From Opitutaceae bacterium (GTDB lineage Bacteria; Verrucomicrobiota; Verrucomicrobiia; Opitutales; Opitutaceae): DNA of 64,000 nucleotides. Every line of letters begins with the position of its first letter. Positions within the stretch are counted from its first letter, which is position 1. Made by a program: the position numbers and the translations under genes. Positions 1 to 64,000 of the stretch are shown here, piece by piece. The notes under the pieces were generated by a model, which did no database searches, was not told the origin of the DNA, and saw nothing but the letters and a program-made list of their open reading frames with translations. The DNA lies in NCBI GenBank assembly GCA_015075305.1, contig JABTUS010000002.1, positions 372,001 through 436,000 of the forward strand. Direction: 5' to 3'.

Positions 1-609
1 GTAGAGTACCTGTGGCTCGGCACGACGCTCACGGGGATTCAGGTTCTGTGGAGCACGGTGATTCTGGGCGGAGTTGGTTTTGCATTGATGCCGTCGCGGC
101 GCAATCCCCCCCGGGTCAAGGTGAAGCCGATCGGTTTTCTCTGGGGCTTTTTTTCCGCAGCCGGGCAGGGAGTTGGCGCGGTTCTCAGCCGCAAGGCCAG
201 TGAGGTCGCAAATTCCAGCGGGCAGACCCTTGATGGCATTACTGGAGCCTATCAGCGCATCCTCGGAGGACTTGTGATCGCCCTTCTCTTTTTTCTGATC
301 CGGGCAGTCATCAAGAGGGCGTTTGGTGGAAAGAGTCAGGAACCGGCGCTGCCTCGATCAGTCGATCGGCCCTGGTATGCATTTCTCTGGATTCCCGCCA
401 ATGCGCTGTCCGGCGCGGTCATCGGAGTAAGTTGCTACCAGTGGGCGCTCTTCACGACCAGCAGCGGACTCGTTCTTCCCATTGTCGCAACAACGCCCCT
501 GGTGATCATTCCGCTCTCGTATTGGATTGAGCGGGAAACGCCCACCCTTCGCTCGATCATCGGCGCCGCGATTGCGGTCACCGGTGCGGTGGCGCTCACG
601 CAGGTGTAG
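1..609 (+). CDS. EamA/DMT-family permease, 5' end outside window
   Basis: The reading frame is open from base 1, so only the last 202 residues of an inner-membrane drug/metabolite transporter-type permease are visible and the true start lies upstream. The protein has a series of hydrophobic segments separated by short basic loops. Its end, with a conserved Pro/Gly-containing helix pair and a final segment ending in VTGAVALTQV, is typical of the second EamA repeat. The substrate cannot be told from sequence. A 12-bp palindrome (CGCCAATTGGCG, 618-629) follows the stop, with no T-tract. The internal GTG at 58 is not the start, because hydrophobic coding continues in frame 5' of it. Confidence 0.8.
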   Translation, partial: VEYLWLGTTLTGIQVLWSTVILGGVGFALMPSRRNPPRVKVKPIGFLWGFFSAAGQGVGAVLSRKASEVANSSGQTLDGITGAYQRILGGLVIALLFFLIRAVIKRAFGGKSQEPALPRSVDRPWYAFLWIPANALSGAVIGVSCYQWALFTTSSGLVLPIVATTPLVIIPLSYWIERETPTLRSIIGAAIAVTGAVALTQV

Positions 610-632
610 GGCGGCTTCGCCAATTGGCGCGA

Positions 633-770
633 CTAGAAATCCGCGAACAAGCCTTCCGGGGAGGCGAACGGAATCCGGTAGGTGGAGAAATCGCGCGTGT
701 CTGTGGCGGCCACCAACGGGCCGGTATCAACCAGCACGACGCGCTTTAAGGCGATTTCGGATGGTTTCAT
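633..770 (-). pseudogene. PIN-domain (VapC-like) toxin remnant with internal deletion
   Basis: This 45-codon frame starts like a PIN ribonuclease, with a basic N-terminus followed by VVLVDTGPLVAA containing the first conserved acidic residue. It then jumps directly to TDTRDFSTYRI, which matches the usual C-terminal PIN segment (T-x-D-R-R-D-F-x-x-Y). About 80-90 residues that normally lie between them, including the central acidic residues, are absent. The ATG at 770 lies inside the 3' end of the upstream antitoxin frame, a normal overlap for this kind of operon. The product should be inactive. The family assignment rests on the two short motifs. Confidence 0.55.
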
Positions 771-969
771 GCGTGCTTTCTGAACGATGCGGACGACGCA
801 CAACGCCGAACAGGTGTTCCAAGTCGGCGAACGGGCGCTCTGGCTTGCCGGTGGCACGGGCGAAGACATACATTGTTTCGCCCGACTTCACCTTGATGGT
901 TTCGCCTCAGTCGGCGGCGGCACGCGCGGCACGGAAATTCCGCTGAAAGTCTGTCAGGGTTGTTTCCAT
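727..969 (-). pseudogene. Antitoxin remnant with in-frame stop
   Basis: Read from the ATG at 969 the frame gives METTLTDFQRNFR and so on, then hits TGA at codon 21, and afterwards continues in frame with GETIKVKSGETMYVF to a stop at 727-729 (81 codons in all). A short DNA-binding type N-terminus followed by a Lys/Arg-rich tail and overlap with a PIN toxin is the layout of a type II antitoxin of the Phd/AbrB sort. The exact family cannot be fixed. The in-frame TGA, together with the deletion in the toxin, indicates a dead module. Re-initiation after the TGA (ATG of METMYVF-like sequence) would lose the N-terminal domain. Confidence 0.45.
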
Positions 970-975
970 GCCCAA

Positions 976-1005
976 TCAGATTGTCTGACTGATAGCGGAC
1001 GTCAA
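976..1005 (-). promoter_or_regulatory. Putative promoter/operator of the broken TA pair
   Basis: On the minus strand a TTGACG -35-like box (1005-1000) stands 16-18 bases from a weak -10 (CAATCT/AATCTG). The -10 sits on a palindrome, TCAGA-TTG-TCTGA (976-988), only six bases before the antitoxin ATG. A palindrome over the -10 is the usual autoregulatory design of type II TA operons. The -10 match is poor. Confidence 0.3.
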
Positions 1006-1233
1006 GCGGGAGCCAGTGGTCGGCAGGCGGGCGCGGACGGTTCACAAGCCGGCCGAGGACAGCCTCCGCGCGAGTCCGGAAGTTCTTGCGGAAGCGTTTG
1101 CCAACGATGCGCGCGCAGAGTTCAAACACGATTTTCGCGGAGGAATTCGTGAACTCCGAAATGAAACAAGGATTTTCCGACTCTATGATCCATTGGGCCG
1201 GTCGATGTCCAAATAGCTTGTCGGAAACCTTAA

Positions 1234-1252
1234 CTCGCTCTTTTAGAGCGAG
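1234..1252 (-). terminator. Putative terminator of tRNA-Ser
   Basis: A perfect 8-bp hairpin (CTCGCTCT-TTT-AGAGCGAG) lies eight bases past the tRNA 3' end in the direction of tRNA transcription. The U-tract that should follow is weak (TTAAGGTTT), so termination is likely but not strongly marked. Confidence 0.4.
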
Positions 1253-1254
1253 AT

Positions 1255-1344
<90 letters not shown>

Positions 1345-1448
1345 TGGTGGCCCTCGCGCCCGCGTCAGGCGCTGAGGGGTTTGAGACGCTGCTCATCCGA
1401 GAATGTCCGGTCAACGGAAAACCTTTCCACCACATGCCGGCGGAAACC

Positions 1449-2027
1449 TCACTTTACCGCCTCCAGATTGAGGCTCATCAGCGTGCCGTGGGTCTTGTCG
1501 AGGTGCGGCAGATAAGCCTGCGAATAGTCGTCGACCTGCGCGTGCTCTGTCGTCCTCCAATCCCAGCGCCTCACCTCGCGAAATCCAACGGAAAGCAGCT
1601 CCCGCGTCAGAAGCGGTTCGTCAAAGACCATCCTGTGATAATCATACTCGTCGCGCTGCCCTCCCACGATCAATCCCACCAGGCCCGTCAACCCGTCCTT
1701 CAATCCCTGCTCATGGTAGAGCTTCGCGCAGGCGGCAAAATCGGGCACGGCGAGGCGCAGCACGCCCCCGCGCTCGAGCACTCGAAACCACTCCACCAGC
1801 ACCGCACGATACTCTTTCCGCGAGAAATGCTCGAGCACGTGCGCGGCATAAATCAGTTCAACCGAATCGCTCGCAATCGAGGGAAGCCGTTCGACGCGCG
1901 AAACCAGATCGATGTGCGGCAAGGGGAGGATGTCGACATGGTAGAACCCAGGTATGTATTTCCGGCCGCACCCCAAATGCAGCTTCCTCGGCCCAACCCC
2001 CGGTGCAGGCGTGGCGGGCACACTCAC
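1449..2027 (-). CDS. Class I SAM-dependent methyltransferase
   Basis: The product is a 192-residue cytoplasmic methyltransferase of the Methyltransf_11/predicted-SAM-methyltransferase type. The N-terminal KLHLGCGRKYIPGF holds the glycine-rich SAM loop (motif I). HVDILPLP is the acidic strand-2 position, and IYAAHVLEHFSRKE is the motif typical of this family after strand 4. The start is a GTG at 2027 that forms a GTGA four-base overlap with the stop of the upstream methyltransferase, so the two are translationally coupled. The substrate is unknown. Its position beside three GT41 glycosyltransferases suggests that it modifies a sugar or glycoprotein, which is inference. Confidence 0.85.
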   Translation of the reverse strand: MSVPATPAPGVGPRKLHLGCGRKYIPGFYHVDILPLPHIDLVSRVERLPSIASDSVELIYAAHVLEHFSRKEYRAVLVEWFRVLERGGVLRLAVPDFAACAKLYHEQGLKDGLTGLVGLIVGGQRDEYDYHRMVFDEPLLTRELLSVGFREVRRWDWRTTEHAQVDDYSQAYLPHLDKTHGTLMSLNLEAVK

Positions 2028-2947
2028 ACTTCCCCTTCCAGCCAGCTTCCCGGTCGCGAAAATCCAGCGGTTTCCGTCAACGCATCCGTCCTGGTCTTCA
2101 CTCCGCAGGCCAGAAGGCGCCCGTTAAATCGTTGAAAGAGCTCGACGCGTTCCTGCGCATATCCCGCGTCCACCAACCAGCGGCCAAGGGCCTCGCCATT
2201 CGGCGCAAACCAGTTCCATCCCTTTTCCAGTGTACCCGAATAGCCGCAGAGGCCCGTCCCTTCTGCTTCGCCATTGTGCGCCTTCGTCTCGACCACCAGC
2301 CGGCCGCCCACCTTGAGATAGGCAAAACAGATCCGCAAAAACAAGACAGGGTCGGTCACGTGATAGATCACACCGCTGCAATAAATCACGTCGAAACGCT
2401 GTTTCCACTCCGGGCGGTCCGCATAGAGGCTGTCGGTGGTGATGTTCGCGGGTATGCCCAGGAGCTTGCAGAGCCCCGACGCCGACTCCGCCGACCGTCG
2501 ATGTTCCTCCATCGCTTCCACGTCCGCGCCCAAACCGCGCAGCAGCAGCAAATCGCCGCCCGACCAGCAGCCAATGTCGAGAACACGTTTGCCCCGCAGG
2601 TCCGACGGGATGAATCCCCGTTCGATCGATTCAGTGCCAATCTCAACATGACGCGGCCCCATGGCACCGGTTCGCACGCATCCCCCGCCCCAATCGTAGT
2701 CGTGCCCCCAGACAAAAAAGTCGCGAAACGCCTGCGATGACGCCGCATGCCAGAAATTTGCCGGCGGCGAATCATCCGGAAAACGTTTCAGAAGTTCCTG
2801 ATGAATCGCCCGACGCTGCTCCGACGAAGAGGGCAGAACCGACTCCAAGGCCTGCCGGACGCATCTTTCCGCCAATGCGCGCTCCACTTTGACCGCAGCG
2901 GAAGCAAAGGCATGGGCCGTTTCATATCGGGCGCGATCCAACGTCAT
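2024..2947 (-). CDS. DUF1698/CmoB-like SAM-dependent methyltransferase
   Basis: This 307-residue protein has a central SAM domain. RGKRVLDIGCWSGGDLLLL is motif I, and the later DVIYCSGVIYHVTDPVLFLR matches the DUF1698 family, in which the YH-L/T-P segment follows strand 4. An HDYDWG-type segment precedes the SAM loop. The family includes the tRNA-modifying CmoB, but CmoB has its own N-terminal domain that I do not recognise here, so a small-molecule or glycan methyltransferase is as likely. I chose the ATG at 2947 (MTLDRARYE) because the longer frame runs into the divergent gene. It is transcribed away from the GT41 cluster and coupled to the next methyltransferase. Confidence 0.75.
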   Translation of the reverse strand: MTLDRARYETAHAFASAAVKVERALAERCVRQALESVLPSSSEQRRAIHQELLKRFPDDSPPANFWHAASSQAFRDFFVWGHDYDWGGGCVRTGAMGPRHVEIGTESIERGFIPSDLRGKRVLDIGCWSGGDLLLLRGLGADVEAMEEHRRSAESASGLCKLLGIPANITTDSLYADRPEWKQRFDVIYCSGVIYHVTDPVLFLRICFAYLKVGGRLVVETKAHNGEAEGTGLCGYSGTLEKGWNWFAPNGEALGRWLVDAGYAQERVELFQRFNGRLLACGVKTRTDALTETAGFSRPGSWLEGEV

Positions 2948-3038
2948 GGTCGCAAGCGAGTGTCCGCAATTTCGCCCCAAAGCAAGCCTATCCAAAGACC
3001 ATTTGCCATGTCGCCGTATCGCCCCAACGCTCGACAAA

Positions 3039-5141
3039 GTGACTCAGGCAGAAATCAACACCCGCTTGCAGCAGGCGATGGACCTGCACCAGCAGGGTCG
3101 CCTGCCGGAAGCCGAACGCGTGTACCGCGAGGTTCTGACGCACCAGCCCCGCAATGCGGCAGGCTTGCACCTTTTGGGCGTGCTGGCCCTGCAGGCTGGC
3201 AAACCGACCGACGCCGCGCGCTTGATTCGCTCCGCCCTGCAGATCGATCCCACCGAAGCCGCCGCATGGAGCAATTGCGGCGAAGCGCTGCGTGCACTCC
3301 ATCAATACGCCGAGGCTGAAGCCTGCTACCGCGAGGCCGTGAGGCGCGCTCCAGACAATGCCTCATTTTGGAGCAACCTGAGCATCGCGCTTCACTACCT
3401 GGATCGTATGCCGGAAGCCGAGAGCGCCTTGCGACGCTCCCTCGCACTTCAGCCCCAGAACACCAAGGCCTGGTGCAATCTCGGCAATGTGCTGAGGGTT
3501 CAGATGCGTTTCGCCGAGGCCGGTGAAGCTCTGCGGCAGGCGCTCACACTGCAACCCGCCATGCCTGAGGCATGGAACAGCCTGGGAGCGTTGCTGCGCG
3601 ATCAGAAACGCATCGAAGAAGCTGAACGCAGTTTCCGCAGGGCCATCGAAATCAATCCACGCTTTGCGGAGGCCTTCAGCAATCTGGGTTCCCTGCTCAA
3701 GGAGACGGGTCGTCTGAGCGAGGCGGAATCGATGTACCGGCAGTCGCTGGCACTGGCTCCCCACATCGCCGAAACGCACAGCGGGCTCGCTTCGACCCAG
3801 CGGGAGGCGGGACTGAACGATCTGGCATGCAAGGGTTATCAGGATGCCCTGCGGCTCAGCCCGCGCACGATTCGCTACCTGAGCAATCTGCTTTTCACGC
3901 AGGCCGCCAATGCCACCGCTCCCGACCCCGCGCATTTCGCCAACGCGCAGGCCTGGGGCAGGGCCTCCATGCGTCCTCCACTCTGCCAGGGACCGGTGGC
4001 CAGCGTCGTCAGCCGGCCCCTGCGCATCGGCTACCTCTCCGCCGATTTCAAGCACCACGCCATCGCGCGTTTCGTCGAATCGCTCTTCTCAGCCCACGAT
4101 CGGAACCGCGTCCAGGTCTTCGCCTACTCCAACGTCAAACATCCCGACGCGACAACCGAAAGCATCCAGTCCCGCGTCGACCACTGGCACGTCGTTGCAG
4201 CCCTGACCGACGAGGCCGCCGCGCGGCTCATCCACAGTCATCAGCTCGATCTCCTCATCGACCTGAACGCGCATACGCGCGACTCGCGCATTGGCATTCT
4301 TGGGTACAAGCCCGCTCCGATACAGGCCACATACCTCGGCTATTTTGCAACGACGGGACTGCCTGCAGTCGATTACTGGATCACGGACTCCATCCTTCAT
4401 CCGGAATCCACCAAGGAGCTCGCCGTCGAGCAACTGTGGCGCCTGCCCCGCTGCTGGATTGCCTATGGCCCGCCCTCGGATTCGCCCGAAGTCGGAATAC
4501 CGGCGACGCCGGGCCTGACCTTCGGTTCATACAACCACCTCTCAAAGATTGGCGAGTCCACACTGGATCTCTGGAGTTCGGTGCTGCGCGCGGTCCCTGA
4601 TTCCCGCCTCCTTCTGAAAACGCGACACCTCGGCGATCCTGGAATCCAGGAACGTGTGCGCGCCTCCTTCCGCTCCCGGGGCATCGACGCGGGCCGGCTC
4701 GATTTCGCCGGGCACACGCCGGGTCTTGGTGATCACCTGCGCGGGTATCACAACCTCGATATCGCGCTGGATCCGCATCCCTACAACGGAGGCACCACAA
4801 CGTGCGACGCCCTCTGGATGGGCGTGCCTGTTCTCACCCTGACCGGCGCGACCATGCCCGCACGCATGTCGACGTCGATGCTGACCTCCGTCGGCCTGCC
4901 GGACTGGATCGCGGACTCACCCGCGGATTTTGTGTCGCGCGCCGTCGCTCACGCCACCGCATGGCAGGCGCTATCACCCCGGGAAAAACTCGATCGCCGC
5001 CGTGCCATCCGCGCGCAAGCTGCTGCGAGTCCGCTGTTCGATGCGCGCGATCTCGCCCGCGCCCTCGAAAGCGCCTTTGAAGGCATGCTTGGGAAGCGGG
5101 CATCCAGCGACGCCCGTGTGCAACCGGTCGGGGTTGGATGA
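3039..5141 (+). CDS. TPR-GT41 O-GlcNAc-transferase-like protein (copy 1)
   Basis: This 700-residue protein has about eight tetratricopeptide repeats in residues 1-300 (recurring AW.NLG..L and FAEA..S.R.A patterns). A GT41/SPINDLY-type glycosyltransferase domain follows, from about residue 327 (PLRIGYLSADFKHHAI) to the C-terminus. Diagnostic blocks are DLLIDLNAHT, APIQATYLGYFATTGL with VDYWITD, and the GT-B sugar-nucleotide loop HPYNGGTTTCDALWMGVPVL. GT41 enzymes transfer a sugar, often GlcNAc from UDP-GlcNAc, to Ser/Thr of proteins. No signal peptide is seen, so it is cytoplasmic. I chose the GTG at 3039 because the start then aligns with both downstream paralogs (x-L-x-x-A-x-x-x-H-x-x-G-R). 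A frame from 2889 is also open. Confidence 0.88.
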   Translation: MTQAEINTRLQQAMDLHQQGRLPEAERVYREVLTHQPRNAAGLHLLGVLALQAGKPTDAARLIRSALQIDPTEAAAWSNCGEALRALHQYAEAEACYREAVRRAPDNASFWSNLSIALHYLDRMPEAESALRRSLALQPQNTKAWCNLGNVLRVQMRFAEAGEALRQALTLQPAMPEAWNSLGALLRDQKRIEEAERSFRRAIEINPRFAEAFSNLGSLLKETGRLSEAESMYRQSLALAPHIAETHSGLASTQREAGLNDLACKGYQDALRLSPRTIRYLSNLLFTQAANATAPDPAHFANAQAWGRASMRPPLCQGPVASVVSRPLRIGYLSADFKHHAIARFVESLFSAHDRNRVQVFAYSNVKHPDATTESIQSRVDHWHVVAALTDEAAARLIHSHQLDLLIDLNAHTRDSRIGILGYKPAPIQATYLGYFATTGLPAVDYWITDSILHPESTKELAVEQLWRLPRCWIAYGPPSDSPEVGIPATPGLTFGSYNHLSKIGESTLDLWSSVLRAVPDSRLLLKTRHLGDPGIQERVRASFRSRGIDAGRLDFAGHTPGLGDHLRGYHNLDIALDPHPYNGGTTTCDALWMGVPVLTLTGATMPARMSTSMLTSVGLPDWIADSPADFVSRAVAHATAWQALSPREKLDRRRAIRAQAAASPLFDARDLARALESAFEGMLGKRASSDARVQPVGVG

Positions 5142-5517
5142 AGAGCGCCAAACACTTGTCGGCACCCCTCGGCCGGAGGAACATGCATCCCCCCACCGCT
5201 GGACGGGCAGGCATCTCCCGTCCGCTATTTGTCAGCATCCTTCCGCTGGAGAAGCATGCATCCCCCCCTCCGCTGGAGGGGCATGCTTTGTCATGCCCAG
5301 GGTTCGCCCGTCGCGCCACAACGCCGGTGCCTATTCCCATCGACCCATTCCACCTATTCCTCTCCGCGTGCTCCGCGGCTCCGCGTGAAATTCTTCCGAC
5401 GCTGTTTTGCGACGCACGTCCCCAGGGCACGACGGAGCGTGCCCCTCCAAGAGCGGGTGAAAGGCGGCGCTTGATCCTCCCAAGGCACCGACTTGCAGGC
5501 ATTTCTTCACACGGGCA
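5142..5517 (+). repeat. Intergenic region with hairpin-forming mini-repeats
   Basis: These 376 bases between two GT41 genes encode no convincing protein. They hold a GC-rich unit related to TGCATCCCCC..CCGCTGGA, seen about three times (near 5180, 5235 and 5255). One copy forms a perfect hairpin, CCCCTCC-GCT-GGAGGGG (5265-5281), flanked by GCATG/CATGC. A second hairpin is GGGCACG-ACGGAG-CGTGCCC (5425-5444). A CTCCGCG/CTCCGCGGCTCCGCGTG track lies near 5358-5390. They look like dispersed intergenic repeats of the genome and have no T-tract. Confidence 0.5.
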
Positions 5518-7899
5518 ATGAACCTGGATCCCGCGCTTCAAAAGGCCGTCAATAACCACCGGGAGGGACGGCTCGACGCGGCGGAGGCGGGTTACCGCGA
5601 CTGGTTGATCGGCCACGCGCACGACGCCTTCGTGCTGCATCAGCTCGGCATCATCTGCCTGCAAAGATCACGTCCCGAACAGGCGCTGCCCTTCCTCGAG
5701 TCGGCTGCGGCCGGCAATGCCACCAATGCCACGGTTTTCCAGCACTGGGGCGACGCCCTGAGCGGTCTGCAACGCCACGCTGAAGCCGAAAGGCTCTATC
5801 GTCGCGGTCTCACCATCGACGCCCGGCACCTCACCTTGCGGATCCATCTGGGAAACGCACTTCGAGCCCAGGGCCGACTGCCCGAAGCCGAAAATGCCTA
5901 CCGCGAGGTGCTGTCCCACGACCCCGCACTCGCCCGCGCACACTGCAATCTCGGGCTGGTCCTGGCTGATCAGGGGAGATTCTCCGAGGCCTCCGCTTCG
6001 TTCCAGCAGGCCCTCGCCCGTGGAGACACCTCCTTGGAAACTGTCCTCGGCGCAGCCCAGGCTTTTCTCGAATCGGGCGGCTTCAGTCAGTGCGAGACGC
6101 TGCTGCACGGTGCACTCAAGCGCACCCCCCACGACGCACGCCTCCTCAGCGTGCTCGGCGAATCCCTGCGCCGCCGCCAGGCGTTGGATGAGGCTGAATC
6201 CGTTCTGAGACAGGCCGTCTCCAGCCAACCCGTCCCACTCGCCGCCTGGCACAATCTGGGCAAGCTTCTCATCGATCGCAGTCGTCCGCACGAGGCGGAA
6301 CGGATTTTTCGCCAACTGCTCGCCGCTGCGCCGCAACACCCCGAAGTGCAGCTCGGCCTGGCCGTCTCGTTGATCGCGCAGCGCCAGCGCACCGAGGCCG
6401 AATCGATCCTTCGCGCGCTGACCAGCAGCCATCCCAGGCACGTCAAGGGCTGGGTTTGCCTCTCACGCACCCTGCTCACCCGGGCGCCGTCCGAGGCCCT
6501 TTCCTTTGCCAAACGCGCCATCGGACTTGCACCGGATGACAATGACGCCGCCGCCGTTCTGGCGGAGGCCCAAGCGCAAAACGGCGATGCCGAAAGCGCC
6601 CTCGTCGTGCAGCGAAGCATCCTGGCAAAACCCAATCCTGATCCACAGATGGTCAGCAGCCTGCTCGCCATGGCGGGCTACGCCGGATCGCTCACCGCGG
6701 GTGAATACCTCGCCATCGCACGACAATGGAGTGCGTCCCTTCCGCGCACCCGGCCCTCCACCCCGCTTCCCGTTCCGGATCGTGCGCGGCCTCTCAAGGT
6801 TGGCTATGTTTCCGCGGACTTTCGCGACCACGCCGTCGTCTCCTTCTTTGAGCCCATCCTCGAAGCGCATGCCCGGCAGTCCCTGGATGTCTCCGTCTAC
6901 GCCAGCGTGCCGGCGCCGGATGCAGTGACCCAGCGTCTCAAATCACGGCTTCCATCCGATCGCTGGCACTTCATCCACTCCTTGTCCGACTCCGCCGCCG
7001 CGGAATTGATTCGCAGCCACCGGATCGATGTTCTCATCGACCTCGGCGGACACACACGCGGCAACCGCCTCGGAGCGCTAGCCCAGCGCGCCGCACCCGT
7101 GCAGGCCTGCTACCTTGGATACTATGCGACAACCGGACTCGCCGAAATGGACTACTGGATCGGTGATGAAACCATTCTGCCTCCATCGCTCGACTCCTGT
7201 TACCCGGAAAGGCTCTGGCGGCTCCCGCGATGCTGGCTGTCGTATCAGCCTCCCGCGAAATGTCCGGAGCCCGCGAGATGCGACGACGGTCACACGTTGA
7301 CATTCGGGAGCTTCAACAACCGCCAGAAAATTTCCCCCCGCACACTGGATCTCTGGAGTCTGGTGCTGCGGGAAATCCCTGATTCGCGTCTCATCGTGAA
7401 AACCGCCGGGCTGGAGGAAGCCGGGCAGTGCGACCAACTGGCGGAGGCCTTCTCCAGCCGGGGAGTCGACCCCCGGCGCATCGTCCTCCGCGCACCCGCC
7501 CCGGACCGGCACACGCATCTTCAGCAATACCAGGAAGTCGACATCGCACTCGACACAACGCCATTCACCGGAGGAACCACGACGGCTGAAAGTCTGTGGA
7601 TGGGCGTGCCGGTGCTGACCCTGCTGGGTGACACCATGCCGGGAAGGATGTCCGCCTCATTTCTACGCACGGTGGGATTGAATGACTGGATTGCGGAAAC
7701 TGAGGACGCGTTTGTCCGCCTCGCCCGGATGCAGGTGGACCGCATGCGCTCCCGGGGAGTCGACGAACGCTCGCGCACCCGACATGCTCTGCGCTCCATG
7801 GTCGCTGCAAGTCCGCTCTGCGACGCAAACGAGCTCGCCCGTCTTCTTGCTGAAGCCTATGGCTCGATGCGTGACGCATTTTTCAGCAGAAATTCCTGA
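5518..7899 (+). CDS. TPR-GT41 O-GlcNAc-transferase-like protein (copy 2)
   Basis: At 793 residues this is the longest of three tandem paralogs. Ten or so TPR units fill residues 1-400 (for example LHQLGIICLQRSRPEQAL and AHCNLGLVLADQGRFSEA). The GT41 domain starts near residue 425 with PLKVGYVSADFRDHAV, followed by DVLIDLGGHT, APVQACYLGYYATTGL, MDYWIGDE and the nucleotide loop TPFTGGTTTAESLWMGVPVL. The ATG at 5518 directly follows the repeat-bearing spacer. Copy 3 starts only 11 bases after its stop, so copies 2 and 3 are very likely one transcript. The longer TPR array than copies 1 and 3 suggests different protein targets. Confidence 0.88.
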   Translation: MNLDPALQKAVNNHREGRLDAAEAGYRDWLIGHAHDAFVLHQLGIICLQRSRPEQALPFLESAAAGNATNATVFQHWGDALSGLQRHAEAERLYRRGLTIDARHLTLRIHLGNALRAQGRLPEAENAYREVLSHDPALARAHCNLGLVLADQGRFSEASASFQQALARGDTSLETVLGAAQAFLESGGFSQCETLLHGALKRTPHDARLLSVLGESLRRRQALDEAESVLRQAVSSQPVPLAAWHNLGKLLIDRSRPHEAERIFRQLLAAAPQHPEVQLGLAVSLIAQRQRTEAESILRALTSSHPRHVKGWVCLSRTLLTRAPSEALSFAKRAIGLAPDDNDAAAVLAEAQAQNGDAESALVVQRSILAKPNPDPQMVSSLLAMAGYAGSLTAGEYLAIARQWSASLPRTRPSTPLPVPDRARPLKVGYVSADFRDHAVVSFFEPILEAHARQSLDVSVYASVPAPDAVTQRLKSRLPSDRWHFIHSLSDSAAAELIRSHRIDVLIDLGGHTRGNRLGALAQRAAPVQACYLGYYATTGLAEMDYWIGDETILPPSLDSCYPERLWRLPRCWLSYQPPAKCPEPARCDDGHTLTFGSFNNRQKISPRTLDLWSLVLREIPDSRLIVKTAGLEEAGQCDQLAEAFSSRGVDPRRIVLRAPAPDRHTHLQQYQEVDIALDTTPFTGGTTTAESLWMGVPVLTLLGDTMPGRMSASFLRTVGLNDWIAETEDAFVRLARMQVDRMRSRGVDERSRTRHALRSMVAASPLCDANELARLLAEAYGSMRDAFFSRNS

Positions 7900-7910
7900 C
7901 AGACGCCTCA

Positions 7911-9677
7911 ATGACACCGTTTGAATCAAGTCTTAGGATTGCGATTCAGGAGCATCAGGCAGGGCGTCATGATGTGGCGTTCAAGCTCTATCGCGACCTC
8001 CTCTCCGCCTCGCCGGGAGATCCGCTCGCCAATGCGCAAATGGGCCTGCTGCTGCACCAGCACGGAGCCCACGCACAGGCGATCGAACATTTTGACACAT
8101 CGTTGAAGGCGAACGAGGCGCAATCCGGTGTCTGGACGAATCGCGGCGAGGCCGCCCGTTCGCTGGACCGGCTTGCCGACGCCGAAGCCTGCTTCCGCCG
8201 CGCCCTGCAGTACAAGCCCGACTGCGCGATCACCCACAACAATCTCGGGCTTGTCCTCTATAGACGCGGCAGACTCAGCGAGGCGGAAGCCGCCTACCGG
8301 CAGTCGATCGCCATTTCTCCGGAAAGGGCCAAAACCTGGGCGAACCTCGCCAATGTGCTGCGCGACTGGATGCGGTTTGACGAATCGGAGGATGCCTTGC
8401 GCAAGGCGATCGAACTCGAGCCGGGCGAGAACATATCCCGCAGCAACCTGATTTTTCTCCTCGGTTACCGCTCGCAGGAGGCGCCCGGGGAAATTTATGC
8501 GGAGGCGCGCCAGTTCAGGGTGCCGGCCACCGCAGATCCCGCAGCTCCCGTCGCGCGCCCGCTGTCAGGCGGCCGCCGCCTGCGCATAGGCTACCTCTCG
8601 CCCGACTTCCGCGCACACTCCGTGGCGACCTTCATTGAGCCCGTCCTGGCCGGGCACGACACGCGCCGCGTCGAGGTGATCTGCTACGCAAATGTCGCCC
8701 GGCCCGATCCGGTGACGGACCGTTTGCGTTCACGCATGCCCGCGTGGCATTCGATCTACACCCTCAACGACACGGCGGCCACCACTCTGATTCGCAGCCA
8801 CCAGCTTGACGTGCTTGTGGATCTGGCCGGCCACACCGCGGGAAATCGCCTCGGGATCTTTTCCCGGCGCGCTGCACCCGTTCAGGCATGCTACCTCGGT
8901 TTCTTTGCGACGACTGGACTGCGCGCCATGGACTACTGGATCACGGACAACGTCCTGCACCCGCCCGACTATCAGGACCTGTTCGTGGAGCAGCTCTGGC
9001 GCCTTCCCCGCTGCTGGCTGGCGTACCAGCCTCCGGCGGAGGCGCCGGAACCCGATGTCTCGACGACGGCTGACGCCGTTGTTTTCGGATCTTTCAATCA
9101 GATCCTGAAAGTCACGAACACCACGGTTGGGTTGTGGAGCACCGTGCTTCGCCGGATTCCAGGATCGAGGCTCGTGCTGAAGTCGTGGAGTCTGCGTGAC
9201 AACGAATCCCGCGACCGCATCACGCGCCTCTTTGCCGAGCACCAAGTGGCGCCTGAAAGGATCGAAATGCTTCCCGCGTTCCCCAGTCGCGCGGAACACC
9301 TGGCTGCCTATCGCCGCATCGACATCGCCTTGGATACATTTCCTTACACCGGCGGCACCACCACCTGCGAGGCGCTTTGGATGGGCGTGCCCGTCGTCAC
9401 GCTGGCGGGTGGCACCATGCCTGCCCGCATGTCGACATCGATTCTGACCGCAGCGGGCTTCCCCGCCTGGTGTGCGCAGTCGCCCGAGGAGTTCGCGGAC
9501 ATCGCAGTTCGCCTCGCCGCCGAGCGTCGCTCGCGCGATCACGATGCGTGCCTCGATTCTCGCCGGAAACTGCGCAACGCCGTGGCACACTCCAGCCTTT
9601 GTGACGGAACGGCCCTGGCACAAGGGTTGGAAGAGGCGTACACGCGCATGGTGGAGGAATGCCTCCAGCGCCAATAG
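7911..9677 (+). CDS. TPR-GT41 O-GlcNAc-transferase-like protein (copy 3)
   Basis: This 588-residue paralog has the shortest TPR section (about five units in residues 1-190). Its GT41 domain, starting near residue 223 (RLRIGYLSPDFRAHSV), keeps DVLVDLAGHT, APVQACYLGFFATTGL, MDYWITDN and FPYTGGTTTCEALWMGVPVV. It follows copy 2 by 11 bases and so is probably co-transcribed. The catalytic domains of the three copies are very similar while the TPR counts differ. This fits local duplication with diversification of the substrate-binding solenoid, which is inference from the alignment by eye. Confidence 0.88.
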   Translation: MTPFESSLRIAIQEHQAGRHDVAFKLYRDLLSASPGDPLANAQMGLLLHQHGAHAQAIEHFDTSLKANEAQSGVWTNRGEAARSLDRLADAEACFRRALQYKPDCAITHNNLGLVLYRRGRLSEAEAAYRQSIAISPERAKTWANLANVLRDWMRFDESEDALRKAIELEPGENISRSNLIFLLGYRSQEAPGEIYAEARQFRVPATADPAAPVARPLSGGRRLRIGYLSPDFRAHSVATFIEPVLAGHDTRRVEVICYANVARPDPVTDRLRSRMPAWHSIYTLNDTAATTLIRSHQLDVLVDLAGHTAGNRLGIFSRRAAPVQACYLGFFATTGLRAMDYWITDNVLHPPDYQDLFVEQLWRLPRCWLAYQPPAEAPEPDVSTTADAVVFGSFNQILKVTNTTVGLWSTVLRRIPGSRLVLKSWSLRDNESRDRITRLFAEHQVAPERIEMLPAFPSRAEHLAAYRRIDIALDTFPYTGGTTTCEALWMGVPVVTLAGGTMPARMSTSILTAAGFPAWCAQSPEEFADIAVRLAAERRSRDHDACLDSRRKLRNAVAHSSLCDGTALAQGLEEAYTRMVEECLQRQ

Positions 9678-9726
9678 CGGAAGGCGGCACCATTTCCTGC
9701 TGCCGGATCCAGGGATGCCAGCCGGT

Positions 9727-11136
9727 TCAAAAGAACGTGTAGTACTTGCCCTCCGCCAGCCGCTTGAGCAGCAGCGCCAGTTCCAACGCGTGGTAGTCGC
9801 CCCACATTGAAGACTCGCCGCACGGCACCTTCCGGCCCTTCGGAACGTAGTCCCAGCCATTCGGACGATGATAGACGCTGTGCAGCAGCAGTCCCTGATG
9901 CTTCGGATTCACCGACAGGTAGGGCTCGTCGAAAAGCGTGTCGGCCACGGTCAGACCGGCCTGCAGGTAGCGGCGACCGGCAGCCTTCTCGCCATTGCCG
10001 CCGAGCCAGAGGCCAAGGCGAATGAACCCCTGCGCCGCAATCGCCGCAGCTGAACTGTCGACGGGCTCGTGCTCATTGAAGGGATCAGCGGGACGAGCCG
10101 CAAAGTTGCCGAGCCGGTGGGTGTTCAACGCCGAACTGTCCCAGTAGGGCACGCCGTCACTCGCCGAGTAGCCGTCAATGTAGTAATCCGAGCTGGCGCG
10201 CGCGGTTTCCAGAAAGACATTCGTCACAGCCCGCCGGCCGCCCATCGCATCCAGCGAGGTGCCGGGAACGGTGTCGAGAAACTCAAGCTGTTCGGCAAAA
10301 CCGCAGATGATCCACGCCGCGCCGCGCGTCCAGGTTGTGAACGGGGAATAACCCTGCTGGCTCGACGGACAGCGGTACTGGCCGTCGTTGCGGTTGAAGA
10401 TGGACTCGTGCGCCACACGGCCCCGGATGTCATAGCTGTCCCTCCCCCGGCCAAAGAACACATTGAATCTCGCGGTAGTCGCCGCGTGCTCGATCGCCCG
10501 ATGCAGCAGGTTGATCGGCTTGTCGCCCTCCCCCATCAGCGCATGCCCCAGTTGGTGGGCGACCACGAGCGATCGCATGGAGCGGATCGTATCGGCAAAA
10601 AGCGACTGCGGTCCGTTGAAGGAGTAGATGTAGCCGCTCGGGGCGACACCCGCGCCGCCAACCGGCGACCAGGGGGCCTTGTAGCTCGTGGGTACATGGC
10701 GTGCGGCCTGCACGGCGCCGGAAACCTTCAGGGCCAGCTCGCAGAAATTCAATTCGTCACGATTCTCGGGGATGCGACCTTCGAGCTGCAGTCGGCGCAG
10801 GTTCCCATAGGTCGAGACATTGTTGAATCCATGGTCGTGCACACCGACGTGGGATACATGGGACGCCATGAGCTTGACCGTCTTTTCCCGGCCCAGCTTG
10901 AGGAAACTCTCGTCGCCCGTGGCGTCGTACTGCAGAAACGCCATGCCGAACTGGAAGCCCTGCGTCCACTCCGTCCATCCGCGCGACGTGTATCCGCCCT
11001 TGACCGTGAAAACGGGCGTGCCCTTGGCGGGATCCCAGGTTGCATCGATCGACCGGATCTTTTTTCCGGCGAGGTCGAAGACGCGCGCGACCTTTCGCTG
11101 CAATGACCGGGGTGTAAGCTTCAGATTGATTTTCAT
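9727..11136 (-). CDS. GH88-type unsaturated glucuronyl/rhamnogalacturonyl hydrolase
   Basis: The protein has 469 residues and an (alpha/alpha)6-barrel type sequence resembling family GH88/UGL. These enzymes remove the 4,5-unsaturated uronic acid left by polysaccharide lyases. Recognisable blocks are GWTEWTQGFQFGMAFLQYDATGD, VHDHGFNNVSTYGNL with an acidic residue at the position of the first catalytic Asp, SFNGPQSLFADTIRSM with the second Asp candidate, and CPSSQQGYSPFTTWTRGAAW. EPVDSSAAAIAAQGFIRLG is near the C-terminus. There is no signal peptide, so action on imported oligosaccharides is expected. The ATG at 11136 (MKINLKLTPR) is preferred, because the upstream extension is Arg-rich and lacks family features. 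Confidence 0.8.
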   Translation of the reverse strand: MKINLKLTPRSLQRKVARVFDLAGKKIRSIDATWDPAKGTPVFTVKGGYTSRGWTEWTQGFQFGMAFLQYDATGDESFLKLGREKTVKLMASHVSHVGVHDHGFNNVSTYGNLRRLQLEGRIPENRDELNFCELALKVSGAVQAARHVPTSYKAPWSPVGGAGVAPSGYIYSFNGPQSLFADTIRSMRSLVVAHQLGHALMGEGDKPINLLHRAIEHAATTARFNVFFGRGRDSYDIRGRVAHESIFNRNDGQYRCPSSQQGYSPFTTWTRGAAWIICGFAEQLEFLDTVPGTSLDAMGGRRAVTNVFLETARASSDYYIDGYSASDGVPYWDSSALNTHRLGNFAARPADPFNEHEPVDSSAAAIAAQGFIRLGLWLGGNGEKAAGRRYLQAGLTVADTLFDEPYLSVNPKHQGLLLHSVYHRPNGWDYVPKGRKVPCGESSMWGDYHALELALLLKRLAEGKYYTFF

Positions 11137-11362
11137 GGGCGTGGGAGATTGAGCCACAACGCTGCAACCTGCCCTCGCGCGAAACAAGGTCGAAACCGCT
11201 TGAGGACGGATTAGTGCTGATTCCTGGCGGCTTTGTCGCGGTGGCTCCCTTTCCGCACCCGACCGGGAGAGCGCGGTTGCATGGGCTGCATGCCTGGGGG
11301 TTTTGCGGCGCCGGATCATTTTCTCCGTGCGCTCCCGTTGCGGTTCACTACGGTTTGCGGCG

Positions 11363-12004
11363 ATGTCACTCGCCGATCTCAGAAGGGATTACAGTCTGGC
11401 CGGGCTGTCAGAACAGGATCTCGCCAAGGATCCCTTCCGACAATTTGACGCGTGGTTCCAGGAGGCTGAGGCGGCGCGCATTCCCGAGCCGAACGCCACC
11501 GTGCTGGCGACGTCGACCCGTGACGGCCGCCCTTCAACACGCACTGTCCTGCTCAAGGGAATCGACGGGCGGGGGTTCGTATTTTTCTCCAACTACGAGA
11601 GCCGCAAGGGCCGCGAGCTCGAGGCCAATCCATTTGCCTCGCTAACATTTCCCTGGATCGCGATGGAGCGACAGGTGATTGTCGAGGGCGCGATCGTCAG
11701 GGTGAGTCGGGAGGAGAGCGCCGCCTACTTCCATTCGCGTCCTCGGGCCAGTCAGCTCGGAGCCTGGGTTTCCCATCAGAGCAGCGTTGTTCCAAACAGG
11801 GAGACGTTGGAATCAAGCATGAAGGCGCTCGAGGAAAAGTACGCTGGTGCGGAAGTTCCCCTGCCGCCCTACTGGGGCGGATACCGCCTGCTGCCGGATT
11901 CGGTTGAATTCTGGCAGGGGCGCCGCAGCCGGCTGCACGACCGCCTGCGCTATCGCCGCGAAAAGGCGGGCGGGGACTGGATCGTCGAGCGGCTGTCACC
12001 ATGA
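11363..12004 (+). CDS. pdxH: Pyridoxine/pyridoxamine 5'-phosphate oxidase
   Basis: This 213-residue FMN enzyme oxidises PNP or PMP to pyridoxal 5'-phosphate in the last step of vitamin B6 synthesis and salvage. Clear family motifs are [15 protein letters not shown] at the N-terminus, [15 protein letters not shown] and [18 protein letters not shown] (FMN/phosphate binding), the [16 protein letters not shown] block, and the C-terminal [32 protein letters not shown] signature that binds substrate and FMN. The ATG at 11363 ([10 protein letters not shown]) gives the usual length. The stop overlaps the start of the histidine kinase as ATGA, so the two are coupled. Confidence 0.95.
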
Positions 12005-13701
12005 AGCTGCCCGCGAGCGAAAGCCAAGCGCTCCACGCAGAAAACAGGAATGACGCCGCCTCGCGGCGTTCAAGGCCGACGCCGGCATCCCCGCGCCGAA
12101 AACGCGCATCAGCCTCCTCCCGCCCAGCCGCCAGGCGCCCACCGCCCACGCTCCTGGCGACCGCGCTCCAGGCGCTGCCCGAAGGCGTGCTGATCGCTCC
12201 GGCACGCTGGCGCCGCTCCGGACTTCCGATCGCGTTCGCCAACGCGCGCATTTGCTCAATGACGGGATATTCCGAGGCGGAGCTGACGACGCGCACGCAT
12301 GACTTCCTTCACGTCGACAAGGCCGAGCTCGTCCGGCAGCGCCGGTGGTTTCGCTCCGCACGCCCCGGAAGCACGTATTCAGCGGAGGGATACCTGACAC
12401 GCCGCGACGGCTCCACGCTCTTTGCCGCATGGCTGCTGAGCCCCCTCTGCAACCGGCGTGGCCGGGTCACGCATGTCGTCGCAAGCTACCGGGACGTCAC
12501 CGAAAAACGCCGCCTTGAGGAGGCGCTCGGACACGCGCAGCGCATCGACACCGTCAGCCGGCTCGCGGGGGGCGTCGCACACGACTTCAACAATCTGCTG
12601 TCGGTGATAAACGGCTATTCCGAGATCCTTGCGGATCGTTTCACCGACGACGAACACACCCGGAGGACCATCTCGGAGATTCATTCGGCGGGACAGAAAG
12701 CCGCAAAGCTCACGCGGCAGCTGCTCGCGTTCAGTCGGCGCCAGACTCTCGAGCCGCAGGTGATCAGCCTCAACGATGTCATCCAGGCGAACAGCGATCT
12801 TTTCGGACGGCTGCTGCGCCCGTATCACCAGCTCAATCTGTCGCTTTCACCTGACACCCGGAACGTGCGCGTGGATCCCACCGCCATCCAGCAGGTGCTG
12901 CTCAACCTGACGCTGAACGCCCGGGATGCGCTTTCGCCGGGAGGCCAGGTCACGATCAGCACGTCCAGAAGGCCCATGAAGACGGGTCTGACCACCAGGC
13001 GCGTCGACATTCCCCCCGGCCACTACACGCTGCTGTCCGTGAGCGACAGCGGGAACGGCATGGACGAGGAGGTCCAGGCGCATCTCTTCGAGCCGTTCTT
13101 CACGACCAAGCCCCAGGGTGAGGGCACGGGGCTCGGTCTTGCCCTGGTCTACGGTGTGGTGCAGCAGAACAAGGGGCACATAGCGGTCCACAGCGCGCCG
13201 GGAATCGGCACCACGTTCGACATCTATCTGCCGGAGGTCAATGAACCGGCGGGCCCGCGGCCGGCGGTGCTGTCGACACTTCCAACGACGGGCGGGAGGG
13301 AGTCGGTCCTGATCGTCGAAGGCGACAATGTGCTTAGAAAGATGATCGCGGGCATACTGACATCGGAGGGATATGTCGTCATCGACTCCGCAACAGCCAA
13401 CGAAATCCTGCCCGTCGGCGCAGCGCGCGAGCCTGCCACTGAGCTCGTCATCCTGGACAGCCGGCTGCCCGGAGCCGAGGCGCTCGTGCGCCGGCTGGCG
13501 GCCGCAAATTCCGCGCTTCGCCTGCTGGCCACGGGTGATCACGATCCGCCGACTCCCCTGTCATGGGTTGACCAGACCGCGCAGGCCCACCTGGTCAAAC
13601 CCTTTACGTTGAGCACGCTTCTGAAGGTGATCCGGGCGCTGCTTGACCGCGAGCTCGGCAGCGTGGCCGCGGTGCAGGTGGAAACGGAACCCTTTCTCTG
13701 A
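12001..13701 (+). CDS. PAS-domain hybrid histidine kinase
   Basis: This 566-residue signalling protein has no membrane segment, so it is a cytoplasmic sensor. Residues 50-170 form a PAS/PAC domain ([11 protein letters not shown], then [18 protein letters not shown]). The HisKA motif is [20 protein letters not shown] with phospho-acceptor His194. The HATPase part has [12 protein letters not shown] (N box), [12 protein letters not shown] (G1) and [13 protein letters not shown] (G2). A receiver domain covers about residues 437-560, with phospho-acceptor Asp486 ([10 protein letters not shown]) and the conserved Lys in LVKPF. The acidic pocket reads VEGDN rather than V-D-D-E, so one of the two metal-binding acids appears lost. 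The ATG overlaps the pdxH stop, and sixA follows 15 bases on. Confidence 0.9.
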
Positions 13702-13716
13702 TCGATCCCGCCTGTC

Positions 13717-14253
13717 ATGCTCTACCTGATCCGACACGCGCATGCCGTCCCGGCATCGGAGGATCCGCTTCGCCCCCTCAGCCTCGCAGGCGTTCAGGAA
13801 TGCGCATTGCTGGTGCGTTTTTTTGCCGAAAATCACCAGCTTCTTCCAACTCAGATCTGGCACAGCCCCCATGCACGCTCGCGCGAAACGGCAGACCGTC
13901 TCGCCGCAGGGTTGAATCAGGATTCCGCGCGCGTTGAGATCCCGGGGATTCTCGGCGATGATGATCCCAGGGTGCTCTTGGCACGCGTCAACGATCTGCC
14001 GCCCGGATCTGAAATCGCAGTGGTCGGACACGACCCCCACCTGACCCGCCTTGCGTCACTGCTGATCCGCGGCCGGTCGAAACCCGCGCTCATGGATCTC
14101 AAGAAGGGGTCGGTGCTTGCTCTTGAAAAGACTGAAACACGTCACAAGAAGTCGGGACAACCCCGCTGGATGGTCTGCTGGTACATGACACCAGGACTGT
14201 TGAAAGTCCCGCAAGGCGCAGCGACCCCGCCCAAGGCAAAACCGGCGGCCTGA
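13717..14253 (+). CDS. sixA: SixA-type phosphohistidine phosphatase
   Basis: This 178-residue histidine-phosphatase-superfamily protein starts with MLYLIRHAHAVPA, where the first His of RH is the phospho-acceptor. WHSPHARSRETADRL and VVGHDPHLTRLASLL complete the active site. SixA in E. coli removes phosphate from the HPt domain of ArcB, and this copy has the same short one-domain form. It lies 15 bases after a hybrid histidine kinase, so it may act on that kinase or its partner. The C-terminal 20 residues (Pro/Lys/Ala-rich) are a variable tail. Confidence 0.85.
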   Translation: MLYLIRHAHAVPASEDPLRPLSLAGVQECALLVRFFAENHQLLPTQIWHSPHARSRETADRLAAGLNQDSARVEIPGILGDDDPRVLLARVNDLPPGSEIAVVGHDPHLTRLASLLIRGRSKPALMDLKKGSVLALEKTETRHKKSGQPRWMVCWYMTPGLLKVPQGAATPPKAKPAA

Positions 14254-14401
14254 TCCCCTGTTTCAGCCCCGCTTCAGCCTTTGCAGGCGCTCACCCGCGG
14301 TCCGTCGCGAAGTGGAGGGCATGGTGCGCGAGCTTCTCCGATTGCAGCGCGGTCGCGAGCCGCAAAATCGCTTTGCGCCGCATGGGGCGGTTTCGTCTCG
14401 T

Positions 14402-15136
14402 ATGAGTGTGCCGCCCTCATTCCACCTCCTGCCCTCCCGCCTCGGCGGCGCTGCGGAAAACATGGCGATCGATTTTCTCCTGCTCCAGCGATACCCGGAC
14501 TCATCCCAGGCCCGCTTTCGACACTATGGCTGGCACCGTCCGGCCCGCACATTCGGTTACAGCCAGAAGTTCGCCTTCATCCGCGACCAACTCGCGTCAG
14601 ATTCCGCTCCCACGGAAATCTGCCGGCGCTTCACAGGCGGCGGCCTCGTCGACCATCGCGAAGACTGGACCTACGCGCTGGTGATCCCCCGGGGACACCC
14701 CATCGAGGCGGGACGGGCCGTAGATTGCTACCGCGACGTGCACGAGGCGCTTGCAGCGGCGATGAGAGAACTCGGACAGCCCGCGGAAACCAAAAAGCCA
14801 GGCGAATCATCCGCCCCGTCCTCCGGGCAGGCAGCCGCCGGCGTCTGCTTCAGTCAGGCGGAATACCACGACGTCATTGTCCCCGGTTCCGGCGTCAAGA
14901 TCGCCGGCGCAGCGCAAAAACGAAACAAACACGGCTTGATCCTCCAAGGCTCGATCTGGCGCCCGTCAGCAGGCAAGATCCGGAACTGGGAGGATTTCCT
15001 CGCCGGCTTCGTCGAAAGACTTGGGCGGTTGGTTCAGGCCGCGCCTGAGGAGACGCCATGGCCCGACTTCAACGACAATGAAGTCGAGCAGTTGACCGCG
15101 ACCTACACCTCGGACGAATGGAATCAGCAGCGCTGA
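14402..15136 (+). CDS. Lipoate-protein ligase A family (BPL/LplA fold)
   Basis: The protein has 244 residues and a biotin/lipoyl ligase fold. The family motif R-R-x-T-G-G-G is seen in CRRFTGGGLVDHREDWTYALVIP, and the lysine that contacts the lipoyl- or octanoyl-adenylate is in GVKIAGAAQKRNKHGLILQGSI. It would attach lipoate or octanoate to E2 or H proteins. The separate C-terminal accessory domain of E. coli LplA is lacking, so LipM/LipL-like transferase activity is possible. I chose the ATG at 14402 (MSVPPSFHLLP), because the 30 residues in front look non-native. Lipoyl synthase is not nearby. Confidence 0.78.
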   Translation: MSVPPSFHLLPSRLGGAAENMAIDFLLLQRYPDSSQARFRHYGWHRPARTFGYSQKFAFIRDQLASDSAPTEICRRFTGGGLVDHREDWTYALVIPRGHPIEAGRAVDCYRDVHEALAAAMRELGQPAETKKPGESSAPSSGQAAAGVCFSQAEYHDVIVPGSGVKIAGAAQKRNKHGLILQGSIWRPSAGKIRNWEDFLAGFVERLGRLVQAAPEETPWPDFNDNEVEQLTATYTSDEWNQQR

Positions 15137-15199
15137 TGTCCACAATGGAAGGCTCTGCGTTTCATCGCAGCGCTTTCCAGGTCCGCGTAATGCAGGCCG

Positions 15200-16120
15200 T
15201 TACTTTTTGGCGCTCAACACCGCCGGCACGCTCTTGATGTACTTGTAGAGCGCTGTCAGTTCGAGATCAGTCATCTGTCCGAACGCCGCAGGCATGACCG
15301 GACTCAAGGGATGCCCGTCGGGAAGGGTTCTCGACCGAAGCACATGCATGAAGTCGGCGGGGGATGCCTGTGCCATGAACAGACCTGGCGCCGGCGTGAG
15401 ATTGGGGGCGAGCGGCCAGTCGGGCGGAGCTCCGGGGATTTTTCCCCCAGCCAGGTTGGTGCCATGGCATCCCGTGCAGCTTGCGCTGAGATACCTGCCG
15501 TACTCCGCGGTCGCCTCCGCCGCCACGGCCACCGGACGTTTGGCATCGTGGTCGATGCGGGCGGCGTCGATCTTCATTTCACCCAAGGCAATCAGCACCT
15601 TCATCAGCGGACCCGGTTTCACCGGACCACTCGCCCGATCGACCGCCGGTAGCGTCTTCAGAAATGCAATCAGTGCGCCAAGGTCCTCATCGCTGAGCAC
15701 GCTGTATTCAAACGACGGCATCAGGAGGAGCGGGCGTCCATTGCCCGCGACGCCATGCCGGATGGCTCGCACGTAGTCCAAGTCGCCGAAATTGGTGGGA
15801 AGCCCGCCCTTGCCACGCGTCAGGTTGGGACCGGAAAGATGCCCAACCACCGAATCATTGATGACCACTGCGCCGGCGAAATCCTTGCCATGGCAGTCCG
15901 TGCAGCCGCGCGTGTTCGCCAGGTGACGCCCTCGCTCGACTGTTGCGGCATCATTGCGCACCACGACGGAGGGCACGGTCAGCGTGTAGGTGCGCGTGAG
16001 GCGCGTATGGGCGACAGTGAACGCAACAAGCACGGCCAAACCCGCCAATACAATCAATGCAGCAACTCCGAGGAGGAGGGTCCGGACAATTTTTCCGGAG
16101 GAGGAACGCGGGATTTTCAT
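15200..16120 (-). CDS. Membrane-anchored diheme cytochrome c
   Basis: The 306-residue protein starts with a basic stretch and a single hydrophobic helix (about residues 11-36), a signal anchor that places the rest in the periplasm. Two c-type heme sites are visible, CTDCH at 73-77 and CTGCH at 215-219, each followed by a GPNLT or APNLTPAPG segment as in alcohol- and gluconate-dehydrogenase cytochrome subunits. Each domain has downstream Met residues that could be the sixth ligand. It is an electron carrier, possibly for a periplasmic dehydrogenase such as the GMC enzyme far downstream (inference). The ATG at 16120 puts the anchor at the very N-terminus. Confidence 0.85.
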   Translation of the reverse strand: MKIPRSSSGKIVRTLLLGVAALIVLAGLAVLVAFTVAHTRLTRTYTLTVPSVVVRNDAATVERGRHLANTRGCTDCHGKDFAGAVVINDSVVGHLSGPNLTRGKGGLPTNFGDLDYVRAIRHGVAGNGRPLLLMPSFEYSVLSDEDLGALIAFLKTLPAVDRASGPVKPGPLMKVLIALGEMKIDAARIDHDAKRPVAVAAEATAEYGRYLSASCTGCHGTNLAGGKIPGAPPDWPLAPNLTPAPGLFMAQASPADFMHVLRSRTLPDGHPLSPVMPAAFGQMTDLELTALYKYIKSVPAVLSAKK

Positions 16121-16378
16121 GGAAAAGAGAATCGCCACCACAGGCCACTGGATGGCCGATGGGAGCCCGCACGCTGCCTGGCATGACATTACCTTTCAAT
16201 GATTTATTTCATTTGGCTGAATCCTGCGAAAAGCCGGTGGCATCCGGCGTGCCGTGAATTCAGACGAGCCTGGATGCCGCCTGGCGATGTCCGCACGCCT
16301 GCCGACACTTGCGCGATTGCTCCGATGCGCTCATGTTGGCCGCCTGCCCACGCCTTGCAAAACCCCTCCCGGAGCGCC

Positions 16379-17629
16379 ATGAAGTTTCTCCTCCCCATCG
16401 TCACCGCCGCATCGGCTCTGATAGCCGCGCCACACGCACTCGCAGCCGCTGCCGACACACAGGCCATCACGCGCAACTGGATGCCGCCGGAGCTGGCCAG
16501 ACTCGAGATCGGAGCGCCCGCTCCCGATTTCAACCTCCCCGGCATCGATGGCCGCAATCATTCACTGAAGGAGTTCGCAGGAGCGGACGTGCTCATGGTG
16601 CTCTTCACCTCCAATCACTGCCCGACATCACATGGCATCGAGCAGCGCCTGATGAAGCTCTGGAACGATTTTCGGCATCAGGGCTTCGCACTCGTGGCCA
16701 TCAATCCCAACCATCCCGACGGACTGAGCCTCGATGAACTGGGCTACGGTGAATTTGGCGATTCATTCCCGGAGATGAAACCCTACGCGGAAAAGAATGG
16801 CTGGGATTTTCCCTACCTCTATGACGGCGACCGCCAGCTCACTGCACGCGCCTATGGATGCCTGGCAACTCCGCATGTCTTCATTTTCGACAAGGACCGG
16901 AAGCTCCGCTACCAGGGTCGCTTTGACGACTCGCGCTACTCCCAGGAGGAAACGGTGAAGTCCCCCGACGCGCGCAATGCCGTCGTCGCCCTGCTGGCGG
17001 GAAAAGAGGTGCCGGTTGCGGTCACCAAGCCGCACGGCTGCTCCACAAAGTGGCGCGAGCGAAAACCCGCGCATGCGGCCCACGAGCAGAACTGGAGGAG
17101 CCTGCCCGTGACACTCGCCGATATTGATGCCAACGGAGTCCGCGCGCTTCTTGCAGACGCAACCACGAACTTTCGTCTCGTGAATGTCTGGGCGACCTGG
17201 TGCGCGCCTTGCGTTGAGGAGTTTCCGGATCTGGTCCAGCTTGCGCGTCGCCTGGATCTGCGGGAATTCGAATTCCTGACAATCAGCCTTGACGACGAAA
17301 AATCGGCCGCTCGCGCAAAGCTTTTCCTGGAAAAGCAGGGAGCCGGCACATCGCAAAGGACAGCGAGATCCCTGAAGAAGGAGGGACGTCTCACCAACAA
17401 CTATCGTTTTGCGGGGGCGAGCCAGGATTCCCTCGCTGCAGCCTTGGATCCTGAATGGCCAGGACCGGTTCCCCACACCGTGCTTGTCGCACCGGGCGGC
17501 AGGATTGTCTGGCGGCACAACGGACCGATCGAGCCGAAAGGCGCCCTGGCTGCGATTCTGGAAGCCATGACCCCGTACTATCAGCCGCCGCAAAGCACCA
17601 AGGCGCCCGGCGTGGCGACCGTTCCCTGA
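16379..17629 (+). CDS. Exported double-thioredoxin-domain protein
   Basis: The protein has 416 residues with a cleavable signal peptide (MKFLLPIVTAAS..ALA). The first domain (about 45-215) is AhpC/TSA-like, with APAPDFNLPGIDGRNHSL and the motif N-H-C-P-T-S (Cys81). This CPTS form keeps one cysteine only. The second domain (about 240-400) is TlpA-like with WATWCAPC (Cys275/Cys278), a full redox-active pair, and LVAPGGRIVWRHNGPI near the end. It is likely a periplasmic thiol-disulfide protein. It is divergent from the diheme cytochrome c with 258 bases between them. The ATG at 16379 is the one placed before the signal peptide. Confidence 0.82.
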   Translation: MKFLLPIVTAASALIAAPHALAAAADTQAITRNWMPPELARLEIGAPAPDFNLPGIDGRNHSLKEFAGADVLMVLFTSNHCPTSHGIEQRLMKLWNDFRHQGFALVAINPNHPDGLSLDELGYGEFGDSFPEMKPYAEKNGWDFPYLYDGDRQLTARAYGCLATPHVFIFDKDRKLRYQGRFDDSRYSQEETVKSPDARNAVVALLAGKEVPVAVTKPHGCSTKWRERKPAHAAHEQNWRSLPVTLADIDANGVRALLADATTNFRLVNVWATWCAPCVEEFPDLVQLARRLDLREFEFLTISLDDEKSAARAKLFLEKQGAGTSQRTARSLKKEGRLTNNYRFAGASQDSLAAALDPEWPGPVPHTVLVAPGGRIVWRHNGPIEPKGALAAILEAMTPYYQPPQSTKAPGVATVP

Positions 17630-17689
17630 ACGCCCGCCAGCGCCGCGCACTGGAATCCGCCGGTGCGCCTGATTCAAGCGCCTCGCGGC

Positions 17690-18481
17690 TCAGGAAGCGA
17701 TCCGAGGCCTCAATTGCTGCGCCGACGGCAGTACGCAGCGGTATTGCTGCAGCTTCAACTGCCCCAGAATCTCCGTCACGGCTTTGACACGCACATCCGG
17801 ATGCAAGCGCTCGCCCTCATGAACAAGGATGATCGCACCGGGTTTCACCCGAGACATGACGCGCCTTGCAACGGAAGCAGCCGAACGCGCCGTTGAATCC
17901 CAGCTTCGCAGCGACCAGTGGACGCAGGTGAGGCCGCGCTTCCGAAGCTCGCGGCCGAGAAGGAGGTTCTTGATTCCGACCGGCGCCCTGAACCAGAGCA
18001 CCGGACCGCCACGATTGATCGTTGCCGCTGCATACGCCTCCAGAGCCTTGTCGAGCTCACGCGCCAGCCTGCGCGGACCGGCGAACCACAGTGTTCCCGA
18101 CGGATGCGTGTGGGTGTGATGACCCACATCATGGCCGGCATCCAGAATCGAACGCACCAAGTCCGGATGCTGCGCGGCCTTTTCACCGACGAGGAAGAAT
18201 GTGGCCCGGGCCTGATGCTCGGCGAGTACCGCCAGAATGCGCGGTGTGTCATGGGGGTCGGGGCCATCGTCAATTGTCAGCCAGACTTCGCGCTCACGCG
18301 TCTCGAACGAGGTGACAACGCGCAACAATCCCTGGGCACCCGGAACCAGGACCTGGTAGAGAACAAGCATGTCCGCGCCGAGGAAGAAAAACCATGCCAA
18401 GCCCGGCAGGCCCGCCGCGAGCCAGCACCAGGCCGCAGCTCCCTTGCCAGCTCCGTAGGAAAAGATAATCCAGCGTGCCAT
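17690..18481 (-). CDS. Polysaccharide deacetylase (NodB homology domain)
   Basis: This 263-residue protein has one or two N-terminal hydrophobic segments (residues 14-50), then a NodB fold. VWLTIDDGPDPHDTP holds the catalytic and metal Asp pair (71-72), and GHHTHTHPSG (around 121-127) holds the metal-binding His residues. LWFRAPVG and CVHWSLRSWDS follow, and AIILVHEG carries the last catalytic His. It would remove acetyl groups from an amino-sugar polymer in the envelope. It follows the PAP2 gene on the same strand by 28 bases, so they share a transcript. The ATG at 18481 gives an anchor with a short cytoplasmic lead. Confidence 0.88.
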   Translation of the reverse strand: MARWIIFSYGAGKGAAAWCWLAAGLPGLAWFFFLGADMLVLYQVLVPGAQGLLRVVTSFETREREVWLTIDDGPDPHDTPRILAVLAEHQARATFFLVGEKAAQHPDLVRSILDAGHDVGHHTHTHPSGTLWFAGPRRLARELDKALEAYAAATINRGGPVLWFRAPVGIKNLLLGRELRKRGLTCVHWSLRSWDSTARSAASVARRVMSRVKPGAIILVHEGERLHPDVRVKAVTEILGQLKLQQYRCVLPSAQQLRPRIAS

Positions 18482-18509
18482 TCTTGCATCTTCCCTGGCA
18501 GCGGCCGCC

Positions 18510-19253
18510 CTATTCGCAATCGCGAAGCGGGCCGGAGCCAGGCGTCCAGCAGCCGTCCGCACCATGCCGCACGATCACGAACCTGCGCCACGCGGCCCGA
18601 TGGAGCAGCGCGACCGCGATCCCCAGAGCAGCCCCGCCCACCGCATCCCACAGGACATGCTGCTTCGTTCCCATCGTGGAAACCGCAATCGCCAGGGCCC
18701 AGACGGCGTTCAGCCAGCGCATGACCATCGATGCATTCATTCGCTTCAGCATGTTTTCGAGCCAGAACGCGCTGAAGCATGCGAATGCGACGTGAAGGGA
18801 TGGACAGGCGTTCCCCGAGGCATCCACGGTCTTGAGCACGCGCATCGGTCCCACCCAGTCAGCGCCGGGATCGATCGCCGGCACGATCGTCGGCCAGAAG
18901 AAAAAAAAGGCCAGCCCAACCGCGCTCAACACCACGGCGCCCGCTCCGTACACCGCCAGTTCACGTCTGTCCGTCAGCAGGAAAGGTGGAAGCGTCACGT
19001 AAACCCACAGCGAGACATAGGGAGCCATCCACCAGGGACTGAACGCGATCCAGCGGTCAACGAACGTGAGTGGCATCACCGTAACCGGAAACAAGGGATG
19101 GCGCAGGACGTGAAAGTACGCGGTGAAAAAGAGCGTGAAGCCAACCGTCGCACCCACGAGCTTGTAGGGCCACAGCCTCGAGAACCGCCCCAGGGCCGTT
19201 TCCCTGGACTGCTCGAAAGCTGGCGCTGGACGGGACTCCACCATTGGCGGCAT
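18510..19253 (-). CDS. PAP2-superfamily membrane phosphatase
   Basis: This 247-residue polytopic membrane protein has about six hydrophobic helices. The acid-phosphatase motifs are NACPSLHVAFACFSAFW (PSxH) and STMGTKQHVLWDAVGGAALG (x-H-x-x-x-D). It resembles the phosphatidic-acid/inositol-phosphorylceramide-synthase branch and probably acts on a lipid phosphate at the outer face of the inner membrane. The ATG at 19253 or 19244 (MPPM pair) is the most likely start, since earlier residues are not hydrophobic and lie near the divergent acyltransferase promoter region. Confidence 0.82.
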   Translation of the reverse strand: MPPMVESRPAPAFEQSRETALGRFSRLWPYKLVGATVGFTLFFTAYFHVLRHPLFPVTVMPLTFVDRWIAFSPWWMAPYVSLWVYVTLPPFLLTDRRELAVYGAGAVVLSAVGLAFFFFWPTIVPAIDPGADWVGPMRVLKTVDASGNACPSLHVAFACFSAFWLENMLKRMNASMVMRWLNAVWALAIAVSTMGTKQHVLWDAVGGAALGIAVALLHRAAWRRFVIVRHGADGCWTPGSGPLRDCE

Positions 19254-19374
19254 GTTCACAGCAAGTCCCAGCCTTCCATTGCTCGCGAGTACAATGTGAT
19301 GGCGCGCCCAATCATCGCATTCTTGCCGCACATTGCATTGTCGTTTCTCAATTCGTCAGTCATTGCAGAACACC

Positions 19375-20166
19375 ATGATCTTCCGAACCGCCGCAATAGT
19401 TGCAGGATACTACTTCACCCTGCTGATGTTCGGTCTGTTTGGAGCGGTCATCACACTCGTTTCGCTGATCTCGGAGATATTCCCGTCCACGCCTCGCACG
19501 GAGCGCGCATTTCAGCGGTTGATCCACCGCCAGTTCGCCCTGTTCACCTGGTGGACCGGCATATCCGGTCTTTTCAAGGTCCGCCATCACGGCTTCGAGC
19601 ACATTCCCAATGATCCGAAACGAGGCCTCGTGGTGGTCGCCAACCATCCGAGCCTCGTTGACATCACGGTTCTCCTGTCGCGCATCCCCGAGGCGCTCTG
19701 CGTCTTCAAACCCGCGATCCGGCGGAATCCCATTCTCGGCTCGGGAGCGCGTCGCGCGGGCTATCTGGCCAGCGATGGCGGACACGAGATCCTGCGGACC
19801 GCGGCTGAAAAGGTCGCCGCCGGCAACCGGCTGATCGTCTTCCCCGAGGGCACACGCACTCCCCCGGGCACCCACCTGCTTCCCTTCAAACCCGGATTCG
19901 TCATCGTCGCCCGCCGCGCGCAGGTCCCCATCCAGCTTGTCCGCATCACGCTCAGCAGACCGGTTCTCTCGAAGGATCACACCTGGTGGAAGGTTCAGCC
20001 ACTGCCCGCGAGGGCGGACATCGTGGCCGGGCCGCTGATTTCCGTGGCGCCTGAGGCAGACACGGCAAGCGTTTGCGAGCAGATCGAACGTTGGTTCAGG
20101 TCCGGCCAGATGCCCGATCCCCGTGCTGGTGCCAGGCGTTCCGCGGAGGCCGCTTTCCAGCAATAG
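19375..20166 (+). CDS. PlsC-like 1-acyl-glycerol-phosphate-type acyltransferase
   Basis: The protein has 263 residues. An N-terminal hydrophobic anchor (about 8-30) is followed by the LPLAT motifs VVVANHPSLVD (NH-x4-D catalytic block), FKPAIRRNPILG and IVFPEGTRTPPGT. It transfers an acyl group to a lipid or other hydroxyl at the inner membrane. It is the first gene of a four-gene operon (acyltransferase, GT2, MMPL exporter, AMP-ligase), the order found among tailoring and export genes of aryl-polyene and xanthomonadin clusters. There it would attach the aryl polyene to a lipid, which is inference. The ATG at 19375 is chosen. Confidence 0.85.
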   Translation: MIFRTAAIVAGYYFTLLMFGLFGAVITLVSLISEIFPSTPRTERAFQRLIHRQFALFTWWTGISGLFKVRHHGFEHIPNDPKRGLVVVANHPSLVDITVLLSRIPEALCVFKPAIRRNPILGSGARRAGYLASDGGHEILRTAAEKVAAGNRLIVFPEGTRTPPGTHLLPFKPGFVIVARRAQVPIQLVRITLSRPVLSKDHTWWKVQPLPARADIVAGPLISVAPEADTASVCEQIERWFRSGQMPDPRAGARRSAEAAFQQ

Positions 20167-20195
20167 CGGCGGGCGCTCACAACCTTCGCTTCGGC

Positions 20196-20996
20196 ATGCC
20201 CCCTGGCCCAACCCACCTGATCCTGCTGCCTTCCTACAATTCTGGAACCAGGCTGACAGCGGTGGTGCGCGAAGTCCTGCCGCTCGGCTGGCCCACGCTC
20301 GTGGTGATCGATGGAAGCACCGATGGCAGCGAGCGCGAGGTGCTGGCGTTGGCCGGCTTTCATGAAAACCTGTCGGTGATTTGCCGTCCAACCAATCAAG
20401 GCAAGGGAGCCGCCGTGCTCGAAGGAGCCCGCGTCGCGCTGGATCGCGGATTCACCCACGCTCTCGTCATGGATTCTGATGGCCAGCATCCGGCCGGGAG
20501 CATCGCCACCTTCATGGAGGTTTCCATGCGGAATCCCGAAGCTTTGATTGTCGGCGAGCCGATATTCCCCGACAACATCCCGCGGGAACGCCTGCACGGA
20601 CGAAAACTCAGCAATGGCCTCGTCTGGGTGGAACTGCTCGGCCGGGGAATCAATGATGTCCTGTTCGGCTTCCGGGTGTATCCGCTGGCACCGCTCCTCG
20701 CGGCGCTGAAGGACCGCAGCGGCGGGCGTCGCTACGACTTCGAAACCGAAGCGGCCGTCCGGCTCGCCTGGGCCGGCATCATGCCGGTTAATGTGCGCGC
20801 CCCGGTGCGATACCTTTCCCGCGAGGAAGGCGGCATTTCCCATTTCCACTACGTCCGCGACAATGCTCGACTGCTGATCATGCACGTCAAACTGCTCGCC
20901 GAGCTTCTTCTGTTCCGCTGGCCCGCACTCCTGCGGCATCGTCGCGCATGGAAGGGTCACCCGGCATGGCCGCGTCTTCATCGCGAAGGCCCATGA
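20196..20996 (+). CDS. Glycosyltransferase family 2 (DPM-synthase-like)
   Basis: This 266-residue GT-A enzyme has LLPSYNSGTRLTAVV and LVVIDGSTDGSE at the nucleotide-binding start, then RPTNQGKGAAVLEGA. VMDSDGQHPAG is the D-x-D-like catalytic metal block. A short hydrophobic C-terminus (LLIMHVKLLAELLLF) may attach it to the membrane. The ATG at 20196 follows the acyltransferase by 30 bases, and the stop overlaps the MMPL start (ATGA). It probably glycosylates the lipid or aryl-polyene product of this operon. Confidence 0.85.
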   Translation: MPPGPTHLILLPSYNSGTRLTAVVREVLPLGWPTLVVIDGSTDGSEREVLALAGFHENLSVICRPTNQGKGAAVLEGARVALDRGFTHALVMDSDGQHPAGSIATFMEVSMRNPEALIVGEPIFPDNIPRERLHGRKLSNGLVWVELLGRGINDVLFGFRVYPLAPLLAALKDRSGGRRYDFETEAAVRLAWAGIMPVNVRAPVRYLSREEGGISHFHYVRDNARLLIMHVKLLAELLLFRWPALLRHRRAWKGHPAWPRLHREGP

Positions 20997-23344
20997 AACT
21001 GCTCCGAGGAAAATGGGGGCCCGGAACAGCCCTGCTCGCTTTCTGCATTCTGTGCGGCGTGTGGCTGGCGCGGCTGGATTATCGCAGGAGCATCACGACC
21101 GACGTGCTGGACCTGGTTCCCGACTCGGGTGCCTCACAGTCACCGGAGCTTGCACTCGTGCGCTCCCTCGCCAGCCAGGCGGAGATCCGGACCATGCTTT
21201 TCGAAATCACGATGCCGGACGGCGGTGATGTGCCGGCGGATGCGGGAAGGGAATTCGCCGCGGCGTTGCTCAAGGATCCTGCGTTCGCCCAGGCATTTTC
21301 CATGGGCGACACCTCCTCCCGCGACGCACTGGGGAAGGAGCTGTTCGAGCAGCGCTTTTCATTGCTCCTGCCATTCTGGCTCGAAAGTCATCGGGCGGAA
21401 TACAACGCACAAGGCCGGCCCGGAGGGAATTTTTCGGCATGGCTTGCGGAAAAAAGCGCAGCCGATCTGTCGCGATTTCTCGCCAAGCCGCAGGCCCTCG
21501 CATTCCAGGACCTGATTCCATCCGATCCCCTCCTCCTGCTGCCGGGCGCGATCGATCGCCTGCAGGACGGTCTGGCTTATGCGCAGTCCGAATCGTCGCC
21601 GTCCCACGCGCTCGTCTGGGCGCAACTGGCTGAATCGCCGTTGAGCGAGGCCGGCCAGGGACCTGCATTTGACGCCATTGCGCGGGCGACCGACGGGGTC
21701 CGGAAGCTGCGTCCGGGCCTGAAGGTCGCCTTCACCGGTGTCAACCGATTCGCAGCGGCGAGCCGCCGGGTGATCGAACGCGAGGTGACCCTTCTCAACA
21801 CACTCTCCCTCGCCGCGGTCCTGATCGTCGCCTTCACCTTCATCCGTTCCCCGCTTCGCGGGTTGCACCTGATCCCCGTCGTCGCGCTCTCAATACTCGG
21901 GGCCTGGGTGGCGGTGACGCTGGCCTTCGCCCGCGTGCACATCCTCGTGTTCGTGGTCGGCTCGCTGCTGACCGGTGTGGCCATCGACTACGGTTTCTAC
22001 CTCTACATGCAGCCCGCCGCGTATCCAGGCGAGGACTACTGGTCAAAGGTGCGCCGCCTGCTCAAGCCGCTGCTCGCGAGCTGCGTCACGACCGTGGCCG
22101 GTTTCGCGCTTCTGCTGCTTTCGGATTTCCCCTTCATCCGACAGCTCGGCGTGTTCGTCGGCGGCGGACTCTTGAGCGCGCTGGGCGTGGCGATCCTCTA
22201 TTTCGCGATCGTGAAGAACCCATTCCTGGAATCTCGAAGCTTCGGCGGCGGCCAGGCCCTCGCACCGCGCACGCGCCGCCGGCTTCGGCATTTCGTCCTC
22301 GCGCTCTGGGTCGGCGCACTGCCCGGACTGGCCTTCCTGACCTGGCGCGATGACATCCGCGATCTTGATATTCCGTCCGATGCCTTGAAACGCGAGGATG
22401 CGCGCATCCGCGGGCTCTTCGGCGACAAGGACGGGGAGCGCATGGTGTACCTCACGCATGGCGACACGCTCACCGCCGCACGCGCGTCACTCGAAAAACT
22501 GCAGTCGTGGTTGAACGTTGCGAGCGCCGGACGGGCGCGTGCGGTCAGCCTCGGCGCCGTGGTGCCCACCGCCGCCGCCTTCGAACGCGCGCAGGACTTC
22601 ATTCACAACGAAAAGGAATTCCCGGCGGAGTTGAAGTCGGCGCTGGCGAAGGAGGGATTCGAAGAGGAGGGCTTCAACGCATTCTTTGCGGACTATGCCA
22701 GAATCATGCAGTCGCCGCCCGAGTCGTCCTTTCTCCCCGCCTTCACCCACCTGCGCGAAAAACTGGTCGGGCCGCTTGGTCTGCTCGTCAATATGACCCC
22801 GACATCGAGTTGGTTCGTCACGCTGGTTGAACACGCCCCCTCAGCCGCTCCTCCCGAGGAGGCGTCAACAATCAGCACCGGTCAGCTTCAAACGCTGAAT
22901 CGCGTCTTCGCCGACTACCGGGCCTCCACGCTTCGACTGAGCCTCATCGGCCTTGGCATCGTCGGTCTCGGCGTATTCCTGACGTACGGGTTCCGCGACG
23001 GGCTTCGCATCTTCGCGATTCCCTGCGGCGCCTGTCTCGGAGTCTTTGGTCTCTTCGGGTGGATCGGACACCCGCTCAATCTGTTTCACCTGCTCGGCGC
23101 CTTCCTGGGCGTGTGTCTCACGCACAACTATTCCATCTTTTCCGCAACGTCAGCCTACGAGCACAAGTCAGTCCCGGTTTCCGTGCGCGTCTCCGCGCTG
23201 ACGACTGCTGCATCCTTCGGCGTACTTGCGATCAGCAGCATCCCCGTCGTGCGCGCATTGGGAACAACCGTCGCCAGCATGGTGATCACCGCGCTCGTGG
23301 TGATCGAACTCGAGCACCTCTCCGGCCTCGGCAAACGCGCATGA
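20993..23344 (+). CDS. RND/MMPL-family exporter
   Basis: The protein has 783 residues with an N-terminal helix, a large periplasmic loop (about 35-245) and a bundle of about five helices (ILSLAAVLIVAFTF, LHLIPVVALSILGAWVAV, VFVVGSLLTGVAIDYGFYLYM). A second loop and second bundle near the C-terminus follow, so the RND repeat is complete. The D-Y pair in GVAIDYGFYLY is the usual proton-relay site, while the second half has CLTHNYSIFS at that place. It is the export pump of the operon. Aryl-polyene clusters carry a pump of this class. I chose the ATG at 20993 for its ATGA overlap with the GT2 gene. An ATG at 20948 is also in frame. Confidence 0.85.
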   Translation: MKLLRGKWGPGTALLAFCILCGVWLARLDYRRSITTDVLDLVPDSGASQSPELALVRSLASQAEIRTMLFEITMPDGGDVPADAGREFAAALLKDPAFAQAFSMGDTSSRDALGKELFEQRFSLLLPFWLESHRAEYNAQGRPGGNFSAWLAEKSAADLSRFLAKPQALAFQDLIPSDPLLLLPGAIDRLQDGLAYAQSESSPSHALVWAQLAESPLSEAGQGPAFDAIARATDGVRKLRPGLKVAFTGVNRFAAASRRVIEREVTLLNTLSLAAVLIVAFTFIRSPLRGLHLIPVVALSILGAWVAVTLAFARVHILVFVVGSLLTGVAIDYGFYLYMQPAAYPGEDYWSKVRRLLKPLLASCVTTVAGFALLLLSDFPFIRQLGVFVGGGLLSALGVAILYFAIVKNPFLESRSFGGGQALAPRTRRRLRHFVLALWVGALPGLAFLTWRDDIRDLDIPSDALKREDARIRGLFGDKDGERMVYLTHGDTLTAARASLEKLQSWLNVASAGRARAVSLGAVVPTAAAFERAQDFIHNEKEFPAELKSALAKEGFEEEGFNAFFADYARIMQSPPESSFLPAFTHLREKLVGPLGLLVNMTPTSSWFVTLVEHAPSAAPPEEASTISTGQLQTLNRVFADYRASTLRLSLIGLGIVGLGVFLTYGFRDGLRIFAIPCGACLGVFGLFGWIGHPLNLFHLLGAFLGVCLTHNYSIFSATSAYEHKSVPVSVRVSALTTAASFGVLAISSIPVVRALGTTVASMVITALVVIELEHLSGLGKRA

Positions 23345-24717
23345 ATCCGTCCCTTCCCGCCTGCTGGTTGGAAACAGTCCGTCTCCACGGACGAAAGGTC
23401 GCTCTGATCGAAGCCTCCACCGGAACGCGCTGCACGTTTCAGCAGTTGAACGACCGCGCGGATGCCTGGGCGCGGGATCACGGGGCATCAATTCCTCCCG
23501 GCCTGGAAGGTCGAAGTGTCGCTTTCTCCGTCCCCAACGGCATTCGCTGGTTTGAACTCATGCTGGGCCTGCTGAAACTCGGCGCAATTCCCGTGCCGCT
23601 CGATGCCGCGGAGCCGGTCGACAGTCAGAAAAACCTGGTGAAACTGCTGCGCTCGGTCGCGCGATGGGAAAACGATCGACTCGTCCCAGTGCAACACGGT
23701 AGTGGCGGCGCGAAACGGCACCGAACAACCCGGCCCTGCCTTATCAAGCTCACCTCCGGCTCAACCGGCAGCCCCCGCCCGCTTCTTTTCAGCCACGACG
23801 AAATGATCGCCGATGCGAGGCAGGTGATGTCGTCCATGGGCATCACTTCGGAAGACCGGAATCATGCGCTGATTCCGTTCGGCCATTCCTACGGTCTCGG
23901 CAACCTCACGCTCCCGCTCATGATCGCCGGCGTATCCGTCGTCTGCGGAACCTCGCCCTTTCCGCATGCGATCGCCGCCGACCTCAGGCAGTGGAAGTCG
24001 ACCGTTTTCCCCGCGGTGCCCGCCATTCTCCGCGCCCTGGCCGGCGCCGACGGCATCCGCCTTGGCAGACTTCGCCTCATCATCTCGGCAGGCGCGCCGC
24101 TTCCCGTCGAAACCGCCGGGGCCTTTCGCCAGCGTTACGGTCGGAGCATTCACAGCTTCTATGGATCGAGCGAAACCGGAGGCATCAGCTTTGACAGGGA
24201 TGGACGTGCAACGCTCGAAGGATCCGTTGGCACGGCCATGGACGGCGTTACCCTCACACGGCTTGGCACCGACCGCCTCCGAGTCAGCAGTCCCGCGGTT
24301 TTCACAGCCGGCAATCGAAGAAAGCACAACCGGCACGGGGCCTGGGTCATGGCGGATCGAGTCCGGATCGGCGCCGACCGCACCATCCGCCTGCTTGGCC
24401 GGCGCGGCACCACCGTGAAGATCGCGGGCCGCCGAGTGGAACTCGCCGAAATCGCCGCCGCCATCAAGCGTCTGCCCGGCGTCGATGACGCCTGGGTAGC
24501 GGTCGGAGGCACGGACGAACAGGTCATCGGGGCAGCCGTCGCTTCAGGCCGCTCGTCATCGGAACTTCGGGATGCATTGGGCCGAATCCTGTCCGCCTGG
24601 AAAATTCCCAGGAAGTGGCTCGTGCTGCCAGCCCTGCCTCAAACCGAACGCGGGAAGCCGGACTCCCGCGCACTCAATTCCGCGCTCTTCGGTCCGGCCA
24701 GTCCCCGCTCCAGCTGA
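23341..24717 (+). CDS. AMP-dependent acyl/aryl-CoA synthetase (ligase)
   Basis: This 458-residue ANL-superfamily enzyme starts with an ATGA overlap to the exporter. P-loop-like motif A3 is LIKLTSGSTGSPRPLLFSHDE. ALIPFGHSYGLGNL and SFYGSSETGGISFD (A5) are clear, and the C-terminal hinge and lysine region is LLGRRGTTVKIAGRRVELAEI. It activates a carboxylic acid as an adenylate. Given the adjacent chorismatase, a hydroxybenzoate starter unit is a reasonable substrate, which is inference. It is shorter than typical fatty-acyl-CoA synthetases (500-550), like the ligases of aryl-polyene clusters. Confidence 0.83.
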   Translation: MNPSLPACWLETVRLHGRKVALIEASTGTRCTFQQLNDRADAWARDHGASIPPGLEGRSVAFSVPNGIRWFELMLGLLKLGAIPVPLDAAEPVDSQKNLVKLLRSVARWENDRLVPVQHGSGGAKRHRTTRPCLIKLTSGSTGSPRPLLFSHDEMIADARQVMSSMGITSEDRNHALIPFGHSYGLGNLTLPLMIAGVSVVCGTSPFPHAIAADLRQWKSTVFPAVPAILRALAGADGIRLGRLRLIISAGAPLPVETAGAFRQRYGRSIHSFYGSSETGGISFDRDGRATLEGSVGTAMDGVTLTRLGTDRLRVSSPAVFTAGNRRKHNRHGAWVMADRVRIGADRTIRLLGRRGTTVKIAGRRVELAEIAAAIKRLPGVDDAWVAVGGTDEQVIGAAVASGRSSSELRDALGRILSAWKIPRKWLVLPALPQTERGKPDSRALNSALFGPASPRSS

Positions 24718-24767
24718 TCGGCAAAGCGGAAACGGGCCTCCGTCTCCACGCACACACGCCAACTCAG

Positions 24768-25685
24768 CTACCCAAGGATCGTGGCTTCGATCTCGACCGA
24801 AAGATCCGACCGGCAAATGTCCGCGCGCAGGTACGACACGGCGTCGCCCGCACGCAGGAGTTGCGCTTCCAACACGCGCCTCACATCCCGCAGCTCGTCC
24901 GCATTCCTCAAATAAACCTTGAACGCGCGCCTCCCGGTGCGCCGGGCGGATGCACCGGACAACGGCGTCCCGCATTCGGCGGCGATGGACTCCAGATTCT
25001 CCAGCGTATAGCGAAGCTGCTCCCGCGTGTTGCCAGGCGCCATGGTCTCATGTCCGCGGATCGCAGCCGTTCCAGAAATGAACACGTCCGACGTCCCGCC
25101 GTGCTCGACAACCGTCGCGCGTGCAAAGCTGGGGGAGCGCGGACCGTAGTGCTTCGGATAGTCGTAGGCCGGAACCTGCAGAGGATTCTCGAAATGCCGC
25201 GTCGGTGAACGGGAGGCGGCAAAAACAACAGTCAGCGACATCGAATCCGTGCCCACCGCCGAACCGGAGGGCAGCGTCTTCCGGAAACCCGCGCCAAGCC
25301 TGTCCTCGAAGGCGAGCGAGCGCCCGCGGCAGAAGACCCGGTAATTTTCCATCGAGCCATCACCCACGGCGTTGATGGCAGGAACGTAGTTCCAGATCCG
25401 CGCGATATGAAAGCCCTGGCTTGCGGCCAGGATCTGGTCGTAGACCGCCCTGGTTTCCCGTTCGAGCGTCTCCGACCGCACCCCCACCGAAGCCACTCCG
25501 AGCAGCCACGCCCCCGTTTCAAACAGCTCAAGCAATCCCCTGCGCCCCCGGCTCACGGCCGGTCCAAAGAGCCGTTCAACCCGATCTCCCGCCAGTGCCG
25601 GAACGCCAATCCTAAGCGCGTTCGCTTCGTTGCCCGTCAGCGAAATGCCAAACGGCACGGCGGATTCTTTGGTGAACGGTGACAT
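24768..25685 (-). CDS. Chorismatase, FkbO/Hyg5/XanB2 family
   Basis: The 305-residue protein matches the chorismatase family, with a RidA-like C-terminal half. Blocks seen are HIARIWNYVPAINAVGDGSMENYRVF, then NPLQVPAYDYPKHYGPRSPSF and FISGTAAIRGHETM. Near the C-terminus YLRADICRSDLSVEIEATI contains a Cys and the conserved catalytic Glu. The family hydrolyses chorismate to a dihydroxycyclohexadiene acid (FkbO) or to 3-/4-hydroxybenzoate (Hyg5, XanB2); which one cannot be decided here. It converges on the AMP-ligase with 50 bases between. The ATG at 25685 is used, because the 14 residues before it look unrelated. Confidence 0.8.
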   Translation of the reverse strand: MSPFTKESAVPFGISLTGNEANALRIGVPALAGDRVERLFGPAVSRGRRGLLELFETGAWLLGVASVGVRSETLERETRAVYDQILAASQGFHIARIWNYVPAINAVGDGSMENYRVFCRGRSLAFEDRLGAGFRKTLPSGSAVGTDSMSLTVVFAASRSPTRHFENPLQVPAYDYPKHYGPRSPSFARATVVEHGGTSDVFISGTAAIRGHETMAPGNTREQLRYTLENLESIAAECGTPLSGASARRTGRRAFKVYLRNADELRDVRRVLEAQLLRAGDAVSYLRADICRSDLSVEIEATILG

Positions 25686-25739
25686 GAATGCGTAAGAAAT
25701 ACTTGGGATCCGGAAACTGTCGCACAAGCCAAGGCAGGG

Positions 25740-26507
25740 ATGCCAGCCCCCAATCGAATCCCCGTAGCAGGCTTGACTTCAGGCCAGTGGTCTGACCTCT
25801 TACCACTTGTGCTACCTGCCTTGAACAAACGCGTTCCGGTTGTCGCCGGCATCTGCGAGCGGCTCGTGCTGCAATACCGGGAGACCGAATGGCTGCCGGC
25901 CGAGCGCGATCTTTCCCAGCAACTGGGCGTGAGCCGCCCCGCGTTGCGGGAGGCGATCCAGCGACTCGAAATCCAGGGTCTGCTGGAGGTGAAGCATGGC
26001 ATCGGCGTCCGGGTGGTGGACAATCCAAACGCGCCGGTTCGGGCGACGTTGCTGCGCACGCTGCCGGACTTTGAACAGCGGCTGCAGCAGTTTGCGGAAG
26101 CCCGCGTGCTGATTGAGCCGGAGCTCGCCCGCCGCGCCGCGGCGCACATCACAACCGAGGGAAGGCGGCGGCTCCGGTCGCTCATGACGCAGATGGATGA
26201 TGCGGGCGCGCAGGTCGACAGCGCCGTGCGCGCGGACCTGGAGTTTCACCGCGGCATCGCCGATCTCGCCGGCAACCGCGTGCTCGCCCTCATGACCGGC
26301 TCGATGGCCGAGCTGGAGGAGGAAACGCGGCGCACCACACTCACACGGGTCGGGGTCGCCGTCGCCCGGGCCCAGCACCAGCGCATCGCGGACGCCATCG
26401 CATCGGGCGTCGCTCCCGCCGCGCACGCCGCCATGCTGGCGCACGTCCAGGCCGCGCAACGTGAATCCCAGCGCCCCTCTCCTCCCCGCCGCCATGCAGA
26501 CACCTGA
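25740..26507 (+). CDS. GntR/FadR-family regulator (FCD domain)
   Basis: The product has up to 255 residues. The winged-helix DNA-binding part is LPAERDLSQQLGVSRPALREAIQRLEIQGLLEVKHGIGVRV (about 52-92). The FCD effector domain follows, with FAEARVLIEPELARRAA, DLEFHRGIADLAGNRVL and HQRIADAI, where the Asp/His residues bind metal and a small carboxylate. It stands right before glcDF, so it probably controls them in response to glycolate or lactate. The start is unclear. ATG 25740 has AAGG five bases before it, but GTG 25809 or TTG 25821 would remove a non-conserved 23-27-residue lead that contains a palindrome. Confidence 0.85.
   Translation: MPAPNRIPVAGLTSGQWSDLLPLVLPALNKRVPVVAGICERLVLQYRETEWLPAERDLSQQLGVSRPALREAIQRLEIQGLLEVKHGIGVRVVDNPNAPVRATLLRTLPDFEQRLQQFAEARVLIEPELARRAAAHITTEGRRRLRSLMTQMDDAGAQVDSAVRADLEFHRGIADLAGNRVLALMTGSMAELEEETRRTTLTRVGVAVARAQHQRIADAIASGVAPAAHAAMLAHVQAAQRESQRPSPPRRHADT
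25773..25807 (+). promoter_or_regulatory. Candidate GntR/FadR-type operator with -35 box
   Basis: A TTGACT box (25773-25778) is followed by AGTGGT-N10-ACCACT (25786-25807). The left half contains TGGTCTGACC, close to the E. coli FadR consensus (CTGGTC-N-GACCAG) and to the TGGT-N3-ACCA class of FadR-subfamily sites. It is either an operator in front of the regulator's true start, or lies in its first codons if translation begins at 25740. No good -10 is seen. Confidence 0.4.
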
Positions 26508-27915
26508 CTTCATCCCCGCCCTTCGCACCGCACTGCCCGCGCTGACCATCCTGACCGCGCGGGAGGATCTCCTTCCGTATGGTTTCGACGGCACCGCGAC
26601 ACTGAAGGGCTCGCCGGCCTGCGTGGTGTTTCCAAGAAGCGCGCAGGACGTGTCGGCAATCATCAATTTTGCCCGCGGACGCCGCATCCCCGTCGTGACA
26701 CGCGGCAGCGGCACCGGCCTCTCCGGCGGCAGCGTGCCCGTCGCGGACTGCATCGTGCTCTGCCTCGTGGAGATGAACCGTATCCTGGAACTGGATACGA
26801 AGAACCTCACGCTCCTCGCCGAGCCGGGAGTCGTCACCCAGCGCATTTTCGACACCGCGGACGCCGCGGGACTTTTCTATCCGCCGGACCCGGGGTCCAT
26901 GAAGATCAGCACGATCGGCGGCAATGTCGCGGAGAACGCCGGGGGCCTGCGCGGCCTCAAGTATGGCGTCACGCGCAACTACGTGATGGGGCTCGAGGTC
27001 GTTCTGCCGGACGGGTCGATCGTCTGGCTGGGAAACAAGTGCGTCAAGGACGTCGCCGGCTACAACCTGCGCGACCTGTTCATCGGCAGCGAGGGCACGC
27101 TCGGCGTGGTGACGCGCGTGCTGCTGCGGCTACTGCCGAAACCGGCCGCCCGGCAGACGCTGCTTGCGACCTACGCGTCGATGGACGCCGCAGCCGAAAC
27201 CGTCTCGGCAATCATCGAGGAGAAGATCATCCCGTGCACGCTGGAATTCCTCGACCAGCGCACGATCCGCTGCGTCGAGGCGTTTGCCTCCGTGGGGCTT
27301 CCCGTCGAGGCGCAGGCCCTGCTGCTCATCGAGACCGACGGTCATCCGGATGCGGTCGCCGATGAGGCGCGGCGCATCGAGGCAATCTGCTCGCGGCACG
27401 GCGCGATGGCCGTGCGGCGCGCGGCGACGGCGGAGGAGGCGACGAGCCTCGCCACCGCGCGGCGGAGCGCCTTCTCCGCGCTCGCCCGCATGCGGCCGAC
27501 CACGATCCTTGAGGATGCCACGGTTCCACGCAGCGAACTCGCCGCCATGATCCGTTTCATCAGCGCGGTCGCCGAAAAGCACCGCGTCACCGTCGCGACC
27601 TTCGGACATTTCGGCGACGGCAATCTCCATCCGACATTTCTCACCGACGAACGCGACACCGACGAGATGCACCGCGTGGAACTGGCGATGAAGGAGATCT
27701 TCGACCACACGTTCTCCCTCGGAGGCACCATCACCGGCGAACATGGTGTCGGCCTGGCCAAGAAGGCTTTCCTTCCAAAACAACTGGGCGAGGCCAGCCT
27801 TGCGCTTCTGAAGGCGATCAAACGCACGCTCGATCCGGACGGGATCATGAATCCGGGCAAGATATTCGATGTCGCCGACACAAAAGCAGCGCCCGCCACC
27901 GGTCATGACGCCTGA
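26494..27915 (+). CDS. glcD: Glycolate/lactate oxidase FAD subunit
   Basis: The 473-residue protein has the FAD_binding_4 (PCMH) fold: VVTRGSGTGLSGGSVPV, YPPDPGSMKISTIGGNVAENAGGLRGLKYGVT and DLFIGSEGTLGVVTRVLLRL. The FAD-oxidase C domain follows, with TFGHFGDGNLHPTFL (substrate/metal His residues) and GGTITGEHGVGLAKK. It oxidises glycolate or D-lactate and passes electrons to the FeS subunit. The ATG at 26494 overlaps the regulator gene. GTG 26461 is an alternative. The stop overlaps glcF. Confidence 0.9.
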   Translation: MQTPDFIPALRTALPALTILTAREDLLPYGFDGTATLKGSPACVVFPRSAQDVSAIINFARGRRIPVVTRGSGTGLSGGSVPVADCIVLCLVEMNRILELDTKNLTLLAEPGVVTQRIFDTADAAGLFYPPDPGSMKISTIGGNVAENAGGLRGLKYGVTRNYVMGLEVVLPDGSIVWLGNKCVKDVAGYNLRDLFIGSEGTLGVVTRVLLRLLPKPAARQTLLATYASMDAAAETVSAIIEEKIIPCTLEFLDQRTIRCVEAFASVGLPVEAQALLLIETDGHPDAVADEARRIEAICSRHGAMAVRRAATAEEATSLATARRSAFSALARMRPTTILEDATVPRSELAAMIRFISAVAEKHRVTVATFGHFGDGNLHPTFLTDERDTDEMHRVELAMKEIFDHTFSLGGTITGEHGVGLAKKAFLPKQLGEASLALLKAIKRTLDPDGIMNPGKIFDVADTKAAPATGHDA

Positions 27916-29254
27916 TCCGCAGTCGAAACTGGTCAAGCTGGACTACTCGGTCCTGCAGCAGTGCATCCACTGCGGCATGTGCCTGCCGACCTGTCCGACC
28001 TACAATGAAACCGGACGCGAGCGGAACTCCCCGCGCGGACGGATCTCGCTCATGCGGGCGATCGCCGACGGGGAGCTCGAGGTGACTCCCTCATTCGGCG
28101 AGGAGATGTCGTACTGCCTCGGGTGCCTGGCCTGCGTGACCGCCTGTCCTGCCGGTGTCGACTATGCGACGCTCATCGAAACCTCGCGCGCCGAGGTCGA
28201 GCGCACCGGTGTGCTGCGCAAACCCACCCGCAGCCTGACCCGCTGGTTCTTCTTTCGACTCGTCTTCACCCGCCCGCGTCTGCTTCGCGCAATTGGCCGC
28301 GTGCTCCGCGTCTGGCAGCGCAGTGGCGCGCAGGCCTGGTGCAGGCGCATGGGCCTGATGCGACTGCTCCCCGGGCGGCTGCGCGAACTCGAGCCGCAGG
28401 CGCCTGTCATGTGCGCGAAGTTTTCCAACGCCCTGATCAAACCGGTCGAGCGCCCCGCCTCCGGTGAGGTGCGGCATCGGGTGCTCGTCCTCACCGGGTG
28501 CGTGCAGGATCTGGCTTTTTCGGATGTGAACCGTGCGACCGTTGACGTGCTGCTTGAGAACGGCTGCGAGGTGCTGACGCCACCTGTGCAGTTCTGCTGC
28601 GGATCGCTGCAGATGCACAATGGCGACGACGATACGGCTCGCCTGCTCGCCCGACGCCAGCTCGACGAGACGGACCTCACGCAGATCGACGCCATCATCA
28701 GCAACGCGGGCGGCTGCGGCTCCCACCTCCGACACTACGGCAAAATGCTGAAGGACGAGCCGCAGTACGCGCAGCGCGCAGCCGAGTGGTCGCGCAAGCT
28801 GAGGGACATTCACGAATGGCTTGTCGAAATCAACTACCGCAAGCCCAAGGTCGCTCCGGTGTCATTCGCCGGCAGCCCGGCGACTCCCCTGACCTACCAG
28901 GAGTCGTGTCACCTCTGCCACGGACAGAAGATCACGCGCCAGCCCCGCGAAATCCTGAAGTCGATCCCCGGCATCGCCTACAAGGAATGCGCCGAGGTGT
29001 CCTGGTGCTGTGGAGGCGCGGGAATCTACAGCGTCACTCAGCCGAAAACCTCGTCCTGGCTGCAGGATCGGAAGCTCGGACATCTGCGCGCCACCGGCGC
29101 CACTGTGGTCGCGACAGCCAATCCAGGCTGTCACCTCCAGATCCAAAACGGCCTCAACAACAAGCCCGCCCCGGCCGGCAATTCCCCCCCACCCCGCATC
29201 ATCCACCCCATCGTCCTCCTCGCGGAGGCCTACGCGGCCGAAAAGAAAAATTGA
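27905..29254 (+). CDS. glcF: Glycolate oxidase iron-sulfur subunit
   Basis: This 449-residue protein has two 4Fe-4S ferredoxin sites, CIHCGMCLPTCP near residue 20 and CLGCLACVTACP near residue 70. Two CCG (heterodisulfide reductase) domains follow, with CCGSLQMHNG and GGCGSHLRHYG, then CHLCHGQK and CCGGAGIYSV. It carries electrons from GlcD to the quinone pool. It overlaps glcD by 11 bases. E. coli has a third subunit, GlcE, between D and F, and none is present here, so this is a two-subunit GlcDF system. Confidence 0.9.
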   Translation: MTPDPQSKLVKLDYSVLQQCIHCGMCLPTCPTYNETGRERNSPRGRISLMRAIADGELEVTPSFGEEMSYCLGCLACVTACPAGVDYATLIETSRAEVERTGVLRKPTRSLTRWFFFRLVFTRPRLLRAIGRVLRVWQRSGAQAWCRRMGLMRLLPGRLRELEPQAPVMCAKFSNALIKPVERPASGEVRHRVLVLTGCVQDLAFSDVNRATVDVLLENGCEVLTPPVQFCCGSLQMHNGDDDTARLLARRQLDETDLTQIDAIISNAGGCGSHLRHYGKMLKDEPQYAQRAAEWSRKLRDIHEWLVEINYRKPKVAPVSFAGSPATPLTYQESCHLCHGQKITRQPREILKSIPGIAYKECAEVSWCCGGAGIYSVTQPKTSSWLQDRKLGHLRATGATVVATANPGCHLQIQNGLNNKPAPAGNSPPPRIIHPIVLLAEAYAAEKKN

Positions 29255-29269
29255 ACCAACAACAGCTCT

Positions 29270-29488
29270 AATCGGCGCCGGTGCAAAGCCGCACTCCTCG
29301 CATTGCCTGACGGCGACACCAGGCAGTTGGAGGGTGCCTATGCGGGATATTTTCGGCTTCGCGTCGGGTCGCTGCGGTTTGTTTATCGATGCAATGACAA
29401 AAGGCTCGAAGTGTTTTACGTCGAACAGCGGAGACTGATTTACGATTTGCTCGCCGCCCATATCAGACAGCTTTTCGAAGAGGAATAA
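29270..29488 (+). pseudogene. RelE/ParE-type toxin, N-terminus missing
   Basis: The frame reads RRRCKAALLALPDGDTRQLEG, then YFRLRVGSLRFVYR and VEQRRLIYDLL. This is the second two-thirds of a RelE-fold mRNA interferase (the usual pattern is L-x-G-x-x-G-Y-x-R-L-R-V-G-x-x-R-x-x-Y). The first 25-30 residues are replaced by a stop at 29252, two bases inside the glcF end. A TTG at 29303 could make a 61-residue product, but without helices 1-2. No antitoxin is adjacent. It marks the left edge of a decayed island. Confidence 0.55.
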
Positions 29489-29619
29489 GCGCAATCCAAT
29501 CCGGATCGAACTTCACCTCCTCTGTCGCCGTTTGGTGGAGCTGGCCGTTGCCCTTCGCTTGGCTCCTTTTCATTCAAACCCAGTCCCCTCGCCATCGGTG
29601 ACACTTTTGCACTGCATCG

Positions 29620-29925
29620 TTACGGCTTGGCCCGCCATGCCCGCAGCCGTCGGGCAAGCAACACGCCCGAAGCATCCGGCAAGCTGAGACCGTTGGCCTG
29701 GGCAAACACGGCCACCGCATCGATTTCCTGCGCGGTCGTGGCGTGCACTTGCAGCAACTTCGCATCGACGAAGGGCGAGACGCGCTGCTACTGGATCTCC
29801 TGCTTCATCTCGCGCGGCACGAAGTCGGTCGTGTGCGTCTCGATCTGGAGTTGGAACCAAAGGCCCGGCAGATCCCCCGCGGCGAGGTCGATCAGGATGC
29901 TGGCGTCTTTGACCGTGATGCGCAT
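29620..29925 (-). pseudogene. PIN-like toxin with in-frame amber stop
   Basis: From the ATG at 29925 the frame gives MRITVKDASILIDLAAGDL and continues to a TAG at codon 46 (29788-29790). It then stays in frame for 55 more codons (VDAKLLQVHATTAQEI, LSLPDASGVLLARRLRAW) to TAA at 29620. V-K-D-A-S-x-L-I-D-L at the start and L-P-D-A-S near the end are the acidic strands expected of a PIN/DUF3368-like nuclease. One nonsense mutation therefore breaks a 101-residue toxin. Confidence 0.5.
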
Positions 29926-29930
29926 GGGGT

Positions 29931-30010
29931 TCAGCCGACCACCTGCTCCATCTCGCGCCGCACACGGCCTATCGGCTCAACCAGCAGGGCGGGCGATGAC
30001 GGGGCGCCGG
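29931..30010 (-). pseudogene. C-terminal fragment of the partner antitoxin
   Basis: Five bases upstream of the PIN-like ATG a frame ends with PALLVEPIGRVRREMEQVVG and TGA (29931-29933). Its spacing and charge are those of an antitoxin tail in a TA operon. The 5' part of the gene is gone: the frame runs into the 23-bp repeats at 30017 and carries no recognisable DNA-binding domain. Confidence 0.35.
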
Positions 30011-30016
30011 TTGACC

Positions 30017-30131
30017 AACCGGCAATCGGACGCTGCTGTAACCGACAATTGGACGCTCTTATAACAGGCAATTAGACGCTTGCCTAACAGGCAATTGGAC
30101 GCCTAGCTAACCGGCAAATGGACGCCAAGCC
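30017..30131 (+). repeat. Five tandem 23-bp repeats; last copy holds the ATPase start codon
   Basis: Units begin at 30017, 30040, 30063, 30086 and 30109, each 23 bases long with no spacer. The shared part is AACMGGCAATTGGACGC followed by six variable bases. The fifth unit reads CAAATGGACGC, where ATG (30118-30120) is the start of the ATPase gene. Copies 2 and 4 have TTG and copies 1 and 3 have TCG/TTA at that place. The 23-bp phase puts earlier copies out of frame. The core CAATTG is a palindrome. An iterated operator, a slipped-strand (VNTR) tract or a product of repeated duplication of the gene start are all possible. Confidence 0.85.
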
Positions 30132-31362
30132 TCTTCCCCGCGTCTTGGAGACCTCCGTGCGCGACGCGCTGGCGGACACCCCGGTCGTCTGCCTGCTCGG
30201 GCCGCGCCAGTGCGGCAAGACCACCCTCGTCCGCGCCCTTGCGCCGCGCTACGGCTACGTGACCTTCGACGATGCCGATGCGCTCGCTCTGGCCCGCTCG
30301 GACCCCAACGGGTTTCTCACCGCGCTGCCGGAGCGCGTGATCCTCGACGAAATCCAGCGCGTGCCCGAGTTGCTGCGGGCGATCAAGCTCTCGGTGGACC
30401 GAGAGCGCCGGCCGGGCCGGTTCCTCCTCACCGGCTCCGCGAATCTGCTCCTTCTCCCCAAGCTCGGCGATTCGCTGGCGGGCCGCATGTCGATTCTGGA
30501 AATGCATCCGCTCACGGCGGCCGAGCAGGAATGTGAGCCCGGAGGCTTTCTCGCGGGATGGCTCGCCGGAAAACTCAAACCTGCCATTGCCGCCGCGCCG
30601 CAGCCTCCGGACCCGCTGACGCTCGCCGTGCGTGTCGTTCGGGGAGGTTTCCCCGAACTGCTCACCCGCACGCCGGCCCGCGGGCGGGCCTGGCACCGCG
30701 ACTACGTGCGGGCGCTGCTGGAGCGCGACGTGCAGGACGTGGCCCGGGTGAAGGAGCCGCATGATCTCTCGCGGCTGCTTTCCCTGCTGGCTCTGCGCAC
30801 CGGCGAACTGGTCAATATTTCCACGCTGAGCAACGAACTCGATCTGCGGCGCGACACCGTCGAAAACCACCTCGCCGCCTGCGAACGTCTCTACCTCGTG
30901 CGCCGGCTCCAGCCCTGGCACCGCCACGAGTCGAAGCGGTTGATCAAAACGCCCAAGCTGCACTTCATCGACAGCGGGCTCGCCGCGACTTTGGGCGATC
31001 TCACGGCCGAGGATTGGCACGACCGCCGGGATCGCTTCGGACACTTGCTGGAAACCTTCGTCCTGCAACAACTCGTCGCCCAGGCGAGCTGGACCGATCC
31101 GGACCTGCGTTTCTGGCACTACCGCGACAAGGATCAGGTCGAGGTCGACTGCGTCATCACCCGGGGACGGCGCACGTGGGGGGTGGAAGTGAAGGCCTCC
31201 GCCACGCCCACGCAGGCGGACATCTCCGGGCTGCGCCGCCTCGCGGCGCAATGTGGCGGCGACTTTGTCGGTGGCGTGTTGATTCACGCGGGCGCGCACA
31301 CGGTCACGCTCGACGATCCGCGCTTTCTGGCCGTACCCTTGGCGAAACTTTGGCAAATGTAG
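30118..31362 (+). CDS. AAA-family ATPase with DUF4143 nuclease-like domain
   Basis: This 414-residue protein of the ATP-binding/DUF4143 family has Walker [10 protein letters not shown] (28-36), Walker B VILDEIQ (74-80) and [16 protein letters not shown] (sensor region). A central wHTH-like segment reads [26 protein letters not shown]. The C-terminal domain has a PD-(D/E)XK pattern, [10 protein letters not shown] then WGVEVKAS. Members are common near restriction and toxin genes, but their function is not established. It appears full length and intact, unlike its neighbours, and its start lies in the last of five 23-bp repeats. Confidence 0.85.
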
Positions 31363-31396
31363 CCACGCCGTTCGCATTCACCGATTCAACCCGCCC

Positions 31397-32239
31397 ATGC
31401 CGGAACAACCCCGCTCCGAACGAAAGACGCAGAACCGCGTCGTCGCCTTGTTCACCGGCCCGGCCCGACCGGATTGCCTTGGCTACCACTACCTCGGCGA
31501 ATGGAGCAAGCGGGAGAAAAACCGCGGCATCGAGGTCGAATTTCTGCGCGCGAATCTGAAGGCGCGCGGCTATTCCGAGGCGCACATTTCCGCGGCCCTG
31601 CACAAGCTGATGGCCGCCGCTGACGCCACCGGCATCACGCTCTACCAGGCCAATCTGCGCACCTACCAACTGCTGCGCTATGGCGTGTCGGTGCAGACTG
31701 GCGCCGGTAAACCCAACGAACAGGTACATCTGGTGGATTGGGATCGCGCGGAGCGGAATGACTTCGCCATCGCCGAGGAAGTAACCTTGCGCGGCGGCTA
31801 CGAACGGCGGCCCGATCTGGTGATTTACCTGAACGGCATCGCCATCTCCCGCAAGCCGGCCAACAGCGATGTGCGCTACAAGTTCGACACGTACACCAGG
31901 CACGTTCTCAAGAACAACCAGACGACCAAAGCCTACGAGGACGACCTCAAGCGGCGCTTCATCGAGGGAGGGAAAAAGCTCGATGCAGCCCGCGAGACCG
32001 CCCTGTTGCGTGCGGGTGACTTCGAACGGGCGGTCACGCCCGAGGCGATGAAGTTCCTACTGCGAGAGGGATTTCATCCGCAGCTCGGCGTCCAGCCCCT
32101 CCGTCAAACGGTCGAACGACAATTGCAGGACGCCGTGGTGCGAGGGCGTGGTAGAAACGGCAGGCGGCGAGGACGAGGTGGCGATATACTTCGCCCTGCG
32201 CATCCGGCGACGGGATGCGGCCATCAAGGAGGTCATTGA
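31397..32239 (+). pseudogene. hsdR: Chimeric ORF: HsdR N-terminus, unknown segment, Clp-like C-terminal piece
   Basis: The ORF has 280 codons. Residues 1-150 match the N-terminus of a type I restriction R subunit ([46 protein letters not shown]). At SRKPANS the match ends, just where the nuclease E-x-K should follow. Residues 158-210 ([33 protein letters not shown]) belong to something I do not recognise. Residues 213-249 ([21 protein letters not shown] and on) look like the C-terminal D2-small domain of a Clp/Hsp100 ATPase. The last 30 residues are Arg/Gly-rich, as if out of frame. Deletions have joined at least three gene pieces. The rest of hsdR reappears at 34427. Confidence 0.6.
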
Positions 32240-32303
32240 GCCGCTGTGCTTGGGTGTAGGGCACTAACTCTGGCGACAAAGCCCCCGCACGCGTCACTTT
32301 CAA
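32034..32303 (-). other. Minus-strand ORF fragment of unknown origin
   Basis: This 89-codon frame is antisense to the Clp-like piece and continues past it. The stretch [19 protein letters not shown], then [20 protein letters not shown], has a natural amino-acid mix and looks like the end of a real protein. The rest is antisense to the chimeric ORF. I cannot name a family and cannot decide whether it was ever translated. Confidence 0.25.
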
Positions 32304-32400
32304 TAATTCGGGTTGAGATTCCCCGGCACTCGCCGCGGTCAGGACCCGGGCGCGGAAAGCGTGCCGACGGCGGGAGCGAACGTTTTGAGCGCAGAGGTGT

Positions 32401-33183
32401 TCATGGGGTGAGACGGAAAAAGACTTGGATGGCCGAGCGCAGGGCGGCCGGCCGGATCCCGCCGCCCAAGGTGTTTTTCAGTGAAGCGAGAATCGATGGC
32501 CAATCCGGTGAATCTTCCGGGAAAGAACGGAGAAAACGGTCGAGCTCGTCTGTAATGGACTTGGGTAATTCCGGCCCGGGTTGGCCGGGCAGAGTGCCGG
32601 CCAGGCGGAAAACATCGTTTCGATGCTTGGTGATATTCCTTGAATCAACCTCGAGCCCGGAGGCTTTGTCCCGGGTCAGGTTGTGCCAGGCCAGGGCCTT
32701 CAGGGGAATAAGCGCGGTCGCGGTGGCAAAGAGGAGCCCGTCGTGAACAGCGTGGTGTTGTTGGATCAACGCATAGTAGGCGTCATCCAGCAGCAGGGCC
32801 GACAAGCTGTGCTGATCTGTGTCGGCCGGCACGGGGATGACTTCCTGCCCTTCGCCCAGTTGGATGCCTTCAGGTTTGCGGCTGAAGAACTCCAGCATGA
32901 ATGGAAACGCATCGTTCTTGGGCTTGGCGAAACGATAGAGCACCGGCACGCCCGCAGTTCGTTCGCGAATCTCGTAACCTCCGTCTGAGACGAAAGCCCG
33001 CAGCGCTTGGATGGCCGCCGGGGAGAGCACTTCGATGATCAGGACGATATCGAGATCCTTGGTGCCCCGGAATTCGAGCCCGGCGGCCCCGAACCACTCG
33101 TCGCAAGCGGCCCCGCCGATCAGGACAAAAGAGTCTTCAAATTCCTTGAAACGCTCCCGAAAAAGATCGAGGCCCCTTACCAT
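32401..33183 (-). CDS. AbiEii-like nucleotidyltransferase (toxin candidate)
   Basis: The protein has 260 residues. Near the N-terminus FVLIGGAACDEWFGA, then EFRGTKDLDIVLI, gives the nucleotidyltransferase pattern G-G-x-A ... T-K-D-L-D-I, with the metal-binding D-x-D. This is as in the AbiEii/AbiGii toxin and minimal-NTase families. The C-terminal half is helical (WHNLTRDKASGLEVDSRNI with KHRNDVFRL). The ATG at 33183 lies inside the last codons of the upstream regulator gene (seven-base overlap), so translation is coupled. The pair is a probable type II/IV TA module, with toxicity untested. Confidence 0.65.
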   Translation of the reverse strand: MVRGLDLFRERFKEFEDSFVLIGGAACDEWFGAAGLEFRGTKDLDIVLIIEVLSPAAIQALRAFVSDGGYEIRERTAGVPVLYRFAKPKNDAFPFMLEFFSRKPEGIQLGEGQEVIPVPADTDQHSLSALLLDDAYYALIQQHHAVHDGLLFATATALIPLKALAWHNLTRDKASGLEVDSRNITKHRNDVFRLAGTLPGQPGPELPKSITDELDRFLRSFPEDSPDWPSILASLKNTLGGGIRPAALRSAIQVFFRLTP

Positions 33184-34169
33184 TTGACTTCCTCGATGAG
33201 CCGATCCAACTGCTGCTGGACGCGTTCGTCCGCGGTGTCCCGCAGGCTCAGGTAAAGGGAAAGCACATCGACGGTCGGGGAGACTTGGTCGTGCAGCGTT
33301 TGCGGATCGTAAGACCAAACTTCAACCCGGGCCGTGGCAGTCTCCGCATCGCGGCATCCGACGCATTCGCCCTGTTCGAGGCAGTCCTGAAAGGCGGTAT
33401 GGATCATCGCATAGGTGGGCAGCCGGCTGTCGGCGATCATGCTCCGCCGGCTCAAAGCGCTCACCCCGGCGAGCAAGGCGGACGGCTGGGGGCGATTCCA
33501 GTTGATCCAGCATTGCCGCTTAACCGGAGAAGCGAGGCGAGGCATGACCTGGTCCCAAAGCCCGCGCCCGGAGGTCGGGAAATCCAGAACGACGGAACGA
33601 CCGCTGCGGACGACGCGGCAGACCTTGGCGGCCTCAAGCTCATCCTTCACCTTCGACATCATCATCGGGGAGTAACGGACTTTCTGCGCAATTTCCCGGA
33701 GGGGAATTCCGGTCAGCGGATGGCGCAGCAGGTGATAGAGCACGGTGCATTGCGCGGCCGGGCTAAGCATCTCACGGGGCTTGGGCGCGGTTTGGGGGAA
33801 GCGCTCCCGCAGATCGATCAGGCGATTGGGCAGGAAAGTCTGACTGCCGGGGACAATGAAGGGCAGGCCCATCTGCACCATGCGATTTCTGGCGTAGGAG
33901 GGCAGAATCGGCAGGACCAAGATAACCGGACCATGGAGTGCCTGGTGGAGGGTATCGGCGTGCTTCTGATATTCACCGGGGGACCCTGTTTCCCACCCCT
34001 TCGCTTCAAGGGCTAGGAACGATTTGCGTCCGAACAGAAGGGTGGAAAAAACCGCGTAACGCTCGCGCAAAAACAAAGGCAAAGAGGATGCTTCCTCGGC
34101 AACGAGATCGAGGCGATCACCGGTTAGGGGTTCCCAATAGTCGAACAAGCGTTCTTTCAGGGAGGACAT
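33177..34169 (-). CDS. Winged-helix regulator, antitoxin candidate paired with NTase
   Basis: This 330-residue protein has a MarR-like winged helix in the middle (LYHLLRHPLTGIPLREIAQ, YSPMMMSKVKDELEAAKVCR, VVRSGRSVVLDF) rather than at the N-terminus as in classic AbiEi. The N-terminal third (SLPLFLRERYAVFSTLLFGRK, PVILVLPILPSYARNRMVQM) is of a type I do not recognise. The C-terminal third contains VEVWSYDPQTL. It overlaps the nucleotidyltransferase gene by seven bases. Its promoter region carries a palindrome (34188-34216), so autoregulation is likely. The ATG at 34169 is used. Confidence 0.6.
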   Translation of the reverse strand: MSSLKERLFDYWEPLTGDRLDLVAEEASSLPLFLRERYAVFSTLLFGRKSFLALEAKGWETGSPGEYQKHADTLHQALHGPVILVLPILPSYARNRMVQMGLPFIVPGSQTFLPNRLIDLRERFPQTAPKPREMLSPAAQCTVLYHLLRHPLTGIPLREIAQKVRYSPMMMSKVKDELEAAKVCRVVRSGRSVVLDFPTSGRGLWDQVMPRLASPVKRQCWINWNRPQPSALLAGVSALSRRSMIADSRLPTYAMIHTAFQDCLEQGECVGCRDAETATARVEVWSYDPQTLHDQVSPTVDVLSLYLSLRDTADERVQQQLDRLIEEVKW

Positions 34170-34187
34170 TGGAGATACACTTAATGT

Positions 34188-34216
34188 GCACGATACACAT
34201 ATCAAGTTTATCGTGC
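34188..34216 (-). promoter_or_regulatory. Palindromic operator upstream of the wHTH/NTase pair
   Basis: GCACGATA-N13-TATCGTGC is a perfect 8+8 inverted repeat, 19-47 bases upstream of the regulator ATG, in a locally AT-rich stretch that should hold the promoter. Position and symmetry fit binding by the encoded winged-helix dimer. Confidence 0.5.
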
Positions 34217-34239
34217 CTACTCTATGCTATCATACTGTT

Positions 34240-34428
34240 TCATAGGCTTATGCGATTTTCGTTCCTGATCTCGGTGAGGGCGGCTTTCCGCCAAGCGGCC
34301 ATCCACCGATCCAAGTCATTCTCGGTTGCGATGTAAGGCAGGTCGCAAACTACGCGCAGGGACGAGGCTGCGACATAGGTCGTCGCCGTCGCCGGATCAT
34401 TTAGCTCACCGGAAAACTGGCCCTTCAT
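34240..34428 (-). pseudogene. C-terminal fragment of an unidentified protein
   Basis: This 62-codon minus-strand frame reads MKGQFSGELNDPATATTYVA, then LRVVCDLPYIATENDLDRWM and ends EIRNENRISL. The composition and the tidy acidic/aromatic helix at the end look like the C-terminus of a real defence-island protein whose family I cannot name. Its 5' end abuts the plus-strand HsdR C-terminal piece at 34427, which suggests a junction there. An alternative is that it is a chance frame. Confidence 0.3.
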
Positions 34429-35143
34429 GCGTCACCTGCTCAACACCTACGTGCAGGCCGACCCCGCGGCCGACATGGGCAACCTCAACTCGCTGTCGCT
34501 CACCGAACTGATTGTCGAAACCGGGATCCACGACGCGATTGCCCGGAAACTGAATGCGAAGGGTAAACTCTCGAAGAACGCCATCGCCGAGGGCATCATC
34601 AACAATGTCCGCAAAACCATCATCCGGGACCAACTCACCGATCCAAGGTTTTATGCGGAGATGTCGAGGCTGCTGGATGACCTCATCAAGCAAAGCCGTG
34701 CGGACGCCGCCGACTACGAGGCGTTTCTCAAGAAGGCTGAAGAGCTGGCGAGGCACCTGGCAAAAAAGGAGTCGGTCGCGGATGTGCCCGGTATGTTGCA
34801 CGGCAAACCCGAGGCGATCGTGATTTTTGCCAATCTCCCCGACATTCTCGCCGGAGGGGAGTCTGCGCTTCATGACGACAACGCCATGGAGATTGAGAAG
34901 CGCGCGGCGCTGGCTCTTCTGATCGATCAAACGATGCACGAAAAGGCGCCCGCAGGATGAAAGGGCGATACAACGCGGGAGAAGCAGGTCCTCAACGCGC
35001 TTTTCCCGCTCATGTCCCATGACCTGGAGCCGACCCACAGCGAGCATTTCGTCGGTATCCTGAACAAACACTACCCGACGTGGCGTGAAGCGCGGGCCGA
35101 ATTGAACGAACTGCCGCTCAGCGCCGAGGTGTGGCGGGAATAG
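34427..35143 (+). pseudogene. hsdR: HsdR C-terminal fragment with in-frame stop, fused to YgjP-like tail
   Basis: The ATG at 34427 opens a 177-residue frame matching the helical C-terminus of type I HsdR (RHLLNTYVQADPAADMGNL, LTELIVETGIHDAIARKLNA, IINNVRKTIIRDQLTDPRFY). It stops at TGA (34958-34960) where HsdR normally has Trp. Reading through, the frame continues KGDTTREKQVLNALFPLMSHD, still HsdR. It then switches to LEPTHSEHFVGILNKHYPTW and LNELPLSAEVW, which resembles the end of YgjP/DUF45 metallopeptidases often encoded after hsdR. So both a nonsense change and a deletion joining hsdR to the next gene are present. Confidence 0.6.
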
Positions 35144-35190
35144 CATTGCGCGACCGGTGCCGTCAATCTGACCTAAGAGCCCCCGCCACA

Positions 35191-36120
35191 ATGAAGACTT
35201 CGTTCATCTGTATCGCCATCGCGCTGTCCACGACTGGCGCCGTTGCCCAGGACATCAAGGGACCCGCCCCGGTTTCCGTCTCCGCCGCCAACTACCAGAA
35301 AACCGATCGCGCGGAATTGATTCGCAATGTCTCACAAAAGAACGTCGTCAACCCTGCTGCGATGGCGGCCGCTTCAGACACTGCACCCACCCATTTCATC
35401 TTTCTCCCCGGGGAGGTGTATGAGTCCGATGTCACTTACGAGGAGCTCTGCAAACTGCTCACCCCCGCCCTGCTCAAGCGAAACCTGATCAACGCGGCCG
35501 ACGAGCAGGGGCTGATGCGCGAACCCGAAAAGGTGTCGCTGGTCCTGCGCGTGCACTATGGCATCCGTCCATGGCGCCAGCCGATCGTCCGCACGGAGCA
35601 GTTGACCTGGAAAGACGGAATCGTCCCCGGTCCCAAGGGGCGCGGACTGCACACCCTCGGTGGAGACACGCTCTGGGATAGCCGCGCGGGAGGAAACGAC
35701 GAAGCGCTGGCTGCCGCGAAGGAGAATCAGTCCGGCAGCAGCGCGTGGGGCAAGGGCGGGGGAAAATCCGGCGGGGGCTCCGGCGACTCAGGCTCGGGGG
35801 GAGCCGGCACCACCGGCATCATGAACAGCACCGCCACGGGCATCGCGGGGCTGACCGGATACGAGCGCACAAGAGACTTTCACATCATTGTGGTCGATGC
35901 GTTCGACTACGCGGAGCTCAAGGAAAAGGGAAAATCAGCCAAACGACTGTGGACCACATTCGTGGCCGCACCCAAGGAACCCAGGCAGCCATTCTCGGCG
36001 ATCGCGAAGACCCTTATCCGCAACGCAACGCCATACTTCGGGGAAACCACCGACGGACTTCAGGTCTACACCGATGCTCGCGCCAACGTGGAAATCGGCG
36101 AAGCCACTGTTGTGGAGTAG
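35191..36120 (+). CDS. Exported protein of unknown function
   Basis: The protein has 309 residues with a clear signal peptide (MKTSFICIAIALSTTGAVAQ). The mature part has an N-terminal domain (FIFLPGEVYESDVTYEELCKL, VSLVLRVHYGIRPWRQPIVR), then a Gly/Ser-rich linker (WGKGGGKSGGGSGDSGSGGAG). A second domain follows (TRDFHIIVVDAFDYAELKEK, then WTTFVAAPKEPRQPF). I do not recognise a family. Periplasmic or surface location is inferred. A terminator follows 36 bases after the stop. Confidence 0.7.
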   Translation: MKTSFICIAIALSTTGAVAQDIKGPAPVSVSAANYQKTDRAELIRNVSQKNVVNPAAMAAASDTAPTHFIFLPGEVYESDVTYEELCKLLTPALLKRNLINAADEQGLMREPEKVSLVLRVHYGIRPWRQPIVRTEQLTWKDGIVPGPKGRGLHTLGGDTLWDSRAGGNDEALAAAKENQSGSSAWGKGGGKSGGGSGDSGSGGAGTTGIMNSTATGIAGLTGYERTRDFHIIVVDAFDYAELKEKGKSAKRLWTTFVAAPKEPRQPFSAIAKTLIRNATPYFGETTDGLQVYTDARANVEIGEATVVE

Positions 36121-36155
36121 CGAAATCCCCGGCGGAAAACCAATCCGTCATTGCA

Positions 36156-36204
36156 TGATCGTCCCGCCAGCGGCGCTTCTCAGCCCGACTGGCGGGATCA
36201 TTTT
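36156..36204 (+). terminator. Rho-independent terminator
   Basis: The stem TCCCGCCAG (36162-36170) pairs perfectly with CTGGCGGGA (36189-36197). It is extended by TGATC/ATCA with one bulged G and followed by TTTT (36201-36204). It ends the exported-protein gene and separates it from the convergent S9 peptidase. Confidence 0.75.
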
Positions 36205-36216
36205 CAGCGGCGGCAA

Positions 36217-38139
36217 TCAATTGCCACCGGCACCGGGCACATGCTTCTTGAGGAAGCGGTCCACCTGCGTGAAGAACGCGATGGAGTTCTCCTCTTTCCG
36301 GAACCCATGACCCTCTCCGGATTCGATGATGAATTCGAAGTCCTTGCCCGCTCTTGAAAGGGCGGCCTTCATGTCATCGCCATGTTCACGGGTCACCCGG
36401 GGATCAGACTGACCGTAGGCCATGATGACCGGCGCACGAATGGAGGAGGCAAAGTTCACTGGCGAGCGAGCCTCAAGCTCCCTGGCATCGTCGTAAAGAT
36501 CCCCAACGCGAGTCCGCGTCCAGGCACGGCGATCCTCGGTCGAGCGTCGCTGCGAGGCGATCAGCTTGAGATTCGTCACGCCGACATAATTGACCCCGGC
36601 GCAGTACAGATCGGGAGTAAAGGCAAGGCCGGCCATGACCGCATAGCCGCCATAACTCGCACCTGCGATCACCACCCGTTTGGGATCCGCCAGCCCGGTA
36701 TCGACCGCCCATTTCACGGCGTCGCTCAGATCGTCCTGCATGATCCGCCCCCACTGCCGGTACCCGAGCCGCTCAAACCAGTCCCCATACCCGCCCGAGC
36801 CGCGATAGTTGGGCTGGAGGACCGCATAGCCGCGGTTGGCATAGAGCTGAACCTCGGGGCTGAATCCGATTTCATCCCGGATGCCAAAGGGGCCTCCATG
36901 GGGATGGATCACCAGCGGCAGATTGTGCGGATCGCGCCCGACGGGAAGCGTCAGCATGGCCTCGATCTCGAGGCCATCCCGCGCCTTGTAGCGAATCGCC
37001 TTCATCGGCGCCATGGTCTCCGGATCGATGTGCGGCCGAACGACCGCCAGTTGATCGATCTTCTTTCGCTCCTCGTCGAAGAGATAGTAGACTCCGGGTT
37101 CCCGCTCCGACCGTGCAACCACAACAATCTGATTCCGTTCGCCACTCACGGACGTCTGGCGGTTGATTGTGCCAGGCAGGGCTTCATCAAGGATTCGCTG
37201 CCTTCGGTTCATCGCCTCGTCGAAATAATGGATGCTGTCACGATCTGAAACATAGGTCACCCCGACAATCGGACTGCGCCCCAGATCATCCTGGAAGGAA
37301 ACCACGCCAGTCATGTCGTACCGATCGTCGGGGTCCGCATAGACGAGATCACCCCGCTTGTGGGTCACCGTGTCATAGCGATAGATCGCATCGGTCTTTC
37401 GTCCCTCATTTGAACGGATGAAAACCGTGCGATTGTCGGCATCGAATGCCAGGGGAATCCATCGCGGCTCTCCATCCCGAAACGTCGCCAGAGTTCTCCA
37501 ATCGTCGCCCGCCTTGTCGCGATACAGAATCGTCTCTTCCAGCGTGCGGCTATCGATCGCAAAACGGGGAACGTTGTCGCCGTCAAGAACCCAGCTCCGC
37601 ACCTGTCCTGGATTCCTGGCGATGATGGTGATCTTGCCGGTCTTCACATCCAGCCAGCAGGGATCGGCCCGATTGGCATGCGTCTGGTTGGAATAAACCA
37701 GCACGCGCCGGGGATTGTTGGGATCCCTTCGAAGGATCGATGAAATCGCCTTCGTATCGTCGAACTTCGTGAAGTTCTTTCCATCCCGGTCGATGGCAAA
37801 CGGGAGCAGATCCTCATCGCCATCATCATCCAGCAGCATCACCAGCCGGTCGTCATTCGCCCAGCGGTAGGAGGAGATGCTGAAGTCCTTGAACCCGGTG
37901 ATCAGATTCTTGGTCCGCTTCTCCGTGTCCATGATGACCAGATTCAATCGCCGTTCATACGGAACAAGCGCAGCAATGTACTTTCCGCTCGGCGAAAAGC
38001 GGAGCTGGGCGATGGCTGGATTGCGGAAAAAATGCTCCACCGGAAATTCAGCCGGTACGGACGTTGCGGCGAATGACAGACTCGCAAGGCAAAGGAAACC
38101 CAATGCCATGAAGCGGATGTTCGTGAAGGAATGATGCAT
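36217..38139 (-). CDS. S9-family prolyl oligopeptidase/dipeptidyl-aminopeptidase-like
   Basis: This 640-residue exported protein has a signal peptide (MALGFLCLASLSFAATS). A beta-propeller region (about 35-380) is followed by an alpha/beta-hydrolase domain: LPLVIHPHGGPFGIRDE (oxyanion region), NYRGSGGYGDWF and the nucleophile elbow GASYGGYAVM with Ser495. MAYGQSDPRVTREH holds the acid and GEGHGFRKEEN the catalytic His. It cleaves short peptides in the periplasm. It is a single gene with terminators on both sides. Confidence 0.9.
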   Translation of the reverse strand: MHHSFTNIRFMALGFLCLASLSFAATSVPAEFPVEHFFRNPAIAQLRFSPSGKYIAALVPYERRLNLVIMDTEKRTKNLITGFKDFSISSYRWANDDRLVMLLDDDGDEDLLPFAIDRDGKNFTKFDDTKAISSILRRDPNNPRRVLVYSNQTHANRADPCWLDVKTGKITIIARNPGQVRSWVLDGDNVPRFAIDSRTLEETILYRDKAGDDWRTLATFRDGEPRWIPLAFDADNRTVFIRSNEGRKTDAIYRYDTVTHKRGDLVYADPDDRYDMTGVVSFQDDLGRSPIVGVTYVSDRDSIHYFDEAMNRRQRILDEALPGTINRQTSVSGERNQIVVVARSEREPGVYYLFDEERKKIDQLAVVRPHIDPETMAPMKAIRYKARDGLEIEAMLTLPVGRDPHNLPLVIHPHGGPFGIRDEIGFSPEVQLYANRGYAVLQPNYRGSGGYGDWFERLGYRQWGRIMQDDLSDAVKWAVDTGLADPKRVVIAGASYGGYAVMAGLAFTPDLYCAGVNYVGVTNLKLIASQRRSTEDRRAWTRTRVGDLYDDARELEARSPVNFASSIRAPVIMAYGQSDPRVTREHGDDMKAALSRAGKDFEFIIESGEGHGFRKEENSIAFFTQVDRFLKKHVPGAGGN

Positions 38140-38260
38140 GAACCGGACTACATTTTAGGGTTTGGCGATGTCTGGCATCGAACGGCAATTCACAGCATCC
38201 ATCTCAGTGAGCTCGAGCTGCGTTTCTTCCGACCCGTCCATGCCTCGCACCGTATTCTCA

Positions 38261-38304
38261 TTCGAAAAATGAAACAGCCTCGCTTCGATGACGCCGCGAG
38301 GCTG
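38261..38304 (-). terminator. Rho-independent terminator of the TonB receptor gene
   Basis: CAGCCTCGC (38275-38283) and GCGAGGCTG (38296-38304) form a perfect 9-bp stem. In the minus direction the stem is followed by TTTCATTTTTCG. It lies 28 bases past the TonB receptor stop. Confidence 0.8.
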
Positions 38305-38331
38305 CCGCTAAGAACCAACTAGGAAGGATGA

Positions 38332-41085
38332 CTAGAATTCCTTTTCAAGCCGGAGATAGATGAAGCGCCCGAGGCCGATGCGGCCATAGGTGCTCTGGTC
38401 AAAGCTCGACGACTCATAGCCATTGAATGGGGGTTCCTTGTCGAAGACATTGTTGACGCCGATGGTTGCCTTCGTGTCCCAGAAGCCCTTGTAGGAAAAC
38501 TGGGCATTAACCGTGGTGACAGCATTCTCACCCCAGCCTGCAGCCGTATAGGCATCGTTGAAGTACGCGCCGATATAGTTCACGCGAACCGCGGAACCAT
38601 AGTCCTTGTAGGCCCAGGACGCGGACGCTGAGCCATTCCACTTCGGATTGTTGTACAAACCGACATTCTCAAAATCGTCGGGCAGGTTGCCGCTGGCATC
38701 ACGGATGCCCGAATTCGACTTGATGCTCAAGGTGCGTGTCGTGTTGAGGGTGAAAAGGAAATCACCCACGCGCGTGTTGCGGAGGTCATACTTCGCCTCA
38801 AAATCCACTCCCGAATACCACTGTTTCGCGACATTGAAGGGAACGCGGCGGAGGTAGAGGATCGGGCCGGGATTTCCCTGGGTGTTGTCACGCACAACCG
38901 CTCCGGGGAACTGGTCTTCGCGCGCGAGCAGGGTTGTGTCGGACGGCGAGGAAATCACGTCATCGATCTCGAATTTGAAGTAGTCGACCGAGAGGGACAG
39001 TCCCTTCACAGCCTTAACGTCAAACACGGCTCCACCGTACCAGATGTCTGCTTCCTCCGGTTTGAGGTCGGCATTGCCCGAGGTGATGATCCTCATCTGG
39101 GTGGCGGGATCCTGCGGACGCTTGGGGTCCGTGCGGGTTGTGGACGTAAACGCTGTCGTGGCGGCGGTGAACAGGCGGCCCATGTCCGGCGCCTTGAAGG
39201 ATTGTGAGAATGATGCGCGCAGGAGAACATCCACGATCTTTGTCGGAGGCAGCTTGAACTTGGCACCGATCTTTGGCTTGGTCGTGGTGCCAAAATCGCT
39301 GTAATCCTCAAAGCGGCCCGCCGCCTGGACTTCGATTTGGCGGGTGATGGGGAAGGTTGCCTCCACATAGGCGGAGAAAATGGTCCGGTCACCGCGGTAG
39401 GGCGTGCCTCCGCCCGATCCGACATAGGCTGAGGTATCGGGATCCTGCTTTATCATGTCCTTGCGATACTCGCTGCCGATGGCCACTCCGATGTCGCCGC
39501 CGGGCAGTTCAAACAGGTTTCCGGTGACAGTGGCATCCAGCATCTCCGCCTTTGCCGCATACACGGAATTGGAAATCGTGAACAAGTTGTCGACGAGGCT
39601 CTGATTGTCGGAAGGGCCGAATGGATTCAGGGCAGTCTGGCGTGTCGTGCCATCAAGCGCCCGCTGAAGGTCCACTGCACGGATCTGATTCCGGGCGGTC
39701 GTCGTAACGTCGCCGCGACCGAGCGAGGCGCCAACCTCCCAGCTCCAATTGTCATCAATGTCACCACCCACACCCATCAAATAGGTGACTGCAGAGCTCT
39801 TCGTGTCGAACTTGCGGGCAGGACCAAAGTTTGTCCGGTAAAGGAAGTTGGTGATGTTGATCCCAAGGGGATTGTAGGGGTTGGTCGGGGGAATGTTCAG
39901 GAGGCCCGTGGGTCCGGTTCCCGCATTCTGCGTGCTCTGGATCACCGACGGCGTGAATGAGAAATTCGTTTGGTTGTTGCTGTAGATAACCTCTCCAAAG
40001 AAGTACAGGCTGTCGCTGATTTCATGCTTAATGTTCGCGTAGACGCCGTAGTAATCAAAGGGAGGGAAAAGCTGATAGGTCTGCGCGAAGTCATAGCGGT
40101 TCGCATTGGTCAATGGGTTCGCCAAGGCAAACTGCGACTTCACCGGGTTCGCAGTCGGTTTGCCTCCCGTCAGCGCATAGGTGCCGCCTCCCGTGGTGAA
40201 CCCTGCTGCGGCCGCCTGCGCAGCGGACAGATTGAGATTTGCCGGCCAGTTTGCAGAGCTGTTCTGGTTTGTGCCCTTGGGAGCATGACTGGAATAGTCG
40301 GTCGTCTTGGAGCGGTCGAAGTCCCGAATGAAGTTGTCATTCGCTCCAACGTAGCTGGCCACCATGACGATAGAGGTCTTGCCGGTTTGGGCACCCACCA
40401 GGACCGAGGTTTCCTTCGTGAAGGTATCGTGACCGAGGGTGTTGCCACCGAGCAAATCGACGCGAAGGCCGCTGTAATTGCGCTTAAGTTTGATGTCCAT
40501 CACACCCGTCACGGCATCAGATCCGTAAATCGCGGATGCACCGTCCTTAAGGTAGGTGATTTGATCGATCGCTGCCAGCGGTATCGAATTGAAGTCAAAC
40601 ACCGACTGATTGTTTGAATTCGTCAGTGCGTAGCCAACTGAACGGCGTCCATTGACCAGCACCAGGAACCGGTTGCTGCCAAGGCCGCGCGGATTGACCG
40701 TGGCCGCGCCACGCGTAAACGAGGCGGTTTGAACGATCGAGTTGGTGGAGCCGGTGTTGAACGGAAGGCTCTGCACGAAATCGCCCAAACTCGTGAAGCC
40801 ACCCATCTTGATCTCTTCCGAGCTAAAGGTCACCACGGGTTGTGGCGTTTCCGCATCCAGGCGCTTGATGCGCGATCCTGTCACCTCAAACTTTTCCATC
40901 TTAACATGTTCAGTCTTCGATGGATCGTTGGTGGTTGGCTGCGTTTGTGCCTGAACTTCAGTTCCAGCACCCACGGTCATGGCGATAAGCGCCAATGCTA
41001 TTTTGCTGCTATAACGGTCGGCAAAGATCGCTTTGGCTGAAAATGCGCGATCCGTAACCAACCCCGACAGACGGAGGTAGTTCAT
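38332..41085 (-). CDS. TonB-dependent outer-membrane receptor
   Basis: The protein is about 917 residues with an N-terminal signal region (KIALALIAMTVGAGTEVQAQ). A TonB-box-like start (EHVKMEKFEVTGSRIKRLDA) leads into a plug domain (TLGDFVQSLPFNTGSTNS-like, VNPRGLGSNRFLVLVNGRR, YLKDGASAIYGSDAVTGVMD). A long beta-barrel ends in RFIYLRLEKEF, with the terminal aromatic residue needed for outer-membrane insertion. It imports an unknown ligand. No SusD-like partner is present, and the nearest upstream genes are a GMC dehydrogenase pair, which hints at a sugar-acid or polyol ligand (weak inference). The ATG at 41085 is chosen. ATG 41127 is in frame. Confidence 0.9.
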   Translation of the reverse strand: MNYLRLSGLVTDRAFSAKAIFADRYSSKIALALIAMTVGAGTEVQAQTQPTTNDPSKTEHVKMEKFEVTGSRIKRLDAETPQPVVTFSSEEIKMGGFTSLGDFVQSLPFNTGSTNSIVQTASFTRGAATVNPRGLGSNRFLVLVNGRRSVGYALTNSNNQSVFDFNSIPLAAIDQITYLKDGASAIYGSDAVTGVMDIKLKRNYSGLRVDLLGGNTLGHDTFTKETSVLVGAQTGKTSIVMVASYVGANDNFIRDFDRSKTTDYSSHAPKGTNQNSSANWPANLNLSAAQAAAAGFTTGGGTYALTGGKPTANPVKSQFALANPLTNANRYDFAQTYQLFPPFDYYGVYANIKHEISDSLYFFGEVIYSNNQTNFSFTPSVIQSTQNAGTGPTGLLNIPPTNPYNPLGINITNFLYRTNFGPARKFDTKSSAVTYLMGVGGDIDDNWSWEVGASLGRGDVTTTARNQIRAVDLQRALDGTTRQTALNPFGPSDNQSLVDNLFTISNSVYAAKAEMLDATVTGNLFELPGGDIGVAIGSEYRKDMIKQDPDTSAYVGSGGGTPYRGDRTIFSAYVEATFPITRQIEVQAAGRFEDYSDFGTTTKPKIGAKFKLPPTKIVDVLLRASFSQSFKAPDMGRLFTAATTAFTSTTRTDPKRPQDPATQMRIITSGNADLKPEEADIWYGGAVFDVKAVKGLSLSVDYFKFEIDDVISSPSDTTLLAREDQFPGAVVRDNTQGNPGPILYLRRVPFNVAKQWYSGVDFEAKYDLRNTRVGDFLFTLNTTRTLSIKSNSGIRDASGNLPDDFENVGLYNNPKWNGSASASWAYKDYGSAVRVNYIGAYFNDAYTAAGWGENAVTTVNAQFSYKGFWDTKATIGVNNVFDKEPPFNGYESSSFDQSTYGRIGLGRFIYLRLEKEF

Positions 41086-41202
41086 GTTGTATTTGTTGTT
41101 CGTTGTCAAATAAGCCAGACGGCTCAAAAAGTCGCCAAAGCTTTATTTTGGTCGGGAGGTAAACAAATCCAGACGAATTGTGCAATAAATAAGTCGAATT
41201 GA

Positions 41203-41226
41203 CTGACTATCGCGATATGAAGTCAG
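41203..41226 (-). promoter_or_regulatory. Inverted repeat in the TonB receptor upstream region
   Basis: CTGACT-N12-AGTCAG surrounds the palindrome ATCGCGAT in the AT-rich 290-base gap between the TonB receptor and the dehydrogenase subunit gene. It lies about 120 bases upstream of the receptor start and could be an operator. No confident -35/-10 pair was found. Confidence 0.3.
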
Positions 41227-41374
41227 CTAATCTCCGATCGGCTGAAATCGCAGATGAACAACCGCACTCCGGGAGTCCTAGGCGTCGATTCACTCGCTCC
41301 CGTCAATGTGTGGCGCGCGTGAGTTCATCACGCCGTGCGTTCGAAAAGTTGAGCGTTTGAGGTCGATGAATGAC

Positions 41375-41980
41375 CTAAAGGGTCCAGTTCCGATTTCCCA
41401 CCTCGGAAATTGGCGCACAGGCTTCAAAAGCTCCGGGCACGGGGTCGTAGTGGAGCACGTTCTTTCCGACTGCTTCTGATGTAAAATACCCAAGCACTGT
41501 CATATCGCGGATCAGACGGAAAAATCGGCGGCGATCGTCCCGGGCATCCGTTGCAATGGCAGTCAGCAAGGCATCCTGTTCCGGTGCCGCAAGTCTCGAA
41601 AATGTCCTGCCGTGAGTCTTGCGACTCTCGTTTTCCACATCCGCCAACCCGGTCACCAGGGAATCATGCTCCTCGGTGGTCATGTACCCGATGCACATGA
41701 GATTGATGAATTCCGGCACCGCCACGTCAACAGCACCAGGGGTGTCCGTTCTTGGAATGATTCGTTCGACCATGGCCGTGAGGGTTTCCATCTCACCCTG
41801 CGACAGCCTTGCCGACTGTGGGGGGCCGGGCATGCCTTTTTCCTGCGCATGAAGCACCCGCGTCACCAGCGATGGCGAAAAGGCGATTCCCATCAGCAGT
41901 GAGGCGCGGCGAATGGCCTCACGGCGAGTCAGGTCCGTGGCGGATGATCGATTGGGTTCCGTGCTCATGGCTGCTTCCAT
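41375..41980 (-). CDS. Gluconate 2-dehydrogenase subunit 3 family protein
   Basis: The 201-residue protein begins with a Tat-type signal (TRREAIRRASLLMGIAFS). The mature part matches the small subunit 3 of membrane-bound GMC dehydrogenases (LTAMVERIIPRTDTPGAVDV, VPEFINLMCIGYMT, FFRLIRDMTVLGYFTSEA). It helps export and stabilise the catalytic subunit. Its ATG (41980-41978) overlaps the GMC stop as TGATG, so the two are coupled. A second ATG four codons later has GGAAG before it and may also serve. Confidence 0.85.
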   Translation of the reverse strand: MEAAMSTEPNRSSATDLTRREAIRRASLLMGIAFSPSLVTRVLHAQEKGMPGPPQSARLSQGEMETLTAMVERIIPRTDTPGAVDVAVPEFINLMCIGYMTTEEHDSLVTGLADVENESRKTHGRTFSRLAAPEQDALLTAIATDARDDRRRFFRLIRDMTVLGYFTSEAVGKNVLHYDPVPGAFEACAPISEVGNRNWTL

Positions 41981-43686
41981 CAGAGGTTGTGCTTCTTGAG
42001 TTCACTCACCGCGTGGTCGCAGGCCCGGGCCGTGAGAGCCATGTAGGTCAGCGAGGGATTGACGCAGGAAGACGACGTCATGCATGCGCCGTCCGTAACG
42101 AAAACATTCGGAACCGAGTGAACCTGATTCCACTTGTTCAAGACCGATGTCCGGGGATCCCTTCCCATTCGCGCAGTGCCCATCTCATGTATGCAAAGCC
42201 CGGGTGCCAGAGGATCATCGAAGGGCGTGATGTCTTTGAGCCCCGCCGCCTCGAGCATCTCAACCGCCGACGCCTTCATGTCCTTGCGCATCGCGTACTC
42301 GTTCTCCTTCCACTCGCAATCAAAGGTGACCGTCGGCTGTCCCCACTTGTCGCGAACCTTTTCGTTCAGGTACATCCGGTTGGCATGGTACGGCAGACAC
42401 TCACCCCAGGATCCAATGCCGAATCTCCACGGACCGGGCGCAACGAGATCAACCTTCATTTGTGAGCCAAAATAACTGAGCTCACGGATGCCCCGGGACC
42501 AGTCACTGCGGCTTCCACGGCCTTGATAGCCAAAGCCACGCAGGTAGTCCTTGCGCTGGGATTTTCGATCCAGATTGCGGAAGCGCGGGATGTAGATGCC
42601 GTTGGGGCGCTGACCCTTGTAAAACATGTCCGCAAACTCGTCGGACGTGCCATTGGCTCCCACCTTGAAATGGTGATCCATCAGGTTGTGACCGAGTTCA
42701 CCACTGTCGTTACCCAATCCGTTGGGGAAGCGATCTGACTTCGAATTCAGCAGAATGAACGTCGAGGCAATGGCCGACGCGCACGAAAAGATGATTTTCG
42801 CATGATACTCAATGACTTCATTTGTCTCTGCATCAATGATCCGCACACCACTGGCGCGCTTGGCATCCGGATCGTAAATGATCTCATTCACAATCGAATA
42901 AGGGCGCAGCGTCAGGTTCCCCGAAGCATACGCAGCGGGCAATGTGGACGCGTTGCTGCTGAAATATGCACCGTACGGACAACCGCGGATGCATCGGTTG
43001 CGGAATTGACAAGTGGCTCGGCCATTGTGAGGAACCGTCAGATTGGCGGTGCGACCAATAATCATCGCCCTACCATCGAAGGCGCTCGCAATGCGCTGCT
43101 TGACCTGCCGCTCAAGGCAGTTGAGTGCCATCGGGGGCAGGAACTGCCCGTCCGGCAACTGAGGAAGGCCTTCCTTGCTTCCACTGATGCCCGCAAATCG
43201 CTCCACGTAGTCATACCACGGTGAAATGTCCGCATACCGGATCGGCCAGTCGACCGACATCCCATCAACGGCGTTCGCTTCGAAATCCAGATCGCTCCAA
43301 CGGTACGACTGGCGCCCCCAGGTCAGTGACCGCCCTCCCACCTGATACCCACGCATCCAGTCAAAACGCTTGTCCTCTGAATAGGGGTTCTCAAGGTCGT
43401 TGACGAACCAATGGGCAGACGCGGGATGGGTCGTATAACCCGTACGATTCTGCTTAAGCTGCTTCGCAAGATCGGCATTCGACAGTTTGGTGCGCCCCGG
43501 AAACTCCCACGATTCCATCATCGCGGTCGGGTAGTCGCCGTGCTTCACATCTTGTCCGCGCTCCAGTAGAAGGGTTTTTAACCCCTTCTCGCTCAATTCC
43601 TTGGCAGCCCACCCACCACTGATCCCCGACCCTATCACTATTGCGTCGAACGTATTCTGTTGGGTGCCAGTTCCTTGAATATTCAT
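41980..43686 (-). CDS. GMC-family FAD dehydrogenase (gluconate/sorbosone-type)
   Basis: This 568-residue flavoprotein has the FAD motif DAIVIGSGISGGWAAKELSE and the GMC blocks GRSLTWGRQSYRWSDLDFEA and CRFRNRCIRGCPYGAYFSSN-like cysteine region. The C-terminal catalytic part is GLCIHEMGTARMG, with the active-site His, and VTDGACMTSSSCVNPSLTYMALTARACDH. The enzyme lacks its own signal and is likely carried out by the Tat signal of subunit 3. No cytochrome subunit is adjacent; the diheme cytochrome at 15.2 kb is a distant candidate. The ATG at 43686 is chosen. Confidence 0.88.
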   Translation of the reverse strand: MNIQGTGTQQNTFDAIVIGSGISGGWAAKELSEKGLKTLLLERGQDVKHGDYPTAMMESWEFPGRTKLSNADLAKQLKQNRTGYTTHPASAHWFVNDLENPYSEDKRFDWMRGYQVGGRSLTWGRQSYRWSDLDFEANAVDGMSVDWPIRYADISPWYDYVERFAGISGSKEGLPQLPDGQFLPPMALNCLERQVKQRIASAFDGRAMIIGRTANLTVPHNGRATCQFRNRCIRGCPYGAYFSSNASTLPAAYASGNLTLRPYSIVNEIIYDPDAKRASGVRIIDAETNEVIEYHAKIIFSCASAIASTFILLNSKSDRFPNGLGNDSGELGHNLMDHHFKVGANGTSDEFADMFYKGQRPNGIYIPRFRNLDRKSQRKDYLRGFGYQGRGSRSDWSRGIRELSYFGSQMKVDLVAPGPWRFGIGSWGECLPYHANRMYLNEKVRDKWGQPTVTFDCEWKENEYAMRKDMKASAVEMLEAAGLKDITPFDDPLAPGLCIHEMGTARMGRDPRTSVLNKWNQVHSVPNVFVTDGACMTSSSCVNPSLTYMALTARACDHAVSELKKHNL

Positions 43687-44246
43687 AGTGAGGTAAGTCG
43701 AGGCGAATTCCTTGTGACTCAATGAGCTGAGAGCAGCTCAATCCGGGAAGCGTCCCAGCTCAACGCAAAACTCATCAATCCAATTCTTCACTCATCCATG
43801 GATGGATTCTCCGTTGACGCACGCTTTCTCCAACGGAATTCCATACACCCCCACCCTCGATGTCGGCGAGGCCATCTCATCCGGTTGCCACGTATGAAAC
43901 CATCCCTGGAGCAAGCCATCGCATCCAAAGAATCGGGATTTTCGACATTCTAGCCGGGAATTGGTCAAAATACCTCGGAATTCGCCAACAATCCCGTGTT
44001 TTCCGCATAATTTGCGGGACATGATTGAGGAATTCTCGGTGCAGATAGCCGCAAAATGCCAATTCCCGAGTCCCGCAAAACATGGTCATTTCCATGGGAG
44101 AATCATGGATTTGGGGCCAGTTCTGGCTCATTTTGCGCATTTCCGGGAAAAATTCGAGGGTTGCACATTTGTTCGAGACTCTTTTTGAACGCGACCCCAG
44201 ACTAGGACACTAACTTCAGTCCCTTCAACTCAACCCAGGATCTATC
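43687..44246. other. Intergenic region rich in inverted repeats, low GC
   Basis: These 560 bases separate the divergent GMC and acc genes. Close to the GMC gene are the palindrome CATCCATGGATG (43793-43804) and CCGTTG-N14-CAACGG (43811-43836), possible operators. From 43930 to 44180 the GC content drops and long-range perfect pairs appear. CGGGAATTGG (43955) pairs with CCAATTCCCG (44059). TTTGCGGGAC (44011) pairs with GTCCCGCAAA (44070). CGCAAAATG (44050) pairs with CATTTTGCG (44129). CGGGATT (43934) pairs with AATCCCG (43990). No protein is convincing on either strand. A structured RNA or leader is possible. Confidence 0.45.
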
Positions 44247-44738
44247 TTGGACCTAAAACAAATCAAACAAGTCATCGACTTGATGAAGCGATCGGATCTC
44301 ACCGCCTTCGAAGTCGAAGAGGAAGGATTTAAGATCAAGATCAAGCGAGGCTCGGATGCTTCGCCGATGACAGGTACCCGGACCATGCCGCAAACGTACC
44401 TTGAGCTGGCACCGGTCGAAGTGACTCGCAGTGTTGCGCCGAACCCCAACGCCGCCAGGCCCGTTGCTCCCGCAGCACCCAACGTTGATGAAATCGGCGT
44501 CGCCTACATCAAATCGCCAATGGTGGGCACCTTTTATCGTGCGTCTTCGCCGGAAAGTAAATCATTCGTCGACTCAGGAGCGAAGGTCTCCGAAACAACG
44601 GTGGTCTGCATCATTGAGGCCATGAAGATCATGAATGAAATCCAGGCGGAGGCACGAGGCACCATCGTTGAGATATTGGTGGAAAATGGCCAGCCCGTTG
44701 AATACGGACAGCGCCTCTTCAAGCTCAAACAGGACTGA
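44247..44738 (+). CDS. accB: Biotin carboxyl carrier protein of acetyl-CoA carboxylase
   Basis: This 163-residue protein starts with TTG at 44247, preceded by AGGA at the right distance (44237-44240). Only this start gives the family N-terminus DLKQIKQVIDLMKRSDL. A Pro/Ala-rich linker leads to the biotinyl domain, IKSPMVGTFYRASSPESK with the thumb-like insertion, and CIIEAMKIMNEI with biotinylated Lys127. It carries carboxybiotin between biotin carboxylase and carboxyltransferase in fatty-acid synthesis. accC follows 91 bases on, with a small hairpin (CGCCGC-TTTCT-GCGGCG, 44762-44778) between. Confidence 0.95.
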   Translation: MDLKQIKQVIDLMKRSDLTAFEVEEEGFKIKIKRGSDASPMTGTRTMPQTYLELAPVEVTRSVAPNPNAARPVAPAAPNVDEIGVAYIKSPMVGTFYRASSPESKSFVDSGAKVSETTVVCIIEAMKIMNEIQAEARGTIVEILVENGQPVEYGQRLFKLKQD

Positions 44739-44829
44739 ACTCCTTGAAATGCCACTAGTCCCGCCGCTTTCTGCGGCGTCGAACGGCGCCTGTTGAAGCG
44801 ACGGCGGACGGCCAATCTTTTCGCATGTC

Positions 44830-46194
44830 ATGATCCAGAAGGTCCTCATTGCCAACCGCGGCGAAATCGCGCTCCGCATTGTCCGTGCGTGCCGCGAACT
44901 CGGCATCAAGACGCTCGCAGTTTACTCGGAGGCCGACATCCAGTCTCTCCACGTACAACTCGCCGACGAAGCCATCTGCATTGGAGGACCGAAGAGCGCT
45001 GACAGTTACCTTCGCGCGGATAGGATCATCAGTGCCGCGGAAATTGCAGACGTCGATGCCATCCACCCCGGCTACGGGTTTCTTTCGGAAAACGCAAAAT
45101 TCGCGGAGCAGTGCGAATCCTGCAACATCAAGTTTATTGGCCCCAAGTCCAAAAGCATCAGGATGATGGGCGACAAGGCGATCGCCAAGGAAACCGTGCG
45201 AAAAGCCGGAGTGCCCACGGTTCCGGGCTCGGATGGACCGGTGGAAAGTGAAGGCGAGGCTGTCAAAATCGCCCGCAAGATCGGCTATCCAGTCATCATC
45301 AAGGCAGTGGCGGGCGGCGGCGGTCGGGGCATGCGCATCGCCCACAATGACGTTTCCTTCGCCAAGGAATATCACGTGGCCCGAAACGAGGCGGAAAAGG
45401 CCTTCGGCAATGGCGCCGTCTACGTCGAGAAATACATCGAGAAGCCGCGGCATATCGAATTTCAGATCCTGGGGGACGGTCACGGCAAAATCCTTCACCT
45501 GGGCGAACGCGACTGCTCGGTTCAGCGTCGACATCAAAAGCTGATCGAGGAATCCCCATCACCCTTTCTCACTTCGGGACTGCGAAAGGCCATGGGGAAG
45601 GCTGCCGTGAAGGCGGCCGCCGCGGCGGACTACGAGAATGCCGGGACCATCGAATTCCTCGTCGATGCCAAGGGCAATTTCTACTTCATCGAGATGAACA
45701 CGCGCATCCAGGTCGAGCATCCCGTGACTGAGGAATGCACGGGCATCGACCTGATCAAGCAACAGCTTCGCGTGGCTGACGGCCTGAAGCTGGATTTCGA
45801 TCAAGGCGACATAAAGTTCGACCGCCATGCGATCGAGTGTCGAATAAATGCCGAGGACCCCGCCCGCAATTTCACCCCGTCTCCCGGAACGATCGGGCTG
45901 TACTACTCCCCCGGCGGCAATGGCGTCCGCATCGACAGCCACGTGTACAGCGGCTACACCATTCCTCCCTATTATGACTCGATGATCGGCAAACTGATCA
46001 CCTTCGGGCCGGATCGGAAAACCGCCCTTGATCGGATGTATCGTTCGCTCAGTGAATACCTCATTCGCGGGATCAAGACCACCATTCCCCTGCACAAGGC
46101 GATCATGAGTGATCCCGTCTTTGTGGAAGGCAAGGCAACCACCGCCTACATGGAGGAATTCATGGCTCGTACACCGACAGACCTGTTCACGTGA
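44830..46194 (+). CDS. accC: Biotin carboxylase subunit of acetyl-CoA carboxylase
   Basis: The 454-residue ATP-grasp enzyme has the expected full length. Motifs are [22 protein letters not shown] at the N-terminus and [18 protein letters not shown] (glycine-rich ATP loop). [19 protein letters not shown] and [18 protein letters not shown] are the catalytic and metal-binding block. It carboxylates the biotin of AccB with bicarbonate and ATP. It lies downstream of accB in the usual order. accA and accD are not in the window. Confidence 0.97.
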
Positions 46195-46285
46195 TGTTTT
46201 TGAGATTGCCGCCGAAAGGAAATAATCCGGCGGATATTCAACCGGTTTGTTGCAACAAGTTCCAAACCCTCTACTCTGCCTGAAA

Positions 46286-46729
46286 ATGCAATCGAGCGAA
46301 TTTGTTCCGCCCACCCGCATTGACGACCAGCCAGAGCTGGGTGACATCAAGATCAACCACACGGTGGTTGCGAGCATTGTCCGTCTTGCCGCGCTTCACG
46401 TGAAAGGAGTGGCCGCGGTCGGTGGCGGGCTTGCAGATGGCATCAGTGAGCTTTTTTCAAAACGCGAAGCCGACGCCCGGGGCGTCAGGGTGGCTGAATC
46501 CGGCGATGACGCCTATTCAATCGAACTTCGAATCGCCATCATCTACGGAACGGAAATCGGCAGGACCGCCTACGACGTTCAGTTCGCGGTTCGCAAACAG
46601 GTCATGGCAATGACAGGGAAGGACGTCGCAAAAGTGGACGTGATCATCGAAGGCGTTCGCCTGCCTTCAGATCAAACCGGCAATGATCCCAGCCAGGATA
46701 CCTGGCCCGAGCCTCCGGCGACGGACTAA
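46286..46729 (+). CDS. Asp23/Gls24-family envelope stress protein
   Basis: This 147-residue protein has the Asp23 fold: IKINHTVVASIVRLAALHVKG, VAAVGGGLADGISELF and YSIELRIAIIYGTEIGRTAYD. VQFAVRKQVMAMTGKDVAKV and VIIEGVRLP follow. In Staphylococcus, Asp23 is anchored to the membrane by AmaP, and an AmaP-like gene lies 81 bases downstream here, so the two may form the same type of complex. The ATG at 46286 is used. An upstream TTG (46247) is less likely. Confidence 0.85.
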   Translation: MQSSEFVPPTRIDDQPELGDIKINHTVVASIVRLAALHVKGVAAVGGGLADGISELFSKREADARGVRVAESGDDAYSIELRIAIIYGTEIGRTAYDVQFAVRKQVMAMTGKDVAKVDVIIEGVRLPSDQTGNDPSQDTWPEPPATD

Positions 46730-46810
46730 TCCCGACGACGCAGTCCGGCGTGGCACCTCCATGCAAAGCCTGGGGTTGCGAACCACCTGGAGAGTCTCCA
46801 AAAGGTCCTC

Positions 46811-47221
46811 GTGTTCTTGATCGAAGCAACCATCACGACCCTGGCTTTCGTCCTGCTCATCTGGGTTCTGCTGGCGTTGCTTGTCATCGTCATCGTCGTC
46901 CAGGCACCGCAGTCACTCGTTCTCTCAAACGGAGAATCCGGCCGCCTCGAAATTTCCCGGCAGGCCTTGCATCGGGTGATCGAATCCTGCTGCGAACAGG
47001 TTCGCGGCATCGCATCGGCGCGGGCTTCCGTTTCACGCAAGGGCAAACTGCTCCATACCGAGCTACGGCTGAAGATCCGGCCCGACGCCAAACTCGATGC
47101 CATCCAGGGATACCTGACGCAGGAGATCAAGGACATCTACGGTCAGAACCTTGGCCTGAAGGATATCGGCCCAATCGAGATCAAGGTGATCGGCATCGAG
47201 CCCCTCGATCAGAAGTTCTGA
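46811..47221 (+). CDS. AmaP-like single-helix membrane protein
   Basis: The 136-residue protein starts with a strongly hydrophobic helix (about 6-32, IEATITTLAFVLLIWVLLAL onward). A soluble part with an Asp23-like fold follows (LEISRQALHRVIESCCEQ, ASARASVSRKGKLLHTELRL, GPIEIKVIGIEPL). This architecture is that of the alkaline-shock membrane anchor AmaP, although AmaP has two helices. It starts with GTG at 46811. It is co-directional with the Asp23 gene. Confidence 0.65.
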   Translation: MFLIEATITTLAFVLLIWVLLALLVIVIVVQAPQSLVLSNGESGRLEISRQALHRVIESCCEQVRGIASARASVSRKGKLLHTELRLKIRPDAKLDAIQGYLTQEIKDIYGQNLGLKDIGPIEIKVIGIEPLDQKF

Positions 47222-47339
47222 CGTCGACCTCCAAGCGGGATCAAATGGAGGAGGATCGGCCCAAGGTTCGCTGTTGGTTTCCACGGTCATCGGAGGGATC
47301 TTCGCTTCAAGCGACGCCGGCTTGACAGGAAACCTCCCA

Positions 47340-48395
47340 GTGAATTCTTCCTCGCCCACAAGGATTTTGGTCACCGGTGGAACCGGATTTCTGGGCCGGC
47401 GTCTGGTTGAACGCATGCTTTCGCAGGGCCGTTCGGTCGCAATCTTTGGCCGAACGCCCGCAGCCGACCTTGAAGGCAAAGGCGCCAGATTCATTCGGGG
47501 ATCCCTTGCAGACGGCGCATCCATTCGAGGCGCCTGTGTCGGCATTGATACAGTCTTCCATCTCGCCGCGCGCGTTGGAGTATGGGGGCCTTACGATGAT
47601 TTCCACCGAATCAACGTCCTGGGCACGCGCGCACTCCTCGACGCATGCCGGATCCACGGTGTCCGCAGACTCATCCACACAAGTTCTCCCAGCGTCGTAT
47701 ACAACGGCCGTTCGATTGCCGGAGCTGACGAATCACTGCCGCTGACAAATCGATGCCCGAGTCCCTATCCCCTCACAAAGGCAATCGCGGAAAAGGATGT
47801 GCTCGCGGCAAACTCTGCCTTCCTCGCAACAATAGCCCTGAGACCTCACCTCGTCTGGGGAATCGGCGACCCGCATTTGATCCCGAGAATCCTCTCCCGC
47901 GCCCGTTCGGGCAGGCTTCGCATTGTCGGGCGCGGCGACAACCGCGTCGACATGGTGCACGTTGAAAATGCTGTCGACGCCCACCTCGCCGCCGAGGCGG
48001 CGCTTGCCGCCAGGCCTGCGACAGTCGGTGGCCGCGCGTATTTCATAACCAACGACGAACCGATCGCGCTCTGGCACTGGATCAACACCCTGCTGGTCGC
48101 CTTGGGAGAGCCGCCTGTCACCCGCCACATCAGCGCGCCCGCCGCCCGTGCCTTCGGCCTCGCGTGTGAATCCGCCTGGCGCATTCTGCCACTTCGCGGC
48201 GAGCCACCCATGACGCGTTTCATCGCCGATGAACTGGCCAGGGACCACTGGTTTTCCATCTCCGCGGCCAAGCGCGACCTTGGGTATTCGCCACGCATCT
48301 CCATGACGGCCGGCACCAGCGATCTGATAGCAGCCCTCCGACAGACAGATCAAAAGCCGTTTGTCCGTTTTTCTGATCGTCGAGAACAGGCTTGA
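47340..48395 (+). CDS. NAD(P)-dependent SDR, OleD/3-beta-HSD-like
   Basis: This 351-residue extended short-chain dehydrogenase has ILVTGGTGFLGRRLVERML (cofactor motif TGxxGxxG), TVFHLAARVGVWGPYDDFH, HTSSPSVVYNG and YPLTKAIAEK (YxxxK catalytic pair). LRPHLVWGIGDPHLIPRIL and VHVENAVDAHL follow. These blocks are close to OleD-type 2-alkyl-3-oxoalkanoate reductases and 3-beta-hydroxysteroid dehydrogenases. The other ole genes are not nearby, so the substrate is open. The GTG at 47340 with AGGA upstream is preferred. TTG 47274 would add 22 residues. Confidence 0.8.
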   Translation: MNSSSPTRILVTGGTGFLGRRLVERMLSQGRSVAIFGRTPAADLEGKGARFIRGSLADGASIRGACVGIDTVFHLAARVGVWGPYDDFHRINVLGTRALLDACRIHGVRRLIHTSSPSVVYNGRSIAGADESLPLTNRCPSPYPLTKAIAEKDVLAANSAFLATIALRPHLVWGIGDPHLIPRILSRARSGRLRIVGRGDNRVDMVHVENAVDAHLAAEAALAARPATVGGRAYFITNDEPIALWHWINTLLVALGEPPVTRHISAPAARAFGLACESAWRILPLRGEPPMTRFIADELARDHWFSISAAKRDLGYSPRISMTAGTSDLIAALRQTDQKPFVRFSDRREQA

Positions 48396-48703
48396 CAGAA
48401 TTTCCATTCGGACCTTAGTGCGTGGCGAACTCATTAAACTCGCCCCGAAAATGACGCCTTGGCTCACAGCTTTTCGACAATCCCGATTCACGATTGTCAT
48501 CTTCCCGGCCTTGCCGGCGCTGTGAGATAACGAGTCCGCGACAAGGTCGGGACCCTGCTCAAGGGCGCCGGAGCAACACCAGCCGGCCATCTCTTGTTTG
48601 GCCCGGCACGATTCCGAGGACGCTCCTGTGCGATCCTCGTTCCACTCCTCGACTGCGCGCCAACGCGCATCCCCACGTCCACCCAATATCGAACGATCCC
48701 GTC
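48392..48703 (+). promoter_or_regulatory. Putative promoter and long leader of the AKR gene
   Basis: A perfect TTGACA (48392-48397) with a 17-base spacer precedes a weak -10, TTAGTG (48415-48420). The 285 bases from there to the AKR start hold no convincing gene or hairpin. The promoter reading is tentative. Confidence 0.3.
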
Positions 48704-49759
48704 ATGATGAATCTACGCCCACTTGGCTGCACGAGCCTCAACGTTTCCGAACTGTGCCTGGGCACTATGAATTTCGGCTGGAAAACGGATGAATCCACCT
48801 CGCTGGCCATTCTCGACACCTTTTTCGCCTCAGGCGGAAACTTCATCCAGTCGCTGGGCTTCGAAGCCCGTCCTCCCGGCTCGCCGCTCTCCCCCACGTT
48901 TTCCGAGGCGATTGTCGGTTCGTGGTGGTCGTCCCGCGGCATTCGGCGGCAGGATCTCGTTCTCGCCACGCGCGTCACCCTGAACGAGGAGGGTTCGTTC
49001 GGATCCTCCTCGCCGTACTCCGGCGTCAGGGCCCTGTGCGAAGCCTCGCTCAGGCGTCTGCGCACCGACTACCTCGACATTCTTGTCTGCGAATGGACGG
49101 GAGCGGGCAATCCGCCTGAGGCGCTCCGCCGCGGCCTCGACTGGCTCGTCCGCGAAGGCTGGGTGCGGTATGTCGCCTTCTCGAATCTGCCCGCGTGGCG
49201 GGTCGCCACGGGACTGCGCGATGGATTCGAGCGCATCCACTGCCGCATCAGCGCCGTGCAGGCCGACTACTCGCTCCTGTCGCGGACTCCGTTCGAGTCC
49301 GACCTGGCGGAACTTTGCAGCGAGCAGCGTCTGGGATTCTTTGCGCGCTCTCCACTGGCGGGCGGCTTGCTGACGAAGGCGTCGGGAAGTCACAACGCCA
49401 TCAGTCCGTCCCGCCGTGCGTGGCTCGCTGAACGCCATGGATGGGACGTCATCGACCGCGCTACGCACGCCCTCTCGGAACTCGCGGTCGACAGCGGGTT
49501 CACCGAGTCTCAGATCGCCCTTTCCTGGGTGCTGCATCATCCCGGTGTCACCTCACTCATCACTGGAGCGGCCTCCATCGAGCACTTGATTGATGCCGTG
49601 AGAGCCACGCGCATCCGCCTCGGCGCCGAGGAGTTGAATCTCCTCCACCAGGCGACCCGACGCCAGCACGTCGCCCTTCCCCACCGATCCGCTCCCCCGG
49701 GCAGATCGTCGCCCCTTCAAGCCGCATCGCGTCACTCCCTCGAACTGGAAAAAGTCTGA
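48704..49759 (+). CDS. Aldo/keto reductase fold protein lacking the catalytic tetrad
   Basis: This 351-residue protein is clearly AKR by overall sequence (LRPLGCTSLNVSELCLGTMNFGW, LRRLRTDYLDIL, WVRYVAFSNLPAW, SQIALSWVLHHPGVTSLITGA). At the four active-site positions, however, it reads Gln49 for Asp (NFIQS), Glu54 for Tyr, Arg90 for Lys (LATRV) and Glu130 for His (ILVCEW). The NADPH-binding end (SLITGAASIEHL) is largely kept. A reductase reaction by the normal mechanism is therefore unlikely, and a binding or regulatory role is possible. The HPF-like gene starts 12 bases after its stop. Starts at 48704 and 48707 are adjacent ATGs. Confidence 0.8.
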   Translation: MMNLRPLGCTSLNVSELCLGTMNFGWKTDESTSLAILDTFFASGGNFIQSLGFEARPPGSPLSPTFSEAIVGSWWSSRGIRRQDLVLATRVTLNEEGSFGSSSPYSGVRALCEASLRRLRTDYLDILVCEWTGAGNPPEALRRGLDWLVREGWVRYVAFSNLPAWRVATGLRDGFERIHCRISAVQADYSLLSRTPFESDLAELCSEQRLGFFARSPLAGGLLTKASGSHNAISPSRRAWLAERHGWDVIDRATHALSELAVDSGFTESQIALSWVLHHPGVTSLITGAASIEHLIDAVRATRIRLGAEELNLLHQATRRQHVALPHRSAPPGRSSPLQAASRHSLELEKV

Positions 49760-49771
49760 ACCCTGATCCTC

Positions 49772-50176
49772 ATGACATCCACCACCTTCCTGTCCAATGA
49801 TCCCAGCGTCCGCCTGATCCTTCGCGGCGTCCATCTCTGGCTGACCGATTCCATGAAAACATCCATCCGGATGAAAGCGGACCGCCTCTTCCGCCACGAA
49901 CCGCGCATCATCCGCATGCGTATCAGCGTCTCCTGCGACCGTCAGCGCAGCTCGCGCAAGTTCACCGCAAACGGCCTCATTGAAATGCGGGGCCCCGACC
50001 TCAGCGCCGCGGTGACCACTGAGAATGCCTACCATTCCGTCAGCCTGCTGATCGACAAGCTCGACCGCATGCTTCGGAAACGGACAACGGCGATGATTGG
50101 GCGCCGCAGCGGTGATATTCGGGAGCATCCCGCCTCGCAGTCCAGATCCGTCCGATCGGCGACCGTCGCAGCCTGA
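49772..50176 (+). CDS. HPF/RaiA-like ribosome-associated protein
   Basis: This 134-residue protein of the S30AE/sigma-54-modulation family has SMKTSIRMKADRLFRHEP, MRISVSCDRQRSSRKFTANG and MRGPDLSAAVTTENAYHSVSLLIDKLDRMLRKR. The last is the conserved D-x-Y-x-S-I-D-x-L-x-x-K-L-x-x-Q pattern with small changes. It would bind the 30S decoding site in stationary phase. The tail is Arg/Ser-rich and no long-HPF C-terminal dimerisation domain is present. It is coupled to the AKR-like gene by a 12-base gap. Confidence 0.8.
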   Translation: MTSTTFLSNDPSVRLILRGVHLWLTDSMKTSIRMKADRLFRHEPRIIRMRISVSCDRQRSSRKFTANGLIEMRGPDLSAAVTTENAYHSVSLLIDKLDRMLRKRTTAMIGRRSGDIREHPASQSRSVRSATVAA

Positions 50177-50302
50177 AGGCACCGCTTTCACCCGTGTTTG
50201 CGTGGGTTGAAGAGATCGCCGGTCGACGGTAGTCTCTGCGAACACCTGCCTGGCAGGCCTCCTCAACTGGCCCGGCCCAGGCTCGTGCACCTCCTCAAAC
50301 CC

Positions 50303-51385
50303 ATGAAGCATCACCTTGTCGGACTCATCCTCGCCACCGCCGCCTTCCCTGTTGCGGCGCAAGCGGCCCCCAAGTGGCACCCCGGGCACTACGTCTACGT
50401 CGGGGGCGCCGAGCTCACCAGCCAGGTCGTTTCCCTTCCGCATTTCCGCGGCGTGCAGAAGGCCTATTCCTGGCGGGATTTTGAATCGCGCCCCGGACAC
50501 TACGATTTCTCCGAGTTGCGGGCGGACCTCGACCTGGTGCGCAAACACGGACGACAGCTCGTCATGCAGCTCACGTTCAAGTCCTTCAGCAAGGGCGAAC
50601 GGAGCGTGCCCGATTACATTCAGGGGCCGGACTACGGTGGCGGCGTCTATGTCACCGTGAAGGGCGGACTCAATCCCGTCATCTGGAACAAGAACGTCGG
50701 CGAGCGTTTCGATGCGCTGATCGCCGCGCTGGGGCGTCAATTCGATCGCGATCCCAATCTCGAGGCCGTCAATCTTCCGGAGACCGCACCCAACGCGTAT
50801 CTCGACCGCAGTCCGCAGCCCGGCGTTCAGACCTACACCGACGCCATCTACTTCGAAGCCCTCAAGCTTCGCATGGCGGCCCTGCGCAACGCGTTTCCCA
50901 GCACGGTCGTGATCCAGTACACCAACTATCCGACAAAGCTCCTGGACCAGTTCACCGACTATGAACTGGAGATCGGCATGGGCATGGGCGGACCCGATGT
51001 CTATCCCCGTCCGGAGGCGATCTCCGATCCGGTGAAGGGGGTCTACCGACTCTACAAGAAGATGGCGGGAGAGGTGCCGCTCGGCGCTGCCGTGCAATCC
51101 TCCAATTACTCCGTGGCCTTGAAAAAGCGAAACTACCTCGGGCGGGGCCAGACCAAGTTTCAGGGGCAGCCCATCGTGATTACCGCCGAGGATGAACAAC
51201 CGATTCCTCCCCGCGATTTCCTCACGCTGGCCCAGGATGTGCTGAAGCTGAACTACATATTCTGGTCACCCCACCCAGTCGAGAATTTCGAGTTGGTGAA
51301 GAAATTCCTCGCCGAGCCCGACATCGCCAGTGATCCCGCGGGCGGCTTGATCTCCAAGCTGCCTGCCAAGGCGTTTCTCCATTGA
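50303..51385 (+). CDS. Exported glycoside-hydrolase-like TIM-barrel protein
   Basis: This 360-residue protein has a signal peptide (MKHHLVGLILATAAFPVAAQA). The mature part looks like a GH-A type barrel: KAYSWRDFESRPGHYDFSEL, LVRKHGRQLVMQLTFK, LEAVNLPETAPNAYL (candidate acid/base Glu after Pro-Glu) and VIQYTNYPTKLLDQF. VITAEDEQPIPPRDFL holds a second acidic candidate. I cannot assign a GH family. The next gene starts inside its stop codon (TTGA overlap), so both are made together. Confidence 0.65.
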   Translation: MKHHLVGLILATAAFPVAAQAAPKWHPGHYVYVGGAELTSQVVSLPHFRGVQKAYSWRDFESRPGHYDFSELRADLDLVRKHGRQLVMQLTFKSFSKGERSVPDYIQGPDYGGGVYVTVKGGLNPVIWNKNVGERFDALIAALGRQFDRDPNLEAVNLPETAPNAYLDRSPQPGVQTYTDAIYFEALKLRMAALRNAFPSTVVIQYTNYPTKLLDQFTDYELEIGMGMGGPDVYPRPEAISDPVKGVYRLYKKMAGEVPLGAAVQSSNYSVALKKRNYLGRGQTKFQGQPIVITAEDEQPIPPRDFLTLAQDVLKLNYIFWSPHPVENFELVKKFLAEPDIASDPAGGLISKLPAKAFLH

Positions 51386-52893
51386 GACGAAGCCAGGCGA
51401 CCTCAGCGAGCAAACCTGTTGCCGGCGAAAATCCTCCGGCATCAGTGCAGCCGCTGGGTTCCTTCCGGGCCGCCGGCCTTCCTCTGTCCATACGCCAGGT
51501 GGCAGCGCTCATGATGGCGTCGTTGTACGCGGCGGCCCTCTTTCTCGGCATTGTATGGCCGGGGATATTGAGCGCGGCCTCGGTCGAGGCAGACCGCTTC
51601 GGTGGCATGACATCATGGAGCATCCCGGCGCCAGGACGGTATCAGGTCATGCAGACTCATGGACGCTGGTGGCTCATCACCCCCGAGGGCCGCGGCATGG
51701 TGGCGCTCGGCTTGAACCATATCAACGAGCTGAAGCGACCGGCCGACTACTCCCGCACTCAGTTCGCCCGCCGGTTTGGCACGGACTGGCAGCGGGTCTT
51801 TGCAGAGGTGGAGCGGCAGTGCCGGCAATGGGGCTTCAACAGCGCCGGTTTCCAGGCCCCCGAAGAGCTGCGCAAATCCATGCCGTATGTCCTGAGCACA
51901 AAATTCATCGACGCGTCGTTCTGGCAGACGAAACTGACCTACCGCGACGTGTTTGCCCCGGAATTCACATCCACGGCGAAGTCCAAGGCGCATGCCGCCG
52001 CGGTCGAGATGAAAGCCAATCCGCTCTGCATCGCATGGACCTGGAATGACTCGCTCTGCTGGGACCTCGCATTGACCCGCAAATCGTTCGGAACCGACTT
52101 TGTCTCGTTTGTTAGGGGCCTGCGTCGGGGCGCGCCGGGACGGGTTCGCTATCAGTCATTCCTGCGGGAGCGGCACCCAAGTATCGACGCCCTGAATACA
52201 GCCTACGGCACCACCTTCGCCTCCTTTCAGGAAACCGCGAACGCCGACTGGTCGGCTCTCGATCGCGATCGGCCGGCGGTGTTCGCGGATGACCGTGAAT
52301 TCCTGCGCCTGATCGCACGCCAGTACTACCAGACCATAAGCACGGCCTTTCGCCGCGAACATCCGCCGGGCCTGCTGATGGGTGATCGTTTCCACCTGCG
52401 CGACCATCCAGATGAAGTGCTCGAGGAGGCGGCGCGGTGCATCGACATCCTCGCCATCCAGCCAGGTGATCACTACCAGCCTTCCGTCGTTCCGCTTTCC
52501 CGCCCGGACGAGACTTGGTTCGATGCGGATGAGTTCGCCCGCCTGCACCGTCTGACGGGCAAACCTATTGTCATCGCCGACCATCAGACAGGGTTCTTCG
52601 ATGACCAAACACCGAAAACCGGAGGCTGGTACCAGTACGCAAACGTGGACGAAGCCGCGGATTCGCAGGACCGTTTCCTGCGGGACACCTTCGCCCAAGG
52701 GTATGTCGTCGGCTACTTCCGCTGCCAGTACCTCACCCGCTATCACGACGAGGCGCGCCGGTTCAAACAAGGTCTGCTCCGCCCCGATGGCACCCCGTTT
52801 CAAGCATTCGTCGAGCGCATGCAGCACACGTACAAGGAAGTGCTCCAGGTTCTTCTCAAGGACAACGGATCCCTGAATCCAGCCGCCCCGTAG
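51382..52893 (+). CDS. Exported agarase/beta-galactosidase-like glycoside hydrolase
   Basis: The product has up to 503 residues. A hydrophobic signal or anchor (LMMASLYAAALFLGIVWPG, about 43-61) precedes a barrel domain. Barrel blocks are RWWLITPEGRGMVALGLNHI, QWGFNSAGFQAPEELR, AWTWNDSLCWDLA, MGDRFHLRDHPDEVLEEAA and KPIVIADHQTGFFDD. The opening segment resembles GH50-agarase-like and related clan-A enzymes (x-W-W-L-x-x-P-x-G). It presumably acts in the periplasm with its partner upstream. TTG 51382 overlaps the previous stop. ATG 51511 is an alternative start right at the signal peptide. Confidence 0.65.
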   Translation: MRRSQATSASKPVAGENPPASVQPLGSFRAAGLPLSIRQVAALMMASLYAAALFLGIVWPGILSAASVEADRFGGMTSWSIPAPGRYQVMQTHGRWWLITPEGRGMVALGLNHINELKRPADYSRTQFARRFGTDWQRVFAEVERQCRQWGFNSAGFQAPEELRKSMPYVLSTKFIDASFWQTKLTYRDVFAPEFTSTAKSKAHAAAVEMKANPLCIAWTWNDSLCWDLALTRKSFGTDFVSFVRGLRRGAPGRVRYQSFLRERHPSIDALNTAYGTTFASFQETANADWSALDRDRPAVFADDREFLRLIARQYYQTISTAFRREHPPGLLMGDRFHLRDHPDEVLEEAARCIDILAIQPGDHYQPSVVPLSRPDETWFDADEFARLHRLTGKPIVIADHQTGFFDDQTPKTGGWYQYANVDEAADSQDRFLRDTFAQGYVVGYFRCQYLTRYHDEARRFKQGLLRPDGTPFQAFVERMQHTYKEVLQVLLKDNGSLNPAAP

Positions 52894-53036
52894 AGCGGCC
52901 GGCTGAATCCCATCAGCCATTGTCCGGTCGAGCACGCGCACGATCGTGCCAATGTCTCTCGGGCGTTGACTTGTTTTCACCGCGTCGCACAAGCTGGAGG
53001 CCGATCCGTCAGCTCCCCCTCAACACCCGACTCCCC

Positions 53037-54101
53037 ATGTCCGCAATTCGACTCCACAGGGGCGTTGCCATGGCTGCATTGCTTGCCGTCGCGATTCCCG
53101 CTTTCACACAGGTCCCGCCGGCGAAGAAGGCGGATCCAGCCTCAGCCGCGTACGACGCGTTCACCAAGCTCAGAAACGACAAGGAGGCGAAGGTCGATCA
53201 GGCGCGCTTCCAGGTGGTCGCCGCCGCGGGGCTGGATTTTCTCACACAACATTCCGCCAGCTCGCGCACCACGTCCGTCATTTCCTCCCTCGCCAGTTAT
53301 GGAGGATCCGGCAAGGAGAACGCTGCCAGGCGCATGGCGTGGATCATGTTTCTGAAGTTTGAACTGCTCTCGAGCCAGGGGAAGGAAGGTCTGGCTCCGG
53401 ATGCTGTCGTCGCCCTGGCCGCACTCGACGCCGCGCTGGGGAACGCGCTGGCGCGGGAGAGTCTTTCGAGGGAAAACGTGGAGGCTTTTCGCTCAAAGAT
53501 CGATGCACTTGCGCGGCTGCCAGGCAACGAACGATACCTCTACACCCAGGAACGCGCCTGGGGCGAACTTCTGAACGCAACCGGCCGCGCCACCCAGGCC
53601 GAGGCTTTCTACAAGGGCCTGCTCGAGCACAAGGACAAGCGCGTCGTCGACATGGCCACGGCTGAACTCGGCCTGATCGAGGCCCGGCGCACACCCTACA
53701 CCGCCAGTTTCACCAGCATCGACGGCAAGCCCGTCGATTTCGGCCAGATGAGAAACAAGGTCGTGCTGATCGTATTCTGGTCGCCGCTGAATCAGGCCAC
53801 GAGCAATGAGCAGGTTGCTCTGAGACAGCTCCACTCCGAGCTTCACAGGAAAGGCCTCGAGATCGTTGGGGTTGCCTGTGCCAAGGAGGAGGACCGCGAA
53901 AAGGTGACCGCCTTCCTCAAGAGCAAAAAGCTCCCCTGGCCCACTTGCTTCGACGGCAGGGAATTCAACGGCGATATCGCCAGAAAGTTCAACATCCGGT
54001 CCCTTCCCGCCGCAGCCATCCTCGACAAGGAGGGTCTGCTGGTGGCAACACCAACGTCGCGCTATGATCGGGAGGTCAAGCGCCTGCTGGGCGTCAAATA
54101 G
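53037..54101 (+). CDS. Exported thioredoxin-fold protein without redox cysteines
   Basis: The protein has 354 residues with a signal peptide (MAALLAVAIPAFTQ). A helical N-terminal half contains TPR-like pairs (WGELLNATGRATQAEAFYKG). The C-terminal domain (about 222-350) is TlpA/AhpC-like: FTSIDGKPVDFGQMRNKVVL, IVFWSPLNQAT and VGVACAKEEDREKVTAFLKS. FNIRSLPAAAILDKEG includes the cis-Pro loop. Where the family has W-C-x-x-C, this protein has W-S-P-L-N-Q (248-253), so it cannot do thiol exchange there. A structural role is likely. The ATG at 53037 is placed at the signal peptide. Confidence 0.75.
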   Translation: MSAIRLHRGVAMAALLAVAIPAFTQVPPAKKADPASAAYDAFTKLRNDKEAKVDQARFQVVAAAGLDFLTQHSASSRTTSVISSLASYGGSGKENAARRMAWIMFLKFELLSSQGKEGLAPDAVVALAALDAALGNALARESLSRENVEAFRSKIDALARLPGNERYLYTQERAWGELLNATGRATQAEAFYKGLLEHKDKRVVDMATAELGLIEARRTPYTASFTSIDGKPVDFGQMRNKVVLIVFWSPLNQATSNEQVALRQLHSELHRKGLEIVGVACAKEEDREKVTAFLKSKKLPWPTCFDGREFNGDIARKFNIRSLPAAAILDKEGLLVATPTSRYDREVKRLLGVK

Positions 54102-54158
54102 GCGGTTCAAATCCGGCTCCCCAAGGTCCGAGCGGGCACTGTCAACAGGCTCAGTCGA

Positions 54159-55955
54159 TCAATCGGAGCCGGACGAATTCTGCGCACCTGCCGACACGAT
54201 CACTCCGGCCCGCGCAGACACGTCGCCCGCGGGGGCCGGGGCTGGAACCTGCAGGACATGGTCCGTCGGGCTGCGGAATGAGCGGCGCCCACGCATCAGC
54301 ACAAGATCGATCTTGTATGGCCCCGGCGGAAGCTCGCTCCGCCGTATGACACAATAGAACCCGCTGAATTCCGCGTCAGTTCGATCCGGAAAGGCCTGGG
54401 CAAGGTCCGGTCGAAAATCAGGGAGGCCGCGATACAGGTACCTCTTCTCCCCCTGGCTCAACAGAACGTAGGGCTCAAGGCCGAGGGACACCTGCTGGCG
54501 CGTCAGCATCCAGCCTCGCACGTGAATGTTCCTCGGCCCGACAAAAATCTTGTCGAGATAGTACTTCAGGGGGTGTGGATCGAGCGACGGGAGGGGTTCG
54601 ACCCGCCGGCTCATCCGGGGTTGAAGGCGAAAAATTCCGGCATCGCGCGCAGCCGACACGATCCGGTCAGCCTGCTCCGCGACGGGAAAAATCGGATGAC
54701 GAATCCCGGCAAACGTGCCGTTCTCGTCGAAATAGCGCGCCGCCGCGACCCGGCGGTGCGAGAACCTGCGCGCCTCCTCGGAAAACTTCATCGACGCCGA
54801 TGCGCTGATCGTGGCGGCCAGCATCAGGGCGGCGACGGACGCCACGACCTGGCTCCTCAAAGTGGGCAGCACGGAGGCCAGCAGCACGATGCATGCGGTC
54901 CAGGCGATTGCGCTCTGGACCATGTAGCGGGAGGAAAGTGGTGAGACTGCGATGAAGTTGACGCGACCATACGCGATGAGAGCGCAGGCAAGGATGGCAT
55001 TGATCGCCACCGCACAGAGAAAAATATCGAGTCGGTTGCCACGAAGGACAAGCAGCAGCACCATCAGGACGCAGAGCACCAGCCCGGCCCACGGGGCGGC
55101 GGCCCTGCCGCCGAGGGACATGATGCCCCCAAGCATCGTGAGCCAATAGACAATCATGGCACGAAATCCCGCGAGCCCGTGAAACGGTGGCGCGACCATG
55201 GGAGCCGCGCCAAGGCGCCAGAGAAACAGGCCTGTCACCAGGGCGGAGAAACCAAGCCAGAGCCAGAATGCAGTGCGGCGTTTCTGGAGCCAGAGCGCGC
55301 ACGCACCCGCCGCCAGCACTGCGACGCCATGGGCAAGCGTGAAGACGGCGAGGGTCGCAAGGACGCCGGCTGCGGCGGCCTGCCATCCTCCGCCACGGGT
55401 CAGAAAATAGAGACAGGATGTCGTCAGCAGGACGATCTGGAAATGGTCAATCGATGCGTAGGATGAGAACAGGTTCTCATAGTTCTGGAGTTGAAAGATG
55501 AGCAGGCTTGCCACCGCGGTCGCCAGCATCCCCAGCCACTTTGATCGGGCCGCATGGCCCAGGACCAGAATGGCGAGGAACGCGAAGAGGTTTCCCGCAA
55601 TCGCCAGATGGACGAAGTTCACCTCCCCCGTCAGCTTGTAGAGAACAACCGTGATCAGCCGGCTCGTCAGCATCACGTGTTCGTTTGCCGCCGAAAAAAA
55701 CCGGCTGATCGCCGTGGCGGTCGAATCCGAGCCGCAGACATGCAGAATGAAGCCGAGGACGGTCTCGAACTCATCCCACATCGGCATGTTCTTCAGGAAA
55801 TACCATGCATCCCATGCGACAAGGATCACGGGGACAAGGGTGCTGAGAATCAGGCCCGCCGCGGCGGCTCCGCGCAGTCTCGAAGATGGATGCCACGCGC
55901 CGCTTGGAGGAGACGGAAGGTGGGGAGAACTCATGCGCTTCTCAGAAAGGCCCAT
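54159..55955 (-). CDS. Polytopic membrane protein, possible GT-C glycosyltransferase
   Basis: This 598-residue protein has roughly ten hydrophobic helices in residues 30-390 and a soluble C-terminal part (about 430-598). Directly after the first helix it has YFLKNMPMWDEFETV. An acidic pair in the first external loop is a GT-C hallmark, but other family signs are not clear. The C-terminal domain has VRGWMLTRQQVSLGLEPYVL and SGFYCVIRRSELPPGPYKID, which look beta-rich. It is divergent from the spermidine-synthase-like gene with only 15 bases between starts. Confidence 0.6.
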   Translation of the reverse strand: MGLSEKRMSSPHLPSPPSGAWHPSSRLRGAAAAGLILSTLVPVILVAWDAWYFLKNMPMWDEFETVLGFILHVCGSDSTATAISRFFSAANEHVMLTSRLITVVLYKLTGEVNFVHLAIAGNLFAFLAILVLGHAARSKWLGMLATAVASLLIFQLQNYENLFSSYASIDHFQIVLLTTSCLYFLTRGGGWQAAAAGVLATLAVFTLAHGVAVLAAGACALWLQKRRTAFWLWLGFSALVTGLFLWRLGAAPMVAPPFHGLAGFRAMIVYWLTMLGGIMSLGGRAAAPWAGLVLCVLMVLLLVLRGNRLDIFLCAVAINAILACALIAYGRVNFIAVSPLSSRYMVQSAIAWTACIVLLASVLPTLRSQVVASVAALMLAATISASASMKFSEEARRFSHRRVAAARYFDENGTFAGIRHPIFPVAEQADRIVSAARDAGIFRLQPRMSRRVEPLPSLDPHPLKYYLDKIFVGPRNIHVRGWMLTRQQVSLGLEPYVLLSQGEKRYLYRGLPDFRPDLAQAFPDRTDAEFSGFYCVIRRSELPPGPYKIDLVLMRGRRSFRSPTDHVLQVPAPAPAGDVSARAGVIVSAGAQNSSGSD

Positions 55956-55970
55956 GCGGAATGAGGAGCC

Positions 55971-58367
55971 GTGACCGTCAAGGAAGTTGGATCACGCCTG
56001 GATGGCAAGCCGCATCGCGGAGGCGGGACCAGAGGGAACAAATTTGCATTCCGCAGGGGACGGGCAACCATCGTCGCCCTGCCCATGCCCCTCTTTGCCC
56101 TGACGGTTTTCCTTGGCGCGTTTCTTCTGTTTCAGGTCCAGCCACTGATTGGAAAATACATCCTTCCCTGGTTTGGGGGCGGTCCGGGTGTCTGGACAAC
56201 CTGCCTGATGTTCTTCCAGGCAGTCCTGCTGGGTGGGTACGCGTACGCGCACTTCTCGACCACCCATCTGAAACGACGGACGCAGGGCTGGCTTCATGCG
56301 GGCCTCCTGGTGCTCGCGCTGGTCACGCTGCCGATCATTCCGGCGGTCCACTGGAAGCCGGCGGGAAATACCGAGCCAATTGTGCGCATCCTGCTTCTGC
56401 TCACCACCAGCATCGGCCTGCCATATTTCGTGCTGTCTGCAACCGGTCCTCTCCTTCAGCGATGGTTCAGCCTGACGTTTCCCGAAACCTCACCCTACAG
56501 GCTCTACTCACTCTCCAACGCCGGATCGCTCCTCGCACTGCTGAGTTATCCCTTCCTTGTCGAGCCTCTGCTCAACCGCAGCACACAGGCCTGGATCTGG
56601 TCCGCCGGCCTCGGTGTGTTCGCCATCCTTTGCTGGGTGTGTGCGCGACGGATGATTTCCGCGCCGGAGGCTCCACGCCACGAACAGGCCGCAGGTGCCA
56701 GTTCATCCGAGGACCGGGTCGATGCGCCGGATGCGCCGCCGCCAGCGGGCATGCGCCTGCTCTGGGTGGCCTTCGCCTCGATCGCCTCGGTCCTCCTCAT
56801 CGCGACCACCAACCAGCTCAGCCAGGACATCGCCGTCATCCCTTTTCTCTGGGTGCTTCCCCTGGTGATCTACCTGCTCAGTTTCATCCTCTGCTTTGAT
56901 CATCCCCGCTGGTACCGCAGGGGGCTCTTCGCCGGAATGCTCGTCATTGGCGTTGTCGCCGTTTGCCGCATCCTGCAGACGGAATCGGGAACCTCCCTCA
57001 AATTCCAGCTGGCCAGCTATGGAGCAACGCTCTTCGCCGCCTGCATGATCTGCCACGGCGAGCTGTACCGGATCCGGCCGGCACCCCGCCATCTGACCTC
57101 CTTCTACCTGCACATCGCCACGGGAGGGGCCCTCGGCGGCGTGCTCGTCGGGGTGGTCGCTCCGCTGCTCCTCGACCGGTACGCGGAACTGCAGGCCGGA
57201 CTTTGGGCGCTGAGCTATCTGCTGGGCGTCGTCTGCCTGCGCGACCGGGCGCGCGACATCGCCCAGGCGGCGGCCATCGGGGCGCTTGTATCCGCCGTGC
57301 TGCTACCGGCGTACCGGATCGACTGGACCGACGGCCTGAGGGAGAGCATCGCGGCATACCCGGGCTCCTTCGCATTGACCTACAAGGACCATTGGATGCT
57401 CATCGCGCTCTTCGTGGCGGCACTTATCCTGGCGTTCGCGGGCGGCTGGCGTCGCATCGCGCGGGACTGGCGGCCGCGCATGGGCGGATTTGTCATGATG
57501 CTTTCGGTCGGACTCGGCATCTTTTTCATCATCCAGCTGCATCACGCCGTTGGTTCCACCATCGCGGCCAGCCGCAATTTCTACGGCACCCTCCGCGTCT
57601 ACGAGGAAATGCCCGACCGCGAATACGGCCGCAACACCAAGCTCGTGCATGGCGTCATCACACACGGCCTGCAGTTCTGGAACCCCGTCCAGAGCCGGTG
57701 GCCGACCACGTACTACGGCGAAACCAGCGGCGTCGGCCTCGCCATCAAGCACCTGAGCCGCCCCGAGGGGAGCCGCCGAATCGGACTGGTCGGACTGGGG
57801 ACGGGCACCCTGGCGGCCTACGGAAGGAAGGGCGACCATCTCCGCATCTACGAGATCAACCCCGCCGTCGAGGCCATTGCCAGAAAGCACTTCACGTTCC
57901 TCGCCGAGTCTGAGGCCGGGGTGGATGTGATCCTCGGCGACGCACGCCTGTCGATGGAGCGCGAACTGGCCGCGGATTCGCCGCAGAACTTCGACCTGCT
58001 GGCGCTGGATGCCTTCAGCAGCGACTCCATCCCCATCCATCTCCTGACGCGCGAGGCGATGGAAACCTACCTTCGCCATCTGGCCCGGGACGGCATCATC
58101 GCCGTTCACATCTCGAACCGATATCTGGACCTCCAGCCGGTCGTCGAAAAACTCGCCGACACGTTCCACCTGGCCTCGGTGACCATCAACGACGAATCCG
58201 AAGACTCCTGGTGGATCTTTCGCACAAAATGGACGCTGCTCGCCCGGGACCCGGCGCTGCTGGCGGACAGCGAGCTCCAGGACAAGGCCAGCCCGCGTAG
58301 CAGCAAAACGGATACGATGCCCGCGTGGACCGATGACCACGCCAGCCTGATCCATGCGCTTCGCTAG
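55971..58367 (+). CDS. Fused MFS-like membrane/spermidine synthase-like protein
   Basis: This 798-residue protein has ten or more hydrophobic helices in residues 35-540 (LFALTVFLGAFLLFQVQPLI, YILPWFGGGPGVWTTCLMFF and others). A SAM-type domain resembling polyamine synthases follows (YYGETSGVGLAIKHL, IGLVGLGTGTLAAYGRKGD, YEINPAVEAIARKHF, LLALDAFSSDSIPIHLLTREA). The architecture is known as fused MFS/spermidine synthase, and its reaction is unproven. GTG 55971 is the longest start. ATG 56085 lies just before the first helix and is an alternative. Confidence 0.8.
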   Translation: MTVKEVGSRLDGKPHRGGGTRGNKFAFRRGRATIVALPMPLFALTVFLGAFLLFQVQPLIGKYILPWFGGGPGVWTTCLMFFQAVLLGGYAYAHFSTTHLKRRTQGWLHAGLLVLALVTLPIIPAVHWKPAGNTEPIVRILLLLTTSIGLPYFVLSATGPLLQRWFSLTFPETSPYRLYSLSNAGSLLALLSYPFLVEPLLNRSTQAWIWSAGLGVFAILCWVCARRMISAPEAPRHEQAAGASSSEDRVDAPDAPPPAGMRLLWVAFASIASVLLIATTNQLSQDIAVIPFLWVLPLVIYLLSFILCFDHPRWYRRGLFAGMLVIGVVAVCRILQTESGTSLKFQLASYGATLFAACMICHGELYRIRPAPRHLTSFYLHIATGGALGGVLVGVVAPLLLDRYAELQAGLWALSYLLGVVCLRDRARDIAQAAAIGALVSAVLLPAYRIDWTDGLRESIAAYPGSFALTYKDHWMLIALFVAALILAFAGGWRRIARDWRPRMGGFVMMLSVGLGIFFIIQLHHAVGSTIAASRNFYGTLRVYEEMPDREYGRNTKLVHGVITHGLQFWNPVQSRWPTTYYGETSGVGLAIKHLSRPEGSRRIGLVGLGTGTLAAYGRKGDHLRIYEINPAVEAIARKHFTFLAESEAGVDVILGDARLSMERELAADSPQNFDLLALDAFSSDSIPIHLLTREAMETYLRHLARDGIIAVHISNRYLDLQPVVEKLADTFHLASVTINDESEDSWWIFRTKWTLLARDPALLADSELQDKASPRSSKTDTMPAWTDDHASLIHALR

Positions 58368-58370
58368 CCG

Positions 58371-59669
58371 TCAGGCTTTCCCGCCACCTGACAGCCTCGA
58401 ATGCTCCGCGGGAAGAACGACGGGCGGCATCGGAGCGGCAAACGAGACACCCCTGGCCCTCGCCGCACGCATGAAGGCGGCGTTCAAGCGCTGACGAAGC
58501 TCCATGTGTTTTCTGAAGTCATCGTCGACCGACATGTAAACGAGCCAGATGTCGAGCGAGGCCGGGCTGAGGTCCCTGAAATAGACCATGACGGAGCTGC
58601 GGTCGACGTCGGGCTGCGCAAGGATGATGCCCTGAAACTCCGCCACCAGCGCCTCCATGTCCTCCACGCTGGTGCCATGCGCCAGTGATACGACCTGCTC
58701 GACACGCCGCTGGGTGAAGCGCGAGAGATTGGTCACCACCTCGGTCGCCACCGTCCTGTTGGGGACAATCGTGACCGACTTGTCGGGGTTGCGCAGTTTG
58801 GTGGAGCGCAATCCGATGTCCTCGACCGTGCCGACATGGGCGCCGATCCTGACCGTCTCCCCCAGCTTGAACGGCTGGTCGATCGCGACCACGACGGAGC
58901 CGAAGAGATTCGCGATCGTATCCTGCGCCGCGAGGGCCATCGCCAGACCGCCGATGCCGAGCCCGGCCAGGAACGCCTTCACATCCGCACCGAGGCTCTG
59001 CGCAACCAACAGCACGCCGAAGACAAAGAAAATGGCGAGCAGCGTCTTCTTTATCCATGGCATGAACGCCGCAACGCCGAGCTGCCGCGCAGTCGCCACC
59101 TCCTGCATGTGGGCAAGGACCGTGTTGAACGCCCGAAGAAAAAGCCAGAAGACGAGCAGGGAGAAGGCGAGCGTCGAGCCGTAGGCCACAGCCTCGCTGC
59201 TCGCCGGTGAAAGCTTGAGCACCTTGAGGGCGGCGAGCGCGCCGAGAAGAATGATCAGGGCGCCCACGGGAGACGCCAGCGCGGGGAGGAGCTTGTCATC
59301 GAGCGTCGTGCCGGTGCGTGATGCCAGCCTGCGCAAAATGCCAAAAACGACGCGGGTGACGAGCCCGCGAACGATGATCGCGCCCACCAGGAAGAGCGCC
59401 GCCATGAGATAGCGGGGCGTGCTGTTGCCGCTGGTGCGCACATCAAACGCATCAAGGATGCCGTCAACCAGATGCTCCAGGAAATCCGAAGCCGGCACCT
59501 GCGCGTCACCGTGAGTCACGGCCGCGGCTGCGGCGGCTTGATTTCCAGCATCCGCTGCGGCTGCCTTCTCGGCGGCACCTTCCGACTGTCCGGCCGCAAG
59601 GAAAGGCAGACTGGCGGCAAGCAGGGCAATGCAGAGACGGGAGAGCGAAAGAAGGTTGAGCCGATTCAT
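58371..59669 (-). CDS. MscS-family mechanosensitive channel
   Basis: The protein has 432 residues with a signal-like N-terminus, an Ala-rich periplasmic stretch and then about four helices. The pore-lining TM3 is FLAGLGIGGLAMALAAQDTIANLFGS, with the Gly/Ala packing typical of MscS. It is followed by the beta domain (FKLGETVRIGAHVGTVEDIGLRS, VTIVPNRTVATEVVTNLS) and a C-terminal alpha/beta domain. It opens on membrane tension to release solutes. It converges with the spermidine-synthase-like gene, three bases apart. Confidence 0.92.
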   Translation of the reverse strand: MNRLNLLSLSRLCIALLAASLPFLAAGQSEGAAEKAAAADAGNQAAAAAAVTHGDAQVPASDFLEHLVDGILDAFDVRTSGNSTPRYLMAALFLVGAIIVRGLVTRVVFGILRRLASRTGTTLDDKLLPALASPVGALIILLGALAALKVLKLSPASSEAVAYGSTLAFSLLVFWLFLRAFNTVLAHMQEVATARQLGVAAFMPWIKKTLLAIFFVFGVLLVAQSLGADVKAFLAGLGIGGLAMALAAQDTIANLFGSVVVAIDQPFKLGETVRIGAHVGTVEDIGLRSTKLRNPDKSVTIVPNRTVATEVVTNLSRFTQRRVEQVVSLAHGTSVEDMEALVAEFQGIILAQPDVDRSSVMVYFRDLSPASLDIWLVYMSVDDDFRKHMELRQRLNAAFMRAARARGVSFAAPMPPVVLPAEHSRLSGGGKA

Positions 59670-59809
59670 CGATGGGAAGCCCCGAGGATTGACGGAAATT
59701 CAGGGGATTGCCGCTTCAAATCGAAAAAAAACAAAAATTCCCACGATGGGCGTTCACCGGAACTCCCCTCTTGCAGCGGCACTCCCGTGGTGCCCATCCT
59801 CGGCCAACG

Positions 59810-60796
59810 ATGAACCCGCCCAATCTCCTGGCCGTCCTGTCAGATCTCCCTCCGCTCCCAGGTTGGGCGTGGCTGGCGTTCTTTGGCTTCATCGCCGCCA
59901 TGCTCGCCCTCGACCTGGGCGTCTTCCATCGCGACTCGCATGTCGTCTCCACCAAGGAGGCGCTGGTCTGGTGCGCGGTCTGGGCGGGACTCGCCCTCGC
60001 CTTCTGCGTGGTCCTGCACTTCTGGCGCGGCAGCGAATCCGCGCAGCAGTTTCTCGCGGGCTACTTGGTCGAACTCTGCCTGAGCGTGGACAATGTCTTC
60101 GTCTTCATCCTCGTCTTCGCTTATTTCAAGGTCCCCTCGCAATGGCAGCACCGCGTGCTCTTCTGGGGAATCCTGGGCGCGGTCGCGATGCGCGCAGTGT
60201 TCATCCTCGTCGGCGTCAGCGTGATCGCGCGCTTCCACTGGGTCATCTATCTTTTCGGCGCCTTCCTCGTGTACACCGGCATCAAGATGGCGTTCTCAAA
60301 GGGGGCCGAGGAGGAGATGCACCCCGAGAAAAACGTCGCAGTCCGCCTGTTTCGGAAGATCTATCCGGTGAGCCCAACCATGGACGGCGGCCATTTCTTC
60401 ACCCGGTTGAGCGGGCGCAGGGTCGCGACACCTTTGTTCGTCGTCCTCATCGTCGTCGAGTCAACCGACCTGATATTCGCCCTCGACTCACTGCCGGCAG
60501 TGCTCGCGATCACCCGCGACGGCTTTGTCGCCCTGACTTCCAACATCTTCGCGATCCTCGGCCTGCGATCGCTCTATTTTGCATTGAGCGGCATCATGCA
60601 GCTCTTCCGCTTTCTGAAGTTCGGACTTTCGATCATCCTGGTTTTCATCGGCGTGAAGATGCTGATCACCTATTTTGAGTATCACATCGAGACATCCGCT
60701 TCGCTCGGTGTCATCGGCGGAATACTGCTGCTGTCGGTCCTTGCCAGCGTGCTGATCAAGGAGAAACCCAGGGCGGCGCACGGGCTGGAAAAATAG
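59810..60796 (+). CDS. TerC-family integral membrane protein (Alx-like)
   Basis: The 328-residue protein has about nine helices. It keeps the TerC acidic motifs: AMLALDLGVFHRDSHVVSTKEAL, VELCLSVDNVFVFILVF and VESTDLIFALDSLPAVLAIT, with conserved Asp/Glu/Asn in the membrane. Members move or sense metal ions such as Mn. I looked for a yybP-ykoY riboswitch in the 140-base leader and saw none. The ATG at 59810 is used. The last codons contain the U-tract side of the terminator of the convergent Hsp20 operon. Confidence 0.9.
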   Translation: MNPPNLLAVLSDLPPLPGWAWLAFFGFIAAMLALDLGVFHRDSHVVSTKEALVWCAVWAGLALAFCVVLHFWRGSESAQQFLAGYLVELCLSVDNVFVFILVFAYFKVPSQWQHRVLFWGILGAVAMRAVFILVGVSVIARFHWVIYLFGAFLVYTGIKMAFSKGAEEEMHPEKNVAVRLFRKIYPVSPTMDGGHFFTRLSGRRVATPLFVVLIVVESTDLIFALDSLPAVLAITRDGFVALTSNIFAILGLRSLYFALSGIMQLFRFLKFGLSIILVFIGVKMLITYFEYHIETSASLGVIGGILLLSVLASVLIKEKPRAAHGLEK

Positions 60797-60824
60797 GAAC
60801 CCGGCCCTCTTGCGGGACCGGGTT
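60789..60824 (-). terminator. Terminator for the Hsp20 genes, overlapping the terC 3' end
   Basis: GAACCCGG (60796-60803) pairs perfectly with CCGGGTTC (60817-60824), with CCC/GGG extending the stem past one bulged A. In the minus direction it is followed by TATTTT, which is the antisense of the last terC codons. In the plus direction no T-tract follows, so it mainly ends the Hsp20 transcript. Confidence 0.65.
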
Positions 60825-60862
60825 CACAGGACCGGATCGCTTTCCGCTCGCGCCGTCCGCGA

Positions 60863-61273
60863 TCAGTCAACCGCGATCTTGCGCGGTTTGAGCGCCTCGG
60901 CCTTGGGCAGCGTCAGAGTGAGCACCCCGTCGCGAAGCTCCGCGTTGATCTTGTCGACATCGACCGACGCGTCATGGCTCAGCGTGAGACTGAATTCCGC
61001 CTCGACGCTTTCGCGGTAGAGCGACGTCCAGGTCTCCGGAGCCTTCCAGCCACGCCTGCCTGTGACCACGATTTCCTCGCGATCGGCGCTGATTTCCAAA
61101 CCGTCCTTCGTGACTCCAGGAAGGTACACAGTAGCGGTGAACGCATCTGCCGTTTCCTGGACTCGATAGGCCGGTCGGACCGTCTGCATCGTGGTCGCGT
61201 CCGCCAATGGCAGTTCGTCACGGGTGCCGGATGGGCGATTGAATGAAGGGAGAATGGAATGTAATAGGCTCAT
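60863..61273 (-). CDS. Small heat shock protein, Hsp20/alpha-crystallin
   Basis: The 136-residue chaperone has an alpha-crystallin domain at about 35-130: YRVQETADAFTATVYLPGVTKDGLEI, IVVTGRR and INAELRDGVLTLTLPKAEALKPRKIAV. The A-x-x-x-G-V-L motif appears here as LRDGVLTLTLPK. The N-terminus is short and the I-x-I tail motif is replaced by KIAVD. It lies 84 bases downstream of a second Hsp20 gene on the same strand. It holds unfolded proteins in soluble form. Confidence 0.92.
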   Translation of the reverse strand: MSLLHSILPSFNRPSGTRDELPLADATTMQTVRPAYRVQETADAFTATVYLPGVTKDGLEISADREEIVVTGRRGWKAPETWTSLYRESVEAEFSLTLSHDASVDVDKINAELRDGVLTLTLPKAEALKPRKIAVD

Positions 61274-61357
61274 GATGATATTTTGGAACTAGCGTTGTGA
61301 TTGAAGTGTGCTGCGAATCGGGCGGGCGGCATGGCCCGCACCGACTCATGGTTTCGG

Positions 61358-61804
61358 TCAGCCGACCTGGACGGAGATCTTCCGTGGTTTCGCCTCTTCC
61401 TTCTTCGGGAGGGTTACCGTCAGGACTCCATTTTCATAGGTCGCCTTGACGGTGCTCGCCTGGACGTTCTCGGGAACGCTGATGACACGGCTGAAAGTCG
61501 TGGTTTCCGCGCTGTCGCCCTCGCCCCGCTTGCGCGAAGCCTTGATGGTGAGAGTCTGGTCGACCATGTCGACCTCGATGGCGTCGCGTGTGACACCCGG
61601 TAGGTCCGCCCGCACATACGCGTTGTCCTTGTCTTCGTACAGATCGACAGGAAACGCGGTGCCAAAGGCCTGGGTCATGCCGCCGAAGGCAGAGTTGAAC
61701 AGGCGGTCGATCTCACCATCGAGTCCGTACCAAGGATTGCGCGATGCCGTGGTGGTCGGCGAGTAGCTGCGGTAGTTTGGATGATTGTAACGTACGAGTC
61801 TCAT
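61358..61804 (-). CDS. Small heat shock protein, Hsp20/alpha-crystallin
   Basis: This 148-residue Hsp20 is the first of two in tandem. The N-terminus (NPWYGLDGEIDRLFNSAFGG) is typical. The crystallin domain is VDLYEDKDNAYVRADLPGVTRDAIEV, LTIKASRKRGEGD, FSRVISVPENVQASTVKATY and ENGVLTVTLPKKEEAKPRKI. The C-terminal ISV gives an I-x-V contact. No CIRCE or clear heat-shock promoter was seen upstream. The two proteins may form mixed oligomers (inference). Confidence 0.93.
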   Translation of the reverse strand: MRLVRYNHPNYRSYSPTTTASRNPWYGLDGEIDRLFNSAFGGMTQAFGTAFPVDLYEDKDNAYVRADLPGVTRDAIEVDMVDQTLTIKASRKRGEGDSAETTTFSRVISVPENVQASTVKATYENGVLTVTLPKKEEAKPRKISVQVG

Positions 61805-62251
61805 GATGTTTTATGGATTGATTTCGTTTTTGTTGGGAAGTGATGCTGCCTCTGTAGCGCCGTATATGCACAATCGGTGCCGTTCATCACGCACCCCTGC
61901 GCACCTTGTGAATCAGCACGTTATGTGATCCGGGAAAATGAGGGTGTGCAGCTTTTGCACCCTCGCCTGTCTCACGCTGCGCAGATTCGGCGCGTTCGAT
62001 TCCGGGATTTCATCTCCAACTTGAAATCCCGCGCCAAGCAGCAACGGCCCCCTTCCGGTGACGTTTCGCAAAGCGCCACCCCTTGGACGAACGGCGCAGC
62101 CTTCGATGGCCCCCGAGGTGCCCACTGAAACCACACTCACCCGACATTCGTCTGTTTCAGATGGATCGTTCGCCGCGCTGCCAGTGAGTCTTCAGATCTG
62201 TCGTCCTGAACGAAGCGAAGGATCCAATTCCCGCCCGACTGTGATTCCATC
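61805..62251. other. Intergenic region with a widespread mini-repeat
   Basis: These 447 bases separate the divergent Hsp20 and beta-helix genes. They hold no credible gene. At 62198-62225 lies CTGTCGTCCTGAACGAAG followed by CGAAGGATCC. This is a version of a short element seen between genes in many unrelated bacteria, which translates as x-P-E-R-S-E-G-S on one strand and I-L-R-F-x-Q-D-D on the other. The rest, including the leader of the first Hsp20 gene, shows no strong promoter or hairpin. Confidence 0.5.
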
Positions 62252-63913
62252 ATGAAACCTGCCGTTCCAATCATCACCGTCCTCCTATCTTTGACTGCTG
62301 GCATCGCGCTTTGGGGTTCGCAGAACGGGCGGGAAACCGACAATGCCAAGGCCGCGACCGACAAGAGTTCAGGGGCAGTCCTGACCCCCGAAATGTTTGG
62401 TGCCACCGGCAACGGAACGTCCCACCGGCTTTCCGAGAAATACAAGACCATCGCCGACGCCCGTAAGGACTATCCCGGTGTCCAGGACTTGAACATCACC
62501 TTCGATGGCGCCGCCTTTCAGAAGGCAGTCGATACGGCTTCCGCGAGCGGCGGCGAGGTCGCGGCCGAAGGCAGGTACGTCATCAATTCACCGATTGTCA
62601 TGAAGGACCACGTGGTCGTCGACGGCAGGAACAAGGGCACCCTGACCAACGATCGGTCCCGGGGAAAGATGCTCAACTGGGCCTTTCTTTTTGGCGACCA
62701 TGCACCGTATGGCTTCAACAAGGCCGGCAACAACGGGGCGGGGTACGAATTTTATGATGTCAACGAGCCGATGAAAATCGGGCGCGATTTCCTGACGTTG
62801 GCTCATGACGCCGACGCGTCGGCGTTCAAGATGGATCAAATCGTGATGGTGGTGTCGGCCTTCAAAAGGAATCAGAACCTCTCAAGGGTCATGCTGCCGT
62901 ACCATGTCACCATTGCGAAAATCGTGAAGCTGGACGGCAATCGGATCCATTTTGAGCATCCTTTTGACGAGGACGTGGATTCGGTTCAAATCTGTGCGAA
63001 CGGAAATTTCGACAGCCATACCGGCATAAATTTCGGGGGCGTGCAGGATGTCACCCTCAGGAATCTCACCATTGATGCCGCCCAGATCTCCGGGAGCGAG
63101 TATGCGTACAAGTGCCATATCGACAACATCCACCTGATCGACGGCGTCCGGTTGGTGGGAATGAACGCGATGGCCTACTCCACCTTCACGAACATCACCG
63201 GCACCTTCGCCTGGCGATGCATCGAGATAAAAACCGGCTCGCACAACCTGCTCGTCAAAAATATTCGCGGCACCTGCAAGCCCATCCCCGGGTTTCCCAA
63301 AGTCATCGATGCCATCTCGATCGGCCAGTACAACCGGGGTGTCACCGTGGACGGCTTCGACATCGACTTCGGCGCGGCGGCCCCGAGGATCTCCACCGTG
63401 GGTTTCCGCTCAAGGAAGGCGGTGATTTCCAACGGGGTGATCACCTGCACGCATCAAACCACCCCCTTTGTCACTTTCCACAACGAACACTATTTGGCCG
63501 ATCCGCGCTTCGGCTGCCAGGGCAACAGGCTGACGAACGTGAAGTTCCACGGGGGCTCAAGAATGAAATTCGTGTTCGAAATGGGTGACGGCACCGCCCC
63601 AAACAAGGACAAACGAAAGGACAATTGGGTCACCCAGCGGAAACTGGCCCACAGTCAAAGCAAGGCGGCAAGAACCGGCGAGCCTGCCGATCCGGACGAA
63701 ATGTTCGACGCCCCGAAAACCGAGAATGTCTATCCCGAGGGAAACCTCGTCGAGCATTGCCTGTTCCAGGGCGGTGGCGCCCATTCCGCGGTCAGCCTCA
63801 AGGGCGGCTCGGGGAACATCATCCGCAACTGCACGTTCCCGGACGCGCACCTGAAGGCTGCCCCCGCCTTCCTTTCCTCAAACCAGCTCGTCGACAATAC
63901 ATTCAGGAAGTAG
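62252..63913 (+). CDS. Exported right-handed beta-helix (pectate-lyase-like) protein
   Basis: This 553-residue protein has an N-terminal signal or anchor (MKPAVPIITVLLSLTAGIAL). LTPEMFGATGNGTSHRL, then a FDGAAFQKAVDTA-type segment, resembles the G-A-x-G-D-G-x-T-D-x-x-A-x-x-x-A start of pectate-lyase-superfamily beta-helices. It is followed by repeated short strands (GVQDVTLRNLTIDAA, HNLLVKNIRGTC, VTVDGFDIDFG, KAVISNGVITC, NIIRNCTFPDAHL). Such proteins act on or bind polysaccharides outside the cell. A catalytic family cannot be set. It is a single gene at the right edge of the window. Confidence 0.75.
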   Translation: MKPAVPIITVLLSLTAGIALWGSQNGRETDNAKAATDKSSGAVLTPEMFGATGNGTSHRLSEKYKTIADARKDYPGVQDLNITFDGAAFQKAVDTASASGGEVAAEGRYVINSPIVMKDHVVVDGRNKGTLTNDRSRGKMLNWAFLFGDHAPYGFNKAGNNGAGYEFYDVNEPMKIGRDFLTLAHDADASAFKMDQIVMVVSAFKRNQNLSRVMLPYHVTIAKIVKLDGNRIHFEHPFDEDVDSVQICANGNFDSHTGINFGGVQDVTLRNLTIDAAQISGSEYAYKCHIDNIHLIDGVRLVGMNAMAYSTFTNITGTFAWRCIEIKTGSHNLLVKNIRGTCKPIPGFPKVIDAISIGQYNRGVTVDGFDIDFGAAAPRISTVGFRSRKAVISNGVITCTHQTTPFVTFHNEHYLADPRFGCQGNRLTNVKFHGGSRMKFVFEMGDGTAPNKDKRKDNWVTQRKLAHSQSKAARTGEPADPDEMFDAPKTENVYPEGNLVEHCLFQGGGAHSAVSLKGGSGNIIRNCTFPDAHLKAAPAFLSSNQLVDNTFRK

Positions 63914-64000
63914 CCCCTGCCCCCATTCATAATGGCAGGCCAGCCATGTTGGCGCCGCACGGACTGACCTCGCGCCCTCAACGGATCGCATCAAGGTATG

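Follow-up and report, generated by a model that had tools for sequence, protein, structure and literature searches.

Gene content of the window

The window, a 64,000-nucleotide stretch of contig C2 (JABTUS010000002.1, positions 372,001 to 436,000) of the Opitutaceae bacterium assembly GCA_015075305.1, carries the following genes, given with their Pfam matches.

17690-18565, minus strand: polysaccharide deacetylase, by family the counterpart of Azoarcus ArcN (PF01522, 1e-26)
18510-19331, minus strand: PAP2-family membrane phosphatase, start codon uncertain (PF14378/PF01569)
19375-20166, plus strand: PlsC-type acyltransferase (PF01553, 5e-18)
20196-20996, plus strand: GT2 glycosyltransferase, glycosyltransferase half of the ApeJ type (PF00535, 7e-14; conserved neighbours)
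20993-23344, plus strand: MMPL/RND exporter, ApeM type (PF03176, 1e-11)
23341-24717, plus strand: AMP-dependent aryl ligase, ApeH/ArcT type (PF00501, 5e-40; PF13193)
24768-25685, minus strand: FkbO/Hyg5/XanB2-type chorismatase (PF21168, 7e-20)

An earlier, sequence-only reading had described the four plus-strand genes from the acyltransferase to the AMP-ligase as tightly coupled and the chorismatase as converging on them, and the reading frames bear this out: 29 bases separate the acyltransferase from the GT2 gene, the GT2/MMPL and MMPL/AMP-ligase junctions are ATGA overlaps, and the chorismatase lies 50 bases past the AMP-ligase stop. Its family assignments for these five genes also stand, all of them scoring above the curated Pfam cut-offs. 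His91/Asp96 and the FPEGTR motif of the acyltransferase are near-invariant among 43 homologues, as are the TSGxTG loop and C-terminal RGK of the AMP-ligase among 42; the family and location of the ligase fit an aryl-polyene role, with hydroxybenzoate as its putative substrate. As had been reported from the letters alone, no synthase accompanies these genes: a whole-genome PF00109 search gave six matches, none of them on C2, and a Pfam scan of 40 of the 51 gene-like open reading frames in the window detected no ketosynthase (KS), ACP, or FabA/FabZ domain. The single SDR-type protein among those 40 belongs to the 3Beta_HSD/epimerase family (47274-48395).

The deacetylase and PAP2 genes (17690-19331) had been overlooked previously; they recur next to the cluster in many relatives, the deacetylase also being found there in the congeners G309 and G359, and the PAP2 gene having the same neighbours in G309.

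The chorismatase

The proposed identity of the minus-strand gene at 24768-25685 is upheld by its PF21168 match and by PDB entries 5ag3, 5a3k, and 4bps, which were recovered by sequence and by fold; the seven best PDB matches of its AlphaFold model (mean pLDDT 89.6) are all chorismatases (5a3k, 4bps, and 5ag3; E 6e-29 to 2e-26). Structural modelling had been suggested as a way to reveal a missing active site. The fold is kept, as the PDB matches of the model show, and the alignment shows the conserved Glu, Cys, and Gly residues to be kept as well: Gly205, Cys291, and Glu298 (A2 numbering) are invariant in 18/18 aligned proteins, and Glu298 matches Glu-334, the catalytic Glu of Hyg5 (PMC7170507). 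Of the three marker residues given for the CH-Hyg5 subtype in PMC7170507, Gly205 and Cys291 are kept and the third is Ala143, not Gly, in a register inferred from the Glu-325/Glu-334 offset. The protein misses the cut-off of NCBIfam model TIGR04444 (199 versus 325 bits); none of 273 genomes from the order reaches this cut-off, and it may therefore be set for another branch. The reaction of such chorismatases is not settled by sequence alone, as noted in PMC3949708.

Synthase genes at two further loci

The suggestion of a polyene synthase encoded at another place in the genome proved correct, with its candidate parts divided between two other contigs. Contig C3 holds an ApeO-like ketosynthase, a half-size ApeC-like chain-length factor (CLF), and LolA, that is, a KS-CLF pair with a half-size CLF as in ApeO-ApeC; C10 holds, in order, a methyltransferase, an ACP, a FabB-like ketosynthase, an ACP, and an LpxL-type acyltransferase, and so provides a dedicated pair of ACPs along with a second KS, FabB-like in type. 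With the window genes, the C10 acyltransferase, and the C3 LolA chaperone, the set of acyltransferases, GT2, MMPL exporter, and LolA is complete.

The larger C3 protein is a ketosynthase, since it retains the Cys and the two His of KS catalysis (Cys142/His265/His298, near-invariant among homologues) and its top PDB matches, 7f28_B and 6qsp_A, are the larger chains of ApeO-ApeC complex entries; its assignment as the CLF was ruled out on these grounds. Its half-size neighbour, considered as KSyn2, was reassigned as an ApeC-like partner on profile and fold matches: 7f28_A and 6qsp_B were the sole PDB matches of the ApeC-like profile up to E 1, and the three ApeC chains were the best matches of the AlphaFold model of a relative's ApeC-like protein. 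A relative's LolA matches PF19574 at about that model's cut-off. At C10, Cys174/His312/His349 of the KS and Ser83 and Ser43 of the ACPs are near-invariant among homologues; this KS is nearer FabB (3oyt, 2.6e-66) than the ApeR chains 4ewg (1.2e-48) and 7f27 (2.7e-47), so that an ApeR role for it rests on cluster position.

The ApeO-like KS escaped the whole-genome PF00109 search, and PF13723 gave nothing above its cut-off in the source genome; because a relative's ApeC likewise matches no Pfam model at E values up to 0.01, the latter result does not mean that ApeC is absent. Mining that relies on gene clusters would go wrong here: the window would appear as tailoring genes without a synthase, PF00109 missing the ApeO-like KS and PF13723 its ApeC-like partner. 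The other KS loci include a FabF on C4 (above its NCBIfam cut-off), a FabF-like KS with an ACP and a CrtI-like oxidase on C1, and a lone KS in DNA of 47% GC on C11, with a further locus on C9 (L008). No shared upstream motif of the three pathway loci was evident in pairwise upstream DNA alignments for two of them and one blastn comparison.

Linkage in relatives and reality of the split

Comparative genomics could have shown the five window genes to be scattered; in many relatives they stay side by side, and across genomes they tend to be present jointly. In 21 of 41 genomes, source genome included, a single fetched stretch contained all five; these genomes had been chosen because one of the genes had a match there, and the cluster was cut in many of the stretches. 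This linkage is more than chance. In most relatives read, the C2, C3, and C10 gene sets form a single cluster, and ApeO and LpxL lie ≤30 kb apart on one contig in 38/42 genomes, the exceptions being G000, G309, G345 (65% complete), and G294, where ApeO sits at the end of a contig. Among 120 family genomes, chorismatase and ApeO were both present in 38 and both absent from 76, with six discordant (2 chorismatase only, 4 ApeO only); for chorismatase and LpxL the counts were 40 both, 0 chorismatase only, 5 LpxL only, and 75 neither. Chorismatase-primed gene sets are thus common but patchy (40/120 genomes over threshold) in a family whose pigments are little known.

The source genome is in 17 contigs and 97.6% complete, which leaves some room for the split to be an assembly error; however, each pathway part sits within a contig of 235-551 kb, and the split is repeated with the same flanking genes, on separate contigs, in the independent congener assembly G309, whose C3 contig stops inside ApeO and in which ApeC and LolA were not seen. 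The C10 flanks are also the same in congener G329, and we regard an assembly error as highly improbable. The parts might instead be a decaying remnant, no longer used jointly after the cluster broke up and heading for loss. G329 (91% complete) retains the C10 part with no match to chorismatase, ApeO (over threshold), or AMP-ligase, so one pathway part may persist alone, and in two more members of the genus, G275 and G347, none of chorismatase, ApeO, LpxL, and AMP-ligase is over threshold. Against this, the genes at all three loci have open reading frames in the source genome, catalytic residues are retained, and the G309 proteins are 83% (ApeO, over 299 residues) and 82% (LpxL) identical to those of the source genome; decay seems to us quite unlikely. 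We consider it probable that the window carries one third, for supplying the starter, decorating the chain, and exporting it, of a pathway to an aryl-polyene lipid (APE/xanthomonadin type; a yellow pigment) on three unlinked loci, a layout that would have derived from one ancestral cluster and in which the C3 trio is of different ancestry.

Ancestry of the C3 trio

Gene trees place the genes of C2 and C10 among one set of relatives and the C3 trio (KS, CLF, and LolA) among another. An AU test of two trees for the C3 module gave a moderate rejection (p=0.0149); G309 covers only 37% of the columns in the C3 module tree, the C2 tree was built quickly, with no bootstraps, and has 12 rows of odd composition, and the C10 tree takes in no G286. 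Per-gene best matches also point to a mosaic, LolA by itself being weakly resolved (best match G172 at 45%), and a sister lineage, the UBA6669 genome (L164), lacks exactly ApeO, ApeC, and LolA from their usual slots. These comparisons suggest that the C3 trio and the C2 and C10 parts came from different relatives. A weak pointer to which part is foreign is the ACP-FabZ protein encoded on C7, whose identity is 57-58% for g4 and 61-68% for most of the C2/C10 kin.

More tentatively, we suggest as a possibility that a working aryl-polyene pathway had its KS, chain-length factor, and LolA swapped for a trio from another lineage while its genes for starter, carrier, tailoring, and export stayed its own, and that it now works from three unlinked loci. 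If this is true, a natural pathway would have had its chain length reset by the swap. Evolution would then have tried out KS-CLF interchangeability, and sequenced relatives would show the stages before, between, and after: the contiguous cluster, the cluster without KS-CLF-LolA, and the three-part layout with a foreign-looking trio. Such a series would be a direct test of KS-CLF swapping between aryl-polyene pathways and of its effect on chain length.

Chain reduction and proposed pathway

ApeI-like dehydratase (PF22818) was above cut-off in 0/7 genomes, source included (best source match 19.1 versus 28.5 bits), and ApeP-like dehydratase (PF22817) in 2/8, both from other families, and in 0/6 family genomes, source included. 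Inspection of the three loci revealed no SDR gene and no ketoreductase of the ApeQ type, and the family clusters read have no ketoreductase or dehydratase gene between core genes. The ACP-FabZ fusion that precedes a FabB-like KS on C7 (L013) was rejected as a pathway-specific dehydratase, as it is present in 111/120 family genomes with or without the pathway; it could still serve the pathway. Since dedicated ApeI/ApeP dehydratases were not found, a different degree of chain reduction is possible, and we filed the gene set as a variant and not as a full member of the aryl-polyene pathways.

These same results are what would be expected if the genes made another aryl lipid, a KS/CLF without its own ketoreductase or dehydratase yielding a partly reduced or phenolic aryl-polyketide lipid in place of a fully conjugated polyene. 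The remaining APE parts are all present, however, and FabG/FabZ could supply reduction and dehydration. Furthermore, an antiSMASH region of arylpolyene type is reported for Congregicoccus parvus ASA1 (Opitutales; PMC12193912), contiguous, unlike the source genome, and we infer that it corresponds to the chorismatase-ApeO stretch read in G280, where chorismatase, ligase, ACPs, KS, and ApeO- and ApeC-like genes lie together. We judge a different aryl lipid unlikely.

The product is most likely a hydroxybenzoate-primed aryl-polyene lipid, and we infer that the three parts work together to make it. The chorismatase would convert chorismate to 3- and/or 4-hydroxybenzoate, which the AMP-ligase would load onto a C10 ACP; the C3 ApeO-like KS and its ApeC-like partner would elongate the chain, the C10 FabB-like KS helping in the place of ApeR. 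No enzyme for reduction and dehydration was seen at the three loci, and FabG/FabZ from fatty acid synthesis would probably carry out both. The C10 methyltransferase may cap the aryl group, the two acyltransferases and GT2 may join the chain to a lipid, and the window's MMPL protein and the C3 LolA would carry the product to the outer membrane.

Comparison with known systems

As described in PMC8253772 and PMC8358021, the APE cluster of E. coli differs in being a single locus with ApeQ, ApeI, and ApeP, and its gene table lists no chorismatase. The APE clusters of E. coli CFT073, Xenorhabdus doucetiae, and Acinetobacter baumannii share with the source genome the ApeO-ApeC KS-CLF with a half-size ApeC, a second FabB-like KS (ApeR), two ACPs, the ApeH ligase, ApeM, the LolA-like ApeL, acyltransferase/glycosyltransferase functions, and the ApeB methyltransferase (PMC8253772, PMC8358021). 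Titles and abstracts of the best-ranked papers, from a coverage mostly outside the subscription journals, held no report of a split pathway in Opitutaceae.

Azoarcus already offers a known case of xanthomonadin-type genes on split loci, and the source genome probably carries a variant of a known pathway. The arcuflavin genes of Azoarcus sp. BH72 occupy two unlinked loci, arcA-L and arcM-X, and insertion in either abolishes the pigment (PMC3949708). According to the same source, Azoarcus possesses a reductase and dehydratases of its own (ArcH, ArcI, and ArcS), a halogenase, and a dialkylresorcinol cluster, whereas the source genome has three loci, no dedicated ApeI/ApeP-type dehydratase that we could find, and one part of different ancestry. 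Common to both, besides unlinked loci, are a XanB2-type chorismatase, AMP-ligase, KS, ACP, glycosyltransferase, acyltransferases, LolA, an N-terminal KS-domain protein (ArcJ), an exporter, a polysaccharide deacetylase, and a methyltransferase (PMC3949708).

Tailoring, export and chorismatase genes in the window

Reading frames and Pfam matches above the cut-offs confirmed the five-gene set that had been read from the sequence, with the spacing described for it.

Genes of the set and its flanks (window coordinates)
17690-19331, minus strand: PAP2 and polysaccharide deacetylase genes, on the side of the set away from the chorismatase
19375-20166, plus strand: acyltransferase (Pfam, over cut-off)
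20196-20996, plus strand: GT2 (Pfam, over cut-off)
20993-23344, plus strand: MMPL (Pfam, over cut-off)
23341-24717, plus strand: AMP-ligase (Pfam, over cut-off)
24768-25685, minus strand: chorismatase (Pfam, over cut-off)
Downstream flank, beyond the chorismatase: GntR regulator (Pfam)
26461-29254: putative GlcD and GlcF, the next two genes after the regulator (named from sequence inspection only)

The chorismatase and GntR regulator genes are divergent and about 54 bases apart (25686-25739), an arrangement found again in the congener G309 and in L149, another fetched stretch of DNA; the regulator belongs to the putative GlcD-GlcF genes. Elsewhere in the window (2889-9677), three tandem genes encode proteins with TPR repeats and an OGT-like domain of glycosyltransferase family 41. 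The absence of a synthase from view also held: scanning 40 of the window's 51 gene-like ORFs showed no ketosynthase (KS), ACP or FabA/FabZ domain.

Against the PDB at E ≤ 0.01, the chorismatase sequence matched only Hyg5 (5ag3 and 5a3k, entries which we take to be Hyg5, a name that agrees with the Glu-334 numbering) and FkbO (4bps), and the seven best Foldseek matches of its AlphaFold model (pLDDT 89.6, from an 18-row alignment) were Hyg5/FkbO structures. Excerpts of one study name Glu-334 as the acid in Hyg5 and list three marker residues for the CH-Hyg5 subtype (PMC7170507). The chorismatase fold and the conserved Glu are both present: the residue equivalent to Glu-334 is invariant in 18/18 aligned proteins, as are Gly and Cys at two of the three marker positions, the third being Ala in our protein. 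It scores under the cut-off of NCBIfam TIGR04444, which was reached in 0 of 273 genomes of the order. Many of the order's genomes also encode a second, more distant set of chorismatase-like proteins (E about 1e-8 to 1e-17).

Synthase genes at two other loci

The sequence-only reading had allowed for a polyene synthase elsewhere in the genome or for a different aryl-lipid pathway; the former was borne out, by KS genes on contigs C10 and C3. Searched with PF00109, the genome showed KS matches at six places, all on contigs other than the window's (C2). The C10 KS sits in a five-gene run of UbiE-like methyltransferase, ACP, FabB-like KS, ACP and LpxL-like acyltransferase (hereafter LpxL, a name given by sight to a protein without an NCBIfam match). 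When neighbourhoods of chorismatase homologues were fetched, many relatives had these five genes and the window genes in one cluster, together with three further genes encoding a 370-residue KS, a 217-residue protein and LolA. A counterpart of the 370-residue KS (65% identity) was found on C3, followed by the 217-residue protein and then LolA.

The C3 KS is ApeO-like: its best PDB matches are 7f28_B and 6qsp_A, chains of ApeO-ApeC entries, and Cys142, His265 and His298 are near-invariant. The 217-residue protein is ApeC-like, as a PDB profile search up to E 1 gave 7f28_A (1.6e-4), 6qsp_B (1.1e-3) and none other, and a structure model made for the counterpart in a relative (pLDDT 77.4) had 6qsp_B, 7f28_C and 7f28_A as its top three matches, with modest TM-scores of 0.42-0.57. 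ApeC is described in an excerpt of PMC8358021 as a single thiolase fold, half the size of a KS. The C10 KS resembles FabB more closely than it does the ApeR chains of known structure; a role as ApeR is suggested by its place in the cluster. With the KS, ApeC-like and LolA genes on C3, the five-gene run on C10 and the window genes, all 15 genes sought, a list drawn up from the window and from the clusters of relatives, are present in this genome, at three places.

A small gene for a putative MazF/PemK-like toxin (read by eye; L118:7138-7452) adjoins the C3 trio on its LolA side. Contig C1 carries another small set of FabF-like KS, ACP and CrtI-like oxidoreductase (L010:7678-10740), and C11 a lone KS (L011:10522-11727) in a 47% GC stretch, compared with 62-65% at the other loci, beside histidine-kinase-like genes (read by eye).

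The predicted pathway is of a kind already known, the aryl-polyene/xanthomonadin type. Earlier work reports unlinked arc loci in Azoarcus, both required (PMC3949708), arylpolyene regions in Verrucomicrobiota (PMC9865893, PMC12193912) and two such regions in Opitutales bins (PMC8277422). As far as our literature search shows, three features are new: this family's three-part layout, the conflict in ancestry between the KS-CLF-LolA trio and the other genes, and the intermediate, L164.

The split is very unlikely to be an assembly artifact

The three parts are internal to their contigs (551, 447 and 235 kb). G309 likewise has them on three separate contigs and next to the same genes, its C3 contig stopping inside ApeO. 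ApeO and LpxL are within 30 kb of each other in 38/42 genomes, all but our genome (G000), G309, the 65% complete G345 and G294, where ApeO sits at the edge of its contig. The same spacing holds for chorismatase and ApeO in 31/38, the seven exceptions being G000, G309, G302, G327, G350, G351 and G294; these two genes are 0.8 Mb apart on one contig in G302 and on different contigs in G350, G351 and G294, which are fragmented. In the near relative G359, the acyltransferase-ligase operon and the chorismatase are on different contigs. Thus the chorismatase or the operon has relocated in other lineages too.

Conflicting ancestry of the C3 trio

A mosaic hypothesis was written down from identities ahead of tree building, and trees were built from concatenated genes of C10 (42 rows), C2 (38 rows) and the C3 trio (44 rows). 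In the C10 tree, from which G286 is absent, the window's genus groups with G154, G317, G232, G288, G333 and G289 (100/99) and next with G313 (100/100). A quick C2 tree without bootstraps placed it with those six and G286 (99), or 100 with G313 and G350 added. In the trio tree, the genus groups with G050, G342, G240 and G296 (97/96), and the eight relatives (the six, G313 and G286) form a separate clade excluding it (100/99); the G309 row has 37% of columns filled. AU tests rejected the genus with the eight on C3 data (p 0.0149) and the genus with the G050 group on C10 data (p 6e-7). Best blastp matches fell among the eight for 5/5 C10 genes and 5/5 genes of the window set, and outside them for ApeO (G342), ApeC (G050) and LolA (G172); of the flanking genes, PAP2 matched the eight best and the deacetylase G342.

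L164, an Opitutaceae contig (UBA6669), is sister to the genus (27-row tree, 100/100). A single run on it comprises ACP-LpxL-acyltransferase-GT2-MMPL-ligase plus chorismatase, although its MMPL, GT2 and LpxL are in pieces in the assembly. The slots for ApeO and ApeC, between ACP and LpxL, and for LolA, between GT2 and MMPL, are empty, and phmmer on ORFs of ≥40 residues (E ≤ 10) found none of the three on this 15-kb contig. The simplest order of events would be that the trio was replaced elsewhere, the old copies were lost, and the remaining cluster then broke in two.

Co-occurrence across the family

Chorismatase, ApeO and LpxL were searched in 120 family genomes at E 1e-50, 1e-90 and 1e-20, the first two thresholds being picked after wide gaps were visible in the match lists. 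Chorismatase and ApeO were both present in 38 and both absent from 76 (Fisher p 3e-24, kinship ignored); two had chorismatase only (G290, 84% complete; G334, 72% complete) and four ApeO only (G091, G305, G343, G345). For chorismatase and LpxL, the counts were 40 both, 0 chorismatase only, 5 LpxL only and 75 neither. Since at least 10 genera (g1, g2, g5, g6, g8, g10, g11, g19, g104, g114) hold both double-positive and double-negative members, the chorismatase-ApeO link is not an accident of one clade.

Among the four other members of the window's genus, G309 has all three markers, G329 LpxL only, and G275 and G347 none. G329 (91% complete) still has the methyltransferase, ACP, KS, ACP and acyltransferase genes of the C10 part, set between the same flanking genes (L180, contig C42); a search of its genome found no chorismatase or ApeO above threshold and no AMP-ligase.

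Predicted route and its reduction step

For ApeO, the FabB-like KS and the two ACPs, and likewise for the acyltransferase and ligase, the residues expected from their families to be catalytic are near-invariant. On the model of the E. coli/Xenorhabdus pathway, as excerpts of PMC8253772 describe it, and of Azoarcus (PMC3949708), the chorismatase would supply 3-HBA, 4-HBA or both as the starter, followed by the ligase, ACP loading and KS-CLF elongation; the product would then be methylated, attached to lipid via the acyltransferases and GT2, and exported by MMPL and LolA. The gap in the predicted pathway is reduction. An ApeI-like dehydratase scored above cut-off in 0/7 genomes searched, ours included, and an ApeP-like one in 2/8, both of other families and neither ours; because this dedicated dehydratase was not found, we do not count the gene set as a full aryl-polyene/xanthomonadin-type member. 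It is likely that FabG/FabZ stand in for the dedicated reduction enzymes. The C7 ACP-FabZ fusion is near-universal (111/120 family genomes). An accessory gene near the first ACP varies by relative (L107:10059-11345, L100:11653-13275, L101:3354-4130), being a Trp-halogenase/FAD oxidoreductase (PF04820), a B12-binding radical SAM or a UbiE-like methyltransferase, which suggests that the product is decorated differently among relatives.
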